A DNA stretch of 64,000 bases from Streptomyces capillispiralis (GTDB taxonomy: Bacteria; Actinomycetota; Actinomycetes; Streptomycetales; Streptomycetaceae): NCBI RefSeq assembly GCF_007829875.1, contig NZ_VIWV01000001.1, positions 3,070,501-3,134,500 on the forward strand, in the 5' to 3' direction. The stretch's first letter is position 1. Every line of letters starts with the position of its first letter. The notes below the pieces were generated by a model, which ran no database searches, was not told the origin of the DNA, and saw nothing but the letters and a program-made list of their open reading frames with translations. This document shows positions 1 to 64,000 of this stretch, one piece after another. Position numbers and translations under genes: made by a program.

Positions 1-1429
1 GGTCGCCGCCCGGCACATCGCGCAGCGCGCGGGCGCTCCGCTGGTGGCGGGCACGCCGGACCCGGTGTCCGGCGCGGACGAGGTCGTCGCGTTCGCCGAG
101 GAGCACGGGCTGCCGATCGCGATCAAGGCGGCGTTCGGTGGTGGCGGCCGCGGCCTGAAGGTGGCGCGGACGCTGGAAGAGGTGCCGGAGCTGTACGACT
201 CCGCGGTGCGCGAGGCGGTCGCCGCCTTCGGTCGCGGAGAGTGCTTCGTCGAGCGTTACCTGGACAAGCCGCGGCACGTGGAGACCCAGTGCCTGGCCGA
301 CCAGCACGGCAACGTGGTCGTCGTCTCCACCCGTGACTGCTCCCTCCAGCGGCGGCACCAGAAGCTGGTCGAGGAGGCGCCGGCGCCGTTCCTGTCCGAG
401 GCGCAGGTCGCCGAGCTGTACCGCGCGTCCAAGGCGATCCTCAAGGAGGCCGGTTACGTCGGTGCCGGCACCGTGGAGTTCCTGGTCGGTGTCGACGGCA
501 CGATCTCGTTCCTGGAGGTCAACACCCGTCTGCAGGTGGAGCACCCGGTGACCGAGGAGGTCGCGGGGATCGACCTGGTGCGGGAGATGTTCCGCATCGC
601 GGACGGTGAGGAGCTGGGGTACGACGACCCGGTGCTGCGGGGCCACTCGTTCGAGTTCCGCATCAACGGTGAGGACCCGGGGCGCAACTTCCTGCCGGCG
701 CCGGGCACGGTGACGAAGTTCGCGGCGCCGTCGGGGCCGGGTGTGCGGCTGGACGCGGGTGTGGAGTCCGGGTCGGTCATCGGTCCGGCGTGGGACTCGC
801 TGCTGGCGAAGCTGATCGTCACCGGGCGTACCCGTAAGGAGGCGCTGGAGCGGGCCGCGCGTGCGCTGGCGGAGTTCCAGGTCGAGGGCATGGCGACGGC
901 GATCCCGTTCCACCGCGCGGTGGTCGTGGACCCGGCGTTCGCTCCCGAGCTCACCGGTTCGGCCGATCCGTTCACGGTGCACACCCGCTGGATCGAGACC
1001 GAGTTCGTCAACGAGATCAAGCCGTTCGCCGCCGCCGTGGACACGGAGGCCGAGGAGGAGGCGGGCCGCGAGACCGTCGTCGTCGAGGTCGGCGGCAAGC
1101 GCCTGGAGGTCTCCCTGCCCGTGTCGCTCGGCATGTCCCTGGCCCGTACGGGGCTGGCGGCCGGTGCGAAGCCGAAGCGGCGGGCGACGAAGAAGTCCGG
1201 GCCGGCGGCTTCGGGCGACACGCTCGCCTCGCCGATGCAGGGCACGATCGTCAAGGTCGCGGTGGAGGAGGGGCAGGAGGTCAAGGAGGGCGACCTGGTC
1301 GTCGTCCTGGAGGCCATGAAGATGGAGCAGCCCATCAACGCCCACCGGTCGGGCACGGTGAAGGGTCTGAACGCGGAGGTGGGGGCGTCGGTCACCTCGG
1401 GCGCGGCGATCTGCGAGATCAAGGACTGA
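1..1429 (+). CDS. accA2: Acetyl-/propionyl-CoA carboxylase alpha chain (biotin carboxylase + BCCP), 3' part
   Basis: The frame is open from base 2 to the window edge, so the start lies outside; the GTG at 44 is internal. The product carboxylates biotin with ATP and bicarbonate and carries the biotin, supplying a carboxyltransferase beta subunit for malonyl- or methylmalonyl-CoA. Visible parts are the ATP-grasp glycine loop ([10 protein letters not shown]), the biotin-carboxylase active-site strand ([14 protein letters not shown]), a linker with KPKRR, and a C-terminal biotinyl domain. The biotin-accepting motif is EAMKMEQ, with its lysine codon at 1319-1321. This single-chain layout is typical of actinobacterial AccA. 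The symbol rests on remembered synteny with S. coelicolor. A strong hairpin follows at once. Confidence 0.95.
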
Positions 1430-1437
1430 GTCCGTGC

Positions 1438-1479
1438 GAAGCGGCACCCGCGCCCTGTCTGCGGCGCGGGTGCCGCTTC
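1438..1479 (+). terminator. Hairpin terminator of the carboxylase gene
   Basis: A perfect 17-bp inverted repeat (arms 1438-1454 and 1463-1479, 8-nt loop) starts 9 nt after the stop codon. There is no T-run, which is usual for Streptomyces terminators. Confidence 0.8.
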
Positions 1480-1520
1480 GGCGGTTGGTGCGGTAGCGCC
1501 CACGGGTGGGGGGTGGGTTC

Positions 1521-1647
1521 GGGGCCGGGGCGGGGGTGTCCGTCCTCGGTCCGGCGCGGAATCGGTCACTCGAGAAGGCTCAGGGTGCGGACGCGACGGC
1601 CGCTGCGGGCGGACACCCCCGCCCCGTCCCCTTCCCGCCGTACGCGG
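1521..1647 (+). repeat. Dispersed intergenic repeat, copy 1 (hairpin-forming)
   Basis: This lies between the convergent ends of the carboxylase and the DeoR gene. Outer arms 1526-1542 and 1610-1626 form a perfect 17-bp inverted repeat. The 30 bp at 1541-1570 are identical to the reverse complement of 5986-6015. The segment 1610-1647 matches the reverse complement of 5910-5947 at 35 of 38 positions. The 39 nt between conserved parts differ between copies. Two arm differences between copies are compensatory (G-C to A-T and T-A to C-G), so pairing is kept. I do not recognise the family. The rest of 1480-1841 holds no gene that I can support. Confidence 0.8.
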
Positions 1648-1841
1648 CCGTCGCCGCCCGGACAGCTGCGGGCAGCCACTGCCGCTCACGGCGGGCGGCC
1701 GTTGGGGGAGGGTGGGCGTGGCGGCACCCGTGAGCGTCGGGCCGCGCGACCCGACCCCGGCACGGCACGGCACCGGATCATCGCGCGGACGCCGGTCACG
1801 GCACAGGCAGCCTCACCGCGCCCCGCCCGCGCAGCGACCCC

Positions 1842-2843
1842 TCACCGCCTCCGCAGATCCGCCACCCGCGCACCCCGCTCCGCACCGGCGGCCTGGTCCG
1901 TCCCCAGCCCCACCGTCGCCGACCGGAGCCCGGGCCCCTGCCGTCGGGGCCCCGGAAGCGGCACATCCCGACGCTGCTGGCGCGCCGCCGACGACCCCTC
2001 ACCCCCCGCGCTTCCCGCTCCCGCGGACCCTCCCGGCGCCCCCGCCACAGCGATCTGCACGCCCTGATCGGCGAGCGCCTGAAGCTCCGTCGCCGCGCGG
2101 TCGTCGTGCGCGGGCGGCTCGTCCGTCACCAGGCGTGTGATCACATCGGTCGGCACCGTCTGGAACATGGTGTCCGTACCGAGCTTGGTGTGGTCGGCGA
2201 GGACGACCACCTCCGCCGCGGCCTGCACCAGCGCCCGGTCGACCGAGGCCGACAGCATGTTGGACGTGGACAGCCCGCGCTCGGCGGTCAGGCCGCTCCC
2301 GGAGAGGAAGGCCCGGGACACCCGCAGCCCCTGGAGGGACTGTTCGGCGCCGCTGCCGACGAGTGCGTAGTTCGAACCGCGGAGCGTTCCCCCGGTCATC
2401 ACGACCTCGACGCGGTTGGCGTGGGCCAGGGCCTGGGCGACGAGCAGGGAGTTGGTGACGACGGTCAGCCCGGGCACCCGGGCCAGCCGGCGTGCCAGCT
2501 CCTGCGTGGTGGTACCCGCGCCGACCACGATGGCCTCGCCCTCTTCCACGAAGTTCGCGGCGAGGTCGGCGATGGCGGTCTTCTCGGCGGTCGCGAGATG
2601 TGATTTCTGCGGAAAACCGGACTCTCGCGTGAAACCGCCCGGGAGTACCGCACCGCCGTGCCGGCGGTCGAGGAGTCCTTCTGCCTCCAGCGCGCGCACG
2701 TCCCGCCGTACGGTCACTTCGGAGGTCTGGACGACGCGGGCGAGCTCACGGAGCGACACGGCCCCGTTCGCTCGCACCATTTCGAGGATCAATTGGCGAC
2801 GTTCTGCAGCGAACACGAAACTGACAGTAACGCCAGCGACCAT
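1842..2843 (-). CDS. DeoR/GlpR-family transcriptional regulator
   Basis: Residues about 12-65 form a DeoR-type helix-turn-helix (RRQLILEMVRANGAVSLREL, then SEVTVRRDVRALE). Residues about 85-255 form the sugar-phosphate-sensing DeoR C-terminal domain (VVGAGTTTQELARRL, VVTNSLLVA, LVGSGAEQSL). Such proteins usually repress sugar or nucleoside catabolic genes and respond to phosphorylated sugars. Starts available are ATG 2843, taken here, and GTG 2816, which fits the usual family N-terminus. The last 70 or so residues are Gly/Ala/Arg-rich and outside the family fold, so the 3' end may simply run into non-coding DNA. Its position near nucleoside genes makes it a candidate regulator of them, but this is unproven. 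Confidence 0.85.
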   Translation of the reverse strand: MVAGVTVSFVFAAERRQLILEMVRANGAVSLRELARVVQTSEVTVRRDVRALEAEGLLDRRHGGAVLPGGFTRESGFPQKSHLATAEKTAIADLAANFVEEGEAIVVGAGTTTQELARRLARVPGLTVVTNSLLVAQALAHANRVEVVMTGGTLRGSNYALVGSGAEQSLQGLRVSRAFLSGSGLTAERGLSTSNMLSASVDRALVQAAAEVVVLADHTKLGTDTMFQTVPTDVITRLVTDEPPAHDDRAATELQALADQGVQIAVAGAPGGSAGAGSAGGEGSSAARQQRRDVPLPGPRRQGPGLRSATVGLGTDQAAGAERGARVADLRRR

Positions 2844-2848
2844 CTGCT

Positions 2849-2867
2849 TTCAGCAGTTTGCGCTGAA
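2849..2867 (-). promoter_or_regulatory. Inverted repeat at the DeoR gene start, possible autoregulatory operator
   Basis: TTCAGC-N7-GCTGAA lies 5 nt upstream of the ATG at 2843. It is a perfect 6+6 inverted repeat where a repressor could block initiation. It does not resemble the CTACGCGCGTAG sites elsewhere in the window. Confidence 0.35.
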
Positions 2868-2924
2868 TAGCAGAAGTTGTTCGCACAGCGGTACAGCGAG
2901 TGGTATAAGGCGCGACAGGTGACA

Positions 2925-2947
2925 ACTCCCCGTGACCGGCGGGGAGT
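2925..2947 (-). terminator. Terminator of the lpdA-like gene
   Basis: Perfect 8-bp stem ACTCCCCG/CGGGGAGT with a 7-nt loop, 12 nt beyond the stop codon at 2960. Confidence 0.6.
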
Positions 2948-2959
2948 CGGTTCCGGCCG

Positions 2960-4408
2960 TCAGGCCTCGCCGCCCGACTTCCGCGTGTGCAACTGCCGTG
3001 CCACTTCCGCAATCGACCCCGACAGCGAGGGATACACGGTGAAGGCGTTCGCGATCTGTTCGACGGTCAGGTTGTTGTCGACCGCGAGCGAGATGGGGTG
3101 GATCAGTTCCGAGGCGCGCGGTGCCACGACCACACCGCCCACCACGATGCCGGTGCCCGGGCGGCAGAAGATCTTGACGAAGCCGTCGCGGATGCCCTGC
3201 ATCTTGGCGCGCGGGTTGCGCAGCAGCGGCAGCTTCACGACCCGGGCGTCGATCTTGCCGGCGTCGACATCGGCCTGGGAGTAGCCGACGGTGGCGATCT
3301 CGGGGTCGGTGAAGACGTTCGACGAGACCGTCTTCAGGTTCAGCGGGGCCACCGCGTCGCCCAGGAAGTGGTACATGGCGATACGGCCCTGCATCGCCGC
3401 CACCGAGGCGAGCGCGAAGACACCGGTGACGTCACCGGCGGCGTAGACGCCGGGAGCCGTCGTCCTCGAGACCTTGTCGGTCCAGATGTGGCCCGAGTCC
3501 CGCAGCCTGACGCCGGCCTCCTCCAGGCCCATGCCCTCGGAGTTGGGGATGGCGCCGACGGCCATCAGACAGTGCGACCCGGTGATGACCCGCCCGTCGG
3601 CGAGGGTCACCTCCACCCGGTCCCCGACCCGCTTGGCGGACTGGGCCCGGGACCGCGCCATGACGTTCATGCCGCGGCGGCGGAAGACGTCCTCCAGCAC
3701 GGCGGCGGCGTCCGGGTCCTCGCCCGGCAGCACCCGGTCGCGCGACGACACGAGCGTCACCTTCGACCCGAGCGCCTGGTAGGCACCGGCGAACTCGGCG
3801 CCCGTGACACCCGATCCGACCACGATGAGCTCCTCGGGGAGCTCGTTCAGGTCGTACACCTGGGTCCAGTTCAGGATGCGCTCGCCGTCGGGACGGGCGT
3901 CCGGCAGCTCGCGCGGGTGTCCGCCGGTCGCGATCAGCACGGCGTCCGCGGTGAGCGTCTCCTCGGTGCCGTCCGCGGCGCGCACCACGACCTTGCGCGA
4001 ACCGTCGAGCGCCTGCATGCCCTCCAGCCGGCCCCGCCCGCGCAGCACCCGCGCGCCGGCCCGCGTCACGGACGCGGTGATGTCGTGCGACTGGGCCAGC
4101 GCGAGCCGCTTCACCCGCCGGTTGACCTTGCCCAGGTCCACGCCCACCACCCGGGCGGCCTGCTCCATGGGCGGGGTGTCGTCGGCGACGATGATCCCCA
4201 GTTCCTCGTACGACGAGTCGAAGGTGGTCATCACCTCGGCCGTGGCGATCAGGGTCTTGGACGGCACGCAGTCGGTGAGCACCGACGCCCCGCCCAGACC
4301 GTCGCAGTCGACGACGGTCACCTCCGCACCGAGCTGCGCGGCGACCAGCGCCGCTTCGTATCCGCCGGGTCCGCCACCGATGATCACGATCCGAGTCACG
4401 TACTCCAT
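2960..4408 (-). CDS. LpdA-type NAD(P)H-quinone dehydrogenase (flavoprotein disulfide reductase fold)
   Basis: 482 aa. The start at ATG 4408 (MEYVTRIVIIGGGPGGYEAA) puts the FAD-binding GxGxxG near residue 10; a longer reading to 4507 adds a non-conserved stretch. A second dinucleotide motif (VVGSGVTGAEFAGAY) and the late FAD motif (GVYAAGDVTG) are present. The usual redox pair GGTCxNxGCxPSK is here GGASVLTDCVPSK, so only one cysteine remains. The C-terminal His-Glu catalytic pair (HPTxSE) is replaced by YPSLSG. This is the signature of M. tuberculosis LpdA-type quinone reductases, not of lipoamide dehydrogenase. Divergent from the gene at 4506. Confidence 0.88.
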   Translation of the reverse strand: MEYVTRIVIIGGGPGGYEAALVAAQLGAEVTVVDCDGLGGASVLTDCVPSKTLIATAEVMTTFDSSYEELGIIVADDTPPMEQAARVVGVDLGKVNRRVKRLALAQSHDITASVTRAGARVLRGRGRLEGMQALDGSRKVVVRAADGTEETLTADAVLIATGGHPRELPDARPDGERILNWTQVYDLNELPEELIVVGSGVTGAEFAGAYQALGSKVTLVSSRDRVLPGEDPDAAAVLEDVFRRRGMNVMARSRAQSAKRVGDRVEVTLADGRVITGSHCLMAVGAIPNSEGMGLEEAGVRLRDSGHIWTDKVSRTTAPGVYAAGDVTGVFALASVAAMQGRIAMYHFLGDAVAPLNLKTVSSNVFTDPEIATVGYSQADVDAGKIDARVVKLPLLRNPRAKMQGIRDGFVKIFCRPGTGIVVGGVVVAPRASELIHPISLAVDNNLTVEQIANAFTVYPSLSGSIAEVARQLHTRKSGGEA

Positions 4409-4463
4409 TGTCCCGCACACTTCACCGTGCGACCGCCCGGGGGCCTCAGCCGTGGCCCCCCTG

Positions 4464-4483
4464 TTACCGGAGGGGCCCGGTAA
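4464..4483. promoter_or_regulatory. Perfect inverted repeat in the lpdA/GGCT divergent promoter region
   Basis: TTACCGG-N6-CCGGTAA sits in the 97-bp gap between divergent starts at 4408 and 4506. The position and symmetry suit an operator. No cognate regulator can be named. Confidence 0.4.
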
Positions 4484-4505
4484 ACGGCTGCCGTACCCTT
4501 CCCCC

Positions 4506-4946
4506 ATGTCGCTCTACGCCGCGTACGCCGGCAACCTCGACGCGCGGCTGATGTCCCGCCGCGCTCCGCACTCGCCGCTGCGCGCCACGGGCTGGCTGAA
4601 CGGGTGGCGGCTGACCTTCGGGGGCGAGCACATGGGCTGGGAGGGCTCGCTCGCCACGCTCGTCGAGGATCCGATCTCGCAGGTCTTCGTGGCGCTCTAC
4701 GACATCGCCCTGATGGACGAGGAGTCCCTGGACCGCTGGGAGGGGGCGGGCGGCCTGGACCTCTACCGGCGCACCCGGGTCCGCGCCCACACGCTGGACG
4801 GCGAGGAGCCGGCCTGGACGTACGTCCTGAACAGCTACGAGGGCGGCCTGCCCTCGGCCCGCTACCTGGGGGAGATCGCCGACGCGGCCGAGTCCGCGGG
4901 CGCCCCCCACGACTACGTGATGGAACTCCGCAAGCGCCCCTGCTGA
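4506..4946 (+). CDS. Gamma-glutamylcyclotransferase-like protein
   Basis: 146 aa. The N-terminus MSLYAAYAGNLD matches the substrate-binding YxxYGSNL motif of the GGCT-like fold with small changes. The middle carries LYDIALMDEESLDRWEG, the region that holds the family's acidic catalytic residue. Length is typical of bacterial GGCT/AIG2-like proteins, which release 5-oxoproline from gamma-glutamyl compounds; the substrate here is unknown. No clear ribosome-binding site precedes the ATG, so the transcript may have a short leader or none. Confidence 0.8.
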   Translation: MSLYAAYAGNLDARLMSRRAPHSPLRATGWLNGWRLTFGGEHMGWEGSLATLVEDPISQVFVALYDIALMDEESLDRWEGAGGLDLYRRTRVRAHTLDGEEPAWTYVLNSYEGGLPSARYLGEIADAAESAGAPHDYVMELRKRPC

Positions 4947-5012
4947 GCCCCGCCCCGGGACCCCTCCCAGGAAACGACGGGACAACGATCGCCAACCCGC
5001 CACCTCCCGCAT

Positions 5013-5042
5013 CTACGCGCGTAGGCGAATACCGGCTACCCT
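5013..5042 (+). promoter_or_regulatory. Palindromic operator (site A) and leaderless promoter of pnp
   Basis: The perfect 12-bp palindrome CTACGCGCGTAG is at 5013-5024. A -10-like TACCCT at 5037-5042 is followed by 6 nt and then the GTG start, the spacing expected of a leaderless transcript. The palindrome sits in the -35/-10 spacer region, so a bound repressor would block the promoter. Five related sites lie near other nucleoside genes in this window. Confidence 0.7.
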
Positions 5043-5048
5043 CGACGC

Positions 5049-5873
5049 GTGAACGCTTCTCTTCTTCCGGACGACATCCAGGGCGACCCCTACGCCGCAG
5101 CCGACGCCGCCGCCGCGCGCCTGCGCGAACTCACCGGCGCCGAGACCCACGACGTCGCCCTCGTGATGGGCTCCGGCTGGGCACCGGCCGCGGACGCCCT
5201 CGGCACGCCCGAGGCCGAGTTCCCGGTGACCGAGCTGCCCGGTTTCCCGCCGCCGGCGGTCGAGGGCCACGGAGGCAGGGTCCGCTCGTACCGCATCGGC
5301 GCGAAGCGCGCCCTGGTCTTCCTGGGCCGCACGCACTACTACGAGGGGCGCGGGGTCGCCGCCGTCGCCCACGGCGTGCGCACCGCCGTGGCGGCGGGCG
5401 CGAAGACCGTCGTCCTGACCAACGGCTGCGGCGGCCTGCGCGCGGGCATGCGCCCCGGCCAGCCGGTCCTGATCAGCGACCACATCAACCTCACCGCCAC
5501 CTCCCCCATCGTGGGCGCCCACTTCGTCGACCTCACCGACCTCTACTCCCCCCGCCTGCGCGCCCTGTGCAAGGAGGTCGACCCCACGCTGGAGGAGGGC
5601 GTCTACGCCCAGTTCCCCGGCCCGCACTACGAGACCCCGGCCGAGATCCGCATGGCCCGGGTCATCGGCGCGGACCTGGTCGGCATGTCCACGGTCCTGG
5701 AGGCCATCGCCGCACGCGAGGCGGGCGCGGAGATCCTGGGCATCTCCCTGGTCACCAACCTGGCCGCGGGCATGACGGGCGAACCCCTCAACCACGAGGA
5801 GGTCCTCCAGGCGGGCCGCGACTCCGCCACCCGCATGGGCTCCCTCCTGACCCAGGTCCTCGGCCGCCTGTAA
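5049..5873 (+). CDS. Purine nucleoside phosphorylase
   Basis: 274 aa; phosphorolysis of purine (deoxy)nucleosides to base and (deoxy)ribose-1-phosphate. Family motifs in order: MGSGW near the N-terminus, [10 protein letters not shown] (phosphate and sugar site), [31 protein letters not shown] (base and ribose site) and LVTNLAAG. Length and motifs fit the trimeric class. The GTG start is supported by the leaderless promoter geometry and because the sequence begins a few residues before the first conserved segment. It is followed in the same direction by a phosphosugar mutase, which could convert the released pentose-1-phosphate. Confidence 0.93.
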
Positions 5874-5909
5874 CACCCGAGACCGGCGGCGGGGCGCGCT
5901 GCCCGCGTA

Positions 5910-6034
5910 CCGCGTACGGCGCGAAGGGGACGGGGCGGGGGTACCCGCCCCCCGGCGGCCGACGCGTCGACCGGGGAACATGTCAAGTGACCGATTCCGC
6001 GCCGGACCGAGGACGGGTACCCCCGGCCCGGTCC
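5910..6034 (-). repeat. Dispersed intergenic repeat, copy 2 (opposite orientation)
   Basis: Between pnp and the mutase gene, inverted relative to copy 1. The 30 bp at 5986-6015 are the exact reverse complement of 1541-1570. Outer arms GGGGCGGGGGTACCCG (5932-5947) and 6014-6030 pair over 12 bp plus a bulge. Where copy 1 has GTGTCCG/CGGACAC this copy has GTACCCG/CGGGTAC, two paired changes. The 5874-6189 gap contains no other feature that I can support. Confidence 0.8.
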
Positions 6035-6189
6035 CGCCCCGCCCACCGGCCCCAGGCGCCACCGCACCCCCACCACAGCCGCACAGGCGCCGCCGGCACC
6101 CCAGGTACCGCCCGAGCCGGGCACCGCCCCCCACCCCCGCGCCGCAGGCACAGAACACGCACCCCACCGGACCGAGAGGCTGACCGAAC

Positions 6190-7821
6190 GTGCACGACGC
6201 CCTCATCGCACAGGCCCAGGCATGGCTGACCGAGGACCCCGACCCGGACACCCGTGAGGAACTCGCCCGTCTCATCGACGCCGACGACCGCGCCGAGCTC
6301 GCCGCACGCTTCGCCGGCACCCTCCAGTTCGGCACCGCCGGCCTCCGGGGCGAACTCGGCGCGGGCCCGATGCGCATGAACCGCTCCGTCGTCATCCGCG
6401 CCGCCGCCGGCCTCGCCGCGTACCTCAAGAAGAACGGCCACACCGGCGGCCTGGTCGTCATCGGCTACGACGCCCGCCACAAGTCGGCCGACTTCGCCCG
6501 CGACACCGCCGCCGTCATGACCGGCGCCGGTCTGCGGGCGGCCGTCCTCGACCGCCCCCTCCCCACCCCCGTCCTCGCCTTCGCCATACGGCACCTCGGC
6601 GCCGTCGCGGGCGTGGAGGTCACCGCCAGCCACAATCCGCCCCGGGACAACGGCTACAAGGTGTACCTCGGCGACGGCTCGCAGATCGTCTCCCCGGCGG
6701 ACGCCGAGATCGCCGCCGAGATCGAGGCCGTCCCCTCCCTCACCACCGTCGACCGCCCCACCGAAGGGTGGGAGACCCTCGACGACACCGTCCTGGACGC
6801 CTACCTGGCCCGCACGGACGCCGTCCTGTCCAAGGACTCGCCCCGCACCGCCCGCACCGTCTACACGGCGATGCACGGCGTCGGCAAGGACGTCCTGCTC
6901 GCCGCCTTCGCCCGGGCCGGCTTCCCCGCCCCCGACCTCGTCGCCGAGCAGGCGGACCCCGACCCGGACTTCCCGACCGTCGCGTTCCCCAACCCGGAGG
7001 AGCCGGGCGCGATGGACCTCGCCTTCGCGAAGGCCCGTGAGACCGACCCGGACCTGGTCATCGCCAACGACCCCGACGCCGACCGCTGCGCCGCGGCCGT
7101 CAGGGACGGCGCCGACTGGCGCATGCTGCGCGGCGACGAGGTCGGCGCGCTGCTCGCCGCCCACCTGGTCCGCCGCGGAGCGACCGGCACGTTCGCCGAG
7201 TCGATCGTGTCGTCGAGCCTGCTCGGCCGCATCGCCGGGAAGGCCGGGCTGCCGTACGAGGAGACGCTGACCGGCTTCAAGTGGATCGCCAGGGTGGAGG
7301 GCCTGCGCTACGGCTACGAGGAGGCCCTCGGCTACTGCGTCGACCCGGACGGCGTGCGCGACAAGGACGGCATCACGGCGGCGCTCCTGCTCACGGAGCT
7401 GGCCTCCGAGCTGAAGTCGGAGGGCCGTACCCTCCTCGACCTCCTGGACGACCTCGCCGTGGAGCACGGCCTGCACGCCACCGACCAGCTCTCGGTCCGG
7501 GTGCAGGACCTGTCCGTGATCGCCGCGGCGATGCGCCGCCTGCGCGAGCGGCCCCCCACCGAGCTGGCCGGTCTGGCCGTCGTCACCGCCGAGGACCTGA
7601 CCCGGGGCACGGACCGGCTCCCCCCGACGGACGGCCTGCGCTACACGATGGACGGCGCGCGGGTCGTGGTCCGCCCCAGCGGCACGGAACCGAAGCTGAA
7701 GTGCTACCTGGAGGTGGTGGTCCCGGTCGCCGCGAAGGCCGGCCTGCCCGAGGCCCGCGCCAGGGCGACGGCCCTTCTGGAGCGGATCAAGCAGGACCTG
7801 TCCCGCGCGGCCGGCATCTGA
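6190..7821 (+). CDS. Phosphohexomutase-family enzyme (phosphomannomutase/phosphoglucomutase; possibly phosphopentomutase)
   Basis: 543 aa alpha-D-phosphohexomutase fold. Visible are the N-terminal FGTAGLRGELG, the phosphoserine loop VTASHNPPRDNG (catalytic Ser147, codon 6628-6630), the metal loop NDPDADRCA, the sugar-binding GDEVG region and the phosphate-binding RPSGTEPK near the C-terminus. Length is closer to the PGM2/PgcA branch than to short AlgC-type enzymes. Members of that branch can act on pentose-1-phosphates. Its place next to pnp, with deoC 870 bp on, suggests it supplies (deoxy)ribose-5-phosphate. That is an inference from context. The start is GTG. Confidence 0.85.
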   Translation: MHDALIAQAQAWLTEDPDPDTREELARLIDADDRAELAARFAGTLQFGTAGLRGELGAGPMRMNRSVVIRAAAGLAAYLKKNGHTGGLVVIGYDARHKSADFARDTAAVMTGAGLRAAVLDRPLPTPVLAFAIRHLGAVAGVEVTASHNPPRDNGYKVYLGDGSQIVSPADAEIAAEIEAVPSLTTVDRPTEGWETLDDTVLDAYLARTDAVLSKDSPRTARTVYTAMHGVGKDVLLAAFARAGFPAPDLVAEQADPDPDFPTVAFPNPEEPGAMDLAFAKARETDPDLVIANDPDADRCAAAVRDGADWRMLRGDEVGALLAAHLVRRGATGTFAESIVSSSLLGRIAGKAGLPYEETLTGFKWIARVEGLRYGYEEALGYCVDPDGVRDKDGITAALLLTELASELKSEGRTLLDLLDDLAVEHGLHATDQLSVRVQDLSVIAAAMRRLRERPPTELAGLAVVTAEDLTRGTDRLPPTDGLRYTMDGARVVVRPSGTEPKLKCYLEVVVPVAAKAGLPEARARATALLERIKQDLSRAAGI

Positions 7822-7867
7822 GGGAGCGGGGCCGGGGGAACACCACCCCTTGGCCCCACTCCACCCC

Positions 7868-8581
7868 TCACCCGACGGCCAGCAGCACCGCCAGCAGCAC
7901 CACCCCCGCGACGACGGGCCCCACGATCTCGTAGGCCCAGCGCACGGTCACCTCGCCCTGCGCGGCCTCCGCCTCCTGCCGCCGCTCGCGCAGCTCACGC
8001 ATCTCGTCCATCGCCCGGTCGCTCTCGGCCCGCCGGGGCCCCTCGGCAGCGGCCCCCGCTCCGAACGCGCCCCGGCCGCCCCGCCGTCCCCCGCGTTCGC
8101 CGTCACCGCCGCCCTCGCCGCGTGCGGCCCGCGCCGCCGCCCGCGTCTCCTGCCGGGCCGCCTTGCTGCGGGCCCGCAGGGAGACCGGAAGCGCCCACAG
8201 CTGGTACTTGGCGCCGGAGTCGTCGACGACCTCGTTGGAGAACCCGGACCGCAGCGAGGCCACCCGCCCCCAGGGCAGCACGATCACGCGGAACGGGTTG
8301 CGGACGCGCAGCCGGTCGTCGTTGACGTACACGGCGGGACGCAGGGTGTAGGCGACGACCAGGGGCGCGAGGAGGAGCATGGTGGCGAGGGACAGCCACG
8401 GGGTGCGGCCCTCTCCGGCGACCACCGCGTCGATGCCGAGCCATCCGATGACGGCGAGCAGCAGCACCCCACCGGCGAGGGCCGCGGGCGAGCGGTAGAT
8501 CCGGTCCTGGTACTGCGGTGCCGCGGACCCCGAGGGCTTCGAGGGCTCCGGGGCAGGCGACTGAGGGTCGGGGGTCGTCAT
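7868..8581 (-). CDS. PH-domain membrane protein
   Basis: 237 aa. A Pro/Ser-rich N-terminus is followed by two membrane helices (about residues 31-52 and 64-80), a bacterial PH-like domain (RPAVYVNDDRLRVRNPFR, then WGRVASLRSGF), a charged Arg/Ala/Gly-rich stretch, and a last membrane helix at about 213-236. It is a conserved actinobacterial family without known function. It is divergent from deoC and shares the operator-bearing gap 8582-8687. A weak GGGGCC/GGCCCC hairpin lies in the 46-bp convergent gap with the mutase gene. Confidence 0.75.
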   Translation of the reverse strand: MTTPDPQSPAPEPSKPSGSAAPQYQDRIYRSPAALAGGVLLLAVIGWLGIDAVVAGEGRTPWLSLATMLLLAPLVVAYTLRPAVYVNDDRLRVRNPFRVIVLPWGRVASLRSGFSNEVVDDSGAKYQLWALPVSLRARSKAARQETRAAARAARGEGGGDGERGGRRGGRGAFGAGAAAEGPRRAESDRAMDEMRELRERRQEAEAAQGEVTVRWAYEIVGPVVAGVVLLAVLLAVG

Positions 8582-8662
8582 GCTCCCGATTCTGCACGAC
8601 GGCTCCCAGAACGCCGTACGCGGTGGACGCCCGCCGGGATCGGTGGGAGGGCTGTACAGCCG

Positions 8663-8681
8663 CTACGCGCGTAGATATGCT
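8663..8681 (+). promoter_or_regulatory. Palindromic operator (site B) and leaderless promoter of deoC
   Basis: CTACGCGCGTAG at 8663-8674, immediately followed by the -10-like TATGCT (8676-8681), then 6 nt, then GTG at 8688. The operator lies about one helical turn nearer the start than at pnp. Confidence 0.7.
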
Positions 8682-8687
8682 CGTCTG

Positions 8688-9647
8688 GTGACCATGCCCA
8701 CCACTGCACCCCACGCTCTCAGCGACGTCACCGCGTCCGACGGCACGCTGCGCCGCTTCCTCCACGGGCTGCCCGGCGTCGACGCGGTCGGCCTGGAGGC
8801 GCGCGCCGCCTCCCTCGGCACCCGTTCGATCAAGACGACCGCGAAGGCGTACGCCATCGACCTCGCCATCTCGATGGTCGACCTGACGACGCTGGAAGGC
8901 GCGGACACCCCGGGCAAGGTCCGGGCGCTCGGCGCGAAGGCGGTCCGCCCCGACCCGACCGACCGCACCACGCCCGCCACGGCCGCGGTCTGCGTCTACC
9001 CCGACATGGTGGCCACGGCCAAGGAGGCCGTCGCCGGTTCCACCGTCAAGGTCGCCTCGGTCGCCACCGCGTTCCCGGCCGGCCGCGCCCCGATCGCGGT
9101 CAAGCTGGCGGACGTCCGCGAGGCCGTCGCCGCCGGTGCGGACGAGATCGACATGGTCATCGACCGCGGGGCGTTCCTCGCGGGGCACTACCTGAAGGTG
9201 TACGACGAGATCACCGCCGTGAAGGAGGCCTGCGGGACGAGCGCCCGCCTCAAGGTCATCTTCGAGACGGGCGAGCTGTCGACGTACGACAACATCCGCC
9301 GGGCGAGCTGGCTCGGCATGCTGGCGGGCGCGGACTTCATCAAGACCTCGACCGGGAAGGTCGCCGTCAACGCGACCCCCGCGAACACGCTCCTGATGCT
9401 GGAGGCGGTCCGCGACTTCCGTGCCCAGACCGGCGTCCAGGTCGGCGTGAAGCCGGCCGGCGGCATCCGCACGTCCAAGGACGCCATCAAGTTCCTGGTC
9501 CTGGTCAACGAGACCGCGGGCGAGGACTGGCTGGACAACCACTGGTTCCGCTTCGGCGCCTCCTCGCTGCTGAACGACCTGCTGATGCAGCGGCAGAAGC
9601 TGGCCACCGGCCGCTACTCCGGCCCTGACTACGTGACGGTGGACTGA
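8688..9647 (+). CDS. deoC: Deoxyribose-phosphate aldolase
   Basis: 319 aa; cleaves 2-deoxyribose-5-phosphate to acetaldehyde and glyceraldehyde-3-phosphate. Family motifs are KVASVATAFPAGRAP, ADEIDMVIDRGAF, LKVIFETGEL and the Schiff-base segment DFIKTSTGK, with the lysine at residue 219 (codon 9342-9344). GTG 8688 is chosen because the promoter geometry points to a leaderless start there; ATG 8694 is a close alternative. The two aldehyde dehydrogenase genes follow with a 6-nt gap and then an 8-nt overlap, so the acetaldehyde product is probably oxidised by the same operon. Confidence 0.95.
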   Translation: MTMPTTAPHALSDVTASDGTLRRFLHGLPGVDAVGLEARAASLGTRSIKTTAKAYAIDLAISMVDLTTLEGADTPGKVRALGAKAVRPDPTDRTTPATAAVCVYPDMVATAKEAVAGSTVKVASVATAFPAGRAPIAVKLADVREAVAAGADEIDMVIDRGAFLAGHYLKVYDEITAVKEACGTSARLKVIFETGELSTYDNIRRASWLGMLAGADFIKTSTGKVAVNATPANTLLMLEAVRDFRAQTGVQVGVKPAGGIRTSKDAIKFLVLVNETAGEDWLDNHWFRFGASSLLNDLLMQRQKLATGRYSGPDYVTVD

Positions 9648-9653
9648 GACCCC

Positions 9654-11105
9654 ATGACCATGGAAAAGCGGACATCCGCATTCGAGTACGCGCCGGCGCC
9701 CGAGTCCCGCGCGATCGTCGACATCGCCCCGTCCTACGGCCTGTTCATCGACGGCGAGTTCACCGAGGCGGCCGACGGCAAGGTCTTCAAGACCGTCTCC
9801 CCCTCCACCGAGGAGGTGCTCGCCGAGGTCGCCGAGGCCGGTGAGGCGGACGTCGACCGGGCGGTGAAGGCCGCCCGCAAGGCGTTCGAGAAGTGGTCGG
9901 CGCTGCCCGGCGCCGAGCGCGCGAAGTACCTCTTCCGCATCGCCCGCATCATCCAGGAGCGCAGCCGCGAACTGGCCGTCCTCGAAACGCTCGACAACGG
10001 CAAGCCGATCAGGGAGACCCGCGACGCGGACCTCCCCCTGGTCGCGGCGCACTTCTTCTACTACGCGGGCTGGGCGGACAAGCTCGACCACGCCGGCTAC
10101 GGCGCCGACCCGCGCCCCCTCGGCGTCGCCGGCCAGGTCATCCCCTGGAATTTCCCGCTCCTGATGCTGGCGTGGAAGATCGCCCCGGCGCTGGCGACGG
10201 GCAACACGGTGGTCCTGAAGCCCGCCGAGACGACCCCGCTCTCCGCGCTCTTCTTCGCGGACGTCTGCCGCCAGGCCGGGCTCCCCAAGGGCGTCGTCAA
10301 CATCATCACCGGCGACGGCCGCGCCGGCGCCGCGCTGATCGCCCACCCCGACGTGAACAAGGTCGCCTTCACCGGCTCCACGGCCGTCGGCAAGGAGATC
10401 GCGCGCACGGTCGCGGGCACCCGCAAGAAGCTGACGCTCGAACTGGGCGGCAAGGGCGCCAACATCGTCTTCGACGACGCGCCGATCGACCAGGCCGTCG
10501 AGGGCATCGTCAACGGCATCTTCTTCAACCAGGGCCAGGTCTGCTGCGCGGGCTCCCGCCTGCTGGTCCAGGAGTCGATCCACGACGAGCTGCTGGACTC
10601 CCTCAAGCGCAGGCTCACCACCCTCCGCCTGGGCGACCCGCTGGACAAGAACACCGACATCGGCGCGATCAACTCCGCCGAGCAGCTGGCCCGGATCACC
10701 GCGCTGGCCGACCTGGGCGAGGCGGAGGGCGCCGAGCGCTGGTCCCCGGCCTGCGACCTCCCGGAGAGCGGCTACTGGTTCGCCCCGACGCTCTTCACGA
10801 ACGTCACCCAGGCGCACACCGTCGCCCGCGACGAGATCTTCGGCCCGGTGCTGTCGGTCCTGACCTTCCGCACCCCCGACGAGGCCGTCGCCAAGGCCAA
10901 CAACACCCCGTACGGCCTGTCGGCGGGCATCTGGACGGAGAAGGGCTCGCGCATCCTGGCGGTCGCGAACAAGCTCCGCGCGGGTGTCGTCTGGTCCAAC
11001 ACGTTCAACAAGTTCGACCCGACGTCGCCGTTCGGCGGCTACAAGGAGTCGGGCTTCGGCCGCGAGGGCGGCCGCCACGGCCTGGAGGCGTACCTCGATG
11101 TCTGA
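9654..11105 (+). CDS. Aldehyde dehydrogenase (catalytic), deoC operon
   Basis: 483 aa, full-length ALDH. Visible are the NAD-binding segment (VIPWNFPLLMLAWKIAPALA), FTGSTAVGKEI, the general-base strand LELGGKGANIVFDDA, and the nucleophile segment NQGQVCCAGSR. By alignment with human ALDH2 the first of the two cysteines, Cys297 (codon 10542-10544), is the catalytic one. The C-terminal EIFGPVLSVLTF and NTFNKFDPTSPFGG are also present. It starts 6 nt after deoC and overlaps the next gene by 8 nt. The likely substrate is acetaldehyde from DeoC, by context. Confidence 0.93.
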   Translation: MTMEKRTSAFEYAPAPESRAIVDIAPSYGLFIDGEFTEAADGKVFKTVSPSTEEVLAEVAEAGEADVDRAVKAARKAFEKWSALPGAERAKYLFRIARIIQERSRELAVLETLDNGKPIRETRDADLPLVAAHFFYYAGWADKLDHAGYGADPRPLGVAGQVIPWNFPLLMLAWKIAPALATGNTVVLKPAETTPLSALFFADVCRQAGLPKGVVNIITGDGRAGAALIAHPDVNKVAFTGSTAVGKEIARTVAGTRKKLTLELGGKGANIVFDDAPIDQAVEGIVNGIFFNQGQVCCAGSRLLVQESIHDELLDSLKRRLTTLRLGDPLDKNTDIGAINSAEQLARITALADLGEAEGAERWSPACDLPESGYWFAPTLFTNVTQAHTVARDEIFGPVLSVLTFRTPDEAVAKANNTPYGLSAGIWTEKGSRILAVANKLRAGVVWSNTFNKFDPTSPFGGYKESGFGREGGRHGLEAYLDV

Positions 11106-11991
11106 TCAGAACCGCCTGAGCGTCTTCAAGACCTACAAGCTGTACGTCGGCGGGAAGTTCCCGCGTTCGGAGAGCGGCCGGGTGTACGAGGTGACCGACT
11201 CCAAGGGCAAGTGGCTGGCGAACGCGCCGTTGTCGTCCCGCAAGGACGCCCGTGACGCGGTGGTCGCCGCGCGCAAGGCGTTCGGCGGCTGGTCCGGGGC
11301 GACGGCGTACAACCGCGGGCAGATCCTCTACCGCGTCGCGGAGATGCTGGAGGGCCGCCGCGACCAGTACGTCGCGGAGGTCGCGGACGCCGAGGGGCTG
11401 TCGAAGTCCAGGGCGGGGCTCCAGGTGGACGCGGCGATCGACCGCTGGGTCTGGTACGCGGGCTGGACGGACAAGATCGCCCAGGTGGTCGGCGGCGGCA
11501 ACCCGGTGGCGGGCCCGTTCTTCAACCTGTCCTCCCCCGAACCGACGGGCGTGGTCGCCGTACTGGCCCCGCAGGAGTCGTCGTTCCTGGGCCTGGTGTC
11601 GGTGGTCGCCCCCGTCGTCGCCACGGGCAACACGGCGGTCGTGGTGGCGTCCGAGAAGGCTCCGCTGCCCGCCCTCTCCCTCGGCGAGGTCCTGGCCACC
11701 TCCGACCTCCCCGGCGGCGTGGTCAACGTCCTCTCCGGCCGTACGGCGGAGATCGCCGCCCCGCTCGCCGCGCACCAGGACGTCAACGCGATCGACCTCG
11801 CGGGCGCGGACGAGGCGCTGGCGAAGGAGCTGGAGATCGCGGCCGCAGACAACCTCAAGCGGGTGCTGCGTCCACAGCCTGTGGACAACTGGTCGGCCGA
11901 TCCGGGAACGGACCGCATGACGGCGTTCCTGGAGACCAAGACGGTCTGGCACCCGACGGGTTCGCTGGGCGCCTCGGGCTCCGCCTACTGA
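11098..11991 (+). CDS. Short, cysteine-free aldehyde-dehydrogenase-like protein
   Basis: 297 aa, starting at ATG 11098 inside the end of the previous gene (ATGTCTGA, 8-nt overlap). It resembles the NAD-binding part of ALDH (YVGGKFPRSESGRVYEV, then PTGVVAVLAPQESSFLGLV and PVVATGNTAVVV). It stops before the catalytic domain and has no cysteine at all, so it cannot act as a normal ALDH. Together with the upstream 483-aa protein it adds up to the layout of two-domain ALDH16-type enzymes, whose second domain is truncated. I infer a structural or regulatory partner subunit, not decay, because the frame is intact and coupled. Confidence 0.82.
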   Translation: MSDQNRLSVFKTYKLYVGGKFPRSESGRVYEVTDSKGKWLANAPLSSRKDARDAVVAARKAFGGWSGATAYNRGQILYRVAEMLEGRRDQYVAEVADAEGLSKSRAGLQVDAAIDRWVWYAGWTDKIAQVVGGGNPVAGPFFNLSSPEPTGVVAVLAPQESSFLGLVSVVAPVVATGNTAVVVASEKAPLPALSLGEVLATSDLPGGVVNVLSGRTAEIAAPLAAHQDVNAIDLAGADEALAKELEIAAADNLKRVLRPQPVDNWSADPGTDRMTAFLETKTVWHPTGSLGASGSAY

Positions 11992-12008
11992 CCGGCCCCC
12001 CATGACCG

Positions 12009-12050
12009 GAGCGCCGCACTCCGCCACCGTCCGGGCGGGGTGCGGCGCTC
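12009..12050 (+). terminator. Terminator of the deoC-ALDH operon
   Basis: Long hairpin with outer 10-bp arms GAGCGCCGCA/TGCGGCGCTC. The inner part extends the stem to about 19 bp with one wobble pair. It lies 18 nt past the stop at 11991, in the gap between convergent genes. Confidence 0.8.
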
Positions 12051-12066
12051 TGCCGTGCGCCGGACG

Positions 12067-12396
12067 TCAGCGGACCGGCAGGCTCGTCACCGAGCCGACC
12101 ACCGGAACGCCGCCGACCGACGGCGCCTGCGCGACCGGCCCGGTCACCGCCCGCGAGTCCACCGGCCGGAAGTCGGCGACCTGGGTGCCGACGCCGTTGT
12201 CGAGCGGGTCCACGCCCGTACCGGCGAGCGGATTGGGCTTGAGGTCCGCGACCGTGCCCACGACCTGGCCGGCGCTGTCGGGCAGCACGTCCGCCTCCGC
12301 GGCCGTCGCCCCGGCGCCGAGCGCCGCTCCCGCGGTCGCGAGCACGGCCAGCGCGCGTCGGGCGGCCGGAGTCCTGGGTGCCTTGTGTCGGGCCAT
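12067..12396 (-). CDS. Small secreted protein
   Basis: 109 aa. A basic N-terminus (MARHKAPRTPAARR) leads into an Ala/Leu/Gly core ending near ATAAEADV, a Sec signal peptide. The mature part is about 75 residues, rich in Val/Gly/Pro/Asp, with no cysteine and no domain that I recognise. AGGTGG precedes the ATG at 12396; longer readings to 12843 are antisense to the next gene. Similar in kind to the small secreted protein at 18507-18851. Confidence 0.65.
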   Translation of the reverse strand: MARHKAPRTPAARRALAVLATAGAALGAGATAAEADVLPDSAGQVVGTVADLKPNPLAGTGVDPLDNGVGTQVADFRPVDSRAVTGPVAQAPSVGGVPVVGSVTSLPVR

Positions 12397-12524
12397 CGCT
12401 GTGCCACCTGTCGCCTTCACTGGGTGATCGGATCGACGCGAAGAGTAGTGGAGATGTGACGCGCGCTTCAAAGCCGCACCGCGGGGTCGTACGCCACCCG
12501 AACGATGCCTCACACTGGTGTCCC

Positions 12525-13184
12525 GTGAGTTCCCAGTCGCCCATATCCGCGCGAGTCGTGCTGCTCTGCGGCCCCTCCGGCTCCGGCAAGTCCCTCCTCG
12601 CGGCCCGCTCCGGCCTCCCGGTGCTGCGCCTCGACGACTTCTACAAGGAGGGCGACGACCCGACGCTGCCGCTGGTGGCGGGCACCTCCGACATCGACTG
12701 GGACCACCCGGGCTCCTGGGACGCCGACACCGCTGTCGCCGCCATCGACCGGCTGTGCCGCACGCGTCGCACACAGGTGCCCGTCTACGACATCTCCCTG
12801 AGCGCCCGCACCGGCGAGGGGACCGTCGACATCGGCGGGACACCGCTGTTCATCGCGGAGGGCATCTTCGCCGCGGAGATCGTCACCCGCTGCCGTGAAC
12901 TGGGGCTGCTGGCGGACGCGCTGTGCCTGAGCCGCGGCCCGGTGCGCACCTTCCGCCGGCGCTTCCTGCGGGACCTGAAGGAGAGCCGCAAGTCGGTGCC
13001 GTTCCTGCTGCGGCGCGGCTGGCGGCTGATGCGGCTGGAGCGGTCGATCGTCGCCCGCCAGACGGCGCTGGGCGCGTACGCCTGCGACCGGGACGAAGCG
13101 CTGGGCCGGCTCGCCAGGGCGGCGGTCGCCGGACGGACGGCGACGGGCACGAGCACGAGCACGAGCACGAGCACGCCGGCCTAG
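12525..13184 (+). CDS. Uridine kinase-like P-loop protein
   Basis: 219 aa. Starting at GTG 12525, the Walker A motif GPSGSGKS is near residue 17. VLRLDDFYKEGDD matches the uridine/phosphoribulokinase-type substrate loop and WDHPGSWD the segment after it. This would phosphorylate uridine/cytidine or a related small molecule. The C-terminus is a simple repeat, four tandem copies of GCACGA (13147-13170) encoding TSTSTS before the stop; slippage there would change only the tail. Divergent from the secreted protein at 12396. No SD sequence is obvious. Confidence 0.8.
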   Translation: MSSQSPISARVVLLCGPSGSGKSLLAARSGLPVLRLDDFYKEGDDPTLPLVAGTSDIDWDHPGSWDADTAVAAIDRLCRTRRTQVPVYDISLSARTGEGTVDIGGTPLFIAEGIFAAEIVTRCRELGLLADALCLSRGPVRTFRRRFLRDLKESRKSVPFLLRRGWRLMRLERSIVARQTALGAYACDRDEALGRLARAAVAGRTATGTSTSTSTSTPA

Positions 13185-13222
13185 CGGAGTTCCGAGGCGC
13201 GGGGAGTCCACGCACACGAAAG

Positions 13223-13259
13223 GCGGGACTGGGCGGGCCCCCCGGCCCTCCAGTCCCGC
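13223..13259 (+). terminator. Terminator of the uridine kinase-like gene
   Basis: Arms GCGGGACTGG (13223-13232) and CCAGTCCCGC (13250-13259), perfect 10 bp, with a GC-rich interior, 38 nt after the stop. Confidence 0.7.
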
Positions 13260-13264
13260 TGTTT

Positions 13265-13532
13265 CGCACTCCCCCGTGATCCCCGTGTCCCCAGAGGTCC
13301 CCCGTGACCCCCTTGTGCTCCCCCTTTTTGTTCCCCCGCCGGTTCCCCCGTCGGTCCCCCATGAGTTCCCCATGGGTTCCCGGCGGATTCCCCGGCGGAT
13401 TCCCCCGTCGGTCCCCCACCCGTGACGGTGACGCCCCCCGGCGTCCCGTCGGTTCCCCCGTGGCCCCGGTCTCCCGGGTCCCCCGATCCCTCGGTTCCCC
13501 GATCCCCCCGGGTCCCCGTTTCCCCCGTACCT
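13265..13532 (-). repeat. G-tract array between the uridine kinase-like gene and sigQ
   Basis: About 270 bp in which runs of 3-6 C (G on the minus strand) recur roughly every 10-15 nt, with short spacers such as GTT, GAT and GTCGGT. A 17-bp direct repeat CCCCCGTCGGTCCCCCA occurs at 13345-13361 and 13402-13418. No credible gene is present in either strand. On the minus strand the run lies directly after the sigQ stop, so a sigQ transcript would carry many G-tracts able in principle to form quadruplexes. Confidence 0.65.
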
Positions 13533-14267
13533 TCAGGCGACGAGCTCCCCGAAGGCGTCCTCCTCGTCACGGCCGAAGCTGAGGACCTCGTCCTCACGCA
13601 GCCGGCGGAGCGACCGCCAGATGCTGGACTTCACCGTGCCGACACTGATGCCGAGGATGTCCGCGATCTCCGGGTCCGTGCGGCCCTCGTAGTAGCGCAG
13701 GACCAGCATGGTGCGCTGGAGTTCGGGCAGCCGGGCCAGCGCCTGCCACAGGACCGCGCGCAGTTCGGTGCCGCGCATCGCGTCCGTGTCACCGGCCGTC
13801 TCCGGCAGCTCCTCGGTCGGGTACTCGTTCAGCTTGCGGCGGCGCCACGCGCTGATGTGCAGGTTGGTCATGGTCCGGCGGAGGTAGCCGCCGACCGCCG
13901 CCTTGTCGCTGATCCGGTCCCACGCCCGGTAGGTCGAGAACAGCGCGCTCTGCAGCAGGTCCTCGGCCTCGAAACGGTCGCCGGTCAGGTGGTAGGCGGT
14001 GGCGTACAGGGAGGCGCGGCGCTCCCGGACGTAGGCGGTGAACTCCACCTCCGTCAGCGAGCCGCGCTCCCCCGGGTCCTCCCCGTACGCGTTCCCCCCG
14101 GTCTCCCCCTTGGGTGCGTCAACCACCGTCATGATCGTGGTGTGCTGACGCCCGGTGCCGCGGGCGCACCCCCGCATGCCCGCCGCACCGGACTTCTCGG
14201 AACCCCGGTGCACGTCGTGCAGACGCGTGATCACTGCGCTGGTGCTGGTGCCGTGCAGCGTGTTCAT
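13533..14267 (-). CDS. sigQ: ECF-type sigma factor SigQ
   Basis: 244 aa, SigE-family RNA polymerase sigma factor. Region 2 is ERRASLYATAYHLTGDRFEA through YLRRTMTNLHISAWRRRKL. Region 4 is ALARLPELQRTMLVLRYYEG through ISVGTVKSSIWRSLRRLRE. It is divergent from afsQ1-afsQ2, the arrangement known in S. coelicolor, where SigQ and AfsQ1/Q2 together affect antibiotic production in a nitrogen-dependent way. ATG 14267 (MNTLHGTSTSAVITRL) follows a G-rich stretch; ATG 14126 is an alternative. The AfsQ1-type box about 100 bp upstream suggests direct control by AfsQ1. Confidence 0.88.
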   Translation of the reverse strand: MNTLHGTSTSAVITRLHDVHRGSEKSGAAGMRGCARGTGRQHTTIMTVVDAPKGETGGNAYGEDPGERGSLTEVEFTAYVRERRASLYATAYHLTGDRFEAEDLLQSALFSTYRAWDRISDKAAVGGYLRRTMTNLHISAWRRRKLNEYPTEELPETAGDTDAMRGTELRAVLWQALARLPELQRTMLVLRYYEGRTDPEIADILGISVGTVKSSIWRSLRRLREDEVLSFGRDEEDAFGELVA

Positions 14268-14364
14268 CTCGCGCCCCCCGTCGTGGACTTCCGGTGTTCG
14301 GTCCTGCTGTTGTGCTCGTGCCGAAAAGCTTGCCGGGGGACCTTCATGGCCGTGTCCGCCGACT

Positions 14365-14380
14365 GTCACAGACCTGTCAC
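14365..14380. promoter_or_regulatory. AfsQ1 binding box in the sigQ/afsQ1 intergenic region
   Basis: GTCAC-AGACCT-GTCAC exactly fits the reported AfsQ1 consensus GTnAC-N6-GTnAC. It lies between the divergent sigQ and afsQ1 starts. Confidence 0.75.
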
Positions 14381-14492
14381 AGGGGCCGGGCACGGCGGGA
14401 ACACAGATCCTTCACAGGAGTCGGTGCACGTAGCGCCACGTATGCGGGCCCAATGGGCATCTGTCGTCCACGGGTCGAACAGGGAGCCCTCC

Positions 14493-15188
14493 ATGGGCCA
14501 GAATGAGCCCGTGCCTTCCCTGTTGCTGATCGAGGACGACGACGCCATCCGCACGGCCCTGGAGCTCTCTCTGACGCGCCAGGGCCACCGGGTGGCGACC
14601 GCTGCCAGCGGTGAGGACGGTCTGAAGCTGCTGCGCGAGCAGCGGCCGGATCTGATCGTGCTGGATGTGATGCTGCCCGGCATCGACGGGTTCGAGGTGT
14701 GCCGGCGCATCCGGCGCACGGACCAGTTGCCGATCATCCTGCTGACCGCCCGCAATGACGACATCGACGTCGTGGTCGGCCTGGAGTCCGGCGCCGACGA
14801 CTACGTCGTCAAGCCGGTGCAGGGCCGGGTGCTGGACGCCCGGATCCGGGCGGTGCTGCGGCGCGGGGAGCGGGAGTCCAGCGACTCGGCGACCTTCGGC
14901 AGCCTGGTCATCGACCGTGCGGCGATGACGGTGACGAAGAACGGCGAGGACCTCCAGCTGACGCCGACCGAACTGCGGCTGCTGTTGGAGCTGAGCCGGC
15001 GGCCGGGCCAGGCGCTGTCCCGGCAGCAGTTGCTGCGGCTGGTGTGGGAGCACGACTACCTGGGCGACTCCCGGCTGGTGGACGCCTGTGTCCAGCGGCT
15101 GCGCGCCAAGGTCGAGGACGTGCCGTCGTCCCCGACGCTGATCCGTACCGTGCGCGGTGTCGGCTACCGGCTGGACCCGCCTCAGTGA
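14493..15188 (+). CDS. afsQ1: Two-component response regulator AfsQ1
   Basis: 231 aa from ATG 14493, or 225 aa from GTG 14511, which gives the published AfsQ1 length. ATG 14493 is preferred for its AGGGAG six bases upstream. The receiver domain has the acidic pocket IEDDD, phospho-acceptor VLDVMLPGIDGFEV, switch LLTARND and KPVQ. The C-terminal winged-helix DNA-binding domain (LTPTELRLLLELSRRPGQAL through TVRGVGYRLDPPQ) makes it OmpR/PhoB type. The stop overlaps the afsQ2 GTG start by 4 nt. Confidence 0.95.
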   Translation: MGQNEPVPSLLLIEDDDAIRTALELSLTRQGHRVATAASGEDGLKLLREQRPDLIVLDVMLPGIDGFEVCRRIRRTDQLPIILLTARNDDIDVVVGLESGADDYVVKPVQGRVLDARIRAVLRRGERESSDSATFGSLVIDRAAMTVTKNGEDLQLTPTELRLLLELSRRPGQALSRQQLLRLVWEHDYLGDSRLVDACVQRLRAKVEDVPSSPTLIRTVRGVGYRLDPPQ

Positions 15189-16783
15189 CCGAGGAGCACC
15201 AAGGGGGGAGCCGCGGCTGGTCCGCGGCACGCAAGGGAGTCTGGTCACGGCTGCGCTTCACCAGCCTGCGGCTGCGGCTGGTGGTGGTGTTCGGGCTGGT
15301 CGCGCTCACCGCCGCGGTGTCCGCGTCCGGCATCGCGTACTGGCTGAACCGCGAGTCCGTGCTGACCCGTGCGCAGGACGCGGTGCTGCGCGACTTCGAG
15401 CAGGAGATGCGCAACCGGGCGGGCGCGCTGCCCGAGCACCCCACACAGGACGAACTGCAGCGCACTGCGGGCCAGATGGCGAACAGCGGGCAGCGCTTCA
15501 CCGTGCTGCTGGTCGCCGAGGACCCGGACGGGCGGACCGTCTACGGCGGTTCGGGCGGGCTGAGCGGCTTCTCGCTGCGGGACGTGCCGGCCTCGCTGCG
15601 CGAGGCGGTCACCGAGCGGCAGAAGGTCACCTCGGCGAACAAGTACCCGCACCACCTGTACTGGCAGCGGATCGTCGACGGCGACACCCCGTACCTGGTG
15701 GCGGGGACCCGGATGATCGGCGGCGGGCCGACCGGCTACATGCTGAAGTCGCTGGAGCCGGAGGCCAAGGACCTCAACTCGCTGGCCTGGTCGCTGGGCA
15801 TCGCCACCGGGCTGGCGCTGATCGGTTCCGCGCTGCTCGCGCACGCCGCCGCCACGACGGTGCTGAAGCCGGTGCAGCGGCTCGGCGTGGCCGCCCGGCG
15901 GCTCGGCGAGGGCAAGCTGGACACCCGGCTGAGGGTGTCGGGCACCGACGAACTGGCGGATCTGTCGCGGACGTTCAACAAGGCGGCGGAGGCGCTGGAG
16001 AAGCGGGTGGCCGACATGGCGGCGCGGGACGAGGCGTCCCGCCGGTTCGTGGCGGACATGAGCCATGAGCTGCGGACGCCGCTGACCGCGATCACCGCCG
16101 TGACCGAGGTCCTGGAGGAGGAGCTGGAGTCCGAGGGCGGCGGCGGCATGGACCCGATGATCGAGCCCGCCGTGCGGCTGGTGGTGAGCGAGACCCGCCG
16201 GCTGAACGACCTGGTGGAGAACCTGATGGAGGTCACCCGCTTCGACGCGGGCACGGCCCGCCTGGTCCTCGACGACGTCGACATAGCCGACCAGATCACC
16301 GCCTGCATCGACGCGCGTGCCTGGCTGGACGCGGTCGAGCTGGACGCCGAGCGCGGCATCCACGCCCGGATCGACCCGCGCCGGCTGGACGTGATCCTGG
16401 CCAACCTGATCGGCAACGCGCTCAAGCACGGCGGTTCGCCGGTGCGGGTGGCGGTGCGCGAGGAGGACACCGAGGGGGACGGGGGCGTGGTGGTCATCGA
16501 GGTGCGGGACCACGGGCCGGGCATCCCCGAGGAGGTCCTGCCGCACGTCTTCGACCGCTTCTACAAGGCCAGCGCCTCCCGGCCGCGCTCCGAGGGCAGC
16601 GGTCTGGGCCTGTCCATCGCGCTGGAGAACGCCCACATCCACGGCGGTGGGATCACCGCGGCCAACTCCCCCGAGGGCGGCGCCGTGTTCACGCTGCGAC
16701 TGCCGCGGGACGTGTCCGCGCAGAGCCCCGCGGAGCGGACCGGAGACGCCGGGGGCGAAGGCGCCGAGGGGGACGCCCGATGA
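15185..16783 (+). CDS. afsQ2: Sensor histidine kinase AfsQ2
   Basis: 532 aa, GTG start in a GTGA overlap with afsQ1. Membrane helices lie at about residues 31-53 and 198-225, enclosing a sensor region of about 145 residues outside the cell. A HAMP linker follows (KPVQRLGVAARRLGEGKLDT), then the phospho-acceptor DMSHELRTPLTAI with His294. The ATPase boxes are NLIGNALKHG (N), DHGPGIPEE (G1), FDRFYKA (F) and EGSGLGLSIA (G2). It phosphorylates AfsQ1. The next gene, a lipoprotein, overlaps its stop by 4 nt. Confidence 0.95.
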   Translation: MTEEHQGGSRGWSAARKGVWSRLRFTSLRLRLVVVFGLVALTAAVSASGIAYWLNRESVLTRAQDAVLRDFEQEMRNRAGALPEHPTQDELQRTAGQMANSGQRFTVLLVAEDPDGRTVYGGSGGLSGFSLRDVPASLREAVTERQKVTSANKYPHHLYWQRIVDGDTPYLVAGTRMIGGGPTGYMLKSLEPEAKDLNSLAWSLGIATGLALIGSALLAHAAATTVLKPVQRLGVAARRLGEGKLDTRLRVSGTDELADLSRTFNKAAEALEKRVADMAARDEASRRFVADMSHELRTPLTAITAVTEVLEEELESEGGGGMDPMIEPAVRLVVSETRRLNDLVENLMEVTRFDAGTARLVLDDVDIADQITACIDARAWLDAVELDAERGIHARIDPRRLDVILANLIGNALKHGGSPVRVAVREEDTEGDGGVVVIEVRDHGPGIPEEVLPHVFDRFYKASASRPRSEGSGLGLSIALENAHIHGGGITAANSPEGGAVFTLRLPRDVSAQSPAERTGDAGGEGAEGDAR

Positions 16784-17403
16784 ACGCACGACGCGGGACC
16801 GTACGCCGTGCGGCGGCGCTGCTGGCCTTCGGGATGCTGGGCGGTCTGCTCACCGGGTGCGGGATCCGGGCCACGGAGGTGCCGACCGACTTCGGCCCCG
16901 CGCCCTCACGGGTGAGCTGCTCGCTGGCCGAGCCGGAGGTGTCGACGCAGGCCGTGCGGGGACTGCCGGTGCGGGTGTTCCTGCTGTGCGGGTCGTCGCT
17001 GGTGGCCGTGGACCGGACGGTCCGGGTGCCGGACGGGGCGGCGGACTCGCGCCGCGTGCCGGTGGCGCAGGGGCTGCTGGACGAGCTGTCCCGGCAGCCG
17101 ACGGCGGCCGAGCAGGAGGCCGGGTACACCACGCGGGTGCGGCGCGGGACGACCGTGAGCGGTCCGCGGTCCGGCGACCCGGAGGACACGCTGCGGCTGA
17201 GCACCGCGCCCGGGAGCCTCGCCTCCGCCCAGCTGGCGCAGATCGTGTGCACCTTCTCCGACTCGGCGGCGGCCGAGGGCGACGGATCGGTGATCCTGGG
17301 CGGTCCCGACGACGGCCGGCCGCGCCGCTACGAGTGCACCGACGAGGTCCGGACCCGTCCGGACCAGGAGGAACCGCCGTCCTCGGAGACCACGGGGAAC
17401 TGA
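16780..17403 (+). CDS. AfsQ-operon lipoprotein (AfsQ3-like)
   Basis: 207 aa. The signal sequence has basic MNARRGTVRRAA, a hydrophobic core and the lipobox LLTG-Cys27, so it is a membrane-anchored lipoprotein on the outer face. The mature part has several cysteines (VSCSLAEP, LLCGSS, IVCTFSD, YECTDE) that could form disulfides. It lacks an enzyme motif that I recognise. The ATGA overlap with afsQ2 indicates co-translation. A role in AfsQ2 sensing is a reasonable inference, as for the lipoproteins of other Streptomyces two-component operons. Confidence 0.85.
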   Translation: MNARRGTVRRAAALLAFGMLGGLLTGCGIRATEVPTDFGPAPSRVSCSLAEPEVSTQAVRGLPVRVFLLCGSSLVAVDRTVRVPDGAADSRRVPVAQGLLDELSRQPTAAEQEAGYTTRVRRGTTVSGPRSGDPEDTLRLSTAPGSLASAQLAQIVCTFSDSAAAEGDGSVILGGPDDGRPRRYECTDEVRTRPDQEEPPSSETTGN

Positions 17404-17510
17404 GCCGCGCGGCGGGCGCGGCACGCGGCACGGTGCGGTGGTCCGCGCGGTGGTCCGCGCGGTGCGCGGCACTGTGGCGCATGCCTCACCCGGCGAACGG
17501 GTGACATCCC

Positions 17511-17539
17511 GGAACCGATCCCGCGGGACGCCGCGTCTA
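17511..17539 (+). promoter_or_regulatory. ECF-type promoter of the VanZ gene
   Basis: GGAACC (17511-17516), a 17-nt spacer, then CGTCTA (17534-17539), resembling sigma-E class envelope-stress promoters of Streptomyces. The GTG start is 8 nt beyond the -10, so the transcript would be leaderless. A 12-bp direct repeat GCGGTGGTCCGC lies further upstream at about 17436-17462. Confidence 0.5.
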
Positions 17540-17546
17540 GGGGGTC

Positions 17547-18128
17547 GTGCAGCGTCAAGGCTTCGTCGGCGGCACCGCCGCGTTCCGTGTCCGTGTGACA
17601 GGAGGGCTCCTCCTGGCGGCGTATCTCGCGTTCGTCGCCTGGTTCGCGCTGCGGCCGCTGGACGTGCCCTGGGTGATGCCCGCCAATCTGCGGCCCTTCG
17701 ACGGGATCCGGGCGGATTTCGCGCTGGGCTGGGCGGAGGGGGTCCGCAGGACCTGCGAGGGGCTGGCGCTGCTCGCGCCGCTGGGGGTGCTGCTGCCCAT
17801 GGCCGGGGGCCGGCCGGACGTCCCGCCGGTGGGTTCGCTGGTGCGCACCATGGCGGCGACCGCCCTGGTGTCGCTGGCCGTCGAGATGCTGCAGACCGCG
17901 GTGCCGGGCCAGGTCGTGGACATCGACTCGCTGCTGCTGAACACCGTGGGCGCGGGGCTCGCGCACGCGGCCGTGGTGCCCGCGGGCCGCTCCTGGCTGC
18001 GCCGCCACGGCATGGGACGGCCGGTCACCGCCGTCCTGGCGGAGGAGCCGGCTCAGGGTAGGACCCCGACGATTCCCAGGGTCGGGATCGCCCCGTGGAG
18101 CGACGCTTTGCCCCCTTCGTCTCCGTAA
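17547..18128 (+). CDS. VanZ-family membrane protein
   Basis: 193 aa. Helices lie at about residues 18-40 (GGLLLAAYLAFVAWFALRPL), 70-86, 100-120 and 125-143. The VanZ fold is recognisable from NLRPFDGIRADF and VVDIDSLLLNTVGAGLA. VanZ proteins give low-level teicoplanin resistance in some bacteria, but most chromosomal copies have unknown envelope roles. The ECF-type promoter supports an envelope-stress link. About 60 bp separate it from the pspC gene. Confidence 0.85.
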   Translation: MQRQGFVGGTAAFRVRVTGGLLLAAYLAFVAWFALRPLDVPWVMPANLRPFDGIRADFALGWAEGVRRTCEGLALLAPLGVLLPMAGGRPDVPPVGSLVRTMAATALVSLAVEMLQTAVPGQVVDIDSLLLNTVGAGLAHAAVVPAGRSWLRRHGMGRPVTAVLAEEPAQGRTPTIPRVGIAPWSDALPPSSP

Positions 18129-18188
18129 CGTGGAGTGCATGGAGGCAACCGACCGGGAAGCCTCGCACCGCTCACGAAGGAGCCGCAG

Positions 18189-18386
18189 ATGAGCCGCCCC
18201 GTCCGCCCCCACGACCGCATGATCGGCGGAGTGTGCGCCGCGCTGGCCCGGCGCTTCGGCACCTCCGCGACCACGATGCGGGTGATCTTCCTGCTCTCGT
18301 GTCTGCTTCCGGGCCCGCAGTTCCTGCTCTACATAGCGCTGTGGATCCTGTTGCCCTCGGAGGAGAAGGCCCGGACGGCCTGGTAG
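18189..18386 (+). CDS. PspC-domain protein
   Basis: 65 aa. The PspC motif HDRMIGGVCAALARRFG is followed by one membrane segment (VIFLLSCLLPGPQFLLYIALWILL). The ATG at 18189 has AAGGAG seven bases upstream. It is a single-domain version of the phage-shock protein C family, usually membrane-stress related. It ends 60 nt before a strong hairpin. Confidence 0.88.
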   Translation: MSRPVRPHDRMIGGVCAALARRFGTSATTMRVIFLLSCLLPGPQFLLYIALWILLPSEEKARTAW

Positions 18387-18447
18387 TCCCGCCCCGCGGA
18401 GCGACACCGTCTCCCTCAGGGCCGTGTACGGCCCTCTCCCCGAGTAC

Positions 18448-18488
18448 GCCGATGGGGCGCACCCCGAGTCCGGGTGCGCCCCATCGGC
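18448..18488. terminator. Bidirectional terminator between pspC and the secreted-protein gene
   Basis: Perfect 17-bp stem (arms 18448-18464 and 18472-18488) with a 7-nt loop, between convergent genes. Confidence 0.85.
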
Positions 18489-18506
18489 CGTCGCGGCCCG
18501 GGTGGG

Positions 18507-18851
18507 TCAGGCGCCGAGCGGGACACCGTTGAAGGCGAGGCCCTGGGTGGGCACGCCGCCCTGGAGGGGCAGGCCGCCGAGGAGATTGGCGGCGGGGAGC
18601 TGCGAGCCCGCCTGCTCGGCGACCGGCTGCGCGGTCGCCGAGCCGGTCAGCTCCTGTCCCTGCGCGAGCAGGCGGTCCGAGCCCGGCAGCCCGCCGGACA
18701 GCTGCTCCGCGGGCACGGCCTGGGTGACGGTGTCCAGCGCCGGCAGGGCGTCGGGGACGGCGGGGGCGGCGTGGGCGGCGCCCGCACCGGCGGCGGCGAA
18801 GGCGGCACCGAGGGCGGCGACACCGAGGGTCTTGGCAGCAGACTGCTTCAT
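18507..18851 (-). CDS. Small secreted protein
   Basis: 114 aa. Signal peptide MKQSAAKTLGVAALGAAFAA ends near GAAHAAPA. The mature part is Gln/Gly/Leu/Pro-rich, without cysteines or a known domain. GAGGA stands nine bases before ATG 18851. The 138-bp gap to ada holds no other gene. Function unknown; similar small secreted proteins are common in Streptomyces. Confidence 0.7.
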   Translation of the reverse strand: MKQSAAKTLGVAALGAAFAAAGAGAAHAAPAVPDALPALDTVTQAVPAEQLSGGLPGSDRLLAQGQELTGSATAQPVAEQAGSQLPAANLLGGLPLQGGVPTQGLAFNGVPLGA

Positions 18852-18989
18852 GAAATGCGTCCTCGAAATGGGATACGGGGATGTGAGCGGTGTGGTGACC
18901 GTAAACACGCGGCACCTCCCGCCGCAAACATCGAAATGCGGACGGATGGTGAACGCCGTCCGCGGTCCCGTCATCCGAGAACGCCCCGT

Positions 18990-20147
18990 TCAGTCTTCCG
19001 TGGCCGGGGAACCGCTGGTGGAAGCGGTCTGCCGGAACAGCCATTCGGATTTCAGCTCGGCATATCCGGGCTTGATGACGTCATTGATCATGGCCAGACG
19101 TTCATCGAAAGGAATGAACGCTGATTTCATCGCATTGACGGAGAACCACTGCAGGTCGTCGAGCGTGTAACCGAAGGCGTCGACAAGGTGCTCGAATTCC
19201 CGGCTCATGCCGGTGTGCGACATCAGACGGTTGTCGGTGTTCACCGTGACCCGGAAGTGCAGCCGGCGCAGCAGTCCGATGGGGTGCTCGGCGTACGAGG
19301 CGGCCGCGCCGGTCTGGAGGTTGGAGCTGGGGCACAGCTCCAGCGGGATGCGCTTGTCCCGGACGTAGGAGGCGAGGCGGCCGAGCTTCACGGTGCCGTC
19401 CTCGTGGACCTGGATGTCGTCGATGATGCGCACCCCGTGTCCGAGCCGGTCGGCGCCGCACCACTGGAGCGCCTGCCAGATGGACGGCAGGCCGAAGGCC
19501 TCACCGGCGTGGATGGTGAAGTGGTTGTTCTCGCGCTTGAGGTACTCGAAGGCGTCGAGGTGCCGGGTGGGCGGGTAGCCGGCCTCGGCGCCCGCGATGT
19601 CGAAGCCGACGACGCCCAGGTCCCGGTAGCGGTTGGCGAGTTCGGCGATCTCCAGGGCGCGGGCGGCGTGCCGCATCGCGGTGAGCAGGGCGCCGACGCG
19701 GATGCGGTGGCCGTTCTCCTTGGCGCGGCGCTCGCCCTGCCGGAAGCCCTCGTTGACCGCCTCGACGACCTCTTCGAGGGTCAGTCCGCCGTCCAGGTGC
19801 TGTTCGGGGGCGTAGCGCACCTCGGCGTAGACGACACCGTCCTCGGCGAGGTCCTCGGCGCACTCGGCGGCGACCCGGACGAGGGCGTCGCGGGTCTGCA
19901 TGACCCCGACGGTGTGCGAGAACGTCTCCAGGTAGCGCTCCAGGGAGCCGGAGTCGGCGGCCTCGCGGAACCACAGGCCGAGCTTGCCGGGATCGGTCTC
20001 GGGGAGCTGGTCGTATCCGGACGCGCGGGCCAGGTCGACGACGGTGCCGGGGCGCAGTCCGCCGTCGAGGTGGTCGTGCAGCAGAACCTTGGGGGCCCGG
20101 CGGATCTGGTCCGTGTCCGGGGTGTTCGCAATGGTCTGGCTCGTCAT
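18990..20147 (-). CDS. Adenosine deaminase
   Basis: 385 aa; converts (deoxy)adenosine to (deoxy)inosine, which purine nucleoside phosphorylase can then split. Zinc-site and catalytic motifs in order: [13 protein letters not shown] (HxH), TIHAGEAFG (third zinc His with Glu nearby), RLGHGVRI (catalytic His), [11 protein letters not shown] and the late Asp in [17 protein letters not shown]. The ATG at 20147 is 6 nt after a -10-like TAGAGT, so the transcript is probably leaderless, and site C overlaps this promoter. Divergent from the hydrolase-like gene. Confidence 0.93.
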
Positions 20148-20153
20148 TTTCGC

Positions 20154-20175
20154 ACTCTAACTCCTACGCGCGTAG
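20154..20175 (-). promoter_or_regulatory. Palindromic operator (site C) and leaderless promoter of the adenosine deaminase gene
   Basis: CTACGCGCGTAG at 20164-20175. On the minus strand a -10-like TAGAGT (20159 to 20154) follows, then 6 nt, then the ATG. Same arrangement as at pnp and deoC. Confidence 0.7.
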
Positions 20176-20260
20176 ATCACTCGTCGCCCGCCCGCGTCGA
20201 TACGCAACGGTGACCGCACGGACGGGTGGAGTACACCGGTGCTTCTGACACTGTTCTGTC

Positions 20261-21022
20261 ATGGCACAGGAAGCGACGCCGGTGCGCACGGCCCGGCTGG
20301 GGCGGGCGCTCGGCCCGGAACCGACGGCGGTGGACGGCGTGGTGCTGCTGCTCCCCGGCGGCGAGGAGTTCTCCGGCCGCAGGCCGTCCGCCCTGGTGGC
20401 GGCCGCCTCGGTGCGGGGTCTGGGACGCCGTCTGACCCGCGCGGCCCGGGACCGGAGCCTCGCCACCCATGTCGTCCACTACCGCTACCGGGGCTGGAAC
20501 GGCAGCGAGGCGCATCCGGCGCGCGACGCCGCCTGGGCCGTCGACGAGGCCGTCCGGCGGTACGGCGACGTCCCCGTGTGTCTCGCCGGGATCGGGATGG
20601 GCGGCAGGGCCGCGCTGCGCGCGGCGGGCCACGAGGCCGTCAACTCCGTGCTGGCGCTGGCTCCCTGGCTGCCGGAGGAGGACGTGGCGGCGCCACCCGA
20701 ACCGGTGAAGCAGCTCGCCGGGCGGCGGGTGCTGATCGTGCACGGCACCAACGACGCCCGGACCGACCCGGAGCTGTCGTTCCGGCTGGCGTCGCGGGCG
20801 AAGAAGGCGAACCGGGAGGTGTGCCGGTTCGAAGTCCACTCGGACGGCCACGGGTTGCACCAGTACCGGGACGAAGTGCTGGCGCTGGCCGAGGACTTCG
20901 TGATGGGCGCGTTGTTCGGGCGGGCGCTGTCCCGGCCCGTGCGGGACGCCTTGGCGGCGCCTCCTCCGCTGGGGCTGCGGATGCCGCTGGCGGCGGGATT
21001 CGGCAGGTCGTTGCGGCGCTGA
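20261..21022 (+). CDS. Alpha/beta-hydrolase-like protein lacking the catalytic serine
   Basis: 253 aa. It has the alpha/beta-hydrolase layout: VVLLLPGG strand, VVHYRYRGWNG, the nucleophile-elbow segment, HGTNDARTDP (acid position) and SDGHGLHQY (His position). The elbow, usually GxSxG, reads AGIGMGGRAAL, with Gly112 where Ser should be. The usual nucleophile is therefore absent and hydrolase activity by the normal mechanism is unlikely. It may bind a ligand or be a pseudo-enzyme. It is divergent from ada across a 113-bp gap containing operator C. Confidence 0.75.
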   Translation: MAQEATPVRTARLGRALGPEPTAVDGVVLLLPGGEEFSGRRPSALVAAASVRGLGRRLTRAARDRSLATHVVHYRYRGWNGSEAHPARDAAWAVDEAVRRYGDVPVCLAGIGMGGRAALRAAGHEAVNSVLALAPWLPEEDVAAPPEPVKQLAGRRVLIVHGTNDARTDPELSFRLASRAKKANREVCRFEVHSDGHGLHQYRDEVLALAEDFVMGALFGRALSRPVRDALAAPPPLGLRMPLAAGFGRSLRR

Positions 21023-21049
21023 CGCCGTCCGGCTGTCCGCGCCCCCGGT

Positions 21050-22012
21050 TCACGTCGGCAGGAGGCTGCCCCGCTTCGACAGCAGGAACTTCTTGAAGGC
21101 GGTCACCGGCGGGGTGTCCGGGCGGCCCGCCAGCCAGGCCACGCCGATCTCCCGGGCGGCCTTCGGGGCCGTGACGCTCAGTTCGACCACGCCCGGACGG
21201 GGGAAGGCCGGCGGGGGCAGCAGGGCGACGCCCAGGCCCGCGGCGACCAGGCCGCGCAGGGTCTCGGCCTCCTCGCCCTCGAAGGCGACACGGGGCTTGA
21301 AACCGGCCTGCGCGCAGAGGTCGTCGGTGATGCGGCGCAGGCCGTAGCCGGGCTCCAGGGTCACGAACATCTCGTCGGCGGCCTCGGCCAGCCGGATGCG
21401 GCGGCGGCCGGCGAGCCGGTGGTCGGCCGGGACGACCAGGCGCAGTTTCTGCTCGTCGAGGCGGCGGGCGACGAGGTCGGGGGCGTCGGGCACCGGGGAG
21501 GTCAGGCACAGGTCGAGTTCGCCCGCGCGCAGGCGTTCCAGCATGGCCTCGCCGTAGTTCTGGACGAGGCTGAAGCGGATGCGCGGGTGGTCCGCGCGGA
21601 AGGCGTGCAGCAGGCCGGGCACGGTCTCGGCGCCCATGGTGTGCAGGAAGCCGAAGGCGACCTTGCCGGTGGCGGGGTCGGCGTCGGCGCGGACCTCGTC
21701 GGCGGCGCGTTCGATCTCGGCGAGGGCGCGCTCCACGGAGGCGAGGAAGGTGCGGCCGGCGGGGGTCAGGGAGACCGTGCGGCCGTGGCGGGCGAACAGG
21801 TCGACACCCAGGTCCTGTTCGAGGCGGACCATGGCCCGGGACAGGGTGGACTGCGGGACCTGCATCTCCTGCGCGGCGCGCGTGACGTGCTCGGTGCGGG
21901 CCACACCGGCGAAGTGGGCGAGGCGCGGCGCCAGCAGCCTCGACATGTCGGTGGTGTCTCGTGTGTCACTGCTCCGTGACAGCCGACCCCGTGACCTCTG
22001 CTCATGCACCAT
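21050..22012 (-). CDS. LysR-family transcriptional regulator
   Basis: 320 aa from ATG 22012, or 298 aa from ATG 21946. The N-terminal HTH is RLAHFAGVARTEHVTRAAQE through QSTLSRAMVRLEQDLG. The effector-binding domain runs from about residue 110 (KVAFGFLHTMGAETVPGLL) with LRAGELDLCLTSP typical of the family. The longer start is supported by a CATAAT -10 box 7 nt upstream, suggesting a leaderless transcript. The shorter one matches the usual LysR N-terminus. Divergent from an MFS exporter gene, its probable target. Confidence 0.87.
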   Translation of the reverse strand: MVHEQRSRGRLSRSSDTRDTTDMSRLLAPRLAHFAGVARTEHVTRAAQEMQVPQSTLSRAMVRLEQDLGVDLFARHGRTVSLTPAGRTFLASVERALAEIERAADEVRADADPATGKVAFGFLHTMGAETVPGLLHAFRADHPRIRFSLVQNYGEAMLERLRAGELDLCLTSPVPDAPDLVARRLDEQKLRLVVPADHRLAGRRRIRLAEAADEMFVTLEPGYGLRRITDDLCAQAGFKPRVAFEGEEAETLRGLVAAGLGVALLPPPAFPRPGVVELSVTAPKAAREIGVAWLAGRPDTPPVTAFKKFLLSKRGSLLPT

Positions 22013-22019
22013 GGGAACG

Positions 22020-22069
22020 ATTATGACGATTCCGTGCATTGGACGGATCAGCCGGGGCGTCCGTACGTT
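22020..22069. promoter_or_regulatory. Divergent LysR/MFS promoters
   Basis: Minus strand: CATAAT at 22025-22020, 7 nt before ATG 22012. Plus strand: TACGTT at 22064-22069, 6 nt before ATG 22076. The start codons are only 63 bp apart, so one regulator bound here could control both. Confidence 0.45.
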
Positions 22070-22075
22070 CGAGGC

Positions 22076-23365
22076 ATGACTCCCGCCAGTACCGGGGCGT
22101 CCACCAGTGTGGGCGCCGTCGCTTCCGTTCCTCCGATCCAGCCCGTCCCCGAGGCCGTCTCCGCGTCCCGGATGTCCCCGGGCGGACCCGGTTACCGCCG
22201 GATGAGTCTCGCCCTGTTCCTCGCGGGTGTCGCGACCTTCGCGCTGCTGTACTCCACCCAGGCCCTGCTGCCGCTGATCTCCGCCGACTTCGCGGTGAGC
22301 GCGGGCGACGCGAGCTGGACGGTGGCGGCGGCCACCGGCGGCCTCGCGCTGTTCGTGCTGCCGATGAGCGCGCTGTCGGAGCGCTTCGGCCGCCGTACGG
22401 TCATGACGGCCTCCCTCGCCGTCGCGGTGACCGTCGGCCTGCTGGTGCCCTTCGCCCCGTCGCTGGAGGCGCTGGTGGTCCTGCGGGCGCTCCAGGGCGC
22501 GGCCCTGGCCGGGCTGCCCGCCTCGGCGACGGCGTACCTCGCGGAGGAGGTGACGCCCAAGGCGCTGGTGACCGCGATCGGGCTGTTCGTCGCGGGCAAC
22601 AGCGTGGGCGGGATGAGCGGCCGGGTGATCACCGGCTGGGTGGCGCAGGAGTGGGGCTGGCGGGTCGCCGTCGGCGTGATCGGCGCGGTGGCGGTGGCGT
22701 GCGCGGTGGCCTTCCGGCTGCTGCTGCCGGCGCCGCGGCACTTCCGGCCGGGCTCGCTGCGGCCGCGCGTGCTGGCGCGCACCGTGCGGGACCACCTCGC
22801 CAACCCCCTGCTGCGGCGGCTGTACGCGATCGGCGCGCTGTTCATGACGGTGTTCGGCGGTGTGTACACGGTCATCGGCTACCGGCTGACCGAGGCGCCG
22901 TTCTCGCTGCCGCAGGGCATCGTCGGCTCGATCTTCCTGGTCTACCTGGTGGGCACGGTCTCGGCGTCGGCGGCGGGCCGGCTGGTGGGCCGGCTGGGCC
23001 GCCGGGGCGCGCTGTACGCGGGCGGCGGGACGACGGCGGCCGGGCTGCTGCTGTCGCTGGCCGGGTCGCTTCCGGTGGTGCTGCTGGGTCTGGTGCTGAT
23101 CACGGCGGGCTTCTTCGCGGGGCACGCGGTGGCGTCGTCGGCGGTCGGGAAGACGGCGACGACGGGGCGTGCGCAGGCGTCGGCCCTGTACCAGTCCGCC
23201 TACTACGTCGGTTCCAGCGTGGGCAGCACGGTGGGGGCGCTCGCGTTCCACTCGGGCGGCTGGGCCGGGACGGTGGCGGTCGGCCTGGTGGCGGTGGCCG
23301 GAGTCGCGGCGATCACCCTGGCGGGAACGCGCGCGGCGGCACGGGCGGTGGCCCGGCCTGCCTGA
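22076..23365 (+). CDS. MFS transporter
   Basis: 429 aa, twelve-helix major facilitator of the YnfM/inner-membrane exporter type. Its N-terminus is about 45 polar residues. The first helix begins at LALFLAGVATFALLYSTQALL. The loop-2/3 signature is SERFGRRTVM. The equivalent in the second half is GRLVGRLGRRGALY. Substrate unknown. The neighbouring LysR gene suggests inducible export. A terminator hairpin follows at 23412. Confidence 0.87.
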   Translation: MTPASTGASTSVGAVASVPPIQPVPEAVSASRMSPGGPGYRRMSLALFLAGVATFALLYSTQALLPLISADFAVSAGDASWTVAAATGGLALFVLPMSALSERFGRRTVMTASLAVAVTVGLLVPFAPSLEALVVLRALQGAALAGLPASATAYLAEEVTPKALVTAIGLFVAGNSVGGMSGRVITGWVAQEWGWRVAVGVIGAVAVACAVAFRLLLPAPRHFRPGSLRPRVLARTVRDHLANPLLRRLYAIGALFMTVFGGVYTVIGYRLTEAPFSLPQGIVGSIFLVYLVGTVSASAAGRLVGRLGRRGALYAGGGTTAAGLLLSLAGSLPVVLLGLVLITAGFFAGHAVASSAVGKTATTGRAQASALYQSAYYVGSSVGSTVGALAFHSGGWAGTVAVGLVAVAGVAAITLAGTRAAARAVARPA

Positions 23366-23411
23366 CCCCCTCCCGTCCCCCGAGCTTCGGACCCCGGGGG
23401 ACGGAACGGGA

Positions 23412-23454
23412 AACGGCCCCCTGAGCTGCGATGTCTCGCGCTCGGGGGGCCGTT
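23412..23454 (+). terminator. Terminator of the MFS gene
   Basis: Arms AACGGCCCCC/GGGGGCCGTT extended by GAGC/GCTC across one bulged T, 13-nt loop. Confidence 0.75.
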
Positions 23455-23531
23455 GTCAGTGGCCTGCGGTAGCTTCCGAAGTGCCGGGTGCGATGGCGCG
23501 CCCCGAGGACGCCACATGGGGTGGGTGGACG

Positions 23532-24545
23532 ATGACGAACGGCACGGCGACGACGGACCTGGACACCAGGCTGGAAGCACACCGCGTCGAGCTGACCGGG
23601 TACTGCTACCGGATGCTCGGTTCCTCCTTCGAGGCGGAGGACGCGGTGCAGGACACGATGGTCCGCGCCTGGCGCGGCTACGCCACGTTCGAGGGCCGTT
23701 CCAGCCTGCGTTCCTGGCTCTACCGGATCGCGACCAACGTCTGTCTGGACATGCTGGCGGCGGGCAACAAGCGCGCCCGCCCGATGGACCTGACGGAGTC
23801 CACCCCGCTCGCGCAGGCGGCCCTGTCGCCCCGTCCCGACCACACCTGGCTGGAGCCGATGCCCGACGCGAGGGTGCTGCCCACGCCCACCGACCCGGCG
23901 GAGGCCGCGGTCGCCAAGGAGTCGGTGCGGCTCGCGTTCATGGCCGCGCTCCAGCAGCTGCCCGCCAAGCAGCGGGCGGTGCTGATCCTGCGCGAGGTGC
24001 TGGCCTGGAAGGCGAGCGAGGTCGCGGAGCTGCTGGACACCTCGGTCGCGTCGGTCAACAGCGCGCTCCAGCGCGCCCGGGCGACGCTCGCCGAGCGGCG
24101 GCAGCCGGGCGCCGACGCGTCGGTGTCCGACCCGCTGGACGAGGAGCAGCGGAAGCTGCTCGACCGCTACGTCGCGGCGTTCGAGGGCTACGACATGACG
24201 GCGCTGACCGCGCTGCTGCACGAGGACGCCATCATGACGATGCCGCCGTTCGACCTGTGGCTGACCGGCCCCGCCGACATCACGGGTTTCATGACGACAC
24301 TGGGCGCGCCCTGCGCGAACTCGCGGCTGGTGCCCGTCCAGGTCAACGGGCTGCCCGGGTTCGCGCAGTACAAGCCCGACCCGGACAGCGGCGGTTTCGT
24401 CCCATGGGCGGTGCAGGTGCTGGAGATCTCAGACGACCGGATCACCGGGTTCCACTGCTTCCTGGACACCCAGCGGTGGTTCCCGCTGTTCGGGCTGCCC
24501 CTCCGTCTCGAAGCGGAGGCCGACCAGGTCGAGCAGGGCGCATAG
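23532..24545 (+). CDS. RNA polymerase sigma factor with C-terminal SnoaL-like domain (SigX5/TIGR02960-like)
   Basis: 337 aa. Region 2: ELTGYCYRMLGSSFEAEDAV through LYRIATNVCLDML. Region 4: LQQLPAKQRAVLILREVLAW through TSVASVNSALQRARATL. After about residue 215 comes an NTF2/SnoaL-like domain (LLDRYVAAFEGYDMTALTAL, GFHCFLDTQRWFPLFGLPL). In ECF groups with such a tail, the tail is thought to modulate the sigma domains in place of a separate anti-sigma factor. The start is ATG 23532. Its last 117 nt overlap the STAS gene on the other strand. Confidence 0.87.
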   Translation: MTNGTATTDLDTRLEAHRVELTGYCYRMLGSSFEAEDAVQDTMVRAWRGYATFEGRSSLRSWLYRIATNVCLDMLAAGNKRARPMDLTESTPLAQAALSPRPDHTWLEPMPDARVLPTPTDPAEAAVAKESVRLAFMAALQQLPAKQRAVLILREVLAWKASEVAELLDTSVASVNSALQRARATLAERRQPGADASVSDPLDEEQRKLLDRYVAAFEGYDMTALTALLHEDAIMTMPPFDLWLTGPADITGFMTTLGAPCANSRLVPVQVNGLPGFAQYKPDPDSGGFVPWAVQVLEISDDRITGFHCFLDTQRWFPLFGLPLRLEAEADQVEQGA

Positions 24546-24824
24546 GGTCGGGGAGGGGTCGCGCAGCCGGATCCGGCCCCCGGCTCTGCGGGCGGTGAGC
24601 TGGAGCCGGGCGAGCAGGTCCACGGCGGCGAGCCCGGGCGGTCCGAGACCGCCGACGTCGCAGACGACCACCCCGCCCGGCCCGCCGCCGCCCCTCTCCA
24701 GCAGGGCCCGCAGCGCGTCGCAGGGCCCGCTCACCCCGTCCCGGGCGAGGGGGCCGCTGAGCACGAGTACGGGCGGTGTCATGGCGTCCACGATCGGTAG
24801 ACCGGCGGTGCGCGCGTAACTCAT
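24429..24824 (-). CDS. STAS-domain protein
   Basis: 131 aa. The STAS fold is suggested by VLVLSGPLARDGV, VVVCDVGGLGPPGLAAVDLLARL and IRLRDPSPTLCALLDLVGL. Such proteins act as anti-anti-sigma factors or regulatory modules. No phosphorylatable Ser/Thr stands at the usual DxS position (it reads DVGGLGPPG), so classic SpoIIAA-like switching is doubtful. ATG 24824 and ATG 24782 are both possible starts. The final 38 or so codons are antisense to the end of the sigma gene. Confidence 0.7.
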   Translation of the reverse strand: MSYARTAGLPIVDAMTPPVLVLSGPLARDGVSGPCDALRALLERGGGGPGGVVVCDVGGLGPPGLAAVDLLARLQLTARRAGGRIRLRDPSPTLCALLDLVGLRFETEGQPEQREPPLGVQEAVEPGDPVV

Positions 24825-24961
24825 CGCGCCGGTCCGCGGCGTCCCGCGCCGGAAGGATCACATTGACCTGGGCATGCCCCTCCCCGGAGAGTTGGGTGTA
24901 TGCGCCATAGATCATCCCCGCCCGCGGTGTCCGGTGCCCTTCGCCTCCGCGAGGAGCTGCC

Positions 24962-25882
24962 GTGCAGGGGGTGCTGAGCGGGTTCCTGGTGATCGCCGTC
25001 GTCATCGGCGTCGGCTACGTCATCGGCCGCCGGGGGTATCTCGGCGCACAGGGCCGCGAGGTCCTGACCAAGCTGGCGTTCCACGTGGCCTCGCCCGCCC
25101 TGCTGTTCACCACGCTCGCCCGGGCCGACCTGTCGGTGGTCTTCTCCAGCCGGCTGCTGGTCACCGCGCTGAGCACGGCGGCGGTGGCGGGCGTCTTCGT
25201 CGCGGTGGGTGTGGTGCGCGGCTGGGGCGTGGGCCACACCACCATCGGCGCCCTGTGCTCCAGCTACGTCAACTCCGGCAACCTGGGCATCCCCATCGCG
25301 GTGTACGTCCTCGGGGACGCCTCCCTCGTGGCTCCGGTGCTGCTGTTCCAGCTGGTCGGGGTCACCCCGATCGCGCTGACGATCCTCGACCTGTCGACGG
25401 CGGGCGAGAAGCGGCCGTTGTGGCGGCGGGTCCTGACACCGTTGCGCAATCCGGTCGCGGTCGCGTCGCTGGCGGGGGTGGCGGTGTCGGCGGCCGGGAT
25501 CGGGATACCCGGCCCGGTCTGGGACCCGATGACGCTGATCGGCAACATGGCGGTGCCCGCCGTGCTCCTCGCCTTCGGCATCTCGCTGCGCGGCAGCACC
25601 CTGCCCCTGCGGGGCGGTGACCGGGGCGCCGTCCTGCTCGCCGTGGCGCTGAAGGCGGTGGGCCAGCCGCTGGTGGCCTGGGTGCTGGGGGCCGGCGTCT
25701 TCGGGCTGCGCGGGGCGCATCTGCTGGACGTGGTGGTGACCTCGGCCCTCCCGGCCGCGCAGAACCTCTTCACGTACGCGAGCAGCTACCGCGTGGGCGA
25801 GAAGCTGGCCCGGGAGGCGATCCTCGTCTCCACGGTGCTCTCGGTGCCGGTACTGGTGGTGGTCGCGGCGCTGCTGGGGTGA
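24962..25882 (+). CDS. AEC (auxin efflux carrier)-family transporter
   Basis: 306 aa, ten predicted helices. The family pattern is visible in FLVIAVVIGVGYVIGRRGYL, SSYVNSGNLGIPIAVYVLG (the conserved NxGxxGxP segment) and SALPAAQNLFTYASSY. GTG 24962 has GAGGAG about six bases upstream. Substrates of bacterial members are mostly small organic acids. It ends 1 nt before the convergent Uma2 gene stop. Confidence 0.87.
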   Translation: MQGVLSGFLVIAVVIGVGYVIGRRGYLGAQGREVLTKLAFHVASPALLFTTLARADLSVVFSSRLLVTALSTAAVAGVFVAVGVVRGWGVGHTTIGALCSSYVNSGNLGIPIAVYVLGDASLVAPVLLFQLVGVTPIALTILDLSTAGEKRPLWRRVLTPLRNPVAVASLAGVAVSAAGIGIPGPVWDPMTLIGNMAVPAVLLAFGISLRGSTLPLRGGDRGAVLLAVALKAVGQPLVAWVLGAGVFGLRGAHLLDVVVTSALPAAQNLFTYASSYRVGEKLAREAILVSTVLSVPVLVVVAALLG

Positions 25883-25883
25883 C

Positions 25884-26504
25884 TCAGGCCTCGGGGAACT
25901 CGCCGGTGTCGATGACCAGGTCGAAGGGGGCGGGGAGCTTGATCGGCTCACCGAACTTCGCGGTGCTCAGGGGACGGTGGACGTCACCCTTCGGTTCACC
26001 GTAGAGCGTCACGGCCGGGCCGTCGGGGGCCCAGCGGTCGACGAGGAGGTACAGCGGGATACCCGCGGTGGCGTAGGCGGCGGGCTCGCTGACGCGGTCG
26101 TCACGGGCGTTGGACTTCGAGGTGACCTCGACGACCAGTTCGGCGAGGGCGGCGGGGATGTGGGTGTCCGACTCCGTGTGCTCCCGTACCGGGGCCACCA
26201 CGAGGTCCGGGATCAGCATGCCCAGACGCGAGGGCACAGCGATGGCCAGGGTCTGGAAGATCTCCCAGTCGTCGGGGATCACGGAGTAGAGGCGCCGCTG
26301 AATGCGGGCCGCGATCACGTTGTGACGGTAGGCGGGAGCGGGTGACACGGTGATGATCCCCTCAATGATCTCCACCTTGCTGCCCTCGGGCCATTCCATC
26401 CCCTCCCAGAACCGGACGAGGTCGTTCCAGCTCTGCTCGGGGTCCTGGCTCACGGTGAGTGCGCTCACGACGGTCCCCAATCGGTGCGTCACCGAGTCCA
26501 GCAT
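25884..26504 (-). CDS. Uma2-family (putative restriction-endonuclease-fold) protein
   Basis: 206 aa from ATG 26504; GTG 26453 (VSQDPEQSWNDL) is an equally credible start. The PD-(D/E)XK-like core is PDLVVAPVRE with ELVVEVTSKSNARDD, and KVEIIEGIITVSPAPAYRHN is the usual N-terminal segment. The family is abundant in Streptomyces and cyanobacteria; activity is largely untested. The longer reading to 26543 would begin inside the deoA terminator and is rejected. Confidence 0.8.
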   Translation of the reverse strand: MLDSVTHRLGTVVSALTVSQDPEQSWNDLVRFWEGMEWPEGSKVEIIEGIITVSPAPAYRHNVIAARIQRRLYSVIPDDWEIFQTLAIAVPSRLGMLIPDLVVAPVREHTESDTHIPAALAELVVEVTSKSNARDDRVSEPAAYATAGIPLYLLVDRWAPDGPAVTLYGEPKGDVHRPLSTAKFGEPIKLPAPFDLVIDTGEFPEA

Positions 26505-26510
26505 GCCGAA

Positions 26511-26538
26511 CGGGACCGGTGGGGGTCCACCGGTCCCG
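26511..26538 (-). terminator. Terminator of the nucleoside operon (after deoA)
   Basis: Perfect 12-bp stem CGGGACCGGTGG/CCACCGGTCCCG with a GGGT loop, 25 nt beyond the deoA stop. Confidence 0.8.
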
Positions 26539-26563
26539 TTCACCCGAAAGGGGAAACTCCAGG

Positions 26564-27847
26564 TCAGGCGATGCGTTCCAGCACCACCGGCGTGGCGGAG
26601 AAGTCCGTGCCGGGGGCCGCGATGTCGTACGAGCCCTCGACCGCCTGGAGCGCGTACGCGAAGCGGTCCGGGGTGTCCGTGTGGAGGGTGAGGAGGGGCT
26701 GGCCCTCCGTCACCGTGTCGCCGGGCTTGGCGTGCATCTCGACGCCCGCGCCCGCCTGCACCGGGTCCTCCTTGCGGGCGCGGCCCGCGCCGAGGCGCCA
26801 GGCGGCGACACCGATGCCGTAGGCGTCCAGGCGGGTCAGGACGCCGGAGGCGGTGGCCTTCACCACGTGCTGCTCCCGGGCGACCGGCAGCTCCGCGTCC
26901 GGGTCGCCGCCCTGGGCGGCGATCATGCGGCGCCAGACGTCCATCGCGGAGCCGTCGGCGAGGGCCTTCGCCGGGTCGGCGTCGCGCAGGCCCGCCGCGT
27001 CCAGCATCTCGCGGGCGAGGGCGAGGGTCAGCTCGACGACGTCCGCCGGACCGCCGCCCGCCAGGACCTCCACCGACTCGCGGACCTCCACGGCGTTGCC
27101 CGCGGTCAGGCCGAGCGGGGTGGACATGTCGGTGAGCAGGGCGACCGTCTTCACGCCGGAGTCGGTGCCCAGGCCGACCATCGTGGCGGCCAGCTCGCGG
27201 GCGTCGTCGATCGTCTTCATGAAGGCGCCGGTGCCGACCTTCACGTCGAGGACCAGGGAGCCGGTGCCCTCCGCGATCTTCTTCGACATGATCGAGGAGG
27301 CGATGAGCGGGATCGCCTCGACCGTGCCCGTGACGTCCCGGAGGGCGTAGAGCTTCTTGTCCGCCGGGGCCAGTCCGTCGCCCGCCGCGCAGATCACGGC
27401 GCCGGTGCCGTCCAGCACCGACAGCATCTCCTCGTTGGAGAGCAGGGCGCGCCAGCCGGGGATGGACTCCAGCTTGTCGAGGGTGCCGCCGGTGTGGCCG
27501 AGGCCGCGACCCGACAGCTGCGGGACGGCCGCGCCGCAGGCCGCGACGAGCGGGGCCAGCGGGAGGGTGATCTTGTCGCCGACGCCGCCGGTGGAGTGCT
27601 TGTCGGCGGTGGGGCGGGAGAGCGAGGAGAAGTCCATGCGCTCGCCGGAGGCGATCATCGCGGCGGTCCAGCGGGCGATCTCGCCCCGGTTCATGCCGTT
27701 GAGCAGGATCGCCATGGCGAGGGCCGACATCTGCTCGTCGGCCACCTCCCCGCGGGTGTACGCGTCGATGACCCAGTCGATCTGCTCGTCACTGAGTTCG
27801 CCGCGGTCCCGCTTGGTGCGGATGACGGAGATGGCGTCCATGGCCAT
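26564..27847 (-). CDS. deoA: Thymidine phosphorylase
   Basis: 427 aa; converts thymidine/deoxyuridine and phosphate to base and deoxyribose-1-phosphate. The family signature is visible in SGRGLGHTGGTLDKLESIPG. DKHSTGGVGDK is the phosphate-binding loop, and ASSIMSKKIAEGTGSLVLD and KVGTGAFMKT follow. ATG 27847 has AAGGA nine bases upstream. It is last in the operon behind cdd (82-nt gap), so imported cytidine can be deaminated and pyrimidine deoxynucleosides then split. Confidence 0.95.
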   Translation of the reverse strand: MAMDAISVIRTKRDRGELSDEQIDWVIDAYTRGEVADEQMSALAMAILLNGMNRGEIARWTAAMIASGERMDFSSLSRPTADKHSTGGVGDKITLPLAPLVAACGAAVPQLSGRGLGHTGGTLDKLESIPGWRALLSNEEMLSVLDGTGAVICAAGDGLAPADKKLYALRDVTGTVEAIPLIASSIMSKKIAEGTGSLVLDVKVGTGAFMKTIDDARELAATMVGLGTDSGVKTVALLTDMSTPLGLTAGNAVEVRESVEVLAGGGPADVVELTLALAREMLDAAGLRDADPAKALADGSAMDVWRRMIAAQGGDPDAELPVAREQHVVKATASGVLTRLDAYGIGVAAWRLGAGRARKEDPVQAGAGVEMHAKPGDTVTEGQPLLTLHTDTPDRFAYALQAVEGSYDIAAPGTDFSATPVVLERIA

Positions 27848-27930
27848 GGCTGGCGTTCCTTCCGGGGTGCGAAGGGTACGGCCCCCGCGAACGACGGTAA
27901 CGGCAGTCGCTCACAGGGGCCGTACGGGAG

Positions 27931-28329
27931 TTACTTGGTGAGGTACTGCGGGCCGAAGGCCTGGGGCAGCATCTCCGACAGCGGCAGGATGCCCGCCGGG
28001 GTCTCCAGCAGCAGTCCGGGGCCGCCGAACTCGTACAGCAGCTGGCGGCAGCGGCCGCACGGGACGAGGATCTCGCCCCTGCCGTCCACGCAGGTGAAGT
28101 GCGTGAGCCGGCCGCCCCCGGTGCGCTGGAGCTCGGAGACCAGTCCGCACTCGGCGCACAGGCCGAGACCGTACGAGGCGTTCTCGACGTTGCAGCCGGA
28201 GACCGTGCGTCCGTCGTCGACCAGGGCGGCGACGCCGACCGGGTAACCCGAGTAGGGGGCGTAGGCGTGGGACATGGCGTCCCGCGCGGTGGCGCGCAGC
28301 GCCTCCCAGTCGACGTCGGCCGCGGTCAC
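27931..28329 (-). CDS. cdd: Cytidine deaminase
   Basis: 132 aa. The zinc site comprises CAEC (catalytic Glu after the first Cys, in GLGLCAECGLVSEL) and PCGRCRQLLYEF. The substrate segment is AYAPYSGYPVGVA and SGCNVENASYG. This is the short homotetrameric type. GTG 28329 overlaps the permease stop by 4 nt (GTGA), so the two are translationally coupled. Confidence 0.93.
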   Translation of the reverse strand: MTAADVDWEALRATARDAMSHAYAPYSGYPVGVAALVDDGRTVSGCNVENASYGLGLCAECGLVSELQRTGGGRLTHFTCVDGRGEILVPCGRCRQLLYEFGGPGLLLETPAGILPLSEMLPQAFGPQYLTK

Positions 28330-29600
28330 TTGCCCTGTCCCTTCCGGTACGGCATGCCGTTGGCCCTCGGCATCCGCAGCCGCTGCGCGGACAGGGCGAG
28401 GACGACCAGGGTGATGACGTACGGCGTGGCGGAGACGACCTGGTTGGGGACCTCGTTGGTGCCGGCGTACCAGGCGAAGACGAGGGCGCCGATGACCAGG
28501 GTGATCACCGCCTGGACGTACTTCTTGCGGACCACCAGCCAGATCGCGCCGATGAGCAGCAGCAGCGCGCCGAGCAGCAGCAGGGCGTGCACGTTGGCGG
28601 AGCCGCCGCGCAGGTTGAGGCTGTCGGTGTAGCCGAAGAGGCCGGCGCCGATGGCGAGGCCGCCGGGCATCCAGTTGCCGAAGATCATCGCGGCGAGGCC
28701 GATGTAGCCGCGGCCGCTGACCTGGCCCTCCAGGTAGAAGGGGTTGGCGACGAGGGAGAGGAAGACGCCGCCGAGGCCGGCCAGACCGCCGGAGATGATC
28801 ACGGCCAGGTACTTGTACTTGTAGACGTTGACGCCGAGGGACTCGGCCGCGATCGGGTTCTCGCCGCAGGAGCGCAGCCTGAGGCCGAAGGCGGTGCGCC
28901 ACAGGATCCACCAGGTCGCGGGGATGAGCGCGACGGCGATCAGGGTCAGCCAGGAGACGTCGGTGACCAGTCCGCCGAGCAGGCCCGCGATGTCGGAGAC
29001 CAGGAACCAGCCCTTGTCGTTGAGGTCCCGGAGTCCGTCGGAGAGTCCCGGCACGGTGAAGTGGCCGAGGGACTCGATCGCCGGGGACTGCTTGGCGGAG
29101 CCGCCCGGGTGGCCCTCGAAGGCCAGCGGGGCGAGGTAGCGGGTGGCGCCGAGGGCGAGGATGTTGATGGCCACGCCGGAGACGATGTGGTTGACGTTGA
29201 AGGTGACGGTGACGAGCGCGTGCAGCAGGCCGCCGATCGCGCCGCCGATGATGCCGACCAGGACGCCGGTCCACGGGCCCCACTGGAATCCGGCCCAGGC
29301 ACCGAACCAGGTGCCCATGATCATCATGCCTTCGAGGCCGATGTTGACGACGCCCGCGCGCTCGGCCCACAGGCCGCCGAGGCCGGCCAGGCCGATCGGC
29401 ACGGCGAGCTGGAGGGCGGTGGACATCTGGCTGACGTTGGTGATGCCGTCCGCGCCGGTGATCAACCGGACGATCGAGGTCAGCGCCAGGGCTCCGGCGA
29501 TGACCAGGAGCAGGACGGGCCAGGACAGGCGGCGGCCGGTCTTGGGTGCGTGCTCCAGCGACGGCTGGTTGACGTCGGTCGCTGTGGTCGGTGCGGTCAT
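28326..29600 (-). CDS. Nucleoside ABC transporter permease (second)
   Basis: 424 aa, BPD_transp_2 family (as in branched amino acid/ribose-type and NupQ permeases), with about ten helices. Typical segments are LWAERAGVVNIGLEGMMIMG, NHIVSGVAINILALG and ENPIAAESLGVNVYKYKYLA. ATG 29600 overlaps the stop of the first permease (ATGA). The BmpA-type lipoproteins and salvage enzymes nearby make nucleosides the likely cargo. Confidence 0.9.
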   Translation of the reverse strand: MTAPTTATDVNQPSLEHAPKTGRRLSWPVLLLVIAGALALTSIVRLITGADGITNVSQMSTALQLAVPIGLAGLGGLWAERAGVVNIGLEGMMIMGTWFGAWAGFQWGPWTGVLVGIIGGAIGGLLHALVTVTFNVNHIVSGVAINILALGATRYLAPLAFEGHPGGSAKQSPAIESLGHFTVPGLSDGLRDLNDKGWFLVSDIAGLLGGLVTDVSWLTLIAVALIPATWWILWRTAFGLRLRSCGENPIAAESLGVNVYKYKYLAVIISGGLAGLGGVFLSLVANPFYLEGQVSGRGYIGLAAMIFGNWMPGGLAIGAGLFGYTDSLNLRGGSANVHALLLLGALLLLIGAIWLVVRKKYVQAVITLVIGALVFAWYAGTNEVPNQVVSATPYVITLVVLALSAQRLRMPRANGMPYRKGQGK

Positions 29601-30721
29601 CGGCCGGCCACCTCCTTCGTGGTGTTGTTGTCGGCGCCCAGGACGTGACCGGCGGCGAGCTCGGCGCCGACCCGGCGCTGCTGGCGGCGCAGGCCCCACT
29701 CGCGGACGGCCTCGTAGGAGACGACGACGGAGAGGACGATCAGGCCCTGCATGATGACCGCGATCTCCTTGTCGTAGCCGTGGAAGTCCAGCTCGGGCGA
29801 GGCCTTGTCGAGCCAGGCCCACAGCAGGGCCGCGAAGGCGATGCCGACCGGGCTGTTGCGGCCGAGCAGGGCGATGCCGATGCCGAGGAAGCCGATGCCG
29901 GTGGGGAAGTTGAGGCTGTAGGTGTGGGTGTCGCCCATCAGGATGGGCAGGCCCGCGAGTCCGGCGATGGCACCGGAGATCAGCATGGCGGTGAGCACCA
30001 TGCGCTTGGGGTCGACGCCGCTGGCCGCGGCGGCGGACTCGGAGGCGCCGGAGGCGCGCAGGTCGAAGCCGAAGCGGGTGCGGTTGAGGACGACCCAGTA
30101 GCCGATGCCGAGCAGGACGGCCAGGATGACCAGGCCGTAGATCTCGCCGGCCTCGCCCATGTCGATGCCGGGGATCCAGCCGGACTCGTGCATCTCGCCG
30201 GTGGTGTTGTTGTTGCCGACCTTGACGCCGAAGACGGTGGGCAGCCACAGGTAGCCGATGACGGAGGTCGCGATCGCGTTGAGCATGATCGTGGCGACGA
30301 CCTCGCTGACGCCCCGGGTGACCTTGAGGACACCGGCGATGCCGGACCAGAAGGCGCCGGTGAGCACGGCGGTCAGGAGCAGCAGCGGGATCTGCAGGGC
30401 GGCCGGGAGGGCTGCGTGGGCGCCGACGATGGCGGCCATCATGGCGGCGAGCTGGTACTGGCCGTCGACGCCGATGTTGAAGAGGTTCATCCGGAAGCCG
30501 ATGGCCACCGCGAGGGCCGCGATGTAGTACATCGACGCCTGGTTGATGATCAGGACCTGGATGTCGGAGAACCCGGCCTGCTCGAACATCAGGGCGAACG
30601 GCTCGACCGGGTTCTTGCCGGAGGCGAGCAGCACGATCGCGCTGAGGGCGAAGGCCACGGCGAGCGCGATGACCGGCCCGGCCACCGCGAGCAGCACGCG
30701 CTCCTTGTCGAACTTCTTCAT
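29597..30721 (-). CDS. Nucleoside ABC transporter permease (first)
   Basis: 374 aa, BPD_transp_2 family (NupP-like). Segments: RMNLFNIGVDGQYQLAAMMA, TRGVSEVVATIMLNAIA, SESAAAASGVDPKRMVL. Helices run through most of residues 10-330. The polar C-terminus ends ADNNTTKEVAGR. ATG 30721 shares one base with the ATPase stop (TGATG). It forms a heterodimeric channel with the next permease, as in other NupPQ-type systems. Confidence 0.9.
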   Translation of the reverse strand: MKKFDKERVLLAVAGPVIALAVAFALSAIVLLASGKNPVEPFALMFEQAGFSDIQVLIINQASMYYIAALAVAIGFRMNLFNIGVDGQYQLAAMMAAIVGAHAALPAALQIPLLLLTAVLTGAFWSGIAGVLKVTRGVSEVVATIMLNAIATSVIGYLWLPTVFGVKVGNNNTTGEMHESGWIPGIDMGEAGEIYGLVILAVLLGIGYWVVLNRTRFGFDLRASGASESAAAASGVDPKRMVLTAMLISGAIAGLAGLPILMGDTHTYSLNFPTGIGFLGIGIALLGRNSPVGIAFAALLWAWLDKASPELDFHGYDKEIAVIMQGLIVLSVVVSYEAVREWGLRRQQRRVGAELAAGHVLGADNNTTKEVAGR

Positions 30722-32280
30722 CAGCGGGCCTCGTCTTCCGCACCCGGGCCGCCGTCGGCCGGGGTCTCCTCGTGCTCCAGGTGTCCGGAGGCGGCGCCGG
30801 TCATGGCGGTGCCGAGTTCCTCCGGGGTGATGGTGGCGGGGTCGGCGTCCGCGACCAGCTTGCCGTCGTAGATCACCCTCAGGGTGTCGGACAGGCCGAT
30901 GAGCTCGTCCAGGTCGGCGGAGATCAGCAGCACGGCCAGGCCCTCGCGGCGGGCCTCGCGGATGTGGTCCCAGATCGCGGCCTGCGCGCCGACGTCCACA
31001 CCGCGGGTGGGGTGGGCGGCGATCAGGAAGCGCGGCTCGTGGCTCATCTCGCGGCCGACGATCAGCTTCTGCTGGTTGCCGCCGGACAGGGAGGCGGCGG
31101 TGACGTCGATGCCGGGGGTGCGGACGTCGTACTCCGTCACGATCCGGCGGGTGTCCTCCTGGGCGGCCTTCGGGTCCAGCCAGACGCCCTTGGCGTTGGG
31201 CCGCTCCGTGACGTGGCCGAGGATGCGGTTCTCCCAGAGGGGGGACTCCAGGAGCAGGCCGTGGCGGTGGCGGTCCTCGGGGATGTAGCCGATGCCCTGC
31301 TCGCGGCGGCGGCGGGTGGGCCAGGCGGTGATCTCCTCGTCGGCCAGCCGGATGACGCCGGAGTCGGCGTGCTTGAGGCCGATGAGGGCGTCGACCAGCT
31401 CGGTCTGGCCGTTGCCCTCCACGCCGGCGATGCCCAGGACCTCGCCCGCGTGGATGGTGAAGCTGATGTCGTCCAGCAGGGCCTTGCCGCCGGGGGCGGT
31501 CAGGCGCAGCGTGTCGACGGTGAGGACGGGCCGGTCGGTGACCGTGGACTCGGCGGTCTCCGGGGTCGGCAGTTCGCTGCCGACCATCATCTCGGCGAGC
31601 TGGCGGGGGGTGGTCTCGGCGGGGACGGCGGTGCCGACCGTGGTGCCGCGACGGATGACGGTGATCTCGTCGGCGACGGAGAGGACCTCGCCCAGCTTGT
31701 GGGAGATGAAGATGACCGACAGGCCCTCGGCCTTCAGCTCGCGCAGGTTGTCGAAGAGCGCGTCGACCTCCTGCGGGACGAGGACGGCGGTGGGCTCGTC
31801 GAGGATCAGGGTGGTGGCGCCGCGGTAGAGGACCTTGAGGATCTCCACGCGCTGGCGAGCGGCCACGCCGAGCTCCTCGACCAGGACGTCGGGGCGCACG
31901 CCGAGGCCGTAGCGGTCGGAGAGTTCCCTGATCTTGCGGCGGGCCTTCGCGCCGATGCCGTACAGCTTCTCGCTGCCGAGGACGACGTTCTCCAGGACGG
32001 TGAGGTTGTCCGCGAGCATGAAGTGCTGGTGCACCATGCCGATGCCGCGGACGATCGCGTCGGCGGGCGAGGAGAAGCTCACCTGTTCGCCGTGGATCGC
32101 GATGGTGCCCTCGTCCGGCTTCTGCATGCCGTAGAGGATCTTCATCAGGGTCGACTTGCCGGCGCCGTTCTCCCCGACCAGGGCGTGGACGGTGCCCTTG
32201 CGGACGGTGAGGTGGATGTCGTGGTTGGCCACGACACCCGGGAAGCGCTTGGTGATCCCGGCGAGCTCGACGGCGGTCAC
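30721..32280 (-). CDS. Nucleoside ABC transporter ATP-binding protein (two ABC domains)
   Basis: 519 aa from GTG 32280, NupO/RbsA type. The first ABC domain has Walker A GENGAGKST, an atypical signature LGVAARQRVEI, and Walker B TTLILDEPTAVL. The second has a degenerate Walker A (GVEGNGQTEL, no Lys) and a normal LSGGNQQKL, as usual in this family. No ribosome-binding site precedes GTG 32280. A strong AGGAGAG lies 6 nt before an in-frame ATC at 32328, which would add 16 residues (INASSSPPAGAAVNES). First gene of the operon ABC-permease-permease-cdd-deoA, under operator D. Confidence 0.9.
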   Translation of the reverse strand: MTAVELAGITKRFPGVVANHDIHLTVRKGTVHALVGENGAGKSTLMKILYGMQKPDEGTIAIHGEQVSFSSPADAIVRGIGMVHQHFMLADNLTVLENVVLGSEKLYGIGAKARRKIRELSDRYGLGVRPDVLVEELGVAARQRVEILKVLYRGATTLILDEPTAVLVPQEVDALFDNLRELKAEGLSVIFISHKLGEVLSVADEITVIRRGTTVGTAVPAETTPRQLAEMMVGSELPTPETAESTVTDRPVLTVDTLRLTAPGGKALLDDISFTIHAGEVLGIAGVEGNGQTELVDALIGLKHADSGVIRLADEEITAWPTRRRREQGIGYIPEDRHRHGLLLESPLWENRILGHVTERPNAKGVWLDPKAAQEDTRRIVTEYDVRTPGIDVTAASLSGGNQQKLIVGREMSHEPRFLIAAHPTRGVDVGAQAAIWDHIREARREGLAVLLISADLDELIGLSDTLRVIYDGKLVADADPATITPEELGTAMTGAASGHLEHEETPADGGPGAEDEAR

Positions 32281-32334
32281 CGATTCGTTGACCGCCGCTC
32301 CGGCCGGAGGGCTGCTGGACGCGTTGATGGCGCA

Positions 32335-32341
32335 CTCTCCT
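32335..32341 (-). promoter_or_regulatory. Shine-Dalgarno sequence before a possible ATC start
   Basis: AGGAGAG on the minus strand, spaced 6 nt from in-frame ATC (32328-32326). The nearest standard start in frame, GTG 32280, is 54 nt downstream of it. A GTG inside this SD region opens a different frame. Confidence 0.45.
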
Positions 32342-32356
32342 GGGGACGGGGGCCGT

Positions 32357-32368
32357 CTACGCGCGTAG
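32357..32368 (-). promoter_or_regulatory. Palindromic operator (site D) of the nucleoside ABC/salvage operon
   Basis: Perfect CTACGCGCGTAG between the bmpA terminator and the ATPase gene, 15 nt upstream of the SD. TTGCAT stands further upstream as a possible -35, but I could not fix a -10. Confidence 0.65.
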
Positions 32369-32405
32369 TGCCCCTACGGCATGCAAAGCGGTGGCGCACC
32401 GAACC

Positions 32406-32442
32406 GACGGGGTACGGGGAGCCCGACTCCCCGTACCCCGTC
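32406..32442 (-). terminator. Terminator of the first bmpA-like gene
   Basis: Perfect 16-bp stem (arms 32406-32421 and 32427-32442) with a CCCGA loop, 32 nt past the stop codon. It separates bmpA transcription from the ABC operon, which has its own operator. Confidence 0.8.
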
Positions 32443-32474
32443 GAGCGGACGCGACCCCGCGGTTACTCGGGTGG

Positions 32475-33524
32475 TCAGCTCGACTTGACCTTGATCTCGC
32501 CGCTGACGATCTTCTCCTTGGCCGTCTCGATGGCTTTCTGGAGCTCGGCGTCGTCCGCGAACTTCGGGTTGGAGTTCGACAGGCTCACCTCACCCGTCTT
32601 CAGATCGCCCCTGACGATACCGGTCTCGGGCTTGCCGTCCTCGACCGACTTCGCCAGGTTGTACACCGCCTTGGCGACGTCCTTCATCGCCGAAGTGAGG
32701 ATCGAGTCCTTGTACTTGGCGAGGGCTTCCTGCCGGTACTGGTCGGAGTCGACGCCGATCGCCCACACCTTGTTGGCGGCGGCGGCCTCGATGACGCCCT
32801 GACCGGACAGACCGGCGGCCGCGTAGATGACGTCGGCCTTCTTCTCGATCTGGCCCTCGGCGGCGGTCTTGCCCTTGTCGGGGCTGGAGAAGCCGCCCTC
32901 CTCGGCCGTCTGCGTCAGGTACTGCGAGACGACCTTCACCTTGGCGTCGGTGTCCTTGACGCCCTGCTCGAAGCCCGCCTGGAACTTGTGGATCAGCGGG
33001 ATGTCCACACCGCCCACGAAGCCGACCGTGTCGGTCTTGGTGCTCTTGGCGGCGGCGACGCCGGCCAGGTAGGAGGCCTGCTCCTCGGAGAAGACCAGGT
33101 CGGCCACGTTCTCCGCCTCGATCGTGGCGTCGTCCACGATGCCGAAGGTGGTGTCCGGGAACTTCTCCGCGGCGCCCTTGACGGCGGCGGCGTAGGCGTA
33201 GCCCACACCGATGACCGGGTTGTAGCCCTGCTTCGCCAGCGACGCCAGGCGCTGCTCCTTGTCGGCGTCCGTCTCGCCCTCGGTGGGCTCGACGTCGGCC
33301 GTCTCGTAGCCGAACTCCTTCTTCGCCTGCTCCAGGCCCGCGTACGCGGCGTCGTTGAAGGACTGGTCGCCCTTGCCGCCGACGTCGTAGGCGATGGCGA
33401 GGCCCTTGTCCCCCTTCGACTCCGAGGAGCTGGAAGAGGTCGAGGTGCCGCCGCAGGCGGAGAGGGCGAGGGCCAGGGAGGCGGTCGCTGCGCCTGCGAC
33501 CGTGATCCGGGAAATCCGGCGCAT
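32475..33524 (-). CDS. BmpA-family nucleoside-binding lipoprotein (copy 1)
   Basis: 349 aa. Lipoprotein signal MRRISRITVAGAATASLA with lipobox ALSA-Cys24, then a Ser-rich linker. The Bmp/PnrA-like periplasmic-binding fold has the family start KGLAIAYDVGGKGDQSFND, VIGVGYAYAAA, FGIVDDA, FVGGVDIPLI and IYAAAGLSGQGVIEAA. It probably delivers purine nucleosides to the adjacent permeases, as PnrA does. AGGAGC stands eight bases before the ATG. It has its own promoter with operator E and its own terminator, so it can be expressed apart from the ABC genes. Confidence 0.92.
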   Translation of the reverse strand: MRRISRITVAGAATASLALALSACGGTSTSSSSSESKGDKGLAIAYDVGGKGDQSFNDAAYAGLEQAKKEFGYETADVEPTEGETDADKEQRLASLAKQGYNPVIGVGYAYAAAVKGAAEKFPDTTFGIVDDATIEAENVADLVFSEEQASYLAGVAAAKSTKTDTVGFVGGVDIPLIHKFQAGFEQGVKDTDAKVKVVSQYLTQTAEEGGFSSPDKGKTAAEGQIEKKADVIYAAAGLSGQGVIEAAAANKVWAIGVDSDQYRQEALAKYKDSILTSAMKDVAKAVYNLAKSVEDGKPETGIVRGDLKTGEVSLSNSNPKFADDAELQKAIETAKEKIVSGEIKVKSS

Positions 33525-33589
33525 GAGTGGTGCTCCTAGGGTCGTACAAGCGCCGGGGACAGGTCGGCTACGGCGCTGGCTTCGCCGCA

Positions 33590-33617
33590 GATTAACGCGC
33601 GTAGACCTGCCTGAAAA
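33590..33617 (-). promoter_or_regulatory. Operator variant (site E) and promoter of bmpA copy 1
   Basis: Minus strand: TTTTCA (33617-33612), 16-nt spacer, TTAATC (33595-33590). The palindrome variant TCTACGCGCGTTAA (33605-33592; two mismatches to the TCTACGCGCGTAGA form) overlaps the -10. The leader to the ATG would be about 55 nt, with an SD. Confidence 0.6.
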
Positions 33618-33730
33618 CCCCTTCTGTCCACCTTGTTATGCGCCCGTGGCCAACCCGGCGCCGAGCCCTGGTCACGGCCTTGCCGTTCGCGAACGGGAGG
33701 TGGCGGTGGGTGAGCGGACGCGCGGACGGC

Positions 33731-33765
33731 GGAGCGGGCGGGCACCCGGGGTGCCCGCCCGCTCC
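33731..33765 (-). terminator. Terminator of the second bmpA-like gene
   Basis: Perfect 16-bp stem (arms 33731-33746, 33750-33765) with a CGG loop, 23 nt beyond the stop at 33789. Confidence 0.82.
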
Positions 33766-33788
33766 ACGGTCATCGGCCGCGCCGGCCG

Positions 33789-34838
33789 CTACTGCTCCGT
33801 CCGGACCTTGATGGAGCCGTCGATGATGCCTTCCTTGGCCTTGGCCACGGCGTCCGTCAGGCCCGTCACCTCGGCCATCTTCGGGTTGCTCTCCGACAGG
33901 CCCACGCCGTTCACCTTCAGGTCGAAGACCTGGGTGCCGGTCAGCGGCTTGTCGTCGTGCACCGACTTGGCCAGCGCGTACACCGCGCCGCCGACGTCCT
34001 TCAGGGCGGAGGTGAGGATGTAGTCCTTGTAGGCCGCGAGGGCTTCCTGCCGGTACTGGTCGGAGTCGACACCGATCGCCCAGACCTTCGCCTTGGCGGC
34101 GGCCTCGATCACACCCTGACCGGACAGACCGGCCGCCTGGTAGACCACGTCGGCGTTCTTCTCGATCTGGCCCTCGGCGGCGGCCTTGCCCTTGTCGGGG
34201 CTGGAGAAGCCGCCCTCCTCCGCGGTCTGCGTCAGGTACTGCGGGATCACCTTCACCTTGGCGTCGGTGTCCTTGACACCCTGCTCGAAGCCCGCCTGGA
34301 ACTTGTGGATCAGCGGGATGTCCACACCGCCCACGAAGCCGACCGTTTTGGTCTTGGTGGCCTTGGCGGCGGCGACGCCGGCCAGGTACGAGGCCTGCTC
34401 CTCGGCGAAGACCAGGGAGGCGACGTTGTCGCCCTCGACGACGGAGTCGACGATGCCGAAGGTGGTGTCCGGGTACTTCGCGGCGACGGCCTTCATCGCG
34501 GGGCCGTAGGCGAAGCCGACGCCGATGACCGGGTCGTAGCCCTGGCGGGCCAGCGAGGCCAGGCGCTGCTCCTTGTCCGCGTCGGTCTCGCCCTCGGTGG
34601 GCTCGACGTCGGCGGTCTTGTAGCCGTACTCGTCCTTGGCCTTGGTGAGGCCGGCGTACGCGGCGTCGTTGAAGGACTGGTCGCCCTTGCCGCCGATGTC
34701 GTAGGCGATGGCGAGACCGAGGTCCTCCTTGGGGCCGCTGTCGCCCTTGTCACTGCTGGTGCCACCGCAGGCGGTGGCGGCGAGTGCGAGCGACGCGACC
34801 CCCACCGCGACGCGGGTCAGTTTGGATATCCGACGCAT
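33789..34838 (-). CDS. BmpA-family nucleoside-binding lipoprotein (copy 2)
   Basis: 349 aa, lipobox AATA-Cys24. Very similar to copy 1 downstream: the segment VDIPLIHKFQAGFEQGVKD and most of the ligand-binding core are shared, with differences concentrated in the linker, around residues 110-140 and at the C-terminus. Both have the family signature GGKGDQSFND. A tandem duplication of an entire expression unit (operator, gene, terminator) is evident. The two may differ in ligand preference. The start ATG 34838 follows GGGGA by about seven bases. Confidence 0.92.
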   Translation of the reverse strand: MRRISKLTRVAVGVASLALAATACGGTSSDKGDSGPKEDLGLAIAYDIGGKGDQSFNDAAYAGLTKAKDEYGYKTADVEPTEGETDADKEQRLASLARQGYDPVIGVGFAYGPAMKAVAAKYPDTTFGIVDSVVEGDNVASLVFAEEQASYLAGVAAAKATKTKTVGFVGGVDIPLIHKFQAGFEQGVKDTDAKVKVIPQYLTQTAEEGGFSSPDKGKAAAEGQIEKNADVVYQAAGLSGQGVIEAAAKAKVWAIGVDSDQYRQEALAAYKDYILTSALKDVGGAVYALAKSVHDDKPLTGTQVFDLKVNGVGLSESNPKMAEVTGLTDAVAKAKEGIIDGSIKVRTEQ

Positions 34839-34889
34839 CTGAAGTTCCCCATTCTCCAAAGCCCCGCAGCGGGTGCTCGGTTCGGCGCA

Positions 34890-34917
34890 CATTAACGCGC
34901 GTAGACACTCCTGGGAA
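34890..34917 (-). promoter_or_regulatory. Operator variant (site F) and promoter of bmpA copy 2
   Basis: Same design as site E: TTCCCA (34917-34912), 16-nt spacer, TTAATG (34895-34890), with TCTACGCGCGTTAA overlapping the -10. The block ATTAACGCGCGTAGAC is identical upstream of both bmpA copies. Confidence 0.6.
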
Positions 34918-35107
34918 CGGGGTACCGCGGGGCCGTTATCCATTCGTGCCGATGGCCGGTTACGCCCTTGTGAACCAGGGGGCCGTAGGGGACCGAAAGG
35001 GGCGATCGGCGGGACGCGCATGCCTGGGCGGCACGCCCCACGGTGCCCCTCCCCCGCCCGGCACGCAAGCGGAGCGCGCGGACGGGGGACGGACGGAGCG
35101 GCGGTGG

Positions 35108-36337
35108 TCAGCGCAGGGCGTCCAGCAGGGCGGCGGCGGTGAAGAGCTCCACGCCCACCGTGATGGCGTGCTCGTCGACGTCGAAGTCGCCCTGGTGCAG
35201 GTCGCGCACGGTGCGCTCGCCGGGGGTGCGGACGCCGAGGCGGGCCATCGCGCCCGGGACGCGCTCCAGGTACCAGGAGAAGTCCTCGCCGCCGAGGCTC
35301 TGCTCGGTGCCCTCGACCGACTCCACGCCGCGCCGGGCGATCATGGCGTCGCGCAGCAGCTCGGTGGCGCCGGCCTCGTTGACGACCGGCGGGACGCCGC
35401 GCACGTAGGTGATCTCCGACTTGGCGCGGTGCAGGTTGGCGACCTCGTCGATGGCCGCGACCACCAGGTCGGGGGCCTGCCGCCAGGTCTCCAGGTCCAG
35501 GCAGCGCACGGTGCCGGACAGTTCGGCGTGCTGCGGGATGACGTTGGGCGCGTGGCCCGACTCGACCCTGCCCCAGGTCACGGCGAGTCCGCTGCGGCTG
35601 TCGACGCGCCGGCCGATCAGGGCGGGCACGTCGGTGACGACACGGGCGGCGGCGGTGACGAGGTCGGTGGTCAGGTGCGGGCGGGCGGTGTGGCCGCCGG
35701 GGCCGTCGAGGGCGATCTCCAGCCGGTCGCAGGCGGAGGTAATGGCACCCTCGCGCAGACCGATCCTCCCGGCGTCGACGCGGGGGTCGCAGTGCACGGC
35801 GATGATCCGGCCGATGCCGTCGAGCGCGCCGTCCTCGATGGCGTCGGCGGCGCCGCCGGGCAGCACCTCCTCCGCGGGCTGGAAGATCAGCCGCACGGGG
35901 CGGGGCAGCAGGCCCTGCCGGTGCAGCTCGGCCAGGACGAGTCCGGCGCCGAGCACCACGGTGGTGTGCACGTCGTGACCGCAGGCGTGGGCGCGGTCGG
36001 GCACGGTGGACCGGTAGGAGCACCCGGCCTTCATGTCGGGGATGGGCAGGCCGTCGATGTCGGCGCGCATCGCGAGCATCGCCGAGTCGGTGCCGGCCTC
36101 GCCGTCGGTGCCGATGTCACAGATCACGCCGGTCCCGCTGGACAGAACGCGGGGCCTGAGGCCGGCCCGCTCCAGTCGTTCCTTGATCGCGGCGGTGGTG
36201 CGGAACTCCTGGTTGCCGAGCTCCGGGTGCATGTGCAGGTCGCGGCGGAACGCGACCAGCTCGGCACGCAGGGCCTCGGGCAACGCGCCGGGGAGCACCG
36301 CTCCACCGGGGAGGTCGACCTCGGTCTCCAGTGACAT
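35108..36337 (-). CDS. M20-family amidohydrolase (M20D)
   Basis: 409 aa from ATG 36337; GTG 36349 is the alternative. Metal-ligand motifs: ACGHDVHTT, QPAEEVLPGG (catalytic and ligand Glu pair), AVHCDP and the late GGEDFSWYL. The N-terminal RRDLHMHPELGNQEF is the classic start of the IAA-amino acid/hippurate hydrolase branch. It hydrolyses N-acyl amino acids or similar amides; the exact substrate is unknown. It stands alone between the bmpA genes and the glycopolymer cluster. Confidence 0.88.
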   Translation of the reverse strand: MSLETEVDLPGGAVLPGALPEALRAELVAFRRDLHMHPELGNQEFRTTAAIKERLERAGLRPRVLSSGTGVICDIGTDGEAGTDSAMLAMRADIDGLPIPDMKAGCSYRSTVPDRAHACGHDVHTTVVLGAGLVLAELHRQGLLPRPVRLIFQPAEEVLPGGAADAIEDGALDGIGRIIAVHCDPRVDAGRIGLREGAITSACDRLEIALDGPGGHTARPHLTTDLVTAAARVVTDVPALIGRRVDSRSGLAVTWGRVESGHAPNVIPQHAELSGTVRCLDLETWRQAPDLVVAAIDEVANLHRAKSEITYVRGVPPVVNEAGATELLRDAMIARRGVESVEGTEQSLGGEDFSWYLERVPGAMARLGVRTPGERTVRDLHQGDFDVDEHAITVGVELFTAAALLDALR

Positions 36338-36676
36338 CAGTGGTTTCACCCTTTGAAGAGTAGGGCGCCGGAGCCCACGACTGACCCTCGATCAAGAAAA
36401 ATCAGCCCGTTGGGCGCAGAAAATTCGGCGTCCCTACGCATAGCTGTCGGTTGCGATGGGTAGAATCAGCGCCTTTTTGCGAGGGTATCGGCTGATGGCC
36501 TGCCGGGCCGTGATGCCGTTCACACCCCGCGCATGCTTTCCGGCACCTGTCCACTCCTCACGGTTACCACGATCGGCCGAAGCCACGCGGACCGGTTCAT
36601 CCGGCCTACGCCGAACGCCCCGCCGGCGCGTTCGGCACCGGTCGGGGCGGGAGGGCGGGGAGGGCGGCCGGGCGGG
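36338..36676. other. Gene-free gap before the glycopolymer cluster
   Basis: 339 bp without a supportable gene. It is locally AT-richer at 36390-36480. A CTACGCATAG half-match to the nucleoside palindrome is at 36434-36443. A 9-bp hairpin GCCGAACGC/GCGTTCGGC (36610-36636) probably terminates the minus-strand operon that ends at 36677. Confidence 0.5.
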
Positions 36677-37741
36677 TCAGACCGCCGGTGCCGTCCGCAG
36701 GTGGTGGGCGTCCCGGGCCGTGTCCGTGACGTTGGACAGGAAGCCCTGGGCACGGGGGGAGGCCGTCTTGGTCAGCCAGGCCGGGTCTATGTCGCACACC
36801 GAGACGCGCACGCCGGTGCCGCTCAGGGCGAGGGGCAGGGTGTGGACGACCGTGGAGGGGAAACTGAGGACGGTGCGGCCGATCGGGCCGCGGCGGGCGA
36901 TCAGCTCCAGGGGGAGTTCCGGGCGGACGATCTCCAGGCCGGTCTCGACGGCCAGGCGGTGCAGCTTCTCGGTGCTCTCGCGGCGGTGGGCGAAGTAGCG
37001 CCGCGCGCCGTGGGTCCTCGCCAGGGAGCGGACGGCCCCGAGATAGGCGTCGGCGTCCACCACGCCGGTCTCCACCAGGGAGGTGCCCACCATGTCGGCG
37101 CCCTGGGTGACGCTCGGCGGGCCGAAGCGGTCCCGGGTCCAGGCGAAGGTGTGGGCGCTGACGGTCACCCCGGGCGGGGTGTCCGCCATGGGCATCGAGG
37201 TGAACACCTCGACGGCGCGCTTCCCTCCCGGGGTGAGCCGGCGCCGGGCGACGGCGGAGACGGGGGCGAGGACCAGGTCCCGGGGGCCGGGGCGGCCGCC
37301 CTTGCGGTGCCAGCGCACCAGGCGTTCGCCCCGGGCCAGCTGGCCGACGAACTCCATGGTCGCCGTGCCGTCGTCGACGACGACGAGGTCACGGGCCCGG
37401 GTGATGGTCAGCAGCAGCTGGACGTAGCGCGAGAAGGGGTCGCCGAGGACGATCCGGGTGGCCCGGCGCAGCAGGCGCGCCAGTCCGCCGACGGTCTGCA
37501 CCGGGGCGCCCGCCCCTCCCCGCGCCTCCTCCCAGCGGACCTCGTGGCCCTCCTCGCGGGCCAGCTCGGCCATGCGGCGCAGCTGACCGCGGGTCATCGG
37601 ATCGACCGGGGACAGCACCACGAGGGTGAGCCCCACGCCGGGCGCATGCGCGTGCGCCCACTCCAGCACGTTGAGCAGTTGTACCGGGCTCTCGACGAAG
37701 GCGAGAGTGTGGGGGCCGGGCCGGCCGGCGCGGGGGCTCAT
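36677..37741 (-). CDS. Polysialyltransferase-like glycosyltransferase
   Basis: 354 aa from ATG 37741 (MSPRAGRPGPHTLAFVESPV). The N-terminal FVESPVQLLNVLEW is typical of a GT-B family found in sialic-acid clusters. Bacterial sialyltransferase motifs can be traced: an acidic-acidic-Gly motif (VVVDDGTATMEF), RYFAHRRES where the HP motif should be (HR here), and a Ser-Thr motif (LSFPSTVVH). The HP change means activity should be tested, not assumed. It is the last gene of the minus operon, 49 bp after the NeuB gene, so it acts on the same sugar pathway. A short hairpin at 36610-36636 lies downstream. Confidence 0.72.
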   Translation of the reverse strand: MSPRAGRPGPHTLAFVESPVQLLNVLEWAHAHAPGVGLTLVVLSPVDPMTRGQLRRMAELAREEGHEVRWEEARGGAGAPVQTVGGLARLLRRATRIVLGDPFSRYVQLLLTITRARDLVVVDDGTATMEFVGQLARGERLVRWHRKGGRPGPRDLVLAPVSAVARRRLTPGGKRAVEVFTSMPMADTPPGVTVSAHTFAWTRDRFGPPSVTQGADMVGTSLVETGVVDADAYLGAVRSLARTHGARRYFAHRRESTEKLHRLAVETGLEIVRPELPLELIARRGPIGRTVLSFPSTVVHTLPLALSGTGVRVSVCDIDPAWLTKTASPRAQGFLSNVTDTARDAHHLRTAPAV

Positions 37742-37790
37742 CGACGTAGGACCGTTCCCGTCGTCGTCAGGTGGGGGTGGGTGCGGTGCG

Positions 37791-38726
37791 TCAGACGGCC
37801 AGCGGCTCGCCGGCGGCGGTCGCGATCTCCGCCTCGGCGACGGCACCGGTGACGCGGCGCAGCTTCTTCATCGGGCCCAGCTCGGACTCGTAGACCTTCT
37901 TCACGCCGTCGCCGAGGGAGGCCTCGATGGTGCGGATGTCGCGGACCAGGCGGGTCAGGCCCTGCGGCTCGACGGAGGCGGCCTGGTCGGAGCCCCACAT
38001 GGCGCGGTCGAGGGTGATGTGGCGCTCGACGAAGACGGCGCCGAGGGCGACGGCGGCGAGGGTGGTCTGCAGGCCGGTCTCGTGGCCGGAGTAGCCGATC
38101 GGGACGTTCGGGTACTCCTGCTGGAGGGTGTTGATCACACGGAGGTTCAGCTCCTCCGCCTTCGCCGGGTAGGTGGAGGTGGCGTGGCAGAGCAGGATGT
38201 TGTCGCTGCCCAGGACCTCGACCGCGTGGCGGATCTGCTTCGGGGTGGACATGCCGGTGGAGAGGATGACGGTGCGGCCGGTGGCGCGCAGGGCGCGCAG
38301 CAGCTCGTCGTCGGTGAGGGAGGCGGAGGCGACCTTGTGGGCCGGCACGTCGAACTTCTCCAGGAAGGCGACGGCCTCGGTGTCCCACGGGGAGGCGAAC
38401 CAGTCGATGTTCTTGGACTTGCAGTACTCGTCGATCTGGCGGTACTCGTCCTCGCCGAACTCCACGCGGTGGCGGTAGTCGATGTACGTCATCCGGCCCC
38501 AGGGGGTGTCGCGCTCGATGTCCCACTGGTCGCGCGGGGTGCAGATCTCCGGGGTGCGCTTCTGGAACTTGACCGCGTCACAGCCGGCCTCGGCGGCGGC
38601 GTCGATCAGCTTGAAGGCGTTCTCGAGGTCGCCGTTGTGGTTGATGCCGATCTCGCCGGTGACGTAGACGGGGCGGCCGGGGCCGGCCTCGCGCGAACCG
38701 AGGGTGCGGATGCGGGAGTTGCTCAT
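37791..38726 (-). CDS. NeuB-type sialic/nonulosonic acid synthase
   Basis: 311 aa. TIM-barrel synthase motifs: VTGEIGINHNGD, CDAVKFQKRTPE, FASPWDTEAVAFLEK, ILSTGMSTPKQI, LCHATSTYPAKAEELNLR, GYSGHETG and VERHITLDRAMWGSDQAASVEP. It condenses phosphoenolpyruvate with a hexose or hexosamine derivative to a nonulosonic acid. It lacks the C-terminal SAF/antifreeze-like domain usually present in NeuB (about 345 aa), so part of the active-site lid is missing or supplied in trans. In Streptomyces teichulosonic-acid loci the product is thought to be Kdn. It follows the CMP-synthetase gene by 14 nt. Confidence 0.88.
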   Translation of the reverse strand: MSNSRIRTLGSREAGPGRPVYVTGEIGINHNGDLENAFKLIDAAAEAGCDAVKFQKRTPEICTPRDQWDIERDTPWGRMTYIDYRHRVEFGEDEYRQIDEYCKSKNIDWFASPWDTEAVAFLEKFDVPAHKVASASLTDDELLRALRATGRTVILSTGMSTPKQIRHAVEVLGSDNILLCHATSTYPAKAEELNLRVINTLQQEYPNVPIGYSGHETGLQTTLAAVALGAVFVERHITLDRAMWGSDQAASVEPQGLTRLVRDIRTIEASLGDGVKKVYESELGPMKKLRRVTGAVAEAEIATAAGEPLAV

Positions 38727-38740
38727 GACAGGGGGTTTCC

Positions 38741-39970
38741 TTACTTGGGGAGGGAATCGAGAGAGGGACCGAGGATCCAGCCGGCGATCTCTCGGATCGC
38801 GCCCTCACCACCGGGCAGGGTGGTGACCGCGCGTGCGGCGCCGCGTACGACGTCGTGGGCGCTCGCGACCGCCACGGGCCAGCCCACGAGGGCGAAGCAC
38901 GGGAGGTCGTTGACGTCGTTGCCGACGTAGAGCACGCGCTCCGGCGCGATGCCCTGCTCCTCGCACCACTGCTTCAGCGCGAGGTCCTTGCGGTCGATGC
39001 CGTGCAGCACGGGCAGCTTGAGCTTGCGCGCGCGGGCGGCGACGACCGGGTTCTGTTCCGTGGACAGGATCAGCAGCTTCAGGCCGCTGCGGCGCAGGGC
39101 CGCGATGCCGAGTCCGTCCCCGCGGTGCACGGAGACGAACTCCCGTCCGTCGGAGTCGATCAGCACCCGGTCGTCGGTCTGGGTGCCGTCGAAGTCGAGG
39201 ACGACCGCGTCGATGTCGTCGGCGGTCGGGAGGGCGCCGGGCCGCTCCGCGTCGAAGAGCGGGGCGAGGGCGCGGGCCCGGGCGAGGTCGTGCGGGTCGT
39301 CGACCTCCAGGACGCGGGCCGGGTCGGTGCGCACGAGTTCGGTGCGGCCGAAGAACCGGTGCCGGTGCTCGCGGAAGCCGGCCGCGTCCATCGCGTAGGC
39401 GGCGCCGGTCTCCAGGAAGTCCTGGGGGCGGTCCTGGCGGCGGGGGCGGAAGGACTTGTCGTGGTTGACGCCGTGACCGCCGTCGGCCGCGTCGTCGCCG
39501 TCGCGCCAGACGAAGCCGTGGAACGGGGCGACGGTCACCGCGGTGTCGGCGCCCTGCTCGACGACCGCGCCGGCCACCCCGTCGATGTCCTCGCGGACCA
39601 GGAAGGGGCTGGTGCACTGCACGAGCAGGACGACGTCCACGGGGGCGCCGTGCAGGGCCTCGTGGGAGTCCATGGCGTGCAGCACGGCGGCCTCGGAGGT
39701 GGCGGTGTCACCGGCGATGGCGGCGGGCCGCAGCACGACCTCGGCGCCGGCCTGCCGGGCGGCGGCCGCGATGGCCTGGTCGTCGGTGGAGACCACGACG
39801 TCGGTGATGTGGCGGGCGGCCCGGCACTCGCGCACGGCGCGCGCCACCAGGGGCACGCCGCCGACCGGGGCGAGGTTCTTCGCGGGCACGCCCTTGGAGC
39901 CGCCGCGCGCGGGGATCACGGCGAGCACCCGGCGCACCGCGGCGCCCTGGCCCGCTTGCGGGTGGGACAT
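38741..39970 (-). CDS. Fused CMP-sialate synthetase (NeuA-like) and KdsC-type HAD phosphatase
   Basis: 409 aa. Residues about 14-235 form the nucleotidyltransferase (VIPARGGSKGVPAKNLAPV, VVVSTDDQ, LLVQCTSPF, FLETGAAYAMDA), which activates the nonulosonic acid with CTP. Residues about 242-405 form a HAD phosphatase (AVVLDFDGTQTDD with the nucleophile Asp, LLILSTEQN, HGIDRKDLALKQ, YVGNDVNDLPCF). The phosphatase half probably removes the 9-phosphate from NeuB's product, so one polypeptide performs two consecutive-pathway steps. ATG 39970 has AGGAGC seven bases upstream; longer readings are not conserved-looking. Confidence 0.88.
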   Translation of the reverse strand: MSHPQAGQGAAVRRVLAVIPARGGSKGVPAKNLAPVGGVPLVARAVRECRAARHITDVVVSTDDQAIAAAARQAGAEVVLRPAAIAGDTATSEAAVLHAMDSHEALHGAPVDVVLLVQCTSPFLVREDIDGVAGAVVEQGADTAVTVAPFHGFVWRDGDDAADGGHGVNHDKSFRPRRQDRPQDFLETGAAYAMDAAGFREHRHRFFGRTELVRTDPARVLEVDDPHDLARARALAPLFDAERPGALPTADDIDAVVLDFDGTQTDDRVLIDSDGREFVSVHRGDGLGIAALRRSGLKLLILSTEQNPVVAARARKLKLPVLHGIDRKDLALKQWCEEQGIAPERVLYVGNDVNDLPCFALVGWPVAVASAHDVVRGAARAVTTLPGGEGAIREIAGWILGPSLDSLPK

Positions 39971-40002
39971 GGGATCAGCTCCTTGAGCGGAGGTCGGGGC
40001 GG

Positions 40003-41346
40003 TCACAGCTCGCCCATCCGGCGGATCACCGGGGCCACGCGCTGCACGCCGTGCCGGTAGGCGCCGCGCGCCGCCCGGCGCACGATCTGCCGGACCGGTC
40101 CGGGCTCCTTGTCGGCGGCGGGGGCGCCGGGCAGCGGGGTGCCGTCCGGGCCCAGGTGGTGGCGGGCGAGGATGCCGGGCAGGTAGCCGGGCGCGGTGAC
40201 GGGTGTGTAGTACGGGGTCAGCGGGGGCAGTCCGCCGGGCCGGGCGAGCAGCTTGGCGATGCGTTCGCGGGCGGTGTCGAAGGCCGTGTCGTACGAGCCG
40301 TCGGCGGCGACGCCCTGCCGTGCCACCCAGTCCTCGTCGGGTTCCGGGCGGTGTCCGGCGTCGAGCTGGTCCCACGAGGCGAGGCAGCCGGAGCCGACGA
40401 AGTGGTGGTTGCCGAGGGCTTCCCGGATGCCGAGGTCGGTGAGGACCGCGGTGGGGACGCGGCGGTGCAGCGACTCCAGGGCGGCCGTGGAACTGACCGT
40501 GACCAGCAGGTCGGTGCGGTCCAGGACCTCGCCCATGTGCCCGTAGACCAGGCGGAAGTTGGGCGGCAGGTCGAGCCGCTGGGACAGCTTCTGGTAGGGC
40601 AGTTCCTCGATGTGGGTGGTGTGCTCGCCGGGCTTGGAGCGCAGCTTGAGCAGCACTTCGCGCTCGGGGTGCCGGCGGGCGTGCTGCACCAGCCGGTTCA
40701 GCAGGTACGTACGGTCCTTGCGGCTGTCCGGCACGGAGGGCTGGGCGGCGAAGACGACCGTGTAGGGGTCGTGCTCACCGGTGTAGGGGGCGCCGCCGAG
40801 GAAGGGCAGCGCCACCTCGGTGACCGAGCCGGCGTCGGCGCCCACTCCCTCGTACACGGCGCGGAAACGGTCCGCGTCCTGGCGGGAGTTGGCGAGCACC
40901 AGGTCGGCGCCGTGGCGCAGCAGCAGGCCGTCGGCGAGCTTCTCGTAGACGACACCGACGTATCCGGTGACGACGACGGGACGCCGCGGGCGGTCCTCCC
41001 AGACCCGCTTGAGGCCGTGCAGCATCGCCTGCACGCCCCCGCCGACCAGGGAGAGCACGAGGAGGTCGTAGGGCTCCTCGCGCATGGCGCGCAGGAACTC
41101 GACCGCGGTGACCTCGCGGAGCGAGTCGGCGGTGACGCCGACCTCGCCGAGCTGGCGGGCGGTGGGGGTGGCGCGGCCCCGCAGCAGGAATCCGTCCAGA
41201 CGGATGTCGGCACCGCCGGCCGTGTCGCCCGGAATTCCGGGCGCGGACGGCGCGATGCGGTTCGCGGTGAGCGCGCCCCATTTCCACCGGGTGTCGGAAT
41301 CCGCGAGGACCGCCACCCTGAGGGGCTTCGTTGCACTTGCTGGCAC
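40003..41346 (-). CDS. GT-B-like protein, first gene of the sialic-acid operon
   Basis: 447 aa, GTG start. A Rossmann-like N-terminus (RVAVLADSDTRWKWG), VVVTGYVGVVYEKLADGLLLRHGAD, and a C-terminal half with REVLLKLRSKPGEHTTH and LVTVSSTAALESLHRRVPTAVL resemble GT-B glycosyltransferases of capsule loci (the DUF6716-type proteins). No signal peptide. Its role is likely transfer or modification of the polymer. Acceptor and donor cannot be told from sequence. It is transcribed from the promoter at 41368-41396, divergent from the plus-strand glycosyltransferase operon. Confidence 0.72.
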   Translation of the reverse strand: MPASATKPLRVAVLADSDTRWKWGALTANRIAPSAPGIPGDTAGGADIRLDGFLLRGRATPTARQLGEVGVTADSLREVTAVEFLRAMREEPYDLLVLSLVGGGVQAMLHGLKRVWEDRPRRPVVVTGYVGVVYEKLADGLLLRHGADLVLANSRQDADRFRAVYEGVGADAGSVTEVALPFLGGAPYTGEHDPYTVVFAAQPSVPDSRKDRTYLLNRLVQHARRHPEREVLLKLRSKPGEHTTHIEELPYQKLSQRLDLPPNFRLVYGHMGEVLDRTDLLVTVSSTAALESLHRRVPTAVLTDLGIREALGNHHFVGSGCLASWDQLDAGHRPEPDEDWVARQGVAADGSYDTAFDTARERIAKLLARPGGLPPLTPYYTPVTAPGYLPGILARHHLGPDGTPLPGAPAADKEPGPVRQIVRRAARGAYRHGVQRVAPVIRRMGEL

Positions 41347-41367
41347 GTCGAAGACGCTAGGAAGCGA

Positions 41368-41396
41368 ATTCTAGGTATGGCCCAACCGTGAATCAA
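41368..41396 (-). promoter_or_regulatory. Promoter of the minus-strand sialic-acid operon
   Basis: On the minus strand TTGATT (41396-41391), exactly 17 nt, then TAGAAT (41373-41368): a good vegetative (HrdB-type) promoter about 22 nt upstream of the GTG start, in an AT-richer gap. Confidence 0.65.
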
Positions 41397-41544
41397 CGAA
41401 AAGTTAACAACAGCCCACCGAGAGCCGAACTGGCCTGCCGGGAAGCCGGAAGTACACACGGTGCACCGTACCGACACATCGAGTTCACCTCCCGTACGGG
41501 CGCCGGAAAGTTGCCGAGCCGGGCCGCCTCCTAGTGTTTTGCGG

Positions 41545-42531
41545 GTGCCGAAGCTTTCCGTGATCGTCCCGTTCTACAACGTTCAGCGATACGCGCCCGA
41601 CACCCTGAGAAGTCTCCGCGCGAACGCCCGGCCGGATTTCGAGTTCGTTCTGGTCGACGACCATTCCGAGGACGGGACGCCGGCGATTCTCGAGCGTGCG
41701 GCCGAGGACCTCGCGGACGTCGCCCAGGTGCGCCACATCCGTCATGACAGGAATGGCGGGATCGCCACCGCGCGCAACACCGGGCTGGACGCGGCGCGGG
41801 GCGAGTACCTGGCGTTCCTGGACGGGGACGACTGGCTCGCTCCCGGCTACCTGTCCGAACTGGTCGCGGCCGCCGAGCGGTTGGGCTGCGACTTCGTGCG
41901 CACCGACCATGTGCGGGTCACCGACCGCGCCCGGTCCGTGCGCCGGGTCCCGGTCGGCCTGCGCGACGAGGTGCTGAACCCGCGGGACGCCATCCTGCCC
42001 GCGGACCGGACGACCTCGGTGGACTACGTGTCCGTCTGGGCCGGCGCCTACCACCGGCGGCTGCTGGAGCGGGGGCTGCTGCACTTCACCGAGGGGCTGC
42101 ACACGGCCGAGGACCGGCCGTGGACCTGGAAACTGCACCGCGAGGCGGAGTCGTTCGCGGTGATCAACCTGCTGGGCGTGTTCTACCGCCGCGGGGTCAC
42201 CTCCTCGCTCACCCGCATCGGTGACGCCCGCCAGCTCGACTTCATCCGCGCCTTCGACCAGATCGTCGAGGAGACGGCGGCGGACCGGGACGCCGGGCGG
42301 CTGCTGCCCAAGGCGGTGCGGCAGTACTGCGCGATCATGGCGCACCACCTGGCCGAGGAGGACAAGTTCGAACCGGCCGTGGCGCGGCGGCTGCGGGCGA
42401 TGAGCGCGGCGGCGCTGCGCCGCATGCCGCAGGACGCGCTCGACGACGTACTGGGGAGCATGGACATGGAGCGTTCCGCCCGGCTGCGACGGCTGCGGCG
42501 CCGGACCGGCACCGCGAGGGAGGCCGTCTGA
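41545..42531 (+). CDS. GT2-family glycosyltransferase (cassette copy 1)
   Basis: 328 aa, GT-A fold: KLSVIVPFYNVQRYAPDTL, FVLVDDHSEDGTP, NGGIATARNTGLDAARGEYLA, and the metal-binding FLDGDDWL. Starting at GTG 41545 fits both the family N-terminus and a leaderless promoter (TAGTGT at 41532-41537, 7 nt before the start). The C-terminal half (AEDRPWTWKLHREAESF, FYRRGVTSSLTRIGDARQLDF) is shared with the paralogue at 47486. The stop shares one base with the next ATG (TGATG). Confidence 0.87.
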   Translation: MPKLSVIVPFYNVQRYAPDTLRSLRANARPDFEFVLVDDHSEDGTPAILERAAEDLADVAQVRHIRHDRNGGIATARNTGLDAARGEYLAFLDGDDWLAPGYLSELVAAAERLGCDFVRTDHVRVTDRARSVRRVPVGLRDEVLNPRDAILPADRTTSVDYVSVWAGAYHRRLLERGLLHFTEGLHTAEDRPWTWKLHREAESFAVINLLGVFYRRGVTSSLTRIGDARQLDFIRAFDQIVEETAADRDAGRLLPKAVRQYCAIMAHHLAEEDKFEPAVARRLRAMSAAALRRMPQDALDDVLGSMDMERSARLRRLRRRTGTAREAV

Positions 42532-43862
42532 TGTCCCGCACGACCCAGATCTTCTGCGTCTCGACCCTGTACGGCCTGGCCACGCTGGCGGCGGCGATCG
42601 AGTCCGACTGCTTCGCGGAGGCGGAGCGGCGGGTGCTGCTGGTCTGCGCCGACTCCGCGGTCCCGGAGACCGCGCCGGCGCTGGACGGGATGCCGGGCTT
42701 CGCGCCGCTGCGCGACCACTTCGACGACGTGCTCTCCTGGAACGAGGCGATCACACCCTTCCACCCGGCGGCCTGGACGCCGCGCGCCGAGGACGTCCCG
42801 CTCCTGGAGCGGCATCTGCGGCGGCTGTGGGGGCTCGGCGACGACCGTGTGGAGCTGGTCCTGGAGTCCCTCCCGGTTCCCCCCGCCCTCGCGGTGGCGC
42901 AGGTGTTCACCGGGGCGCCGGTCCATGTGTACGCCGACGGGCTGATGACGTACGGCCCCACGCGCGGCAGGCTCGACCCGCTGGTGGGCACGCGCGTGCG
43001 GCAGGTGCTGCACCTGGACCTGGTGCCGGGCCTCACGCCGATGCTGCTGCGCGAGTTCGGCGTGCCGGCCCGCGTGGTGCCGACGGACGCCTTCCTGAAG
43101 GCGGTCGGTGAGATCGCGGCGGCCACCGACGGGGTGCCCGAGGTGCCGGACGGCTCGGCGCTGCTGATCGGCCAGAGCCTGTCCGCGCTCGGCGTCCTCT
43201 CGGCCGGGGAGGAGGAGGACCTGCATCTGCGGATGCTGCGGGGCGCGGTCGGACGCGGCCACCGCACCCTCTTCTTCAAGCCGCACCCGGCCGCGCCGGC
43301 CCCGTACAGCCGTGCGCTGGAGACCGAGGCGGACCGGCTCGGGGCGTCCCTGACCGTCCTGGACTCCGCCGTCCTCGCCGAGGCGCTGTTCGAGAAGTCC
43401 CCGCCCGCGCTGGTCGTCGGCTGCTTCTCGACCGCGCTGTTCACGGCGTCCGCGCTGTACGGCCTGCCGGTCGCCCGCACCGGCACCGGGCAGCTCCTGG
43501 AGCGGCTCACGCCCTATCAGAACGGCGACCGGGTGCCGGCCGTCCTGGCCGACGCGCTGCTGCCGGACCTGGAGTCCGGCCGGGGTGCGGCGGCCCTTCC
43601 CGCGGACGAGCTGGACGCCCTGGTCACCACGCTGGGCTTCACCATGCAGCCGCAGGTCCACCCGGCGCTGCGGCCGGTCGCCGAGCGGTACCTCGCCCGG
43701 CACTTCGGGCCGCGCACCCGGCACTGGTTCAAGCGCAAGCGGCTCACCTCGCTGGGTCTGCCCGGCGGCATCCCGCGGCGGCTGGCGTTCCTGCCCCGCA
43801 ACGCCGCCGCGCGCCGGATGGTGCGGCGGGCGCGGGCGCTGAAGAAGGCCGTGCGGCGCTGA
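42531..43862 (+). CDS. Alpha-2,8-polysialyltransferase-family glycosyltransferase (cassette copy 1)
   Basis: 443 aa, POLYST family, GT-B fold. The N-terminal QIFCVSTLYGLATLAAAIES is diagnostic. The sialyltransferase motifs are VHVYADGLMTYGP (acidic-Gly), LFFKPHPAAPAP (HP, CMP binding) and VVGCFSTALFTAS (Ser-Thr). The C-terminus is basic and could contact the membrane. It probably transfers a nonulosonic acid from its CMP form onto the growing polymer. It is paired with the preceding GT2 gene. Confidence 0.85.
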   Translation: MSRTTQIFCVSTLYGLATLAAAIESDCFAEAERRVLLVCADSAVPETAPALDGMPGFAPLRDHFDDVLSWNEAITPFHPAAWTPRAEDVPLLERHLRRLWGLGDDRVELVLESLPVPPALAVAQVFTGAPVHVYADGLMTYGPTRGRLDPLVGTRVRQVLHLDLVPGLTPMLLREFGVPARVVPTDAFLKAVGEIAAATDGVPEVPDGSALLIGQSLSALGVLSAGEEEDLHLRMLRGAVGRGHRTLFFKPHPAAPAPYSRALETEADRLGASLTVLDSAVLAEALFEKSPPALVVGCFSTALFTASALYGLPVARTGTGQLLERLTPYQNGDRVPAVLADALLPDLESGRGAAALPADELDALVTTLGFTMQPQVHPALRPVAERYLARHFGPRTRHWFKRKRLTSLGLPGGIPRRLAFLPRNAAARRMVRRARALKKAVRR

Positions 43863-43970
43863 CGGGGCCCCTCGTGGGAGGCGTACGCGCGGCCGGGTGT
43901 TGGAGGCCGACTGTTCACCCCGTGTCCATCCGGAAGCCACCGGCGGACCGTCGTACTGGGGCACATTCGG

Positions 43971-43984
43971 CCTCCGATCGGAGG
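43971..43984 (+). promoter_or_regulatory. Perfect palindrome over the ribosome-binding site of the GT29-like gene
   Basis: CCTCCGATCGGAGG, a 14-bp perfect palindrome whose right arm GGAGG is the SD candidate, 11 nt before ATG 43996. It could mask the SD in mRNA or bind a regulator. Confidence 0.4.
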
Positions 43985-43995
43985 ACGGTGGAAGC

Positions 43996-45252
43996 ATGAC
44001 GAACCCCCTGGCGGGATTGTTCACGGCACGCCAGAAGGAGGCCGCCAGGCGGGACCTGTACGCCCGCGGCCTGCGCCTGTGCGGTGACTACCTGGCGGCG
44101 CGGGACGATCGGCCCACCGTCCGGGACACCCGGCTCACCCAGGCGATCGGCGTGTTCGCCGGCTCCCTCGACACCCCGTCCGCCGACCCCTTCGACGCGC
44201 TGCTCCAGGTCGGTGTGCGCGCGCTGGAGGCCGGCGGGGACGACGGGCTCGCCCTGGCCCTCGGGGTCGCCGAGACGGCGACCGAGGTCCGGCAGCGGTC
44301 CCGGGGGGCGTGGCGGCTGCGCGGCCGCGCGCTGGACGGGCTCGGCCGCGGCGACGAGGCGCTGGAGTGCTACGAGCGCCATCTGACGCTGCTGGGGGAC
44401 GGCGAGGCGGCCGAGGACGTCACCCGCAGGATCGACACGCTGCGGCGCCGGCGGGCCTGCCTGGAGGAGGCGGCCACGCTCTTCCCCGGGCCCGGGGCGG
44501 CGCTGCGCGACCTGGCCGGGAAGCCGGCCCCGGTCGCGGCGCCGGAGTTCGCCGCCCACGCGCGGGCGCGGGTGGCCGAGCACGGCCCGGGCGACCCGGC
44601 CGTACGGCGCCTGCTGGAGCTGTACGGCACCTACCGGCGGCTCGTCGAGCGGTCCGGCATGTCCGACCCGCTGCTCGGCGGGACCACGCCGGTCGGTGTC
44701 GGCGGGCTGCGCGGCCTGGTGGCGGGGCGGACGGTGTGCCTGGTGTCGAACGCCGCCGAGGTCGCCGGGAGCGGCCTGGGCGCCGAGATCGACGCCTACG
44801 ACCTGGTGGTGCGCTGCGACTCGTTCCGCACCCACGCCGGGGGCGCCGGTGAGCGCACCGGCCTGCACGCCGTCTCCCTGCGCGGCGACGCCCCCTGGGA
44901 CGGCCCCGCCTGGACGCGGCCGGCGGGCATCCGGCTGGTGTTCGGCGACCCGGCGGCGGCCTGGCGGCGCGCCGTGCGGCAGCGGCTGGCGGCCGGGGCG
45001 CAGGAGCACGTCGGTGACGCCTCGCTGCGCCGGCCCCTGAGCGACCCGGCGCTGCTGGGCGAGGGAGGCTGGGGCTCGGGGACCACCACCGCCTTCACCG
45101 TCCTCAGGCTCCTGGACTTCCTGGACGTCAGCCCCCGCCTGGACCTCATCGGCTTCGACAAGCCCGGCCGGCTGCGGCCGAAGGAGGCCGAGTGGGTCAT
45201 GGACCGCGCGACGCACGTCGACGACAGCAAGATGAGGATCGCCCTGCGATGA
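43996..45252 (+). CDS. GT29-like sialyltransferase with N-terminal TPR-like region
   Basis: 418 aa. The N-terminal 200 or so residues are helical with a TPR-like unit (RLRGRALDGLGRGDEALECY). The C-terminal part carries what looks like sialylmotif L of the eukaryote-type GT29 family (VCLVSNAAEVAGSGLGAEID followed by AYDLVVRCDSF). It also has a sialylmotif S-like segment (GSGTTTAFTVLRLLDFL followed by LDLIGFD). GT29 proteins are uncommon in bacteria. I infer transfer of a CMP-activated nonulosonic acid to an acceptor different from those of the POLYST proteins. The stop overlaps the next ATG (ATGA). Confidence 0.75.
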   Translation: MTNPLAGLFTARQKEAARRDLYARGLRLCGDYLAARDDRPTVRDTRLTQAIGVFAGSLDTPSADPFDALLQVGVRALEAGGDDGLALALGVAETATEVRQRSRGAWRLRGRALDGLGRGDEALECYERHLTLLGDGEAAEDVTRRIDTLRRRRACLEEAATLFPGPGAALRDLAGKPAPVAAPEFAAHARARVAEHGPGDPAVRRLLELYGTYRRLVERSGMSDPLLGGTTPVGVGGLRGLVAGRTVCLVSNAAEVAGSGLGAEIDAYDLVVRCDSFRTHAGGAGERTGLHAVSLRGDAPWDGPAWTRPAGIRLVFGDPAAAWRRAVRQRLAAGAQEHVGDASLRRPLSDPALLGEGGWGSGTTTAFTVLRLLDFLDVSPRLDLIGFDKPGRLRPKEAEWVMDRATHVDDSKMRIALR

Positions 45253-47441
45253 CCCACTCCTCCGCGGACGACCGGAGCACCGTCACCGGCAGACGCCGGA
45301 TCGCCTTCGCCGTCCACACCGACACCGCCGGCCTGCCCGGCCTGGCCACGCTGCTGCGCAGTCTGGCGCTCACCAACCCGGGTGTGTGCGAGGACTTCGT
45401 GGTGCTGCACCCCGGGCTGCCGGACTCCGCGTTCGACGCGCTGCGCCGGCTGCACCCGCGGCTGGTCGCGCGCCGGGCGGACGGCCGGGGCGAGGTCTTC
45501 CGGCTGGAGGGCTACGACACCGTCGTCGCCCTCGCCCCGTCCATGGTCGTGCTGGACGGCATCGGTGAGCTGCTGCGGATGCGGCGCGGTGTGGGGGCCG
45601 TCCCGCAGCTGCTCTGGGACGGGCGGGGCGAGGAGCGGCGCGCGGTCCTGCCGGACGGCCTGCTGGTCGTCCAGCGCGCCGACGTGGACGGCGCCGTGCC
45701 GGCCGGCACGGACACGGTGCCCGCGGAGCTGCTGACACCGGTCGACGCGCGGTTCGACTTCCTCACCCGGCGGCTGTACGACGACGCGCCGGTGCCGGCG
45801 CGGGTCGCGGTGCTGCACTTCACCGGCCCGTCCGACGAGCCCGGGTACGCTCCGGCGGCCGAGGCGCGGCGCCGCTTCGAGATGAGCGACGAGGAGTTCC
45901 GGGCCGCGTACTGCGCCCTGCCCGGCGACAAGCACCCGGACCTGCTGGCGCACCTCGCGCCGCCCCTGCTGCGGGCGCGTCCCTCGCTCGACCTGGCCCG
46001 CACGGTCGCCGACGTGTACCGCAGGCAGGGCCGCTACGACGAGGCCGTCGAGGTGCTCGCCCCGGTCGTCGGGGACCGGCTGGACGCGCCGCGCTGCCAG
46101 GAGACGCTCGGCGTCTGCCTGATGGCGCTGTCGCGCTACGACGAGGCCGAGGCGCGGCTGCTGCTGGCGGCGGCGTCACCCGATGTCGCCCCGCGTGCCT
46201 TCGCCCAGCTGGCCCGTCTGGCGTGGCTGTGCGGACGGGACGCGGACGCGCACGCCTACGCCCGCGACGGCCTGGAGGCCGACCCCACCGACGCCGGGTG
46301 CCACGCCTGGTACGTCCGTACGCGCCCGGAGGAGCGGACGGAGCCGGTGGCCGCCGGGGAGCAGTTGGCGCACGTGGCGCTGTTCGCCGAGGGGCAGGAG
46401 AACGCGGGCGACAAGGTGCTGCCCGAGGCCGTGCGCCTGTGCTTCGGCAGCGACACCGGCCCGCGCCACTGGTACCAGCAGCCGGTGCACCGGCTGGTGG
46501 ACGAGGCGGCGCTGGAGGAACTGAACGCCCGGCGCGGGGTGGTGGTGGGCGGCGGCGGACTGTTCCTGCCGGACACCTCCCCCAACGGCAACAGCCACTG
46601 GCAGTGGAACGTCCCGGACGGCGTGCTGTCCCGGCTGACCGCGCCGCTGGCGGTGTTCGCGGTCGGTTACAACGTGTTCGACGGGCAGCTCTACCGGCGC
46701 GGCCGGTTCGCCGAGAGCCTGCGGGTCCTCGTCGAGCGGTCGGCGTTCTTCGGGCTGCGCAACCACGGCTCGATCGAGCGGGTCCGCGAGCTGCTGCCCG
46801 CGGAGCTGCGGGACCGGGTGCGCTACCAGCCCTGTCCGACCACGGTGGCGCGGTACCTCGTGCCCGGCTGGACCGACCCGGTGGAGCGGGCCGACACCGT
46901 CCTGGTGAACTGCGCGTACGACCGCGCCGGGCTGCGCTTCGGGCACGACTACGGCCATTTCCTCGCCCAGCTGGCCCGCGCGCTGAAGGGCCTGCGGGAC
47001 AGGGCCGACGTACGGTACGCGGCCCACATGCCCGCCGACGAGAAGTTCGTGCACGACCTGCGCCGGGAGCACGGCATCGCCCTGCCCGTGGAGCAGTTGT
47101 ACGACATGACCAACGACGGGATCCGTGAGCTGTACCGCCGGGCGCGGCTGGTGATCGGGATGCGCGGGCACGCGGGGATGATCCCGTTCGGCTGCGGCAC
47201 CCCGATCCTCAGCCTGGTCTCCCACCCGAAGCTCGCCTACTTCCTGACCGACATCGGCCGCCGGGAGTGGGGGCTGTCCGTGCACGACCGGGACCTCGGC
47301 TCCCGGCTCGGGGAGCGGGCGGCGGCGATCCTCGACGACCACGCGGCCGCGGTGGCGGACGTGCACGGCGCGCAGAAGCTGCTGTGGGAGACCACCCGGT
47401 CCAACCTGGACGAACTGCGGGAGACCTTCGGCCGGGCATGA
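45249..47441 (+). CDS. Three-part protein: GT8-like, TPR, polysaccharide pyruvyltransferase
   Basis: 730 aa. Residues about 12-190 resemble a GT8-type GT-A domain (RRIAFAVHTDTAGLPGLATL), but the expected DxD strand reads VVALAPSMVVLDGI, lacking the metal-binding aspartates. Residues about 240-335 look like TPR repeats (VADVYRRQGRYDEAVEVLAP, ALSRYDEAEARLL). Residues about 345-700 are a polysaccharide pyruvyltransferase (ENAGDKVLPEAVRLCFG, VVVGGGGLFLPDTS, VIGMRGHAGMIPFGCGTPIL), which adds ketal-linked pyruvate to a sugar. The combination is unusual. Pyruvate would add negative charge to the glycopolymer. Confidence 0.8.
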   Translation: MTHSSADDRSTVTGRRRIAFAVHTDTAGLPGLATLLRSLALTNPGVCEDFVVLHPGLPDSAFDALRRLHPRLVARRADGRGEVFRLEGYDTVVALAPSMVVLDGIGELLRMRRGVGAVPQLLWDGRGEERRAVLPDGLLVVQRADVDGAVPAGTDTVPAELLTPVDARFDFLTRRLYDDAPVPARVAVLHFTGPSDEPGYAPAAEARRRFEMSDEEFRAAYCALPGDKHPDLLAHLAPPLLRARPSLDLARTVADVYRRQGRYDEAVEVLAPVVGDRLDAPRCQETLGVCLMALSRYDEAEARLLLAAASPDVAPRAFAQLARLAWLCGRDADAHAYARDGLEADPTDAGCHAWYVRTRPEERTEPVAAGEQLAHVALFAEGQENAGDKVLPEAVRLCFGSDTGPRHWYQQPVHRLVDEAALEELNARRGVVVGGGGLFLPDTSPNGNSHWQWNVPDGVLSRLTAPLAVFAVGYNVFDGQLYRRGRFAESLRVLVERSAFFGLRNHGSIERVRELLPAELRDRVRYQPCPTTVARYLVPGWTDPVERADTVLVNCAYDRAGLRFGHDYGHFLAQLARALKGLRDRADVRYAAHMPADEKFVHDLRREHGIALPVEQLYDMTNDGIRELYRRARLVIGMRGHAGMIPFGCGTPILSLVSHPKLAYFLTDIGRREWGLSVHDRDLGSRLGERAAAILDDHAAAVADVHGAQKLLWETTRSNLDELRETFGRA

Positions 47442-47485
47442 GCCATCGCACCACCGCCGCTACGAGCCCCGAAAGGGAGAACCAC

Positions 47486-48451
47486 GTGCCCAAACTGTCC
47501 GTCGTCGTGCCGATGCACAACGTGGAGGCGTTCGCCGAGAGCACCCTGCGCAGTCTCGCCGCCAACGCGCACCCCGACTTCGAGTTCCTGCTGGTCGACG
47601 ACTGCTCCACGGACGCCACGCCCTGGGTGATCGACCGCTGGGCGGAGAAGCTCCCGGGCGCGCGGGTGATCCGGCACGAGACGAACAGGGGCATCGCCCA
47701 GGCGCGCAACAGCGGCATCGACGCGGCCGAGGGCGAGTTCGTCACGTTCCTCGACGGCGACGACTGGTACGGGCCGCGCCACCTCGCCGGCATGGTGCGG
47801 GCCATGGAGGACCTGGGCTGCGACTTCGCCCGGACCGACCACGTCCAGGCCACCGGCACCGAGCGGGTGATCCGCCGGCCCCCGGCCGCCGTGCGCAACG
47901 CCGTGATGGATCCGCGCGACGGGATCACGCCCGCCGACACGGAGACGATGGTCGACTACCCGTTCGTCTGGGCGGGGATCTACCGGCGCCACCTCTTCGA
48001 CGACGGCGGCATGCGCTTCGTCACCGAACTGCGCACGGCCGAGGACCGGTTGTGGATCTGGCGGCTGCACCTGACGGCCCGGACGTACGCGTCCCTGGGC
48101 CTGCACGGGGTGTTCTACCGGCGGGGCGTGGCGACCTCGCTCACCCAGATCAAGGACGACCGCCAGCTCGACTTCATCCCCGCGTACGACGCGCTGCTGC
48201 GGGACGTGCGGGAGGACCGGGAGGCCGACCGCTTCCTCCTCAAGGCCGTGCGCACCTACTGCGCCATGATCGCCTTCCACATCGGCAAGGTGAACGAGTA
48301 CGAGCCCGCGGCGGCCCAGCGGCTGCGGCGGGAGACGCGGGCCGCGCTCCAGCGGATGCCGGAGCAGGCGCTGGAGGAGACCCTCAAGACCATCGACAGC
48401 ACTCGGAGCAGGTTGCTCAGCCGCCTGCGTGACGGGCGGAAGGCTGCCTGA
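47486..48451 (+). CDS. GT2-family glycosyltransferase (cassette copy 2)
   Basis: 321 aa. KLSVVVPMHNVEAFAESTL, FLLVDDCSTDATP and FLDGDDWYGP are the GT-A motifs. GTG 47486 has AGGGAG seven bases upstream; ATG 47438 overlapping the previous stop is an alternative. Paralogue of 41545-42531: both share FYRRGV and TSLT motifs, TAEDR and a C-terminus with RRMPQDAL- or QRMPEQAL-type helices. It precedes its POLYST partner by 3 nt. Confidence 0.87.
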   Translation: MPKLSVVVPMHNVEAFAESTLRSLAANAHPDFEFLLVDDCSTDATPWVIDRWAEKLPGARVIRHETNRGIAQARNSGIDAAEGEFVTFLDGDDWYGPRHLAGMVRAMEDLGCDFARTDHVQATGTERVIRRPPAAVRNAVMDPRDGITPADTETMVDYPFVWAGIYRRHLFDDGGMRFVTELRTAEDRLWIWRLHLTARTYASLGLHGVFYRRGVATSLTQIKDDRQLDFIPAYDALLRDVREDREADRFLLKAVRTYCAMIAFHIGKVNEYEPAAAQRLRRETRAALQRMPEQALEETLKTIDSTRSRLLSRLRDGRKAA

Positions 48452-48454
48452 TCC

Positions 48455-49810
48455 ATGCCCCACACGACCCAGATCTTCCAGGTCTCGACCCTCTACGGAG
48501 CGGCCACCCTCGCCGCGGCGCTGGACGCGGGCCTGTACGGACCGCGCGGCGGGGCCCGGCGCGTCCTGCTGGTCTCCAACAACGCGGCCGTCCCGGAGAC
48601 CGCGCTGCGCATGGACGAGATGCACGGCTACGGGCCGATAGCCGGCCGGTTCGACGCGGTGGTCAGCTGGAACGAGGCGATCAGCCCGTACCACCCCAGC
48701 ACCTGGGGCCCGCGCGGACACGACACGGTGCTGTGGCAGCGGGCGTTCCGCCTGCTGTGGGGCATCGGCGAGGACGACATGATCGAGCTCGCCGTCGAGT
48801 CGATCCAGGCCAACCCGGCCCGCGCCCTGGCGGCGATCTTCACCGAGGCCGCCGTCGACGTGTACGCCGACGGTCTGATGAGCTACGGCCCGACCCGCGA
48901 GAAGCTGCCGCTGACCATCGCGCGCCGCATCCGGCGGCTGCTCCACCTCGATCTGATCCCGGGCCTGCGGCCGCTGCTGCTGTCCGAGTACGGCGTCGAG
49001 CCGGAGATCGTCCCGGACGGGGCGTTCCGTGCCGTGCTCGACGAGATCTCCCTGGAGGCGGCGGACGACGCGCGGCTCGCGCCCGTCCTCGAGGAGGCGC
49101 CGACGGCGGTGCTGCTCGGCCAGTACCTGGCGGCGATCAACATCCTGACCGCGCAGGAGGAGGAGGACCTGCACGTCCGCATGCTCACCGGGGCCGTGCG
49201 GGCCGGGCACCGGTCCATCGTCTTCAAGCCGCATCCGACGGCGCCCGCCGGCTACTCGGCGGCGCTGAGCAAGGCGGCGGCGGACGCGGGCGTACGGCTC
49301 ACCGTGCTGGACGCGCCGCTGCTCGCCGAGACGCTGTACCACCACTGCCGTCCCGAACTCGTCGTCGGCTGTTTCTCCACGGCGATGGTGACCGCCTCCG
49401 CCTACTACGACGTGCCCGTCGCCCGGGTCGGGACCTCGCTGGTGATGGGGCGCCTGCGGCCCTACCCGAACAGCAACCGGGTGCCGCTGGCCGTGATCGA
49501 CCACCTGGTGCCCGACCTGGAGCGCGAGGAGTCCCCGGCCCTCGTCGGACCGGCGCCCGACACCCTGTCGCCGCTGGTCCGGGCGATCGGCTTCTGCATG
49601 CAGCCCAAGACGTACCCGGGTCTGCGGGAGCCGACGGCGCAGTGGCTGCGCGCCCATCTGGCCGACAGCCCCGGCTACTACTTCCCCGAGCTGCGGCTGG
49701 CCGAGCTGGGTCTGCCCGGCAGCCGCCCGCGCTCCCGCGCCCGGGTCCGGGTGGGCCGGGCCAAGCGCCGGGTGGGCCGGGTGGTCCGGCGCGGCACCCG
49801 CAGGGGCTGA
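48455..49810 (+). CDS. Alpha-2,8-polysialyltransferase-family glycosyltransferase (cassette copy 2)
   Basis: 451 aa, POLYST family: QIFQVSTLYGAATLAAALDA, VDVYADGLMSYGPTREK, IVFKPHPTAPAGY and VVGCFSTAMVTAS. Paralogue of 42531-43862 with the same order of motifs and a basic Arg-rich C-terminus. Last gene of the plus-strand operon before the hairpin at 49823-49862. Two copies suggest distinct linkages or acceptors, or chain initiation versus extension. Confidence 0.86.
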   Translation: MPHTTQIFQVSTLYGAATLAAALDAGLYGPRGGARRVLLVSNNAAVPETALRMDEMHGYGPIAGRFDAVVSWNEAISPYHPSTWGPRGHDTVLWQRAFRLLWGIGEDDMIELAVESIQANPARALAAIFTEAAVDVYADGLMSYGPTREKLPLTIARRIRRLLHLDLIPGLRPLLLSEYGVEPEIVPDGAFRAVLDEISLEAADDARLAPVLEEAPTAVLLGQYLAAINILTAQEEEDLHVRMLTGAVRAGHRSIVFKPHPTAPAGYSAALSKAAADAGVRLTVLDAPLLAETLYHHCRPELVVGCFSTAMVTASAYYDVPVARVGTSLVMGRLRPYPNSNRVPLAVIDHLVPDLEREESPALVGPAPDTLSPLVRAIGFCMQPKTYPGLREPTAQWLRAHLADSPGYYFPELRLAELGLPGSRPRSRARVRVGRAKRRVGRVVRRGTRRG

Positions 49811-49822
49811 CCCGGGCGGCCG

Positions 49823-49862
49823 CCGGGGCGGGTGGTGCGGCGGACCGCCCCACCCGCCCCGG
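49823..49862 (+). terminator. Terminator of the plus-strand glycosyltransferase operon
   Basis: Perfect 13-bp stem CCGGGGCGGGTGG/CCACCCGCCCCGG, 12 nt after the stop. Confidence 0.75.
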
Positions 49863-49942
49863 GGGCCAACCGAGACGCACCGGTCACGAGCGTGCCATCC
49901 GCTCGACAACTGCCGTACACCGGACGGACTGAGAGTTGCGCG

Positions 49943-51028
49943 GTGCCGAACGACATCGCCGTACGCCTGCCGCAGCAGCAGGGCAGCGCCCCCTCCGGGC
50001 AGACCGCCGCACCGCGGGAACACCGCTTCGACATCGACCTGATGCGGCTGATCTGCTCCGCGACCATCATGCTGGGGCACGTGGGCGCCCAGTTCATCCG
50101 CTCCACCGGCAACGACCCGGCGAACGGCGCGGGTTCGTACTGGGCGGGACACCTGGCCGAGGCGGTCAACCCGTTCGCCGTCCCCCTGTACTTCGCGATC
50201 GCGGGCTGGGCCGTACTGGTCGGCGCGCCCCCGCGGGACAGCGCCCGGATGTGGCAGCGCATCGTCCGCAACATCGTGCCGCTCTTCGTGTGGACGGCGG
50301 TCTACCTGGTCTGGGCCTGGCTGCGGGACCGCAACGACCGGCCCATGACGGAGCTGGCGGCGGACTCCGTGTTCGGCTCCGTGCAGCCGGCCTACCACCT
50401 GTGGTTCATGTACGCCTACATCCCGATCATCGCGCTGCTCGCCTTCGCGATGCTGATCAAGGCGGGCAAGCGGCCCTGGGGGCTGGGGGCGGCCCTGCTG
50501 GGCATCGCGGTCCTGCCGAGCGTCATGACCACGGCCACCGAGGTCACGGGACGCGAACTGCCGCACGTCGCCTGGGGTTTCGGCACCTACTCGCTGGTGT
50601 ACGCGGTCGGCGGCGCGCTGCTGTTCGCCCTGCCGGCCGGGACCCTGCGGTGGCGGTGGCCGCTGTACGTGGCTCTGCCGCTCACCATGGCCGGGGCCCT
50701 CTGGTACAACACGCGGATCCACTACGTGATGCCGAACGCGCACCTGTTCGTGGCCGCGATGAGCATCTGCGTGCTGCTGCTGGTCTCGCGGGTCCGCGTT
50801 CCCGAGAAGTGGCGGCCGTCGCTGCGCACGCTGGCCAACGCCGCGCTCGGCGCCTACATGGTGCACGTGCTGTTCGTCGAGGAGATCGTCACCCGTTTCG
50901 TGTCGCCGGACCTGAGCGCCCCGGCGGCCGGGCTGCTGCTGGCCGGCCTGGTGATCACGGTCATGACGCTGTCGTTCGCCACCAGTCTGCTGTGGGGGAA
51001 GCTCAACCTGCGGCGGCTGCTCGGCTGA
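49943..51028 (+). CDS. Acyltransferase 3-family membrane protein
   Basis: 361 aa, about ten membrane helices. The first carries MRLICSATIMLGHVGAQFIR with the conserved His of the family. FAIAGWAVLVG and the arginine of RIVRNIVPLFVW follow, and HLWFMYAYIPIIALLAFAM is in the middle. Such proteins O-acetylate (or otherwise acylate) surface sugars using acyl-CoA from the cytoplasm. GTG 49943 begins a polar 40-residue N-terminus. Its position beside the cluster suggests it decorates the same polymer. It has its own promoter region after the operon terminator. Confidence 0.85.
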   Translation: MPNDIAVRLPQQQGSAPSGQTAAPREHRFDIDLMRLICSATIMLGHVGAQFIRSTGNDPANGAGSYWAGHLAEAVNPFAVPLYFAIAGWAVLVGAPPRDSARMWQRIVRNIVPLFVWTAVYLVWAWLRDRNDRPMTELAADSVFGSVQPAYHLWFMYAYIPIIALLAFAMLIKAGKRPWGLGAALLGIAVLPSVMTTATEVTGRELPHVAWGFGTYSLVYAVGGALLFALPAGTLRWRWPLYVALPLTMAGALWYNTRIHYVMPNAHLFVAAMSICVLLLVSRVRVPEKWRPSLRTLANAALGAYMVHVLFVEEIVTRFVSPDLSAPAAGLLLAGLVITVMTLSFATSLLWGKLNLRRLLG

Positions 51029-51233
51029 CCCCGCGGCGACCGCCCGCCCGGCCGACCGGCGGGGCGGGGCGGGGCACGAGGGGACGTGCGGGCTCCATGC
51101 GGAGTTCGCCTGCTGTTCGCACGTCGCTCAACTCCGCATCCTTCGCCCACCGGCGCCTCCCGCCTAGCCTGTCCTCAACCCGCGAGCCACACCACTCACA
51201 CCGAGCTTTCGACGGATTGAGGTCTCCGGATCC

Positions 51234-52160
51234 ATGAACACCCGCTCCCTGCTCACCAGTTCGGCATCACGGCGGCTTCTGCGACCGGTCGCCGACCTCA
51301 TCGACCAGCGCATCGACCGGCGTCTGCGTTCGGCGGCCGCGGCGGACGCGGCGGGCAGAGAGAGGCTGCGGGAGACCGCCGAGCTGGTGGAGCGCCAGCA
51401 GCTCACCCTGGATCTGCTGCTCGGCTCCTCCGGGCGCGGTCTGTCCCGGATCGTCAGCCCCGGCCCGCTGAAGCGGCTGCAGTCGGAGGTGGCGGAGCTG
51501 GCCGGGGACCGTGACGCCGCCGTGCGCAACGTGGCGACCGCCTACCGGCTGCTGGTCGGGCTGGAGTCGCTGGGGGTCGGCCGGATCGCGGGCGGCACCA
51601 TGAACATCTGCGGCAAGCTCGGCACCATCCCCCTGCTGGACCCGCCGAACGACGAGATCCTGGAGATCGGCACGCTGTACGGCATGTTCTCCACGGGGCT
51701 GATCCGGATGATGGAGCGGGACGGCCGCAGCCCGAACGTGACGATCGTCGACCCGTTCGCCGGTGTGCAGCTCCAGCCCGGCACCCCGCGGCGCTCCGAC
51801 CCCACGGGCACCCCGGTCGACGAGCACGCGGTGCGCACCAACCTCGCCCTGGCCGGTCCGGCGGGCGTGGCCGCCCGCGTCCAGCGGGGCTTCTCCGAGG
51901 ACCCCGCGACCCGTGCGGCCGTCTCGGACCGCCGCTACGGCGTGATCGTCGTCGACGGCGACCACTCGGCCGAGGGGGTCGCCAAGGACCTGGAGTGGGC
52001 GGAGGAGATCGCCGCCCCGGGCGGGATCGTCGTCCTGGACGACTTCGGCGACCCCAAGTGGCCGGGCATCAAGGAGGCGCTGGACAAGCACCTCACGGGT
52101 GACACCCGCTTCACCTACCTCGGCAAGGCGGCCCTCTCGGCGTTCCTGCGGGCTTCCTGA
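51234..52160 (+). CDS. Class I SAM-dependent methyltransferase
   Basis: 308 aa. The first 90 residues are helical and charged. The SAM-binding core has DEILEIGTLYGMFSTGLI (motif I), VTIVDPFAGV, IVVDGDHSAEGVAKDLEWA and PGGIVVLDDFGDP, which resembles the CmcI/Methyltransf_24 type. DGDH and DDFGDP hold metal-binding-type acids. It may O-methylate the glycopolymer sugar (methylated Kdn-type residues are known in actinomycete wall polymers); that is an inference from position. It is convergent with the LysE gene with a 19-bp gap. Confidence 0.8.
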   Translation: MNTRSLLTSSASRRLLRPVADLIDQRIDRRLRSAAAADAAGRERLRETAELVERQQLTLDLLLGSSGRGLSRIVSPGPLKRLQSEVAELAGDRDAAVRNVATAYRLLVGLESLGVGRIAGGTMNICGKLGTIPLLDPPNDEILEIGTLYGMFSTGLIRMMERDGRSPNVTIVDPFAGVQLQPGTPRRSDPTGTPVDEHAVRTNLALAGPAGVAARVQRGFSEDPATRAAVSDRRYGVIVVDGDHSAEGVAKDLEWAEEIAAPGGIVVLDDFGDPKWPGIKEALDKHLTGDTRFTYLGKAALSAFLRAS

Positions 52161-52179
52161 CCCCCTCGGCCCGGAGGGT

Positions 52180-52827
52180 CTAGCCGCCGGCCATGGACAG
52201 CTTGGCCGCGAAGCCGAGGAAGAGGGCGCCGGCCGCCGAGGTGGCTCCCGCCGACAGGCTCCTGCGGCGGCGGAAGGCCGCGGCGAGCCGGGTGCCGCCG
52301 AAGATCAGCGCGCTGAGGTAGAGCACGCTGGCGATCTGGGCGAGGGTGCCGAGGACGACGAAGGAGAGCGCCGGATAGGCGTAGCCCGGGTCGACGAACT
52401 GCACGAAGAAGGCGATGAAGAACAGGATCGCCTTGGGGTTGAGGAGACTGACGACCAGGGCCCGGCGGAACGGACGCTCACCGGGCGCGGCGGCGGGGGC
52501 CTCGGTCACGTCCTCGTCCCGCCGCGTCCGCCACATCCCCCACGCGGCGCGCAGCATGCCGACGGCCAGCCAGGTCAGATAGCCGGCGCCCGCGTACTTC
52601 ACGATGCCGAACAGCACGGCGTTGGCCTGGAGCAGGGAGGCCACCCCGGCGGCGGAGAGCGTCATCAGCACGGTGTCGCCGCACCAGACGCCGGCGGCGG
52701 CCGTGTACCCGGCCCGTACTCCGCGACGGGCGGCGACGGAGAGCACGTACAGCGAGTTGGGGCCGGGCAGCAGGACGATGAGGACCAGGCCTGCCAGGTA
52801 GGTGGGAAGGTCGATGACGCCGAACAT
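52180..52827 (-). CDS. LysE-family exporter
   Basis: 215 aa from ATG 52827 (MFGVIDLPTYLAGLVLIVLL). Six helices. The family motif is LLPGPNSLYVLSVAARRGVRAG. NPKAILFFIAFFVQFV is also characteristic. Exports amino acids or their analogues; substrate unknown. The longer reading to 52908 runs into the mutase terminator and is rejected. Confidence 0.85.
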   Translation of the reverse strand: MFGVIDLPTYLAGLVLIVLLPGPNSLYVLSVAARRGVRAGYTAAAGVWCGDTVLMTLSAAGVASLLQANAVLFGIVKYAGAGYLTWLAVGMLRAAWGMWRTRRDEDVTEAPAAAPGERPFRRALVVSLLNPKAILFFIAFFVQFVDPGYAYPALSFVVLGTLAQIASVLYLSALIFGGTRLAAAFRRRRSLSAGATSAAGALFLGFAAKLSMAGG

Positions 52828-52884
52828 GGCGAGAGTGTCGCACGCCGGTACGACACTCCGCTGCGGCATTCCAGCCGCCGAGAA

Positions 52885-52910
52885 GGGTGCCCACCGGGAG
52901 GTGGGCACCC
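52885..52910 (-). terminator. Terminator of the acyl-CoA mutase gene
   Basis: Perfect 10-bp stem GGGTGCCCAC/GTGGGCACCC with a 6-nt loop, 19 nt beyond the stop at 52930. Confidence 0.78.
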
Positions 52911-52929
52911 GGACCGTCGACCGGCCGTG

Positions 52930-54510
52930 TCAGAAGGCGTCCGACGGCACGTACGTCCCCCACACCTCGCGCAGGGCGTTGCAGACCTCGCCGACGGTGG
53001 CGCGGGCGCGGAGGGCGTCCTTCATGGGGTAGAGGACGTTGTCGTCGCCCTCGGCGGCCTTCTTCAGGGCGGTCAGGGCGGTGTCGACGGCCTGCTGGTC
53101 GCGCTCCGCGCGGAGGGTGGCGAGGCGTTCGGCCTGCTGGGCCTCGATGGCGGGGTCGACGCGCAGGGGCTCGTAGGGCTCCTCCTCGTCGAGCTGGAAG
53201 CGGTTGACGCCGACCACGACCCGCTCACCGGCGTCGGTCTCCTGGGCGATGCGGTAGGCGGAACGCTCGATCTCGTTCTTCTGGAAGCCGTGCTCGATCG
53301 CGTTGACCGCGCCGCCCAGGTCCTCGACCTTCCTCATCAGTTCCAGCGCGGCCGTCTCGACGTCGTCGGTCATCTTCTCGATGACGTAGGACCCGGCGAA
53401 GGGGTCGACGGTCGCCGTCACGTCCGTCTCGTAGGCGAGGACCTGCTGGGTGCGCAGGGCGAGCCGCGCGGACTTGTCCGTCGGCAGGGCGATCGCCTCG
53501 TCGAAGGAGTTCGTGTGCAGCGACTGCGTACCGCCCAGGACGGCGGCGAGGCCCTGGACGGCGACGCGCACCAGGTTCACCTCCGGCTGCTGGGCCGTCA
53601 GCTGCACCCCGGCCGTCTGCGTGTGGAAGCGCAGCATCAGCGACTTGGGGTTCTTCGCACCGAACTCCTCGCGCATCACCCGCGCCCAGATCCTGCGCGC
53701 CGCACGGAACTTGGCGACCTCCTCCAGGATCGTCGTCCGCGCCACGAAGAAGAACGACAGACGCGGGGCGAAGTCGTCCACGTCCATACCGGCCGCGACC
53801 GCCGTGCGCACGTACTCGATGCCGTCGGCGAGGGTGAACGCGATCTCCTGCGCGGGCGAGGCGCCCGCCTCGGCCATGTGGTAGCCGGAGATCGAGATCG
53901 TGTTCCACTTCGGGATCTCGGCCCGGCAGTACTTGAAGATGTCCGCGATCAGGCGGAGTGACGGCTTGGGCGGGAAGATGTACGTGCCCCGCGCGATGTA
54001 CTCCTTCAGCACGTCGTTCTGGATCGTGCCCGTCAGCTTGTCGGCCGGGACGCCCTGCTCCTCCGCGACCAGTTGGTACAGGAGCAGCAGGAGCGCGGCG
54101 GGCGCGTTGATCGTCATCGACGTGGACACCTTGTCCAGCGGGATCCCGCCGAACAGCACCCGCATGTCGTCGACCGAGTCGATCGCCACGCCCACCTTGC
54201 CGACCTCGCCGTGCGCGATCGGCGCGTCGGAGTCGTGGCCCATCTGCGTCGGCAGGTCGAACGCCACCGACAACCCCATCGTGCCGTTCGCGATCAACTG
54301 CTTGTAGCGGGCGTTGGACTCCGTCGCCGTGCCGAAACCCGCGTACTGACGCATCGTCCACGGACGGCCCGTGTACATCGAGGGATACACACCCCGCGTG
54401 AACGGGTACGCCCCCGGCTCCCCCAGCTTCTCCGCCGGATCCCAGCCTTCGAGAGCCCCCGGCCCGTAGACCGGCTCGATCGGCAGTCCGGACTCCGACT
54501 CGCGCGCCAT
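52930..54510 (-). CDS. Adenosylcobalamin-dependent acyl-CoA mutase, large (substrate) subunit
   Basis: 526 aa, methylmalonyl-CoA mutase fold without the C-terminal B12-binding domain; a small subunit must come from elsewhere. Family segments: [78 protein letters not shown] and [20 protein letters not shown]. The Arg in EYIARGTY is at the position that binds the carboxylate in methylmalonyl-CoA mutase (Gln in isobutyryl-CoA mutase), so a carboxylated acyl-CoA substrate is likelier. ATG 54510 follows GGGAGG by nine bases. Confidence 0.86.
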
Positions 54511-54804
54511 GGTGTGATGCCTCCCGCTGAGCAGCGATGCTCGACTCGACTGTCCGTGACCCGTCTCGTGCCCCGCCGGTACAGGCCGATCCTCCGACGG
54601 ACTGTAGCGGTGCGCGTGCGACCCGGTGGAGGGGCACACGCTGGGACCTTCCTCACAGCCGCGGTGGGATTCCGATCACAGGGCCCACCTCGGCCGTTGC
54701 CCGTCCGGACATTCACCACCATGCCCCGTTGTTCGGCGGTGGTCACCTCCTGGGTACATCTCGGATGGTGACCGGGCACGGGACCGAGACGACGGGGGGC
54801 TGGT

Positions 54805-55665
54805 GTGCGGAGGACGGGCACGGGGAGAAGGGGCGTCGTCGCGTGCGCGGCACTCGCCGCCCTGACCGTCGGTGCGGCGGGCTGCACGGTGCAGCCGGCC
54901 GGGGCGGACGGGGCGGGCGGGCCGCCGGTGCGGGTGGACCTGCCGGGCCGGACACCGTCGGCACCGGCCTCAGGGGCTCCCGACGAGGACCGCGGTCCGT
55001 CCGGTGCGGGTGCCCCGCCGACGAGCCGGACGCCGCGCGTGCTGTGGTCGCGGGGCGACTCCGGGCGCGACGTCCGCGAACTCCAGGCCCGGCTGCGCCA
55101 GGTCGCCTGGATCTTCCACGGGCCCACGGGGACGTACGACGAGCCGACGGTGGAGGCGGTCCGGGGCTTCCAGGGCAAGCGCGGGCTGCCGAGGACCGGG
55201 GTGACGGACAGCACCACGTGGCAGCGGCTGGTCGCCATGACGCGTGAACCGGGCCGCTGGGAGCTGTATCTGATGGGCGGCCAGCCGGCGGACGCGCCCG
55301 ACGCGCGCTGCCGGACCGGCCGGGTGCTGTGCGTCAGCAAGTCCAGCCGCACCCTGCGCTGGATGATCGACGGGCGGACGGTGTCGACGATGGCGGTCCG
55401 CTTCGGTTCCGAGTACACGCCGACCCGTGAGGGTGTCTTCAGCGTCTACTGGAAGTCCCGGCACCATGTGTCCACGCTCTACGACTCGCCGATGCCGTAC
55501 GCCATGTTCTTCAGCGGCGGGCAGGCCGTGCACTTCTCCGCCGACTTCGCCGCGCGGGGATACGCCGGTGCCTCGCACGGATGCGTCAACGTCCGGGACG
55601 AGGGTGCCGTCGCGCGGCTCTACGGGCAGGTGCGGAACGGCGACAAGGTCGTCGTGCACTGGTGA
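54805..55665 (+). CDS. L,D-transpeptidase lipoprotein with peptidoglycan-binding domain
   Basis: 286 aa, GTG start. Basic N-terminus, hydrophobic core and lipobox GAAG-Cys27; then a Pro/Gly/Ala-rich linker to about residue 75; a PG_binding_1 domain (SRGDSGRDVRELQARLRQV through GFQGKRGLPRTG); and a YkuD domain (LCVSKSSRTLRWMIDGR) ending in the active-site motif SHGCVNV with Cys260 (codon 55582-55584). It forms 3-3 peptidoglycan cross-links or attaches proteins to the wall. Helps tie this stretch to cell-envelope functions. The 294-bp upstream gap shows no other feature that I can support. Confidence 0.9.
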   Translation: MRRTGTGRRGVVACAALAALTVGAAGCTVQPAGADGAGGPPVRVDLPGRTPSAPASGAPDEDRGPSGAGAPPTSRTPRVLWSRGDSGRDVRELQARLRQVAWIFHGPTGTYDEPTVEAVRGFQGKRGLPRTGVTDSTTWQRLVAMTREPGRWELYLMGGQPADAPDARCRTGRVLCVSKSSRTLRWMIDGRTVSTMAVRFGSEYTPTREGVFSVYWKSRHHVSTLYDSPMPYAMFFSGGQAVHFSADFAARGYAGASHGCVNVRDEGAVARLYGQVRNGDKVVVHW

Positions 55666-55670
55666 GAAGG

Positions 55671-55709
55671 GGCGCGGGCGGGACCGGGGGAACGTGTCCC
55701 GCCCGCGCC
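55671..55709 (+). terminator. Terminator of the L,D-transpeptidase gene
   Basis: Perfect 14-bp stem GGCGCGGGCGGGAC/GTCCCGCCCGCGCC with an 11-nt loop, 5 nt past the stop. Confidence 0.8.
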
Positions 55710-55853
55710 GATGTGCACGAGCCGCGGGTACGGGGGGAACCCCGGCTCCGTGCGACGGCCGATGACCAGTCGGCTCACTGATTACTGCGCTGCGGGTGCC
55801 GAAAGTGTCACACCCGTGCGGGAAGAAATTTCAGCGGTCAACAAAACTGCTGG

Positions 55854-57041
55854 TCACGGGCGGTTTTCCTGGGGCTGCTGAGTCTGCTGGGGCACCTGGT
55901 TCTGCTGTGCCTGCTGGGTCCCCTGGTTCCGGTTCGCCTCGTTGCCTTCGCTCCCCTGGCTCCCCTGGCTCCGCGTGCTCTGCGGGTTGTCCTGGCTCCG
56001 GGAGTTGCCCTGGTTCCCCTGGGTGCCCCCGGTCCCCTGGTTCCCGCCGGCGCCCTTGTCGCCGCCGCCCTCGCGGGTGTCGCCGTTGCCCTGGCCACCG
56101 TTGGTGCCGTTGCCGGGGCCGTTGCCGTTCCCGCCGGCGCCCGTCCCGGCCGCGGCGCCGGTGTCGGCCGGGGCGTCCGGAACGTCCGGGACGTCGGGGT
56201 CGACGCCGCCCGTGCCGCCCGTGCCGCCCGCACCGGCCGTGCCGGCCTCGGACAGCACCCCCGCGCAGTAGGCACCCACGCGGGAGGGGCCGCCCGCCGC
56301 CTTCTCGACCAGGCGCTTGTGGTGGCCGTCCAGTTCCTCGCCGTCGTGCCACGCCCGGCAGGCGGAGACGATCTGCTGGCCTCCGCGTCCGGAACCGGCC
56401 CCGCTCTCCCCCGGCTCCGGGCCGTCGGCGTCCCCGTCCTCGTCCTTGTCCTCGTCGCCCCGGGCGCCCACCCCGTCCCGCGCCGTACCGTCGGCACCGT
56501 CCGGCTGCCGGCCCCCGGGGGCGGCTCCGCCGGAGGTGCCGTCGTTCGGCGGCGACGACAGCAGCGGACGTTCGGCGTGGGTGGCGGAGGCGGCCGGGCC
56601 GGAGCCGTCGGACGGGGTCGGGAGGACCCCTGTTCCGGCCAGGACCGCGGCGCCGCCGACCAGACCGGTGACCAGGGCGGCGGCCAGCCCGAGGCGCACC
56701 GGGCGCGTGCGGCGGGGCCCGGCCGTGGTTCCGGAACCGTCACCGCGCGGGGCACGGATATGGATCGGGCCCAGGTCGGAGGGCTGCGTTCCGGCCTGCG
56801 GGCCGGTGCTCGCGGCCCCGGCGGCCCGCTCCTCCCGCGCTGCGCGGAAGGCGGCCAGCGCGGCCGCCTCGCCGGGAAGTCCCTCACCGGCCGCAGGGGG
56901 CGGGGCGGAGAGTGCGCGCAGGGTCGCGGCGAGCCGTTCGGCCTGGTCACGGGCGTCCGGATCGGCAGCTTCGGGGGGCTCTCCGCTCAGCAAACGCTCC
57001 GCTGTCCCGCGGTCCAGCCACCTGTCCTGCTCGTCGGCCAT
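55854..57041 (-). CDS. Single-pass membrane protein, probable anti-sigma partner (pair 1)
   Basis: 395 aa. The cytoplasmic part is about 115 residues (RWLDRGTAERLLSGE and helices). One membrane helix lies at about 117-141 (RLGLAAALVTGLVGGAAVLA). A conserved extracytoplasmic patch is SACRAWHDGEELDGHHKRL through GPSRVGAYCAGVL. A very low-complexity tail of Gly/Asn/Gln/Ser ends at the stop. No zinc anti-sigma motif. ATG 57041 shares its first base with the stop of the sigma gene (TGATG), with AAGGA six bases before it; GTG 57044 is possible. Coupling, topology and a parallel pair next door support an anti-sigma role. Confidence 0.72.
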   Translation of the reverse strand: MADEQDRWLDRGTAERLLSGEPPEAADPDARDQAERLAATLRALSAPPPAAGEGLPGEAAALAAFRAAREERAAGAASTGPQAGTQPSDLGPIHIRAPRGDGSGTTAGPRRTRPVRLGLAAALVTGLVGGAAVLAGTGVLPTPSDGSGPAASATHAERPLLSSPPNDGTSGGAAPGGRQPDGADGTARDGVGARGDEDKDEDGDADGPEPGESGAGSGRGGQQIVSACRAWHDGEELDGHHKRLVEKAAGGPSRVGAYCAGVLSEAGTAGAGGTGGTGGVDPDVPDVPDAPADTGAAAGTGAGGNGNGPGNGTNGGQGNGDTREGGGDKGAGGNQGTGGTQGNQGNSRSQDNPQSTRSQGSQGSEGNEANRNQGTQQAQQNQVPQQTQQPQENRP

Positions 57042-57787
57042 CACATGTCCTTCTGCGTCCGCGCTCGCATCCGCGTCACCCTCGCGGAGGTCACCGTACG
57101 ACGGCGTGGTTCTCTCTGGGCCGGAAGTGCGTCGAGCACCCCGGCGGATTCCGGATGGGCCTCCGGATCGTCACCGAGCAGTTCGGCCAGGCGCTTCAGA
57201 CCCCGGTGCGCGGCCGTCCGTACCGCGCCCGGACGCTTGCCCAGCGTCTCGGCGGCGGTCTTCGCGTCGAGTCCCACCACCACGCGGAGCACGACGGCCT
57301 CCGCCTGGTCCTGCGGCAGCCGGGCTATGAGCGAGAACGCGCCGTCGGTGGCCAGCGCCTCGATGGCCTCGCCGGCGGTGTCGGACTCGGCGGCCCGGCC
57401 GGTCAACTCGGTCTCGTCGCCGCCGATCGCGGGGCGGCGCCCGCGCATGCGGATGTGGTCCAGCGCCCGGTTGCGCGCTATCCGTGCGGCCCAGCCGCGG
57501 AACCGGTCCGCGTCGCCGGTGAACCGCTCCAGGTCACGGGCTATCTGCAGCCAGGCCTCGGACGTCACGTCCTCGGCGTCGGGCTCGCCGACCAGTGTTC
57601 TCACGTATCCCAGCAGCCGCGGGTGCACGGCTCGGTACACAGTCCGGAACGCGGTCTCGTCCCCGTCCTGTGCCGCACTCACCGCAGCGGTCAGCTCCGC
57701 GTCGTCCCCCAGCACCGCGCGCGCCCTTCTGCGCCTCAGCCGGCGCCGCTCTCGCGGACCGGGTTGCTCGCCGTCGTGGTTGCTCAA
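57041..57787 (-). CDS. ECF-type sigma factor (pair 1)
   Basis: 248 aa. Region 2: FRTVYRAVHPRLLGYVRTLVG through FRGWAARIARNRALDHIR, with EDVTSEAWLQIARDL. Region 4: LIARLPQDQAEAVVLRVVVG through KRPGAVRTAAHRGLKRLAELL. The longest frame starts at TTG 57787; GTG at about 57715 just before region 2 is the alternative. Clear paralogue of the sigma factor at 59331. Immediately followed, with overlap, by its presumed membrane-bound regulator. Confidence 0.86.
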   Translation of the reverse strand: MSNHDGEQPGPRERRRLRRRRARAVLGDDAELTAAVSAAQDGDETAFRTVYRAVHPRLLGYVRTLVGEPDAEDVTSEAWLQIARDLERFTGDADRFRGWAARIARNRALDHIRMRGRRPAIGGDETELTGRAAESDTAGEAIEALATDGAFSLIARLPQDQAEAVVLRVVVGLDAKTAAETLGKRPGAVRTAAHRGLKRLAELLGDDPEAHPESAGVLDALPAQREPRRRTVTSARVTRMRARTQKDM

Positions 57788-58116
57788 TTGGTGGTTGCGG
57801 TCTCTAGGCCGCAGGTGGCGGTTGTGGTTGTTTGTCCCTGGCGGCCTGGCGCGAAAGGCACGTTACGACCTGAAACCTCTCCCCGTCCATGTCCGTCCAA
57901 GATGCAACTAACCCGTGACACAGGATGGTGTGACAGAAAACGCACTCATGGCGCTGTAGGAAGTACGGGCCGCCGCGCGGTCCGTGCCGCGCGACGGCCG
58001 GGGCCTCTCCTGTGGGGGGTGGCGGCCCCGGCCGTTGCCTCGGCGCTGCGCCGCAGGCGCTTCCGCACCTGGGGGATCCCCCGACTTCCCTGGTCACAAC
58101 TGCCGCAGAGGCGCGC
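57788..58116 (-). other. Gap between the two sigma/membrane-protein pairs, with terminator
   Basis: 329 bp without a supportable gene. A perfect 12-bp stem ACGGCCGGGGCC/GGCCCCGGCCGT (57994-58005 and 58024-58035) probably terminates pair 2. The part nearest 57788 must contain the pair 1 promoter. I see a short open frame of 28 codons there (ATG at about 57890), without evidence that it is translated. Confidence 0.5.
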
Positions 58117-59079
58117 TTACGGGTTCCGGGCACCCGGCTTGACGGCCGTCCCGCCGGGGTTGGCCGTGGCACCGTCCGCACCGCCGTCCGCGCCGTTGCC
58201 GGCGCCGCTTTCCGCGTTGCCCGCCCCGCTGTCCGCGTTGTCCTCACCGTTGCCCGCGTTGTCCGCGCCACCGGTCGCCCCGCTGCCCGCGGTGCCCGCC
58301 GCGCCGCCGCTGTCCGCACCGCGGGAGGCGTTGTCGTTCGCGTTGCCGGAGGTGCCGTTCCCGGCCCGGCCGGACGCGCCGGTCGGCTCCGTCCCGGGCG
58401 CCTCGGTGTCCTCGGGCCGCGCCTCGGCCGAGGCCCGCCCCAACCGCTCGGCGCAGTAGGCGTCGACGTGCGCCGCGCCGCCCGCGGCCTCGGTGAGCTG
58501 CTTCCAGGCCGTCGCGTCCAACGCCTGGCCGCGCCCCTCGACCTGCTCGTAGGCGCGGCACTGGGCCTCGGTGTCCCCGGCGGTGCCGGGGTGGTCGTGC
58601 CCGCCCGCGCCGGCGCCCGGGCCGGTGGACTCCCGCAGGGACGGAGCGGTGCTGCCGGCCGGCGTGCCGGTGGGCCCGCCCTCGCCCTCCGGGCCGTCCG
58701 AGGACGAGCCCGCCACTCCTATGCCGGCGACGGCGACCCCGCTCAGGGTGAGGCCGGCGAACACCATGGAGAGCGTCGCCTTCAGCGAGTGGCTGCCGAG
58801 CCGCCGCCGGCGGGCCCGCCAGTCGTCACGGCGCCGGGTGCGCGCCCGCAGGGCGCCCGCGTCCCGGGCGGCCACGAACGCGGCGACGGCCCGCTGCTCG
58901 GCACCGGCGTCCACGCCGTCACGGATCAGCGCGGCGGCGAGCAGGGTCTCCAGGTCGGCGGCGTCGATGACATGGTGCCCGCCGAGGACCGGACCCGGGC
59001 CGCCCTGCGAGGGCGGCGTGCCCTCAGGGTGCACACGCCGACGGCCGGCCGGCCCGCCGTCGCTCTGCCGTTCACCCAT
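58117..59079 (-). CDS. Single-pass membrane protein, probable anti-sigma partner (pair 2)
   Basis: 320 aa from ATG 59079. The cytoplasmic region has AADLETLLAAALIRDGVDAG and FVAARDAGALRARTRRRDDW. One membrane helix lies at about 100-122 (ATLSMVFAGLTLSGVAVAG). The outer patch QCRAYEQVEGRGQALDATAW through AAHVDAYCAERLG aligns with SACRAWHDG...VGAYCAGVL in pair 1, so the two are homologous there. The tail is Gly/Asn/Ala/Asp-rich low complexity. It lies 251 bp downstream of its sigma gene instead of overlapping it. Confidence 0.7.
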   Translation of the reverse strand: MGERQSDGGPAGRRRVHPEGTPPSQGGPGPVLGGHHVIDAADLETLLAAALIRDGVDAGAEQRAVAAFVAARDAGALRARTRRRDDWRARRRRLGSHSLKATLSMVFAGLTLSGVAVAGIGVAGSSSDGPEGEGGPTGTPAGSTAPSLRESTGPGAGAGGHDHPGTAGDTEAQCRAYEQVEGRGQALDATAWKQLTEAAGGAAHVDAYCAERLGRASAEARPEDTEAPGTEPTGASGRAGNGTSGNANDNASRGADSGGAAGTAGSGATGGADNAGNGEDNADSGAGNAESGAGNGADGGADGATANPGGTAVKPGARNP

Positions 59080-59330
59080 GTCCGTTCCCGTCCCTGCTCG
59101 ATCCTGCTCGCTCCGCCTGATGCGCGCGGCCCGCGCGACCCCGGCCCGCCGCACCCTCGGTCCCTCCGGGCGGGCGGTGCCGCCCGGGCCGGGGGATACG
59201 TTCGGATACGTTCCGCATGTCCGGCCTGTTCAGCCTCCGGCCCCGGGCGGCCGCCGCGGGCCGCCGGGTCCGGCGGTCCCGCGTCGGACGTCGCCGCGCG
59301 GGCCGCCGGATGCGCCGTCCCGGCCTACGT

Positions 59331-60068
59331 TCATGTCGACTCACCCAGCGTCTGCGACGCCTCATCCGTCACACTTTCGACGCCGAGCTGCTTGGCCAGG
59401 CGCTTCAGACCCCGGTACGCGGCCGTCCGTACCGCGCCCGGACGCTTGCCGAGGACGCGGGCGGCGGCGGGGCCGTCGAGTCCGACGACCACGCGCAGCA
59501 GCACGGCCTCGGCCTGGTCCCGCGGCAGTCCGCCGACCAGTTCCAGGGCGTACTCGGTGGACATGGACTCCATGGCCTGGTCGTAGGTGTTCTGCGGCCC
59601 GGGCAGGTCCAGTACGTCCTGTTCCAGCGTCGACGGCCGGGGCCGCACCCGCTGCCGGCGCAGGTGGTCCAGCGCCCGGTGCCGGGCGATGGTCGCCGTC
59701 CAGCCCCGGAACCCGGCCCCGTCGCCCTTGAACCGGCCCAGGTCGCGGGCGATCTCCAGCCAGGCGTCCGACATCACGTCCTCGGCGTCGTCCCCGACCA
59801 GCCCGCGCACATAGGCGAGCAGTCCGGGCTGCACCAGCCGGTAGGCCACGGCGAAGGCGGCCTCGTCCCCCTTCTGGGCCCGCGCGACGGCCGCACCCAG
59901 TTCCCCGTCGTACGCCTGTGCGCGGCGGGGTTCCCCTCCGTGGCCCAAGAACTGTCCTCGTCCGTACCGAGCGCGTAGCGCATGGCTCTCGCTTGGCGCG
60001 GGCGCGAAAGCGCCCACACCCCCACGGTCATCAGCGTTCGGCGCCACGAAAATGTCACAGCACCTCAC
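59331..60068 (-). CDS. ECF-type sigma factor (pair 2)
   Basis: 245 aa in the longest reading from GTG 60068; GTG 60017 is an alternative and the true start is uncertain. Region 2: FAVAYRLVQPGLLAYVRGLVG, EDVMSDAWLEIARDLGRFKG and FRGWTATIARHRALDHLRRQ. Region 4: LVGGLPRDQAEAVLLRVVVG through KRPGAVRTAAYRGLKRLAKQL. Nearly the same motifs as pair 1, so the pairs arose by duplication. Signal and targets unknown. Confidence 0.82.
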   Translation of the reverse strand: MRCCDIFVAPNADDRGGVGAFAPAPSESHALRARYGRGQFLGHGGEPRRAQAYDGELGAAVARAQKGDEAAFAVAYRLVQPGLLAYVRGLVGDDAEDVMSDAWLEIARDLGRFKGDGAGFRGWTATIARHRALDHLRRQRVRPRPSTLEQDVLDLPGPQNTYDQAMESMSTEYALELVGGLPRDQAEAVLLRVVVGLDGPAAARVLGKRPGAVRTAAYRGLKRLAKQLGVESVTDEASQTLGEST

Positions 60069-60152
60069 GCGCCCCGTGGGACACGGACGCGGGCGGACCG
60101 GACGGTTCCTGACGGTTCGTCAGGGAGACCGGCGGGTCCACCCGGTCCGCGG

Positions 60153-60584
60153 TCAGGCGACGGACCGTCGGGCGCGCCCGTGCAGCAGCAGGTAGAAGGT
60201 CTGCAATGACTCCTGGGGGCCGCCCGCCTCGAACCGGTTGTGCACCTTGCCGACCGGGTTCCAGATCCGGCCGTCCGGCATCCGCACCCCGACCGGCTGG
60301 CCGAAGTACGCGCGCTGCTCCTCGTCGAGGTCCACCCACTCCCCGCCCGCGCGGCGCACCAGCACCTCACCGACGTAGGCGCCGAGGCCGAACAGCGTGC
60401 CGCGCGCCCGCTCGCGGTCGGCCCCGCCCTTGCGCAGGCCGTCGACCAGCGCGTCGACGAGACGCAGGCTGGCCACCGAGTAGTCCAGCGGGAGCCTGCT
60501 GCGGGCGGTCGCCCCGGCCACGAAGGCGGCCGCGCACGGCCGCATCCGTCCCGCACCCGGCAACCGCTCGTCCGCCCGTTCCAT
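60153..60584 (-). CDS. Conserved hypothetical protein (family shared with 60792-61220)
   Basis: 143 aa from ATG 60584, with GGAGG upstream. I do not recognise a named family. It has an N-terminal helix (LDYSVASLRLVDALVDGLR), then GLGAYVGEVLVRRAGGEWVD and MPDGRIWNPVGKVHNRFEAG. The pattern of a helix followed by a small beta-domain with VGEVLVR suggests a soluble cytoplasmic protein. The next gene encodes a paralogue with the same three segments. Confidence 0.7.
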   Translation of the reverse strand: MERADERLPGAGRMRPCAAAFVAGATARSRLPLDYSVASLRLVDALVDGLRKGGADRERARGTLFGLGAYVGEVLVRRAGGEWVDLDEEQRAYFGQPVGVRMPDGRIWNPVGKVHNRFEAGGPQESLQTFYLLLHGRARRSVA

Positions 60585-60791
60585 GGGACACCGCCCCTCC
60601 GCCCCGGTCCGCCGGAAAACCCGGACGGGCTCCCCGGCAGACCAAGCGGGCGCCGCGCGGCGAACATCACGGGTCACGGACGTGGCGATCACCACACAGC
60701 CGTGCCACGGACCCCGTACAACCTTTCGGCGTCTCGTCCGTCCGGGACGGCACCCGGCGCCATGACACCGCCGTCACGGGCCGCACCGCCC

Positions 60792-61220
60792 TCAGGCGCG
60801 TGCCGCCGAGTCCGTCGCGTCCCGGCAGAGCAGGCGCAGGGACCCGTCACCCGTGTAGCAGCGCCGGGCTTCCTCCATGGGGTCCCAGAGGCGGCCGTCG
60901 GGGGTGCGGACCCAGTGCTCGCCACCGGAGGACCACCACTCGCCGCCCGTCTGACGGACCACCACCTCACCCGCGTAGGCGCCGAACCCGCGCAGCACCA
61001 GTTCCACGGCGGCGAAGGGGGCCGCCTCCTGGCGTATGTCCTCGATCATCCGGTCGACGCTCCACAGACTGCGCGCCGAGTAGTCGAGGCGCAGTCGTGC
61101 CCCCTCGCGCATCGCCGCCACCGCGTCCGCCGCCCAGCGGACCGGCTTCGTCGCGGCCGAGGGCCTGGTCTCCTGCTGTGTCGTCACAGTCGTCACAGTC
61201 GTCACAGTCGTCACACTCAC
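60792..61220 (-). CDS. Conserved hypothetical protein, paralogue of 60153-60584
   Basis: 142 aa from GTG 61220. LDYSARSLWSVDRMIEDIR, GFGAYAGEVVVRQTGGEWWS and TPDGRLWDPMEEARRCYTGD match the three conserved segments of its neighbour. The 5' end is built on a 9-bp tandem repeat that supplies several in-frame GTG codons (VSVTTVTTVTTVTT), so any of five could be the start. CTCTAG next to the first GTG may be a -10 box for a leaderless transcript. Function unknown. Confidence 0.68.
   Translation of the reverse strand: MSVTTVTTVTTVTTQQETRPSAATKPVRWAADAVAAMREGARLRLDYSARSLWSVDRMIEDIRQEAAPFAAVELVLRGFGAYAGEVVVRQTGGEWWSSGGEHWVRTPDGRLWDPMEEARRCYTGDGSLRLLCRDATDSAARA
61180..61215 (-). repeat. Four tandem 9-bp repeats at a gene start
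   Basis: GTCGTCACA four times in a row on the plus strand; read on the minus strand it encodes repeated Val-Thr-Thr with GTG codons. Copy-number change would keep the frame (9 = 3x3) but alter the number of possible starts. Confidence 0.8.
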
Positions 61221-61333
61221 TAGAGCGCGCCGGTGAAGCGTTTCATCACCCGCGGGCGCCGAGGTCCCGCAACCGGCGCAGGACCACCGCAGGACTGTCA
61301 CAGGACCCGCCGGGGCAGGGGATCCGGTGGAGG

Positions 61334-61894
61334 TCAGCCGTCCCGGCGGCTCCGGCGCGAGACCGCGGCGCGCAGCACCCGCCGCCCCTCCGTCGCCACC
61401 TCCAGCGCACCGCGCAGGCCGGCCGGTCCGTGCGCGGACAGCAGCTCCAGGACCGTGATCTGACGGCGCAGCTCGGCGGCGAGCAACGGCGAGACGCCGC
61501 CCGTACGGCCCGCGCGCCGGGCCTCGTCCAGGTCGGTGCCGTCGTCGGCGGTGCCGTCCAGCAGCCGGTGGACGCGCAGCGCGGCGACGGAACAGGCGTC
61601 GGCCCACTCCCGCAGGCCGGCGGCGGTCCGCCGGGCGGGGGCGGCGGCCAGCATCCGGTGCGCGAGCGTCACGGCCTCGTCCCCGCCGGCGGACGCCGCG
61701 TCCAGCGTGCCGCGCGTCTGCTCCAGCCGCTCCGCCCAGTCGTCCGGCGCGGCGCCCTCCGCGAGGCTCGCCCACAGCGGCCGGAGCACCTCGTCGTCGC
61801 CGCCGAGCAACGGCACGCACCGATCCAAACAAGCCAACCCGCTCGCGGCCAGCCCGCGTTCGTCGGCCTGTGCGATCAGTTCCACCAGGCTCAT
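61334..61894 (-). CDS. Conserved hypothetical helical protein
   Basis: 186 aa from ATG 61894 with GGGAGG six bases upstream (MSLVELIAQADERGLAASGL). All-helical, Ala/Leu/Arg-rich. No signal peptide, membrane helix or catalytic motif that I recognise. WADACSVAALRVHRLLD and AAELRRQITVLELLSAHG look like amphipathic helices. It lies in the same direction as the hypothetical genes on both sides. Confidence 0.68.
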   Translation of the reverse strand: MSLVELIAQADERGLAASGLACLDRCVPLLGGDDEVLRPLWASLAEGAAPDDWAERLEQTRGTLDAASAGGDEAVTLAHRMLAAAPARRTAAGLREWADACSVAALRVHRLLDGTADDGTDLDEARRAGRTGGVSPLLAAELRRQITVLELLSAHGPAGLRGALEVATEGRRVLRAAVSRRSRRDG

Positions 61895-62002
61895 CCACGC
61901 CTCCCTCTGCGGGTCGTCACAGGCCCCCCGATGAGGCCCCACACGGTCTCATCGTTGACGGAGCCCGCACCTCCCCTTACTGCGTGCGACGGCCCGGGAG
62001 TG

Positions 62003-62509
62003 TCACTCGGGCACCACTCCGAGCCGGTCGAGGAAACGGAAGAAGAGATTTTCGGCCATGTGGTCGGGGTCGGCGGTCAGCACGTCCAGCAGGTCCTCGC
62101 CGGACACCGTGTGCCCGGCCTCCTCTGCCCAGAAGACGGCGCGTTCGGCGGCGTCGGCGGGCTCCAGGAAGTAGTCGTCGACGGTGAGCCCTTCGCGCTG
62201 CCCCTCGAGGTACCCGGCCATCGCGGCCCGCGCCAGGCAGGTGGCCCACGCCCCGCTCTCCGGGGACGCCGCCTCCACCGCCACGCAGTCGCTGTTCATG
62301 ACGTAGCCGAACAGCGCGGGCGCGCCGGTCTCGCGGGCCAGGTCGTTCATGCTGCCGACGCCGTCCCCGCCGCCCGGGTACTCCCAGACCTGCCAGCCCC
62401 CCGGTGCCGAGGTGCGCAGGATCATGCCCCCGGCCGCGCCGGCCAGCGCGTCCAGTCCGGTGAGCGGCCGCTCCGCGCGGCCCACGACGAAATAACCCCA
62501 GTAGCCCAT
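62003..62509 (-). CDS. Conserved hypothetical protein
   Basis: 168 aa from ATG 62509 (MGYWGYFVVGRAERPLTGLD). A mixed alpha/beta domain with WQVWEYPGGGDGVGSMNDLA and ALFGYVMNSDCVAVEAASPES, then helices (VDDYFLEPADAAERAVFWAE, LLDVLTADPDHMAENLFFRF). No known family recognised. Cytoplasmic by absence of signal or membrane segments. Confidence 0.68.
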   Translation of the reverse strand: MGYWGYFVVGRAERPLTGLDALAGAAGGMILRTSAPGGWQVWEYPGGGDGVGSMNDLARETGAPALFGYVMNSDCVAVEAASPESGAWATCLARAAMAGYLEGQREGLTVDDYFLEPADAAERAVFWAEEAGHTVSGEDLLDVLTADPDHMAENLFFRFLDRLGVVPE

Positions 62510-62611
62510 GTGCTGCGGTCCCCCCGGCGTTTCGGTTCGGCTCACCGGAACACCACCACAGCCGTACGGGGGTGCGCAGGCGTATGCGGCAATCCGTCCG
62601 GTCCGGGAGGC

Positions 62612-64000
62612 TCAGTCCAGCTTCCCGGCCAGGGTCCGGAACTCCGCCCAGGACAGCTCGGGTTCGTCCGGGTCCCACAGCTTCTGGACGGTCGCCCGCA
62701 GCGGCAGCCGGATCCCGGCCGCGACCTGCTCCTGGGTCTGGGCGCGGGGCAGGTCGCCCCAGACGGCGAAGGACCCGCCGGCGATCCGGTCGTCGTAGCG
62801 CTCGGGGACGGGGGTGGTGCCGCGCAGCACCAGCGGCGTCCACTGCTCGTAGATCCGCTCGCCCGTCGGGTAGACGAAGGTCAGGGGCTCGCCCAGCACG
62901 TAGTAGAGGAACTCGTCGTTGTAGTTGACGACCTCGCGGCCCTCGCCCAGGTACTCCGCGGGCTGCCGGGCGCCGATCTCCTTGCCGGTCCAGTAGGCGA
63001 CCCGGATGTCCTCGTCGGCCCGTACGGACCCGCCCCGGAAGAAGCCGTCGTTCCAGGCGCGGGGCGTGCGGCCGTGGGCGCGGACGGTGGCGGCCCGGTC
63101 GTTGAGCCAGCCCGTGGTCAGGTCCTCCACGGTCGCGCCGGACCCGTACTTCTCCCGCGCGGCGGCGGCCAGGCCCGGGAAGGACGCCTCGGGGTCGGGC
63201 ACGACCAGCGCCTGGTACTCGTCGCCGCCGAGGTGCCACTGCCCGCCGGGGAAGAGCCCGGCGTACTCGTCGAGCAGGTCGTCGACGATCTCGGCGGACT
63301 CGGCCCGGGAGATGTCGATCGCGCCGCGGACCGCGCCGCCGCTCGCGTCGCGCAGCTGGAGGTCCGGGTGGGCGGCGATGACCGCGCCGAGGTGTCCGGG
63401 CGAGTCGATCTCGGGGACGACGGTGATGTGCCGGCTCTCCGCCAGGTCGACGATCCTCTTGACCTGCGCCTTGGTCAGACGGTCCTCCGACACGATCTCC
63501 GGGTGCGAGTCGGACTCGATGCGGAAGCCCTGGTCGTCGGAGAAGTGCAGGCCGATCTCGTTGAACTTCAGGTCGCCGAGTTCGCGGATCCGGTCCTCGA
63601 TCCAGTCGGCGGTGTAGTGCTTGCGCGCGATGTCCAGCATCAGGCCGCGCCGCTGCTTGGCGGGCTCGTCGCGCACCACGCCCTCGGGGGCGGTCCCGGC
63701 GCCGCGTATCGCCTGCTTGAGCGTGCGGGTGCCGTAGAAGACGCCCGCCTCGCCCGGTGCGCCGACGGTCACCCGCCCGTCCCGCACGGTCATCGTGTAC
63801 GACTCGGGGTTCGCGCCGGCGTCCCGGTTCAGCTCCAGCCGCAGGTCGCCCTCGCGCCGGTCGTCCCGCTCCCCCGCGTAGGCCAGTCCCAGCTCGCCCG
63901 CTATCAGGCGGCCCTCGTCGGCCAGCGCGGGGTCGTCCACCACCACCCGGTGGCCCTCGGCGGGGCGCCAGCCCGGGCCGCGCCCGGCGGTGTGCTCCCG
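62612..64000 (-). CDS. Beta-N-acetylhexosaminidase (GH20), 3' part
   Basis: The frame stays open to the window edge, so the start (and probably a signal peptide) lies beyond it. About 463 residues are visible. The small N-terminal GH20b-like domain ends near VFYGTRTLKQAI. The catalytic barrel has LMLDIARKHYTADWIEDRI, IGLHFSDDQGFRIESDSHPE, VPEIDSPGHLGAVIAAHPDL and the catalytic pair HLGGDEYQ (Asp-Glu). It removes terminal GlcNAc/GalNAc from chitin or glycoconjugates. The position used by LHxHLSDDQ in the family is LHFSDDQ here, which is normal for part of the family. Confidence 0.92.
   Translation of the reverse strand, partial: REHTAGRGPGWRPAEGHRVVVDDPALADEGRLIAGELGLAYAGERDDRREGDLRLELNRDAGANPESYTMTVRDGRVTVGAPGEAGVFYGTRTLKQAIRGAGTAPEGVVRDEPAKQRRGLMLDIARKHYTADWIEDRIRELGDLKFNEIGLHFSDDQGFRIESDSHPEIVSEDRLTKAQVKRIVDLAESRHITVVPEIDSPGHLGAVIAAHPDLQLRDASGGAVRGAIDISRAESAEIVDDLLDEYAGLFPGGQWHLGGDEYQALVVPDPEASFPGLAAAAREKYGSGATVEDLTTGWLNDRAATVRAHGRTPRAWNDGFFRGGSVRADEDIRVAYWTGKEIGARQPAEYLGEGREVVNYNDEFLYYVLGEPLTFVYPTGERIYEQWTPLVLRGTTPVPERYDDRIAGGSFAVWGDLPRAQTQEQVAAGIRLPLRATVQKLWDPDEPELSWAEFRTLAGKLD

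Follow-up and report, generated by a model that had tools for sequence, protein, structure and literature searches.

Decay of resident transferases beside a second, apparently movable GT2–polysialyltransferase cassette: a possible route to wall polymer switching in Streptomyces

Introduction

Does a locus that carries the same pair of transferase genes twice use both pairs to build one polymer, or is one pair taking the place of the other? The question is raised by a 64,000-nucleotide stretch of DNA from Streptomyces capillispiralis (contig NZ_VIWV01000001.1; hereafter the window), in which two cassettes, each made of a GT2 glycosyltransferase gene and a polysialyltransferase-family gene, flank a GT29-like gene and the gene of a three-part protein. 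A preliminary description of this sequence saw in the arrangement a modular assembly line for a branched, pyruvylated nonulosonic-acid polymer.

Teichulosonic acids have been reported to be the principal glycopolymer of the Streptomyces wall. The polymer is composed of Gal and Kdn, and Promicromonospora makes a Kdn teichulosonic acid in which the Kdn is 7,9-pyruvylated (PMC6801904). The S. coelicolor genes SCO4873–SCO4882, which include neuAB, are PhoP-dependent and have been named the teichulosonic-acid cluster (PMC13011467, PMC2267785, PMC2824715), a locus of the PhoP regulon (Ostash et al. 2014). In the accessible literature we found neither an assignment of the teichulosonic-acid transferases nor a description of turnover or decay of transferases at SCO4873–SCO4882.

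Results

The features of the window on which the argument rests are listed below.

36677–37741, minus strand: predicted GT-B glycosyltransferase of the polysialyltransferase/GT52 superfamily, conserved core (fold model; VDDGT)
37791–38726, minus strand: NeuB-family nonulosonic acid synthase, probably Kdn-9-P synthase (PF03102, E 5e-83)
38741–39970, minus strand: CMP-nonulosonate synthetase fused to a KdsC/Kdn-9-P-phosphatase-like HAD domain (PF02348, E 5e-23)
40003–41346, minus strand: DUF6716 putative glycosyltransferase, conserved core (PF20471, E 3e-106)
41460–41493, divergent promoter: PHO-box-like element, three CAC units spaced 11 nt (GGTGCACCGTA CCGACACATCG AGTTCACCTCC)
41545–42531, plus strand: cassette 1 GT2, core hexosyltransferase (PF00535; DGDDW and AEDR motifs intact)
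42531–43862, plus strand: cassette 1 polysialyltransferase-family glycosyltransferase, core (PF07388, E 2e-31; ADG and KPHP intact)
43996–45252, plus strand: TPR and GT29-like protein (sub-threshold match to motif L only; motif losses)
45249–47441, plus strand: three-part protein with decayed GT8, TPR and intact CsaB-type pyruvyltransferase (PF04230, E 1e-10)
47486–48451, plus strand: cassette 2 GT2 (PF00535; DGDDW and AEDR intact)
48455–49810, plus strand: cassette 2 polysialyltransferase-family glycosyltransferase (PF07388, E 1e-27; ADG and KPHP intact)
49943–51028, plus strand: acyltransferase family 3, probable polymer O-acetylation (PF01757, E 9e-26)
51234–52160, plus strand: methyltransferase, possible polymer O-methylation (PF13578, E 3e-15)

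In the profile search of the window, PF03102 and PF02348 adjoin PF20471, PF00535 and PF07388. With the DUF6716 gene, single-copy in the window genome, as the anchor, 80 loci were collected, and the NeuB gene was found at nearly every full-length one. The fusion protein encoded next to it also matches the PseF, KdsC and KDN-9-phosphatase models, below threshold. The three-CAC pattern with 11-nt spacing recurs in 69 of 81 intergenic regions, against 0.28 expected in shuffled sequences, and GTTCACC is present in 68 of 80. The earlier view holds in part: the locus looks to be one for a nonulosonic-acid polymer, its transferase units appear able to move, and a pyruvyltransferase (PF04230) is encoded there.

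Three polysialyltransferase-like proteins had been counted here, two of which do carry PF07388. The third (36677–37741) has no match in Pfam or NCBIfam, PF07388 included, and no BLAST similarity to the two PF07388 proteins of the window, which leaves a third PF07388 gene without support; a profile–profile comparison, made on shallow alignments, gave no signal. Its AF2 model, of modest confidence (pLDDT 62), has polysialyltransferase 5wcn/5wc6 (E 2.7e-5) and sialyltransferase 2yk4 as best Foldseek matches, and VDDGT is invariant in 37 of 37 aligned relatives. The predicted likeness to polysialyltransferases thus holds at the level of the fold only.

The two cassettes have the same gene order and are full-length paralogues, as had been proposed: the GT2 proteins are 54.4% identical over 318 aa, the PF07388 proteins 51.0% over 431 aa, and the DNA 68.5% over 2,089 bp. 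The window genome has no PF07388 gene besides these two, and both proteins have the PF07388 match, the acid of the D/E-D/E-G motif and the HP motif. The GT2 and polysialyltransferase trees are concordant, with a core clade and a separate cassette-2 clade. A recent local tandem duplication was rejected given the 51–54% identity and the separate clades, which are common to distant species; on the sequence evidence, cassette 2 belongs to an ancient paralogous lineage and appears movable.

Among the 80 loci, the core, including cassette 1, is present in all complete ones, and PF07388 occurs in 283 of 296 Streptomyces genomes; judged from these sequences, the core with cassette 1 is genus-wide. What varies is an accessory module made of the GT29-like gene, the three-part protein gene, cassette 2 and the acyltransferase gene. 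This module was found in distant core backgrounds and in two arrangements, which suggests that it moves. The pair formed by the GT29-like and three-part protein genes was lost repeatedly while cassette 2 was kept (loci L010, L012, L040, L056 and L063). An acyltransferase of the same family occupies the accessory slot in most core-only loci tested, and a methyltransferase of the same type is found in other loci as well.

The GT29-like and GT8 parts encoded between the cassettes had first been read as active, a reading overturned by motif alignment. The GT29-like protein scores 17.5 bits against a Pfam cut-off of 23, with sialylmotif L only; of the cut-off and the motifs L, S and VS that define GT29, it does not have the full set. 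Its HxxxxE (VS) segment is deleted and the RFN of motif L has become RCD. Intact relatives exceed the cut-off (locus L022, for instance), so the GT29 label suits the family, while the window protein is predicted to be inactive as a sialyltransferase. Its fold model is confident for the TPR part only, and Foldseek and a second alignment gave mainly TPR-type/OGT matches. Outside the genus, no such gene was found in 148 sampled genomes of the order, and a match was obtained in one of five genera.

The three-part protein had been described as GT8, TPR and pyruvyltransferase, and its last two parts were detected. A GT8 profile match with DxD was not found in the window protein: DTD is replaced by APS, about 24 aa are deleted, and the region is recognisable solely by alignment to relatives. 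Intact relatives match GT8 and PDB 5gvv; of 25 aligned relatives, 15 match the GT8 profile, and equally many have intact motifs. The pyruvyltransferase domain scores 42.4 bits against a cut-off of 25.3 and carries the RxH motif, which reads RGHAG here and in almost every relative shown, and RGHAT or RGHAS in three. Among the domains of these two proteins it alone looks active from its sequence. Omega is 0.42–0.49 in the decayed domains versus 0.22 in the pyruvyltransferase domain, all below 1; the cassette 1 polysialyltransferase-family gene has 0.52.

Decay is associated with the second cassette. Intact GT8 and GT29-like relatives occur in 47 genomes, 46 of which have at most one PF07388 gene, and decayed ones in 26 genomes, 25 with at least two. 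The decayed forms make a single clade on the tree, which indicates one event, and the link with cassette 2 is therefore unreplicated for these domains. The core polysialyltransferase, by comparison, shows about seven independent losses of the catalytic base or of the HP motif. Such a loss is seen in 17 of 31 loci with cassette 2, in 1 of 18 with another, reverse-type second cassette and in 0 of 80 without a second cassette; it also turned up among loci retrieved later as a test set. The affected residues are ones shown to be catalytic in the M. haemolytica PST, where E153 of the D/E-D/E-G motif acts as the base and the HP motif supplies H291 (PMC5517516). Cassette 2 is motif-intact in every case, and loss of DxD from the core GT2 is confined to 5 loci. 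The core polysialyltransferase is retained intact in 14 of the 31 cassette-2 loci, including the window, where both cassettes keep their motifs and could thus be used simultaneously. It is intact also in 8 genomes that carry cassette 2 at a distant site, which makes co-use possible there.

Discussion

We read this pattern as the serial displacement of hexosyl/Kdn-transferase pairs and not as a fixed additive assembly line. Quite possibly, though we say so tentatively, Streptomyces switch the structure of a Kdn wall polymer by acquiring a GT2–polysialyltransferase cassette that repeatedly renders the resident GT8 and GT29-like domains and the core polysialyltransferase redundant, after which these decay with their reading frames open. 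NeuB and the NeuA–phosphatase fusion would produce CMP-Kdn. In each pair the GT2 would attach a hexose, which is probably galactose, and the second enzyme would attach Kdn, their alternation building a hexose–Kdn repeat; among GT2 enzymes, DxDD is associated with transfer of Gal/Glc (PMC4202792), and the donors and linkages given here are inferred. The acyl-, methyl- and pyruvyltransferases would decorate the polymer. Cassette 2 would take over synthesis of the repeat unit and alter the polymer, and the window strain, with GT8 and GT29 decayed and both cassettes intact, may represent an intermediate stage. In the three-part protein, the pyruvyltransferase domain would be what remains active, the dead glycosyltransferase and TPR parts being kept under weaker constraint, perhaps as docking or acceptor-binding modules.

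Both cassettes and the GT29, GT8 and pyruvyltransferase genes could instead act jointly, yielding a single pyruvylated Kdn polymer that is branched or has two repeats, much as the assembly line was originally conceived. The intact motifs of both cassettes in this strain agree with this, as do the 14 loci with an intact core enzyme and the genomes in which cassette 2 lies elsewhere and both sites are intact. We nevertheless find it unlikely: the GT29-like and GT8 domains lack catalytic motifs, the pair that contains them has been lost repeatedly beside a retained cassette 2, and core polysialyltransferase motifs are lost repeatedly and only beside a second cassette. The comparative data point to turnover with decay of the residents.

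If the cassettes made two polymers for different conditions, such as vegetative against spore wall, or growth with scarce against ample phosphate, decay would follow whichever condition a lineage had ceased to encounter. The PHO box precedes the core cassette, and cassette 2 sometimes lies elsewhere in the genome or on the other strand, so that its control may differ. In the window, however, it follows immediately downstream and shares the strand, with only short intervals between the genes (44 bp in front of cassette 2), which suggests one transcript, and we regard two such polymers as improbable. Very improbable, in our judgement, is that the motif-less GT29-like and GT8 domains catalyse through other residues or bind the acceptor for the pyruvyltransferase. 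Purifying selection on both (omega 0.42 and 0.49) and many invariant positions speak for this, but the loss of DxD, NSGLL, HFxGRHKPW and HxxxxE, with the deletions, removes donor-binding and base residues from both folds, and several lineages have dispensed with the pair altogether.

Were displacement confirmed, it would amount to serotype-like switching of a wall glycan by exchange of enzyme pairs, for which phages or glycan-targeting toxins are a possible driving force. That one enzyme has been inactivated in nature repeatedly where another is present also names transferases that can substitute for each other, and allows a direct genetic test.

Comparison with known systems

The window enzymes resemble the GT38/PF07388 polysialyltransferases MhPST and NmB-polyST in their profile match, catalytic acid and HP motif. 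Unlike these, their D/E-D/E-G motif starts with A, and they are paired with a GT2, which probably implies alternating hexose–Kdn addition and not a Kdn or Neu5Ac homopolymer. With GT29 sialyltransferases, including bacterial ones, the GT29-like protein shares motif L and a motif resembling S; HxxxxE is present in intact Streptomyces relatives as well, whereas the window protein is TPR-fused and lacks HxxxxE and RFN. Bacterial GT29 has been reported from Proteobacteria, with Actinobacteria unmentioned (PMC5811610).

The TUA-WTA utr locus of S. griseus (Zhao et al. 2025, PMC13274773) is likewise a hypervariable wall-glycan locus with accessory glycosyltransferases and acyltransferases, but it has the families UtrA–J and makes another polymer, of ManNAc3NAcA/GalNAc; the paper names neither NeuB nor a polysialyltransferase. 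Identity with it was rejected, as genes and sugars differ. The window would thus belong to a second, Kdn-based hypervariable wall-glycan locus, alongside the recently described TUA locus, a receptor for umbrella toxins.

The preliminary description had found no described system to match, and this we would revise. As at SCO4873–SCO4882, NeuA/NeuB, glycosyltransferase and hypothetical genes lie together in what is there one PhoP-dependent cluster; the PHO-box-like element is conserved, and the S. coelicolor genes counted outward from NeuB appear to match the window order one to one. Gene order, gene content and the literature fit orthology, and, taken jointly with the explanation as a whole, the region is probably the variable part of the known phosphate-starvation teichulosonic-acid locus, which directs a Kdn wall polymer in Streptomyces.

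Gene content of the locus and its duplicated cassette

The locus lies in the chromosome of a Streptomyces with an 8.43-Mb genome and is made of two divergent groups of genes.

36677-37741, minus strand: unnamed core gene (fold prediction only)
Following it in this order, minus strand: NeuB; CMP-nonulosonate synthetase fused to a HAD phosphatase; DUF6716
41545-42531, plus strand: GT2, cassette 1 (core)
42531-43862, plus strand: PF07388 polysialyltransferase-family protein (pST), cassette 1
43996-45252, plus strand: TPR/GT29-like gene
45249-47441, plus strand: GT8-TPR-pyruvyltransferase (three-part protein)
47486-48451, plus strand: GT2, cassette 2
48455-49810, plus strand: pST, cassette 2
Following it, plus strand: acyltransferase; methyltransferase

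As the preliminary description had proposed, the GT2-pST cassette is duplicated: the gene order is the same twice, the GT2 proteins are 54.4% identical over 318 residues, the PF07388 proteins 51.0% over 431 residues, and the DNA 68.5% over 2,089 bp. The host genome as a whole contains exactly two PF07388 genes. Three polysialyltransferase-like proteins had been counted; two are indeed PF07388 members, but profile searches do not place the 36677-37741 product in this family, and its likeness appears only in a predicted fold of modest confidence (our structure models being of low to moderate confidence), whose nearest structures are the M. haemolytica polysialyltransferase (5wcn, E = 2.7e-5) and a Neisseria sialyltransferase.

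The window holds other paralogous pairs. Two ECF-type sigma factor genes (57041-57787 and 59331-60068, both minus; 55% identity, 208 aa) are each followed by a same-strand gene for a low-complexity, disordered-looking protein (55854-57044 and 58117-59154). Tandem BMP-family lipoprotein genes (32475-33524 and about 33789-34898, minus; 75% identity, 348 aa) adjoin nucleoside-type ABC transporter genes.

A constant core and a mobile accessory module

We compared 80 named Streptomyces loci, anchored on DUF6716 and, being the best matches to the window protein, biased towards near relatives, together with an even sample of 296 Streptomyces genomes. Every complete locus among the 80 has the core (the 36677 gene, NeuB, NeuA-HAD, DUF6716, GT2 and pST), and variation starts after the core pST. 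The accessory module of the window (GT29-like gene, three-part gene, cassette 2 and acyltransferase) is found at some loci; others have cassette 2 without the GT29-like and three-part pair, with leftover gene fragments in L010 and L040, and some that are devoid of cassette 2 carry, on the opposite strand, a distant version of this pair. In L053 the pair lies on the opposite flank of the core, four loci of the 80 have a reversed second cassette, and at many the slot holds acyl- and/or methyltransferase genes alone. A second whole-module arrangement, facing the core (GT2-pST of the second type, GT29-like, three-part, acyltransferase), is found in most of L143-L154. In L016 the slot is filled by a gene (4565-7279) whose 904-aa product has a group-1 glycosyltransferase domain.

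The GT2 and pST trees are concordant, with core and second copies in separate clades and one or two divergent sequences near the root. The pyruvyltransferase domain of the window-type module is monophyletic, yet its carriers are scattered over distant parts of the DUF6716 (core) tree, among carriers of the other type; on these trees, the module is mobile relative to the core. L187 and L188 have a tandem copy of the core-type cassette, and both copies are intact. Eight genomes (L193, L195, L197, L199, L201, L203, L205 and L207) have a cassette-2-type pair that is separated from the core locus, by about 1.1-1.2 Mb where one contig holds both; no other gene of the window locus has a homologue in the several kb around it.

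Decay of the GT8 and GT29-like domains

The opposite-strand relatives are intact. A GT8 domain is clearly recognised in their three-part protein (Pfam E = 1e-19 in L022; PDB relative 5gvv), where the motifs LDTDMVV, NSGLLVI and HFTGRHKPW are present; their GT29-like protein exceeds the Pfam GT29 cut-off and contains VRFNS and an invariant HxxxxE. The window and the rest of its clade have other residues in place of the DTD (APS in the window) and deletions that take out about 24 GT8 residues and the HxxxxE segment of the GT29-like partner. Pfam GT8 matches 15 of 25 aligned proteins, which is the number of intact members. The pyruvyltransferase RGHAG is kept in both forms (RGHAT or RGHAS in three sequences), and pyruvyl transfer is likely the remaining activity of the window protein.

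The three-part protein occurs in 74 of the 296 genomes: 47 have intact forms, 46 of them with at most one PF07388 gene, 26 have decayed forms, 25 of them with at least two, and the form in G285 belongs to neither class. As the decayed forms are one clade, this association represents one event, and its Fisher value is not independent evidence. Nei-Gojobori omega, which in these GC-rich genes is comparative only, is 0.42, 0.49 and 0.22 for the GT29 part, GT8 remnant and pyruvyltransferase domain of the decayed clade, and 0.32, 0.31 and 0.29 for the GT29, GT8 and pyruvyltransferase domains of the intact one. The decayed domains are still constrained, though less than the pyruvyltransferase domain.

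The small-genome Streptomyces L139 and L140 (G113, G135) have the intact pair and zero PF07388 genes, so the pair can exist without a polysialyltransferase-family cassette.

Motif loss in the core polysialyltransferase

In MhPST, E153 of a D/E-D/E-G motif acts as the catalytic base, and the leaving group is stabilised by H291, part of the HP motif (PMC5517516). Both window copies have ADG and KPHP, and both GT2s DGDDW and AEDR; among reviewed GT2 enzymes, those with DxDD have Gal or Glc as the transferred sugar (PMC4202792). Several relatives have AGG, TAG, VGG or VDD in the core pST, or have lost HP, and we equate motif loss, read from sequence, with loss of activity. Scoring these loci jointly with a later independent set (genomes with at least two PF07388 genes), we found the loss at 17 of 31 loci with cassette 2 and 1 of 18 with the reverse-type cassette; without a second cassette it occurs at 0 of 80 loci. 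One more loss is in L043, on a short contig, whose sister L058 has cassette 2. Leaving L043 aside, the loss is restricted to loci with a second cassette, and it is recurrent, with seven independent events on the single-gene DUF6716 tree. The core GT2 has lost its DxD at L043 and at four loci that carry cassette 2, five in all. Cassette 2 is intact in all copies checked; in the 8 genomes that have it far from the core locus, the core is intact as well.

The core pST (42531-43862) is fast-evolving: its median omega is 0.52 for the window-like set and 0.43 for the other, compared with about 0.2 for NeuB. Two levels of identity to relatives are seen, about 60% and 70-78%, a pattern resembling the exchange of two allele classes.

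Proposed pair replacement in a teichulosonic-acid-type locus

GT8 with GT29, and GT2 with polysialyltransferase, are both hexosyl plus nonulosonyl transferase pairs, with presumed sugars. Most simply, one pair would build the repeat of hexose and Kdn, and an incoming pair could take its place, the resident one then decaying. The window strain has a decayed GT8/GT29 pair and two motif-intact cassettes; an additive assembly line, as first proposed, is possible there. Under replacement, we infer a change in polymer structure and a role for the dead domains.

The preliminary description knew of no matching system, but in gene order and content the locus fits the Streptomyces teichulosonic-acid cluster. 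S. coelicolor SCO4873-4882 carries neuAB, is PhoP-dependent and is named as this cell-wall cluster (PMC13011467, PMC2267785, PMC2824715); judged from order, its gene numbers outward from NeuB (SCO4881) fit the window. Within the divergent promoter of the window, three CAC units are spaced 11 nt apart, as in a Streptomyces PHO box; 69 of 81 related promoters show this pattern (shuffles give 0.28). The Streptomyces polymer described for this cluster is built from galactose and Kdn and frequently carries GlcNAc or methyl substituents, and a Promicromonospora teichulosonic acid bears 7,9-pyruvylated Kdn (PMC6801904).
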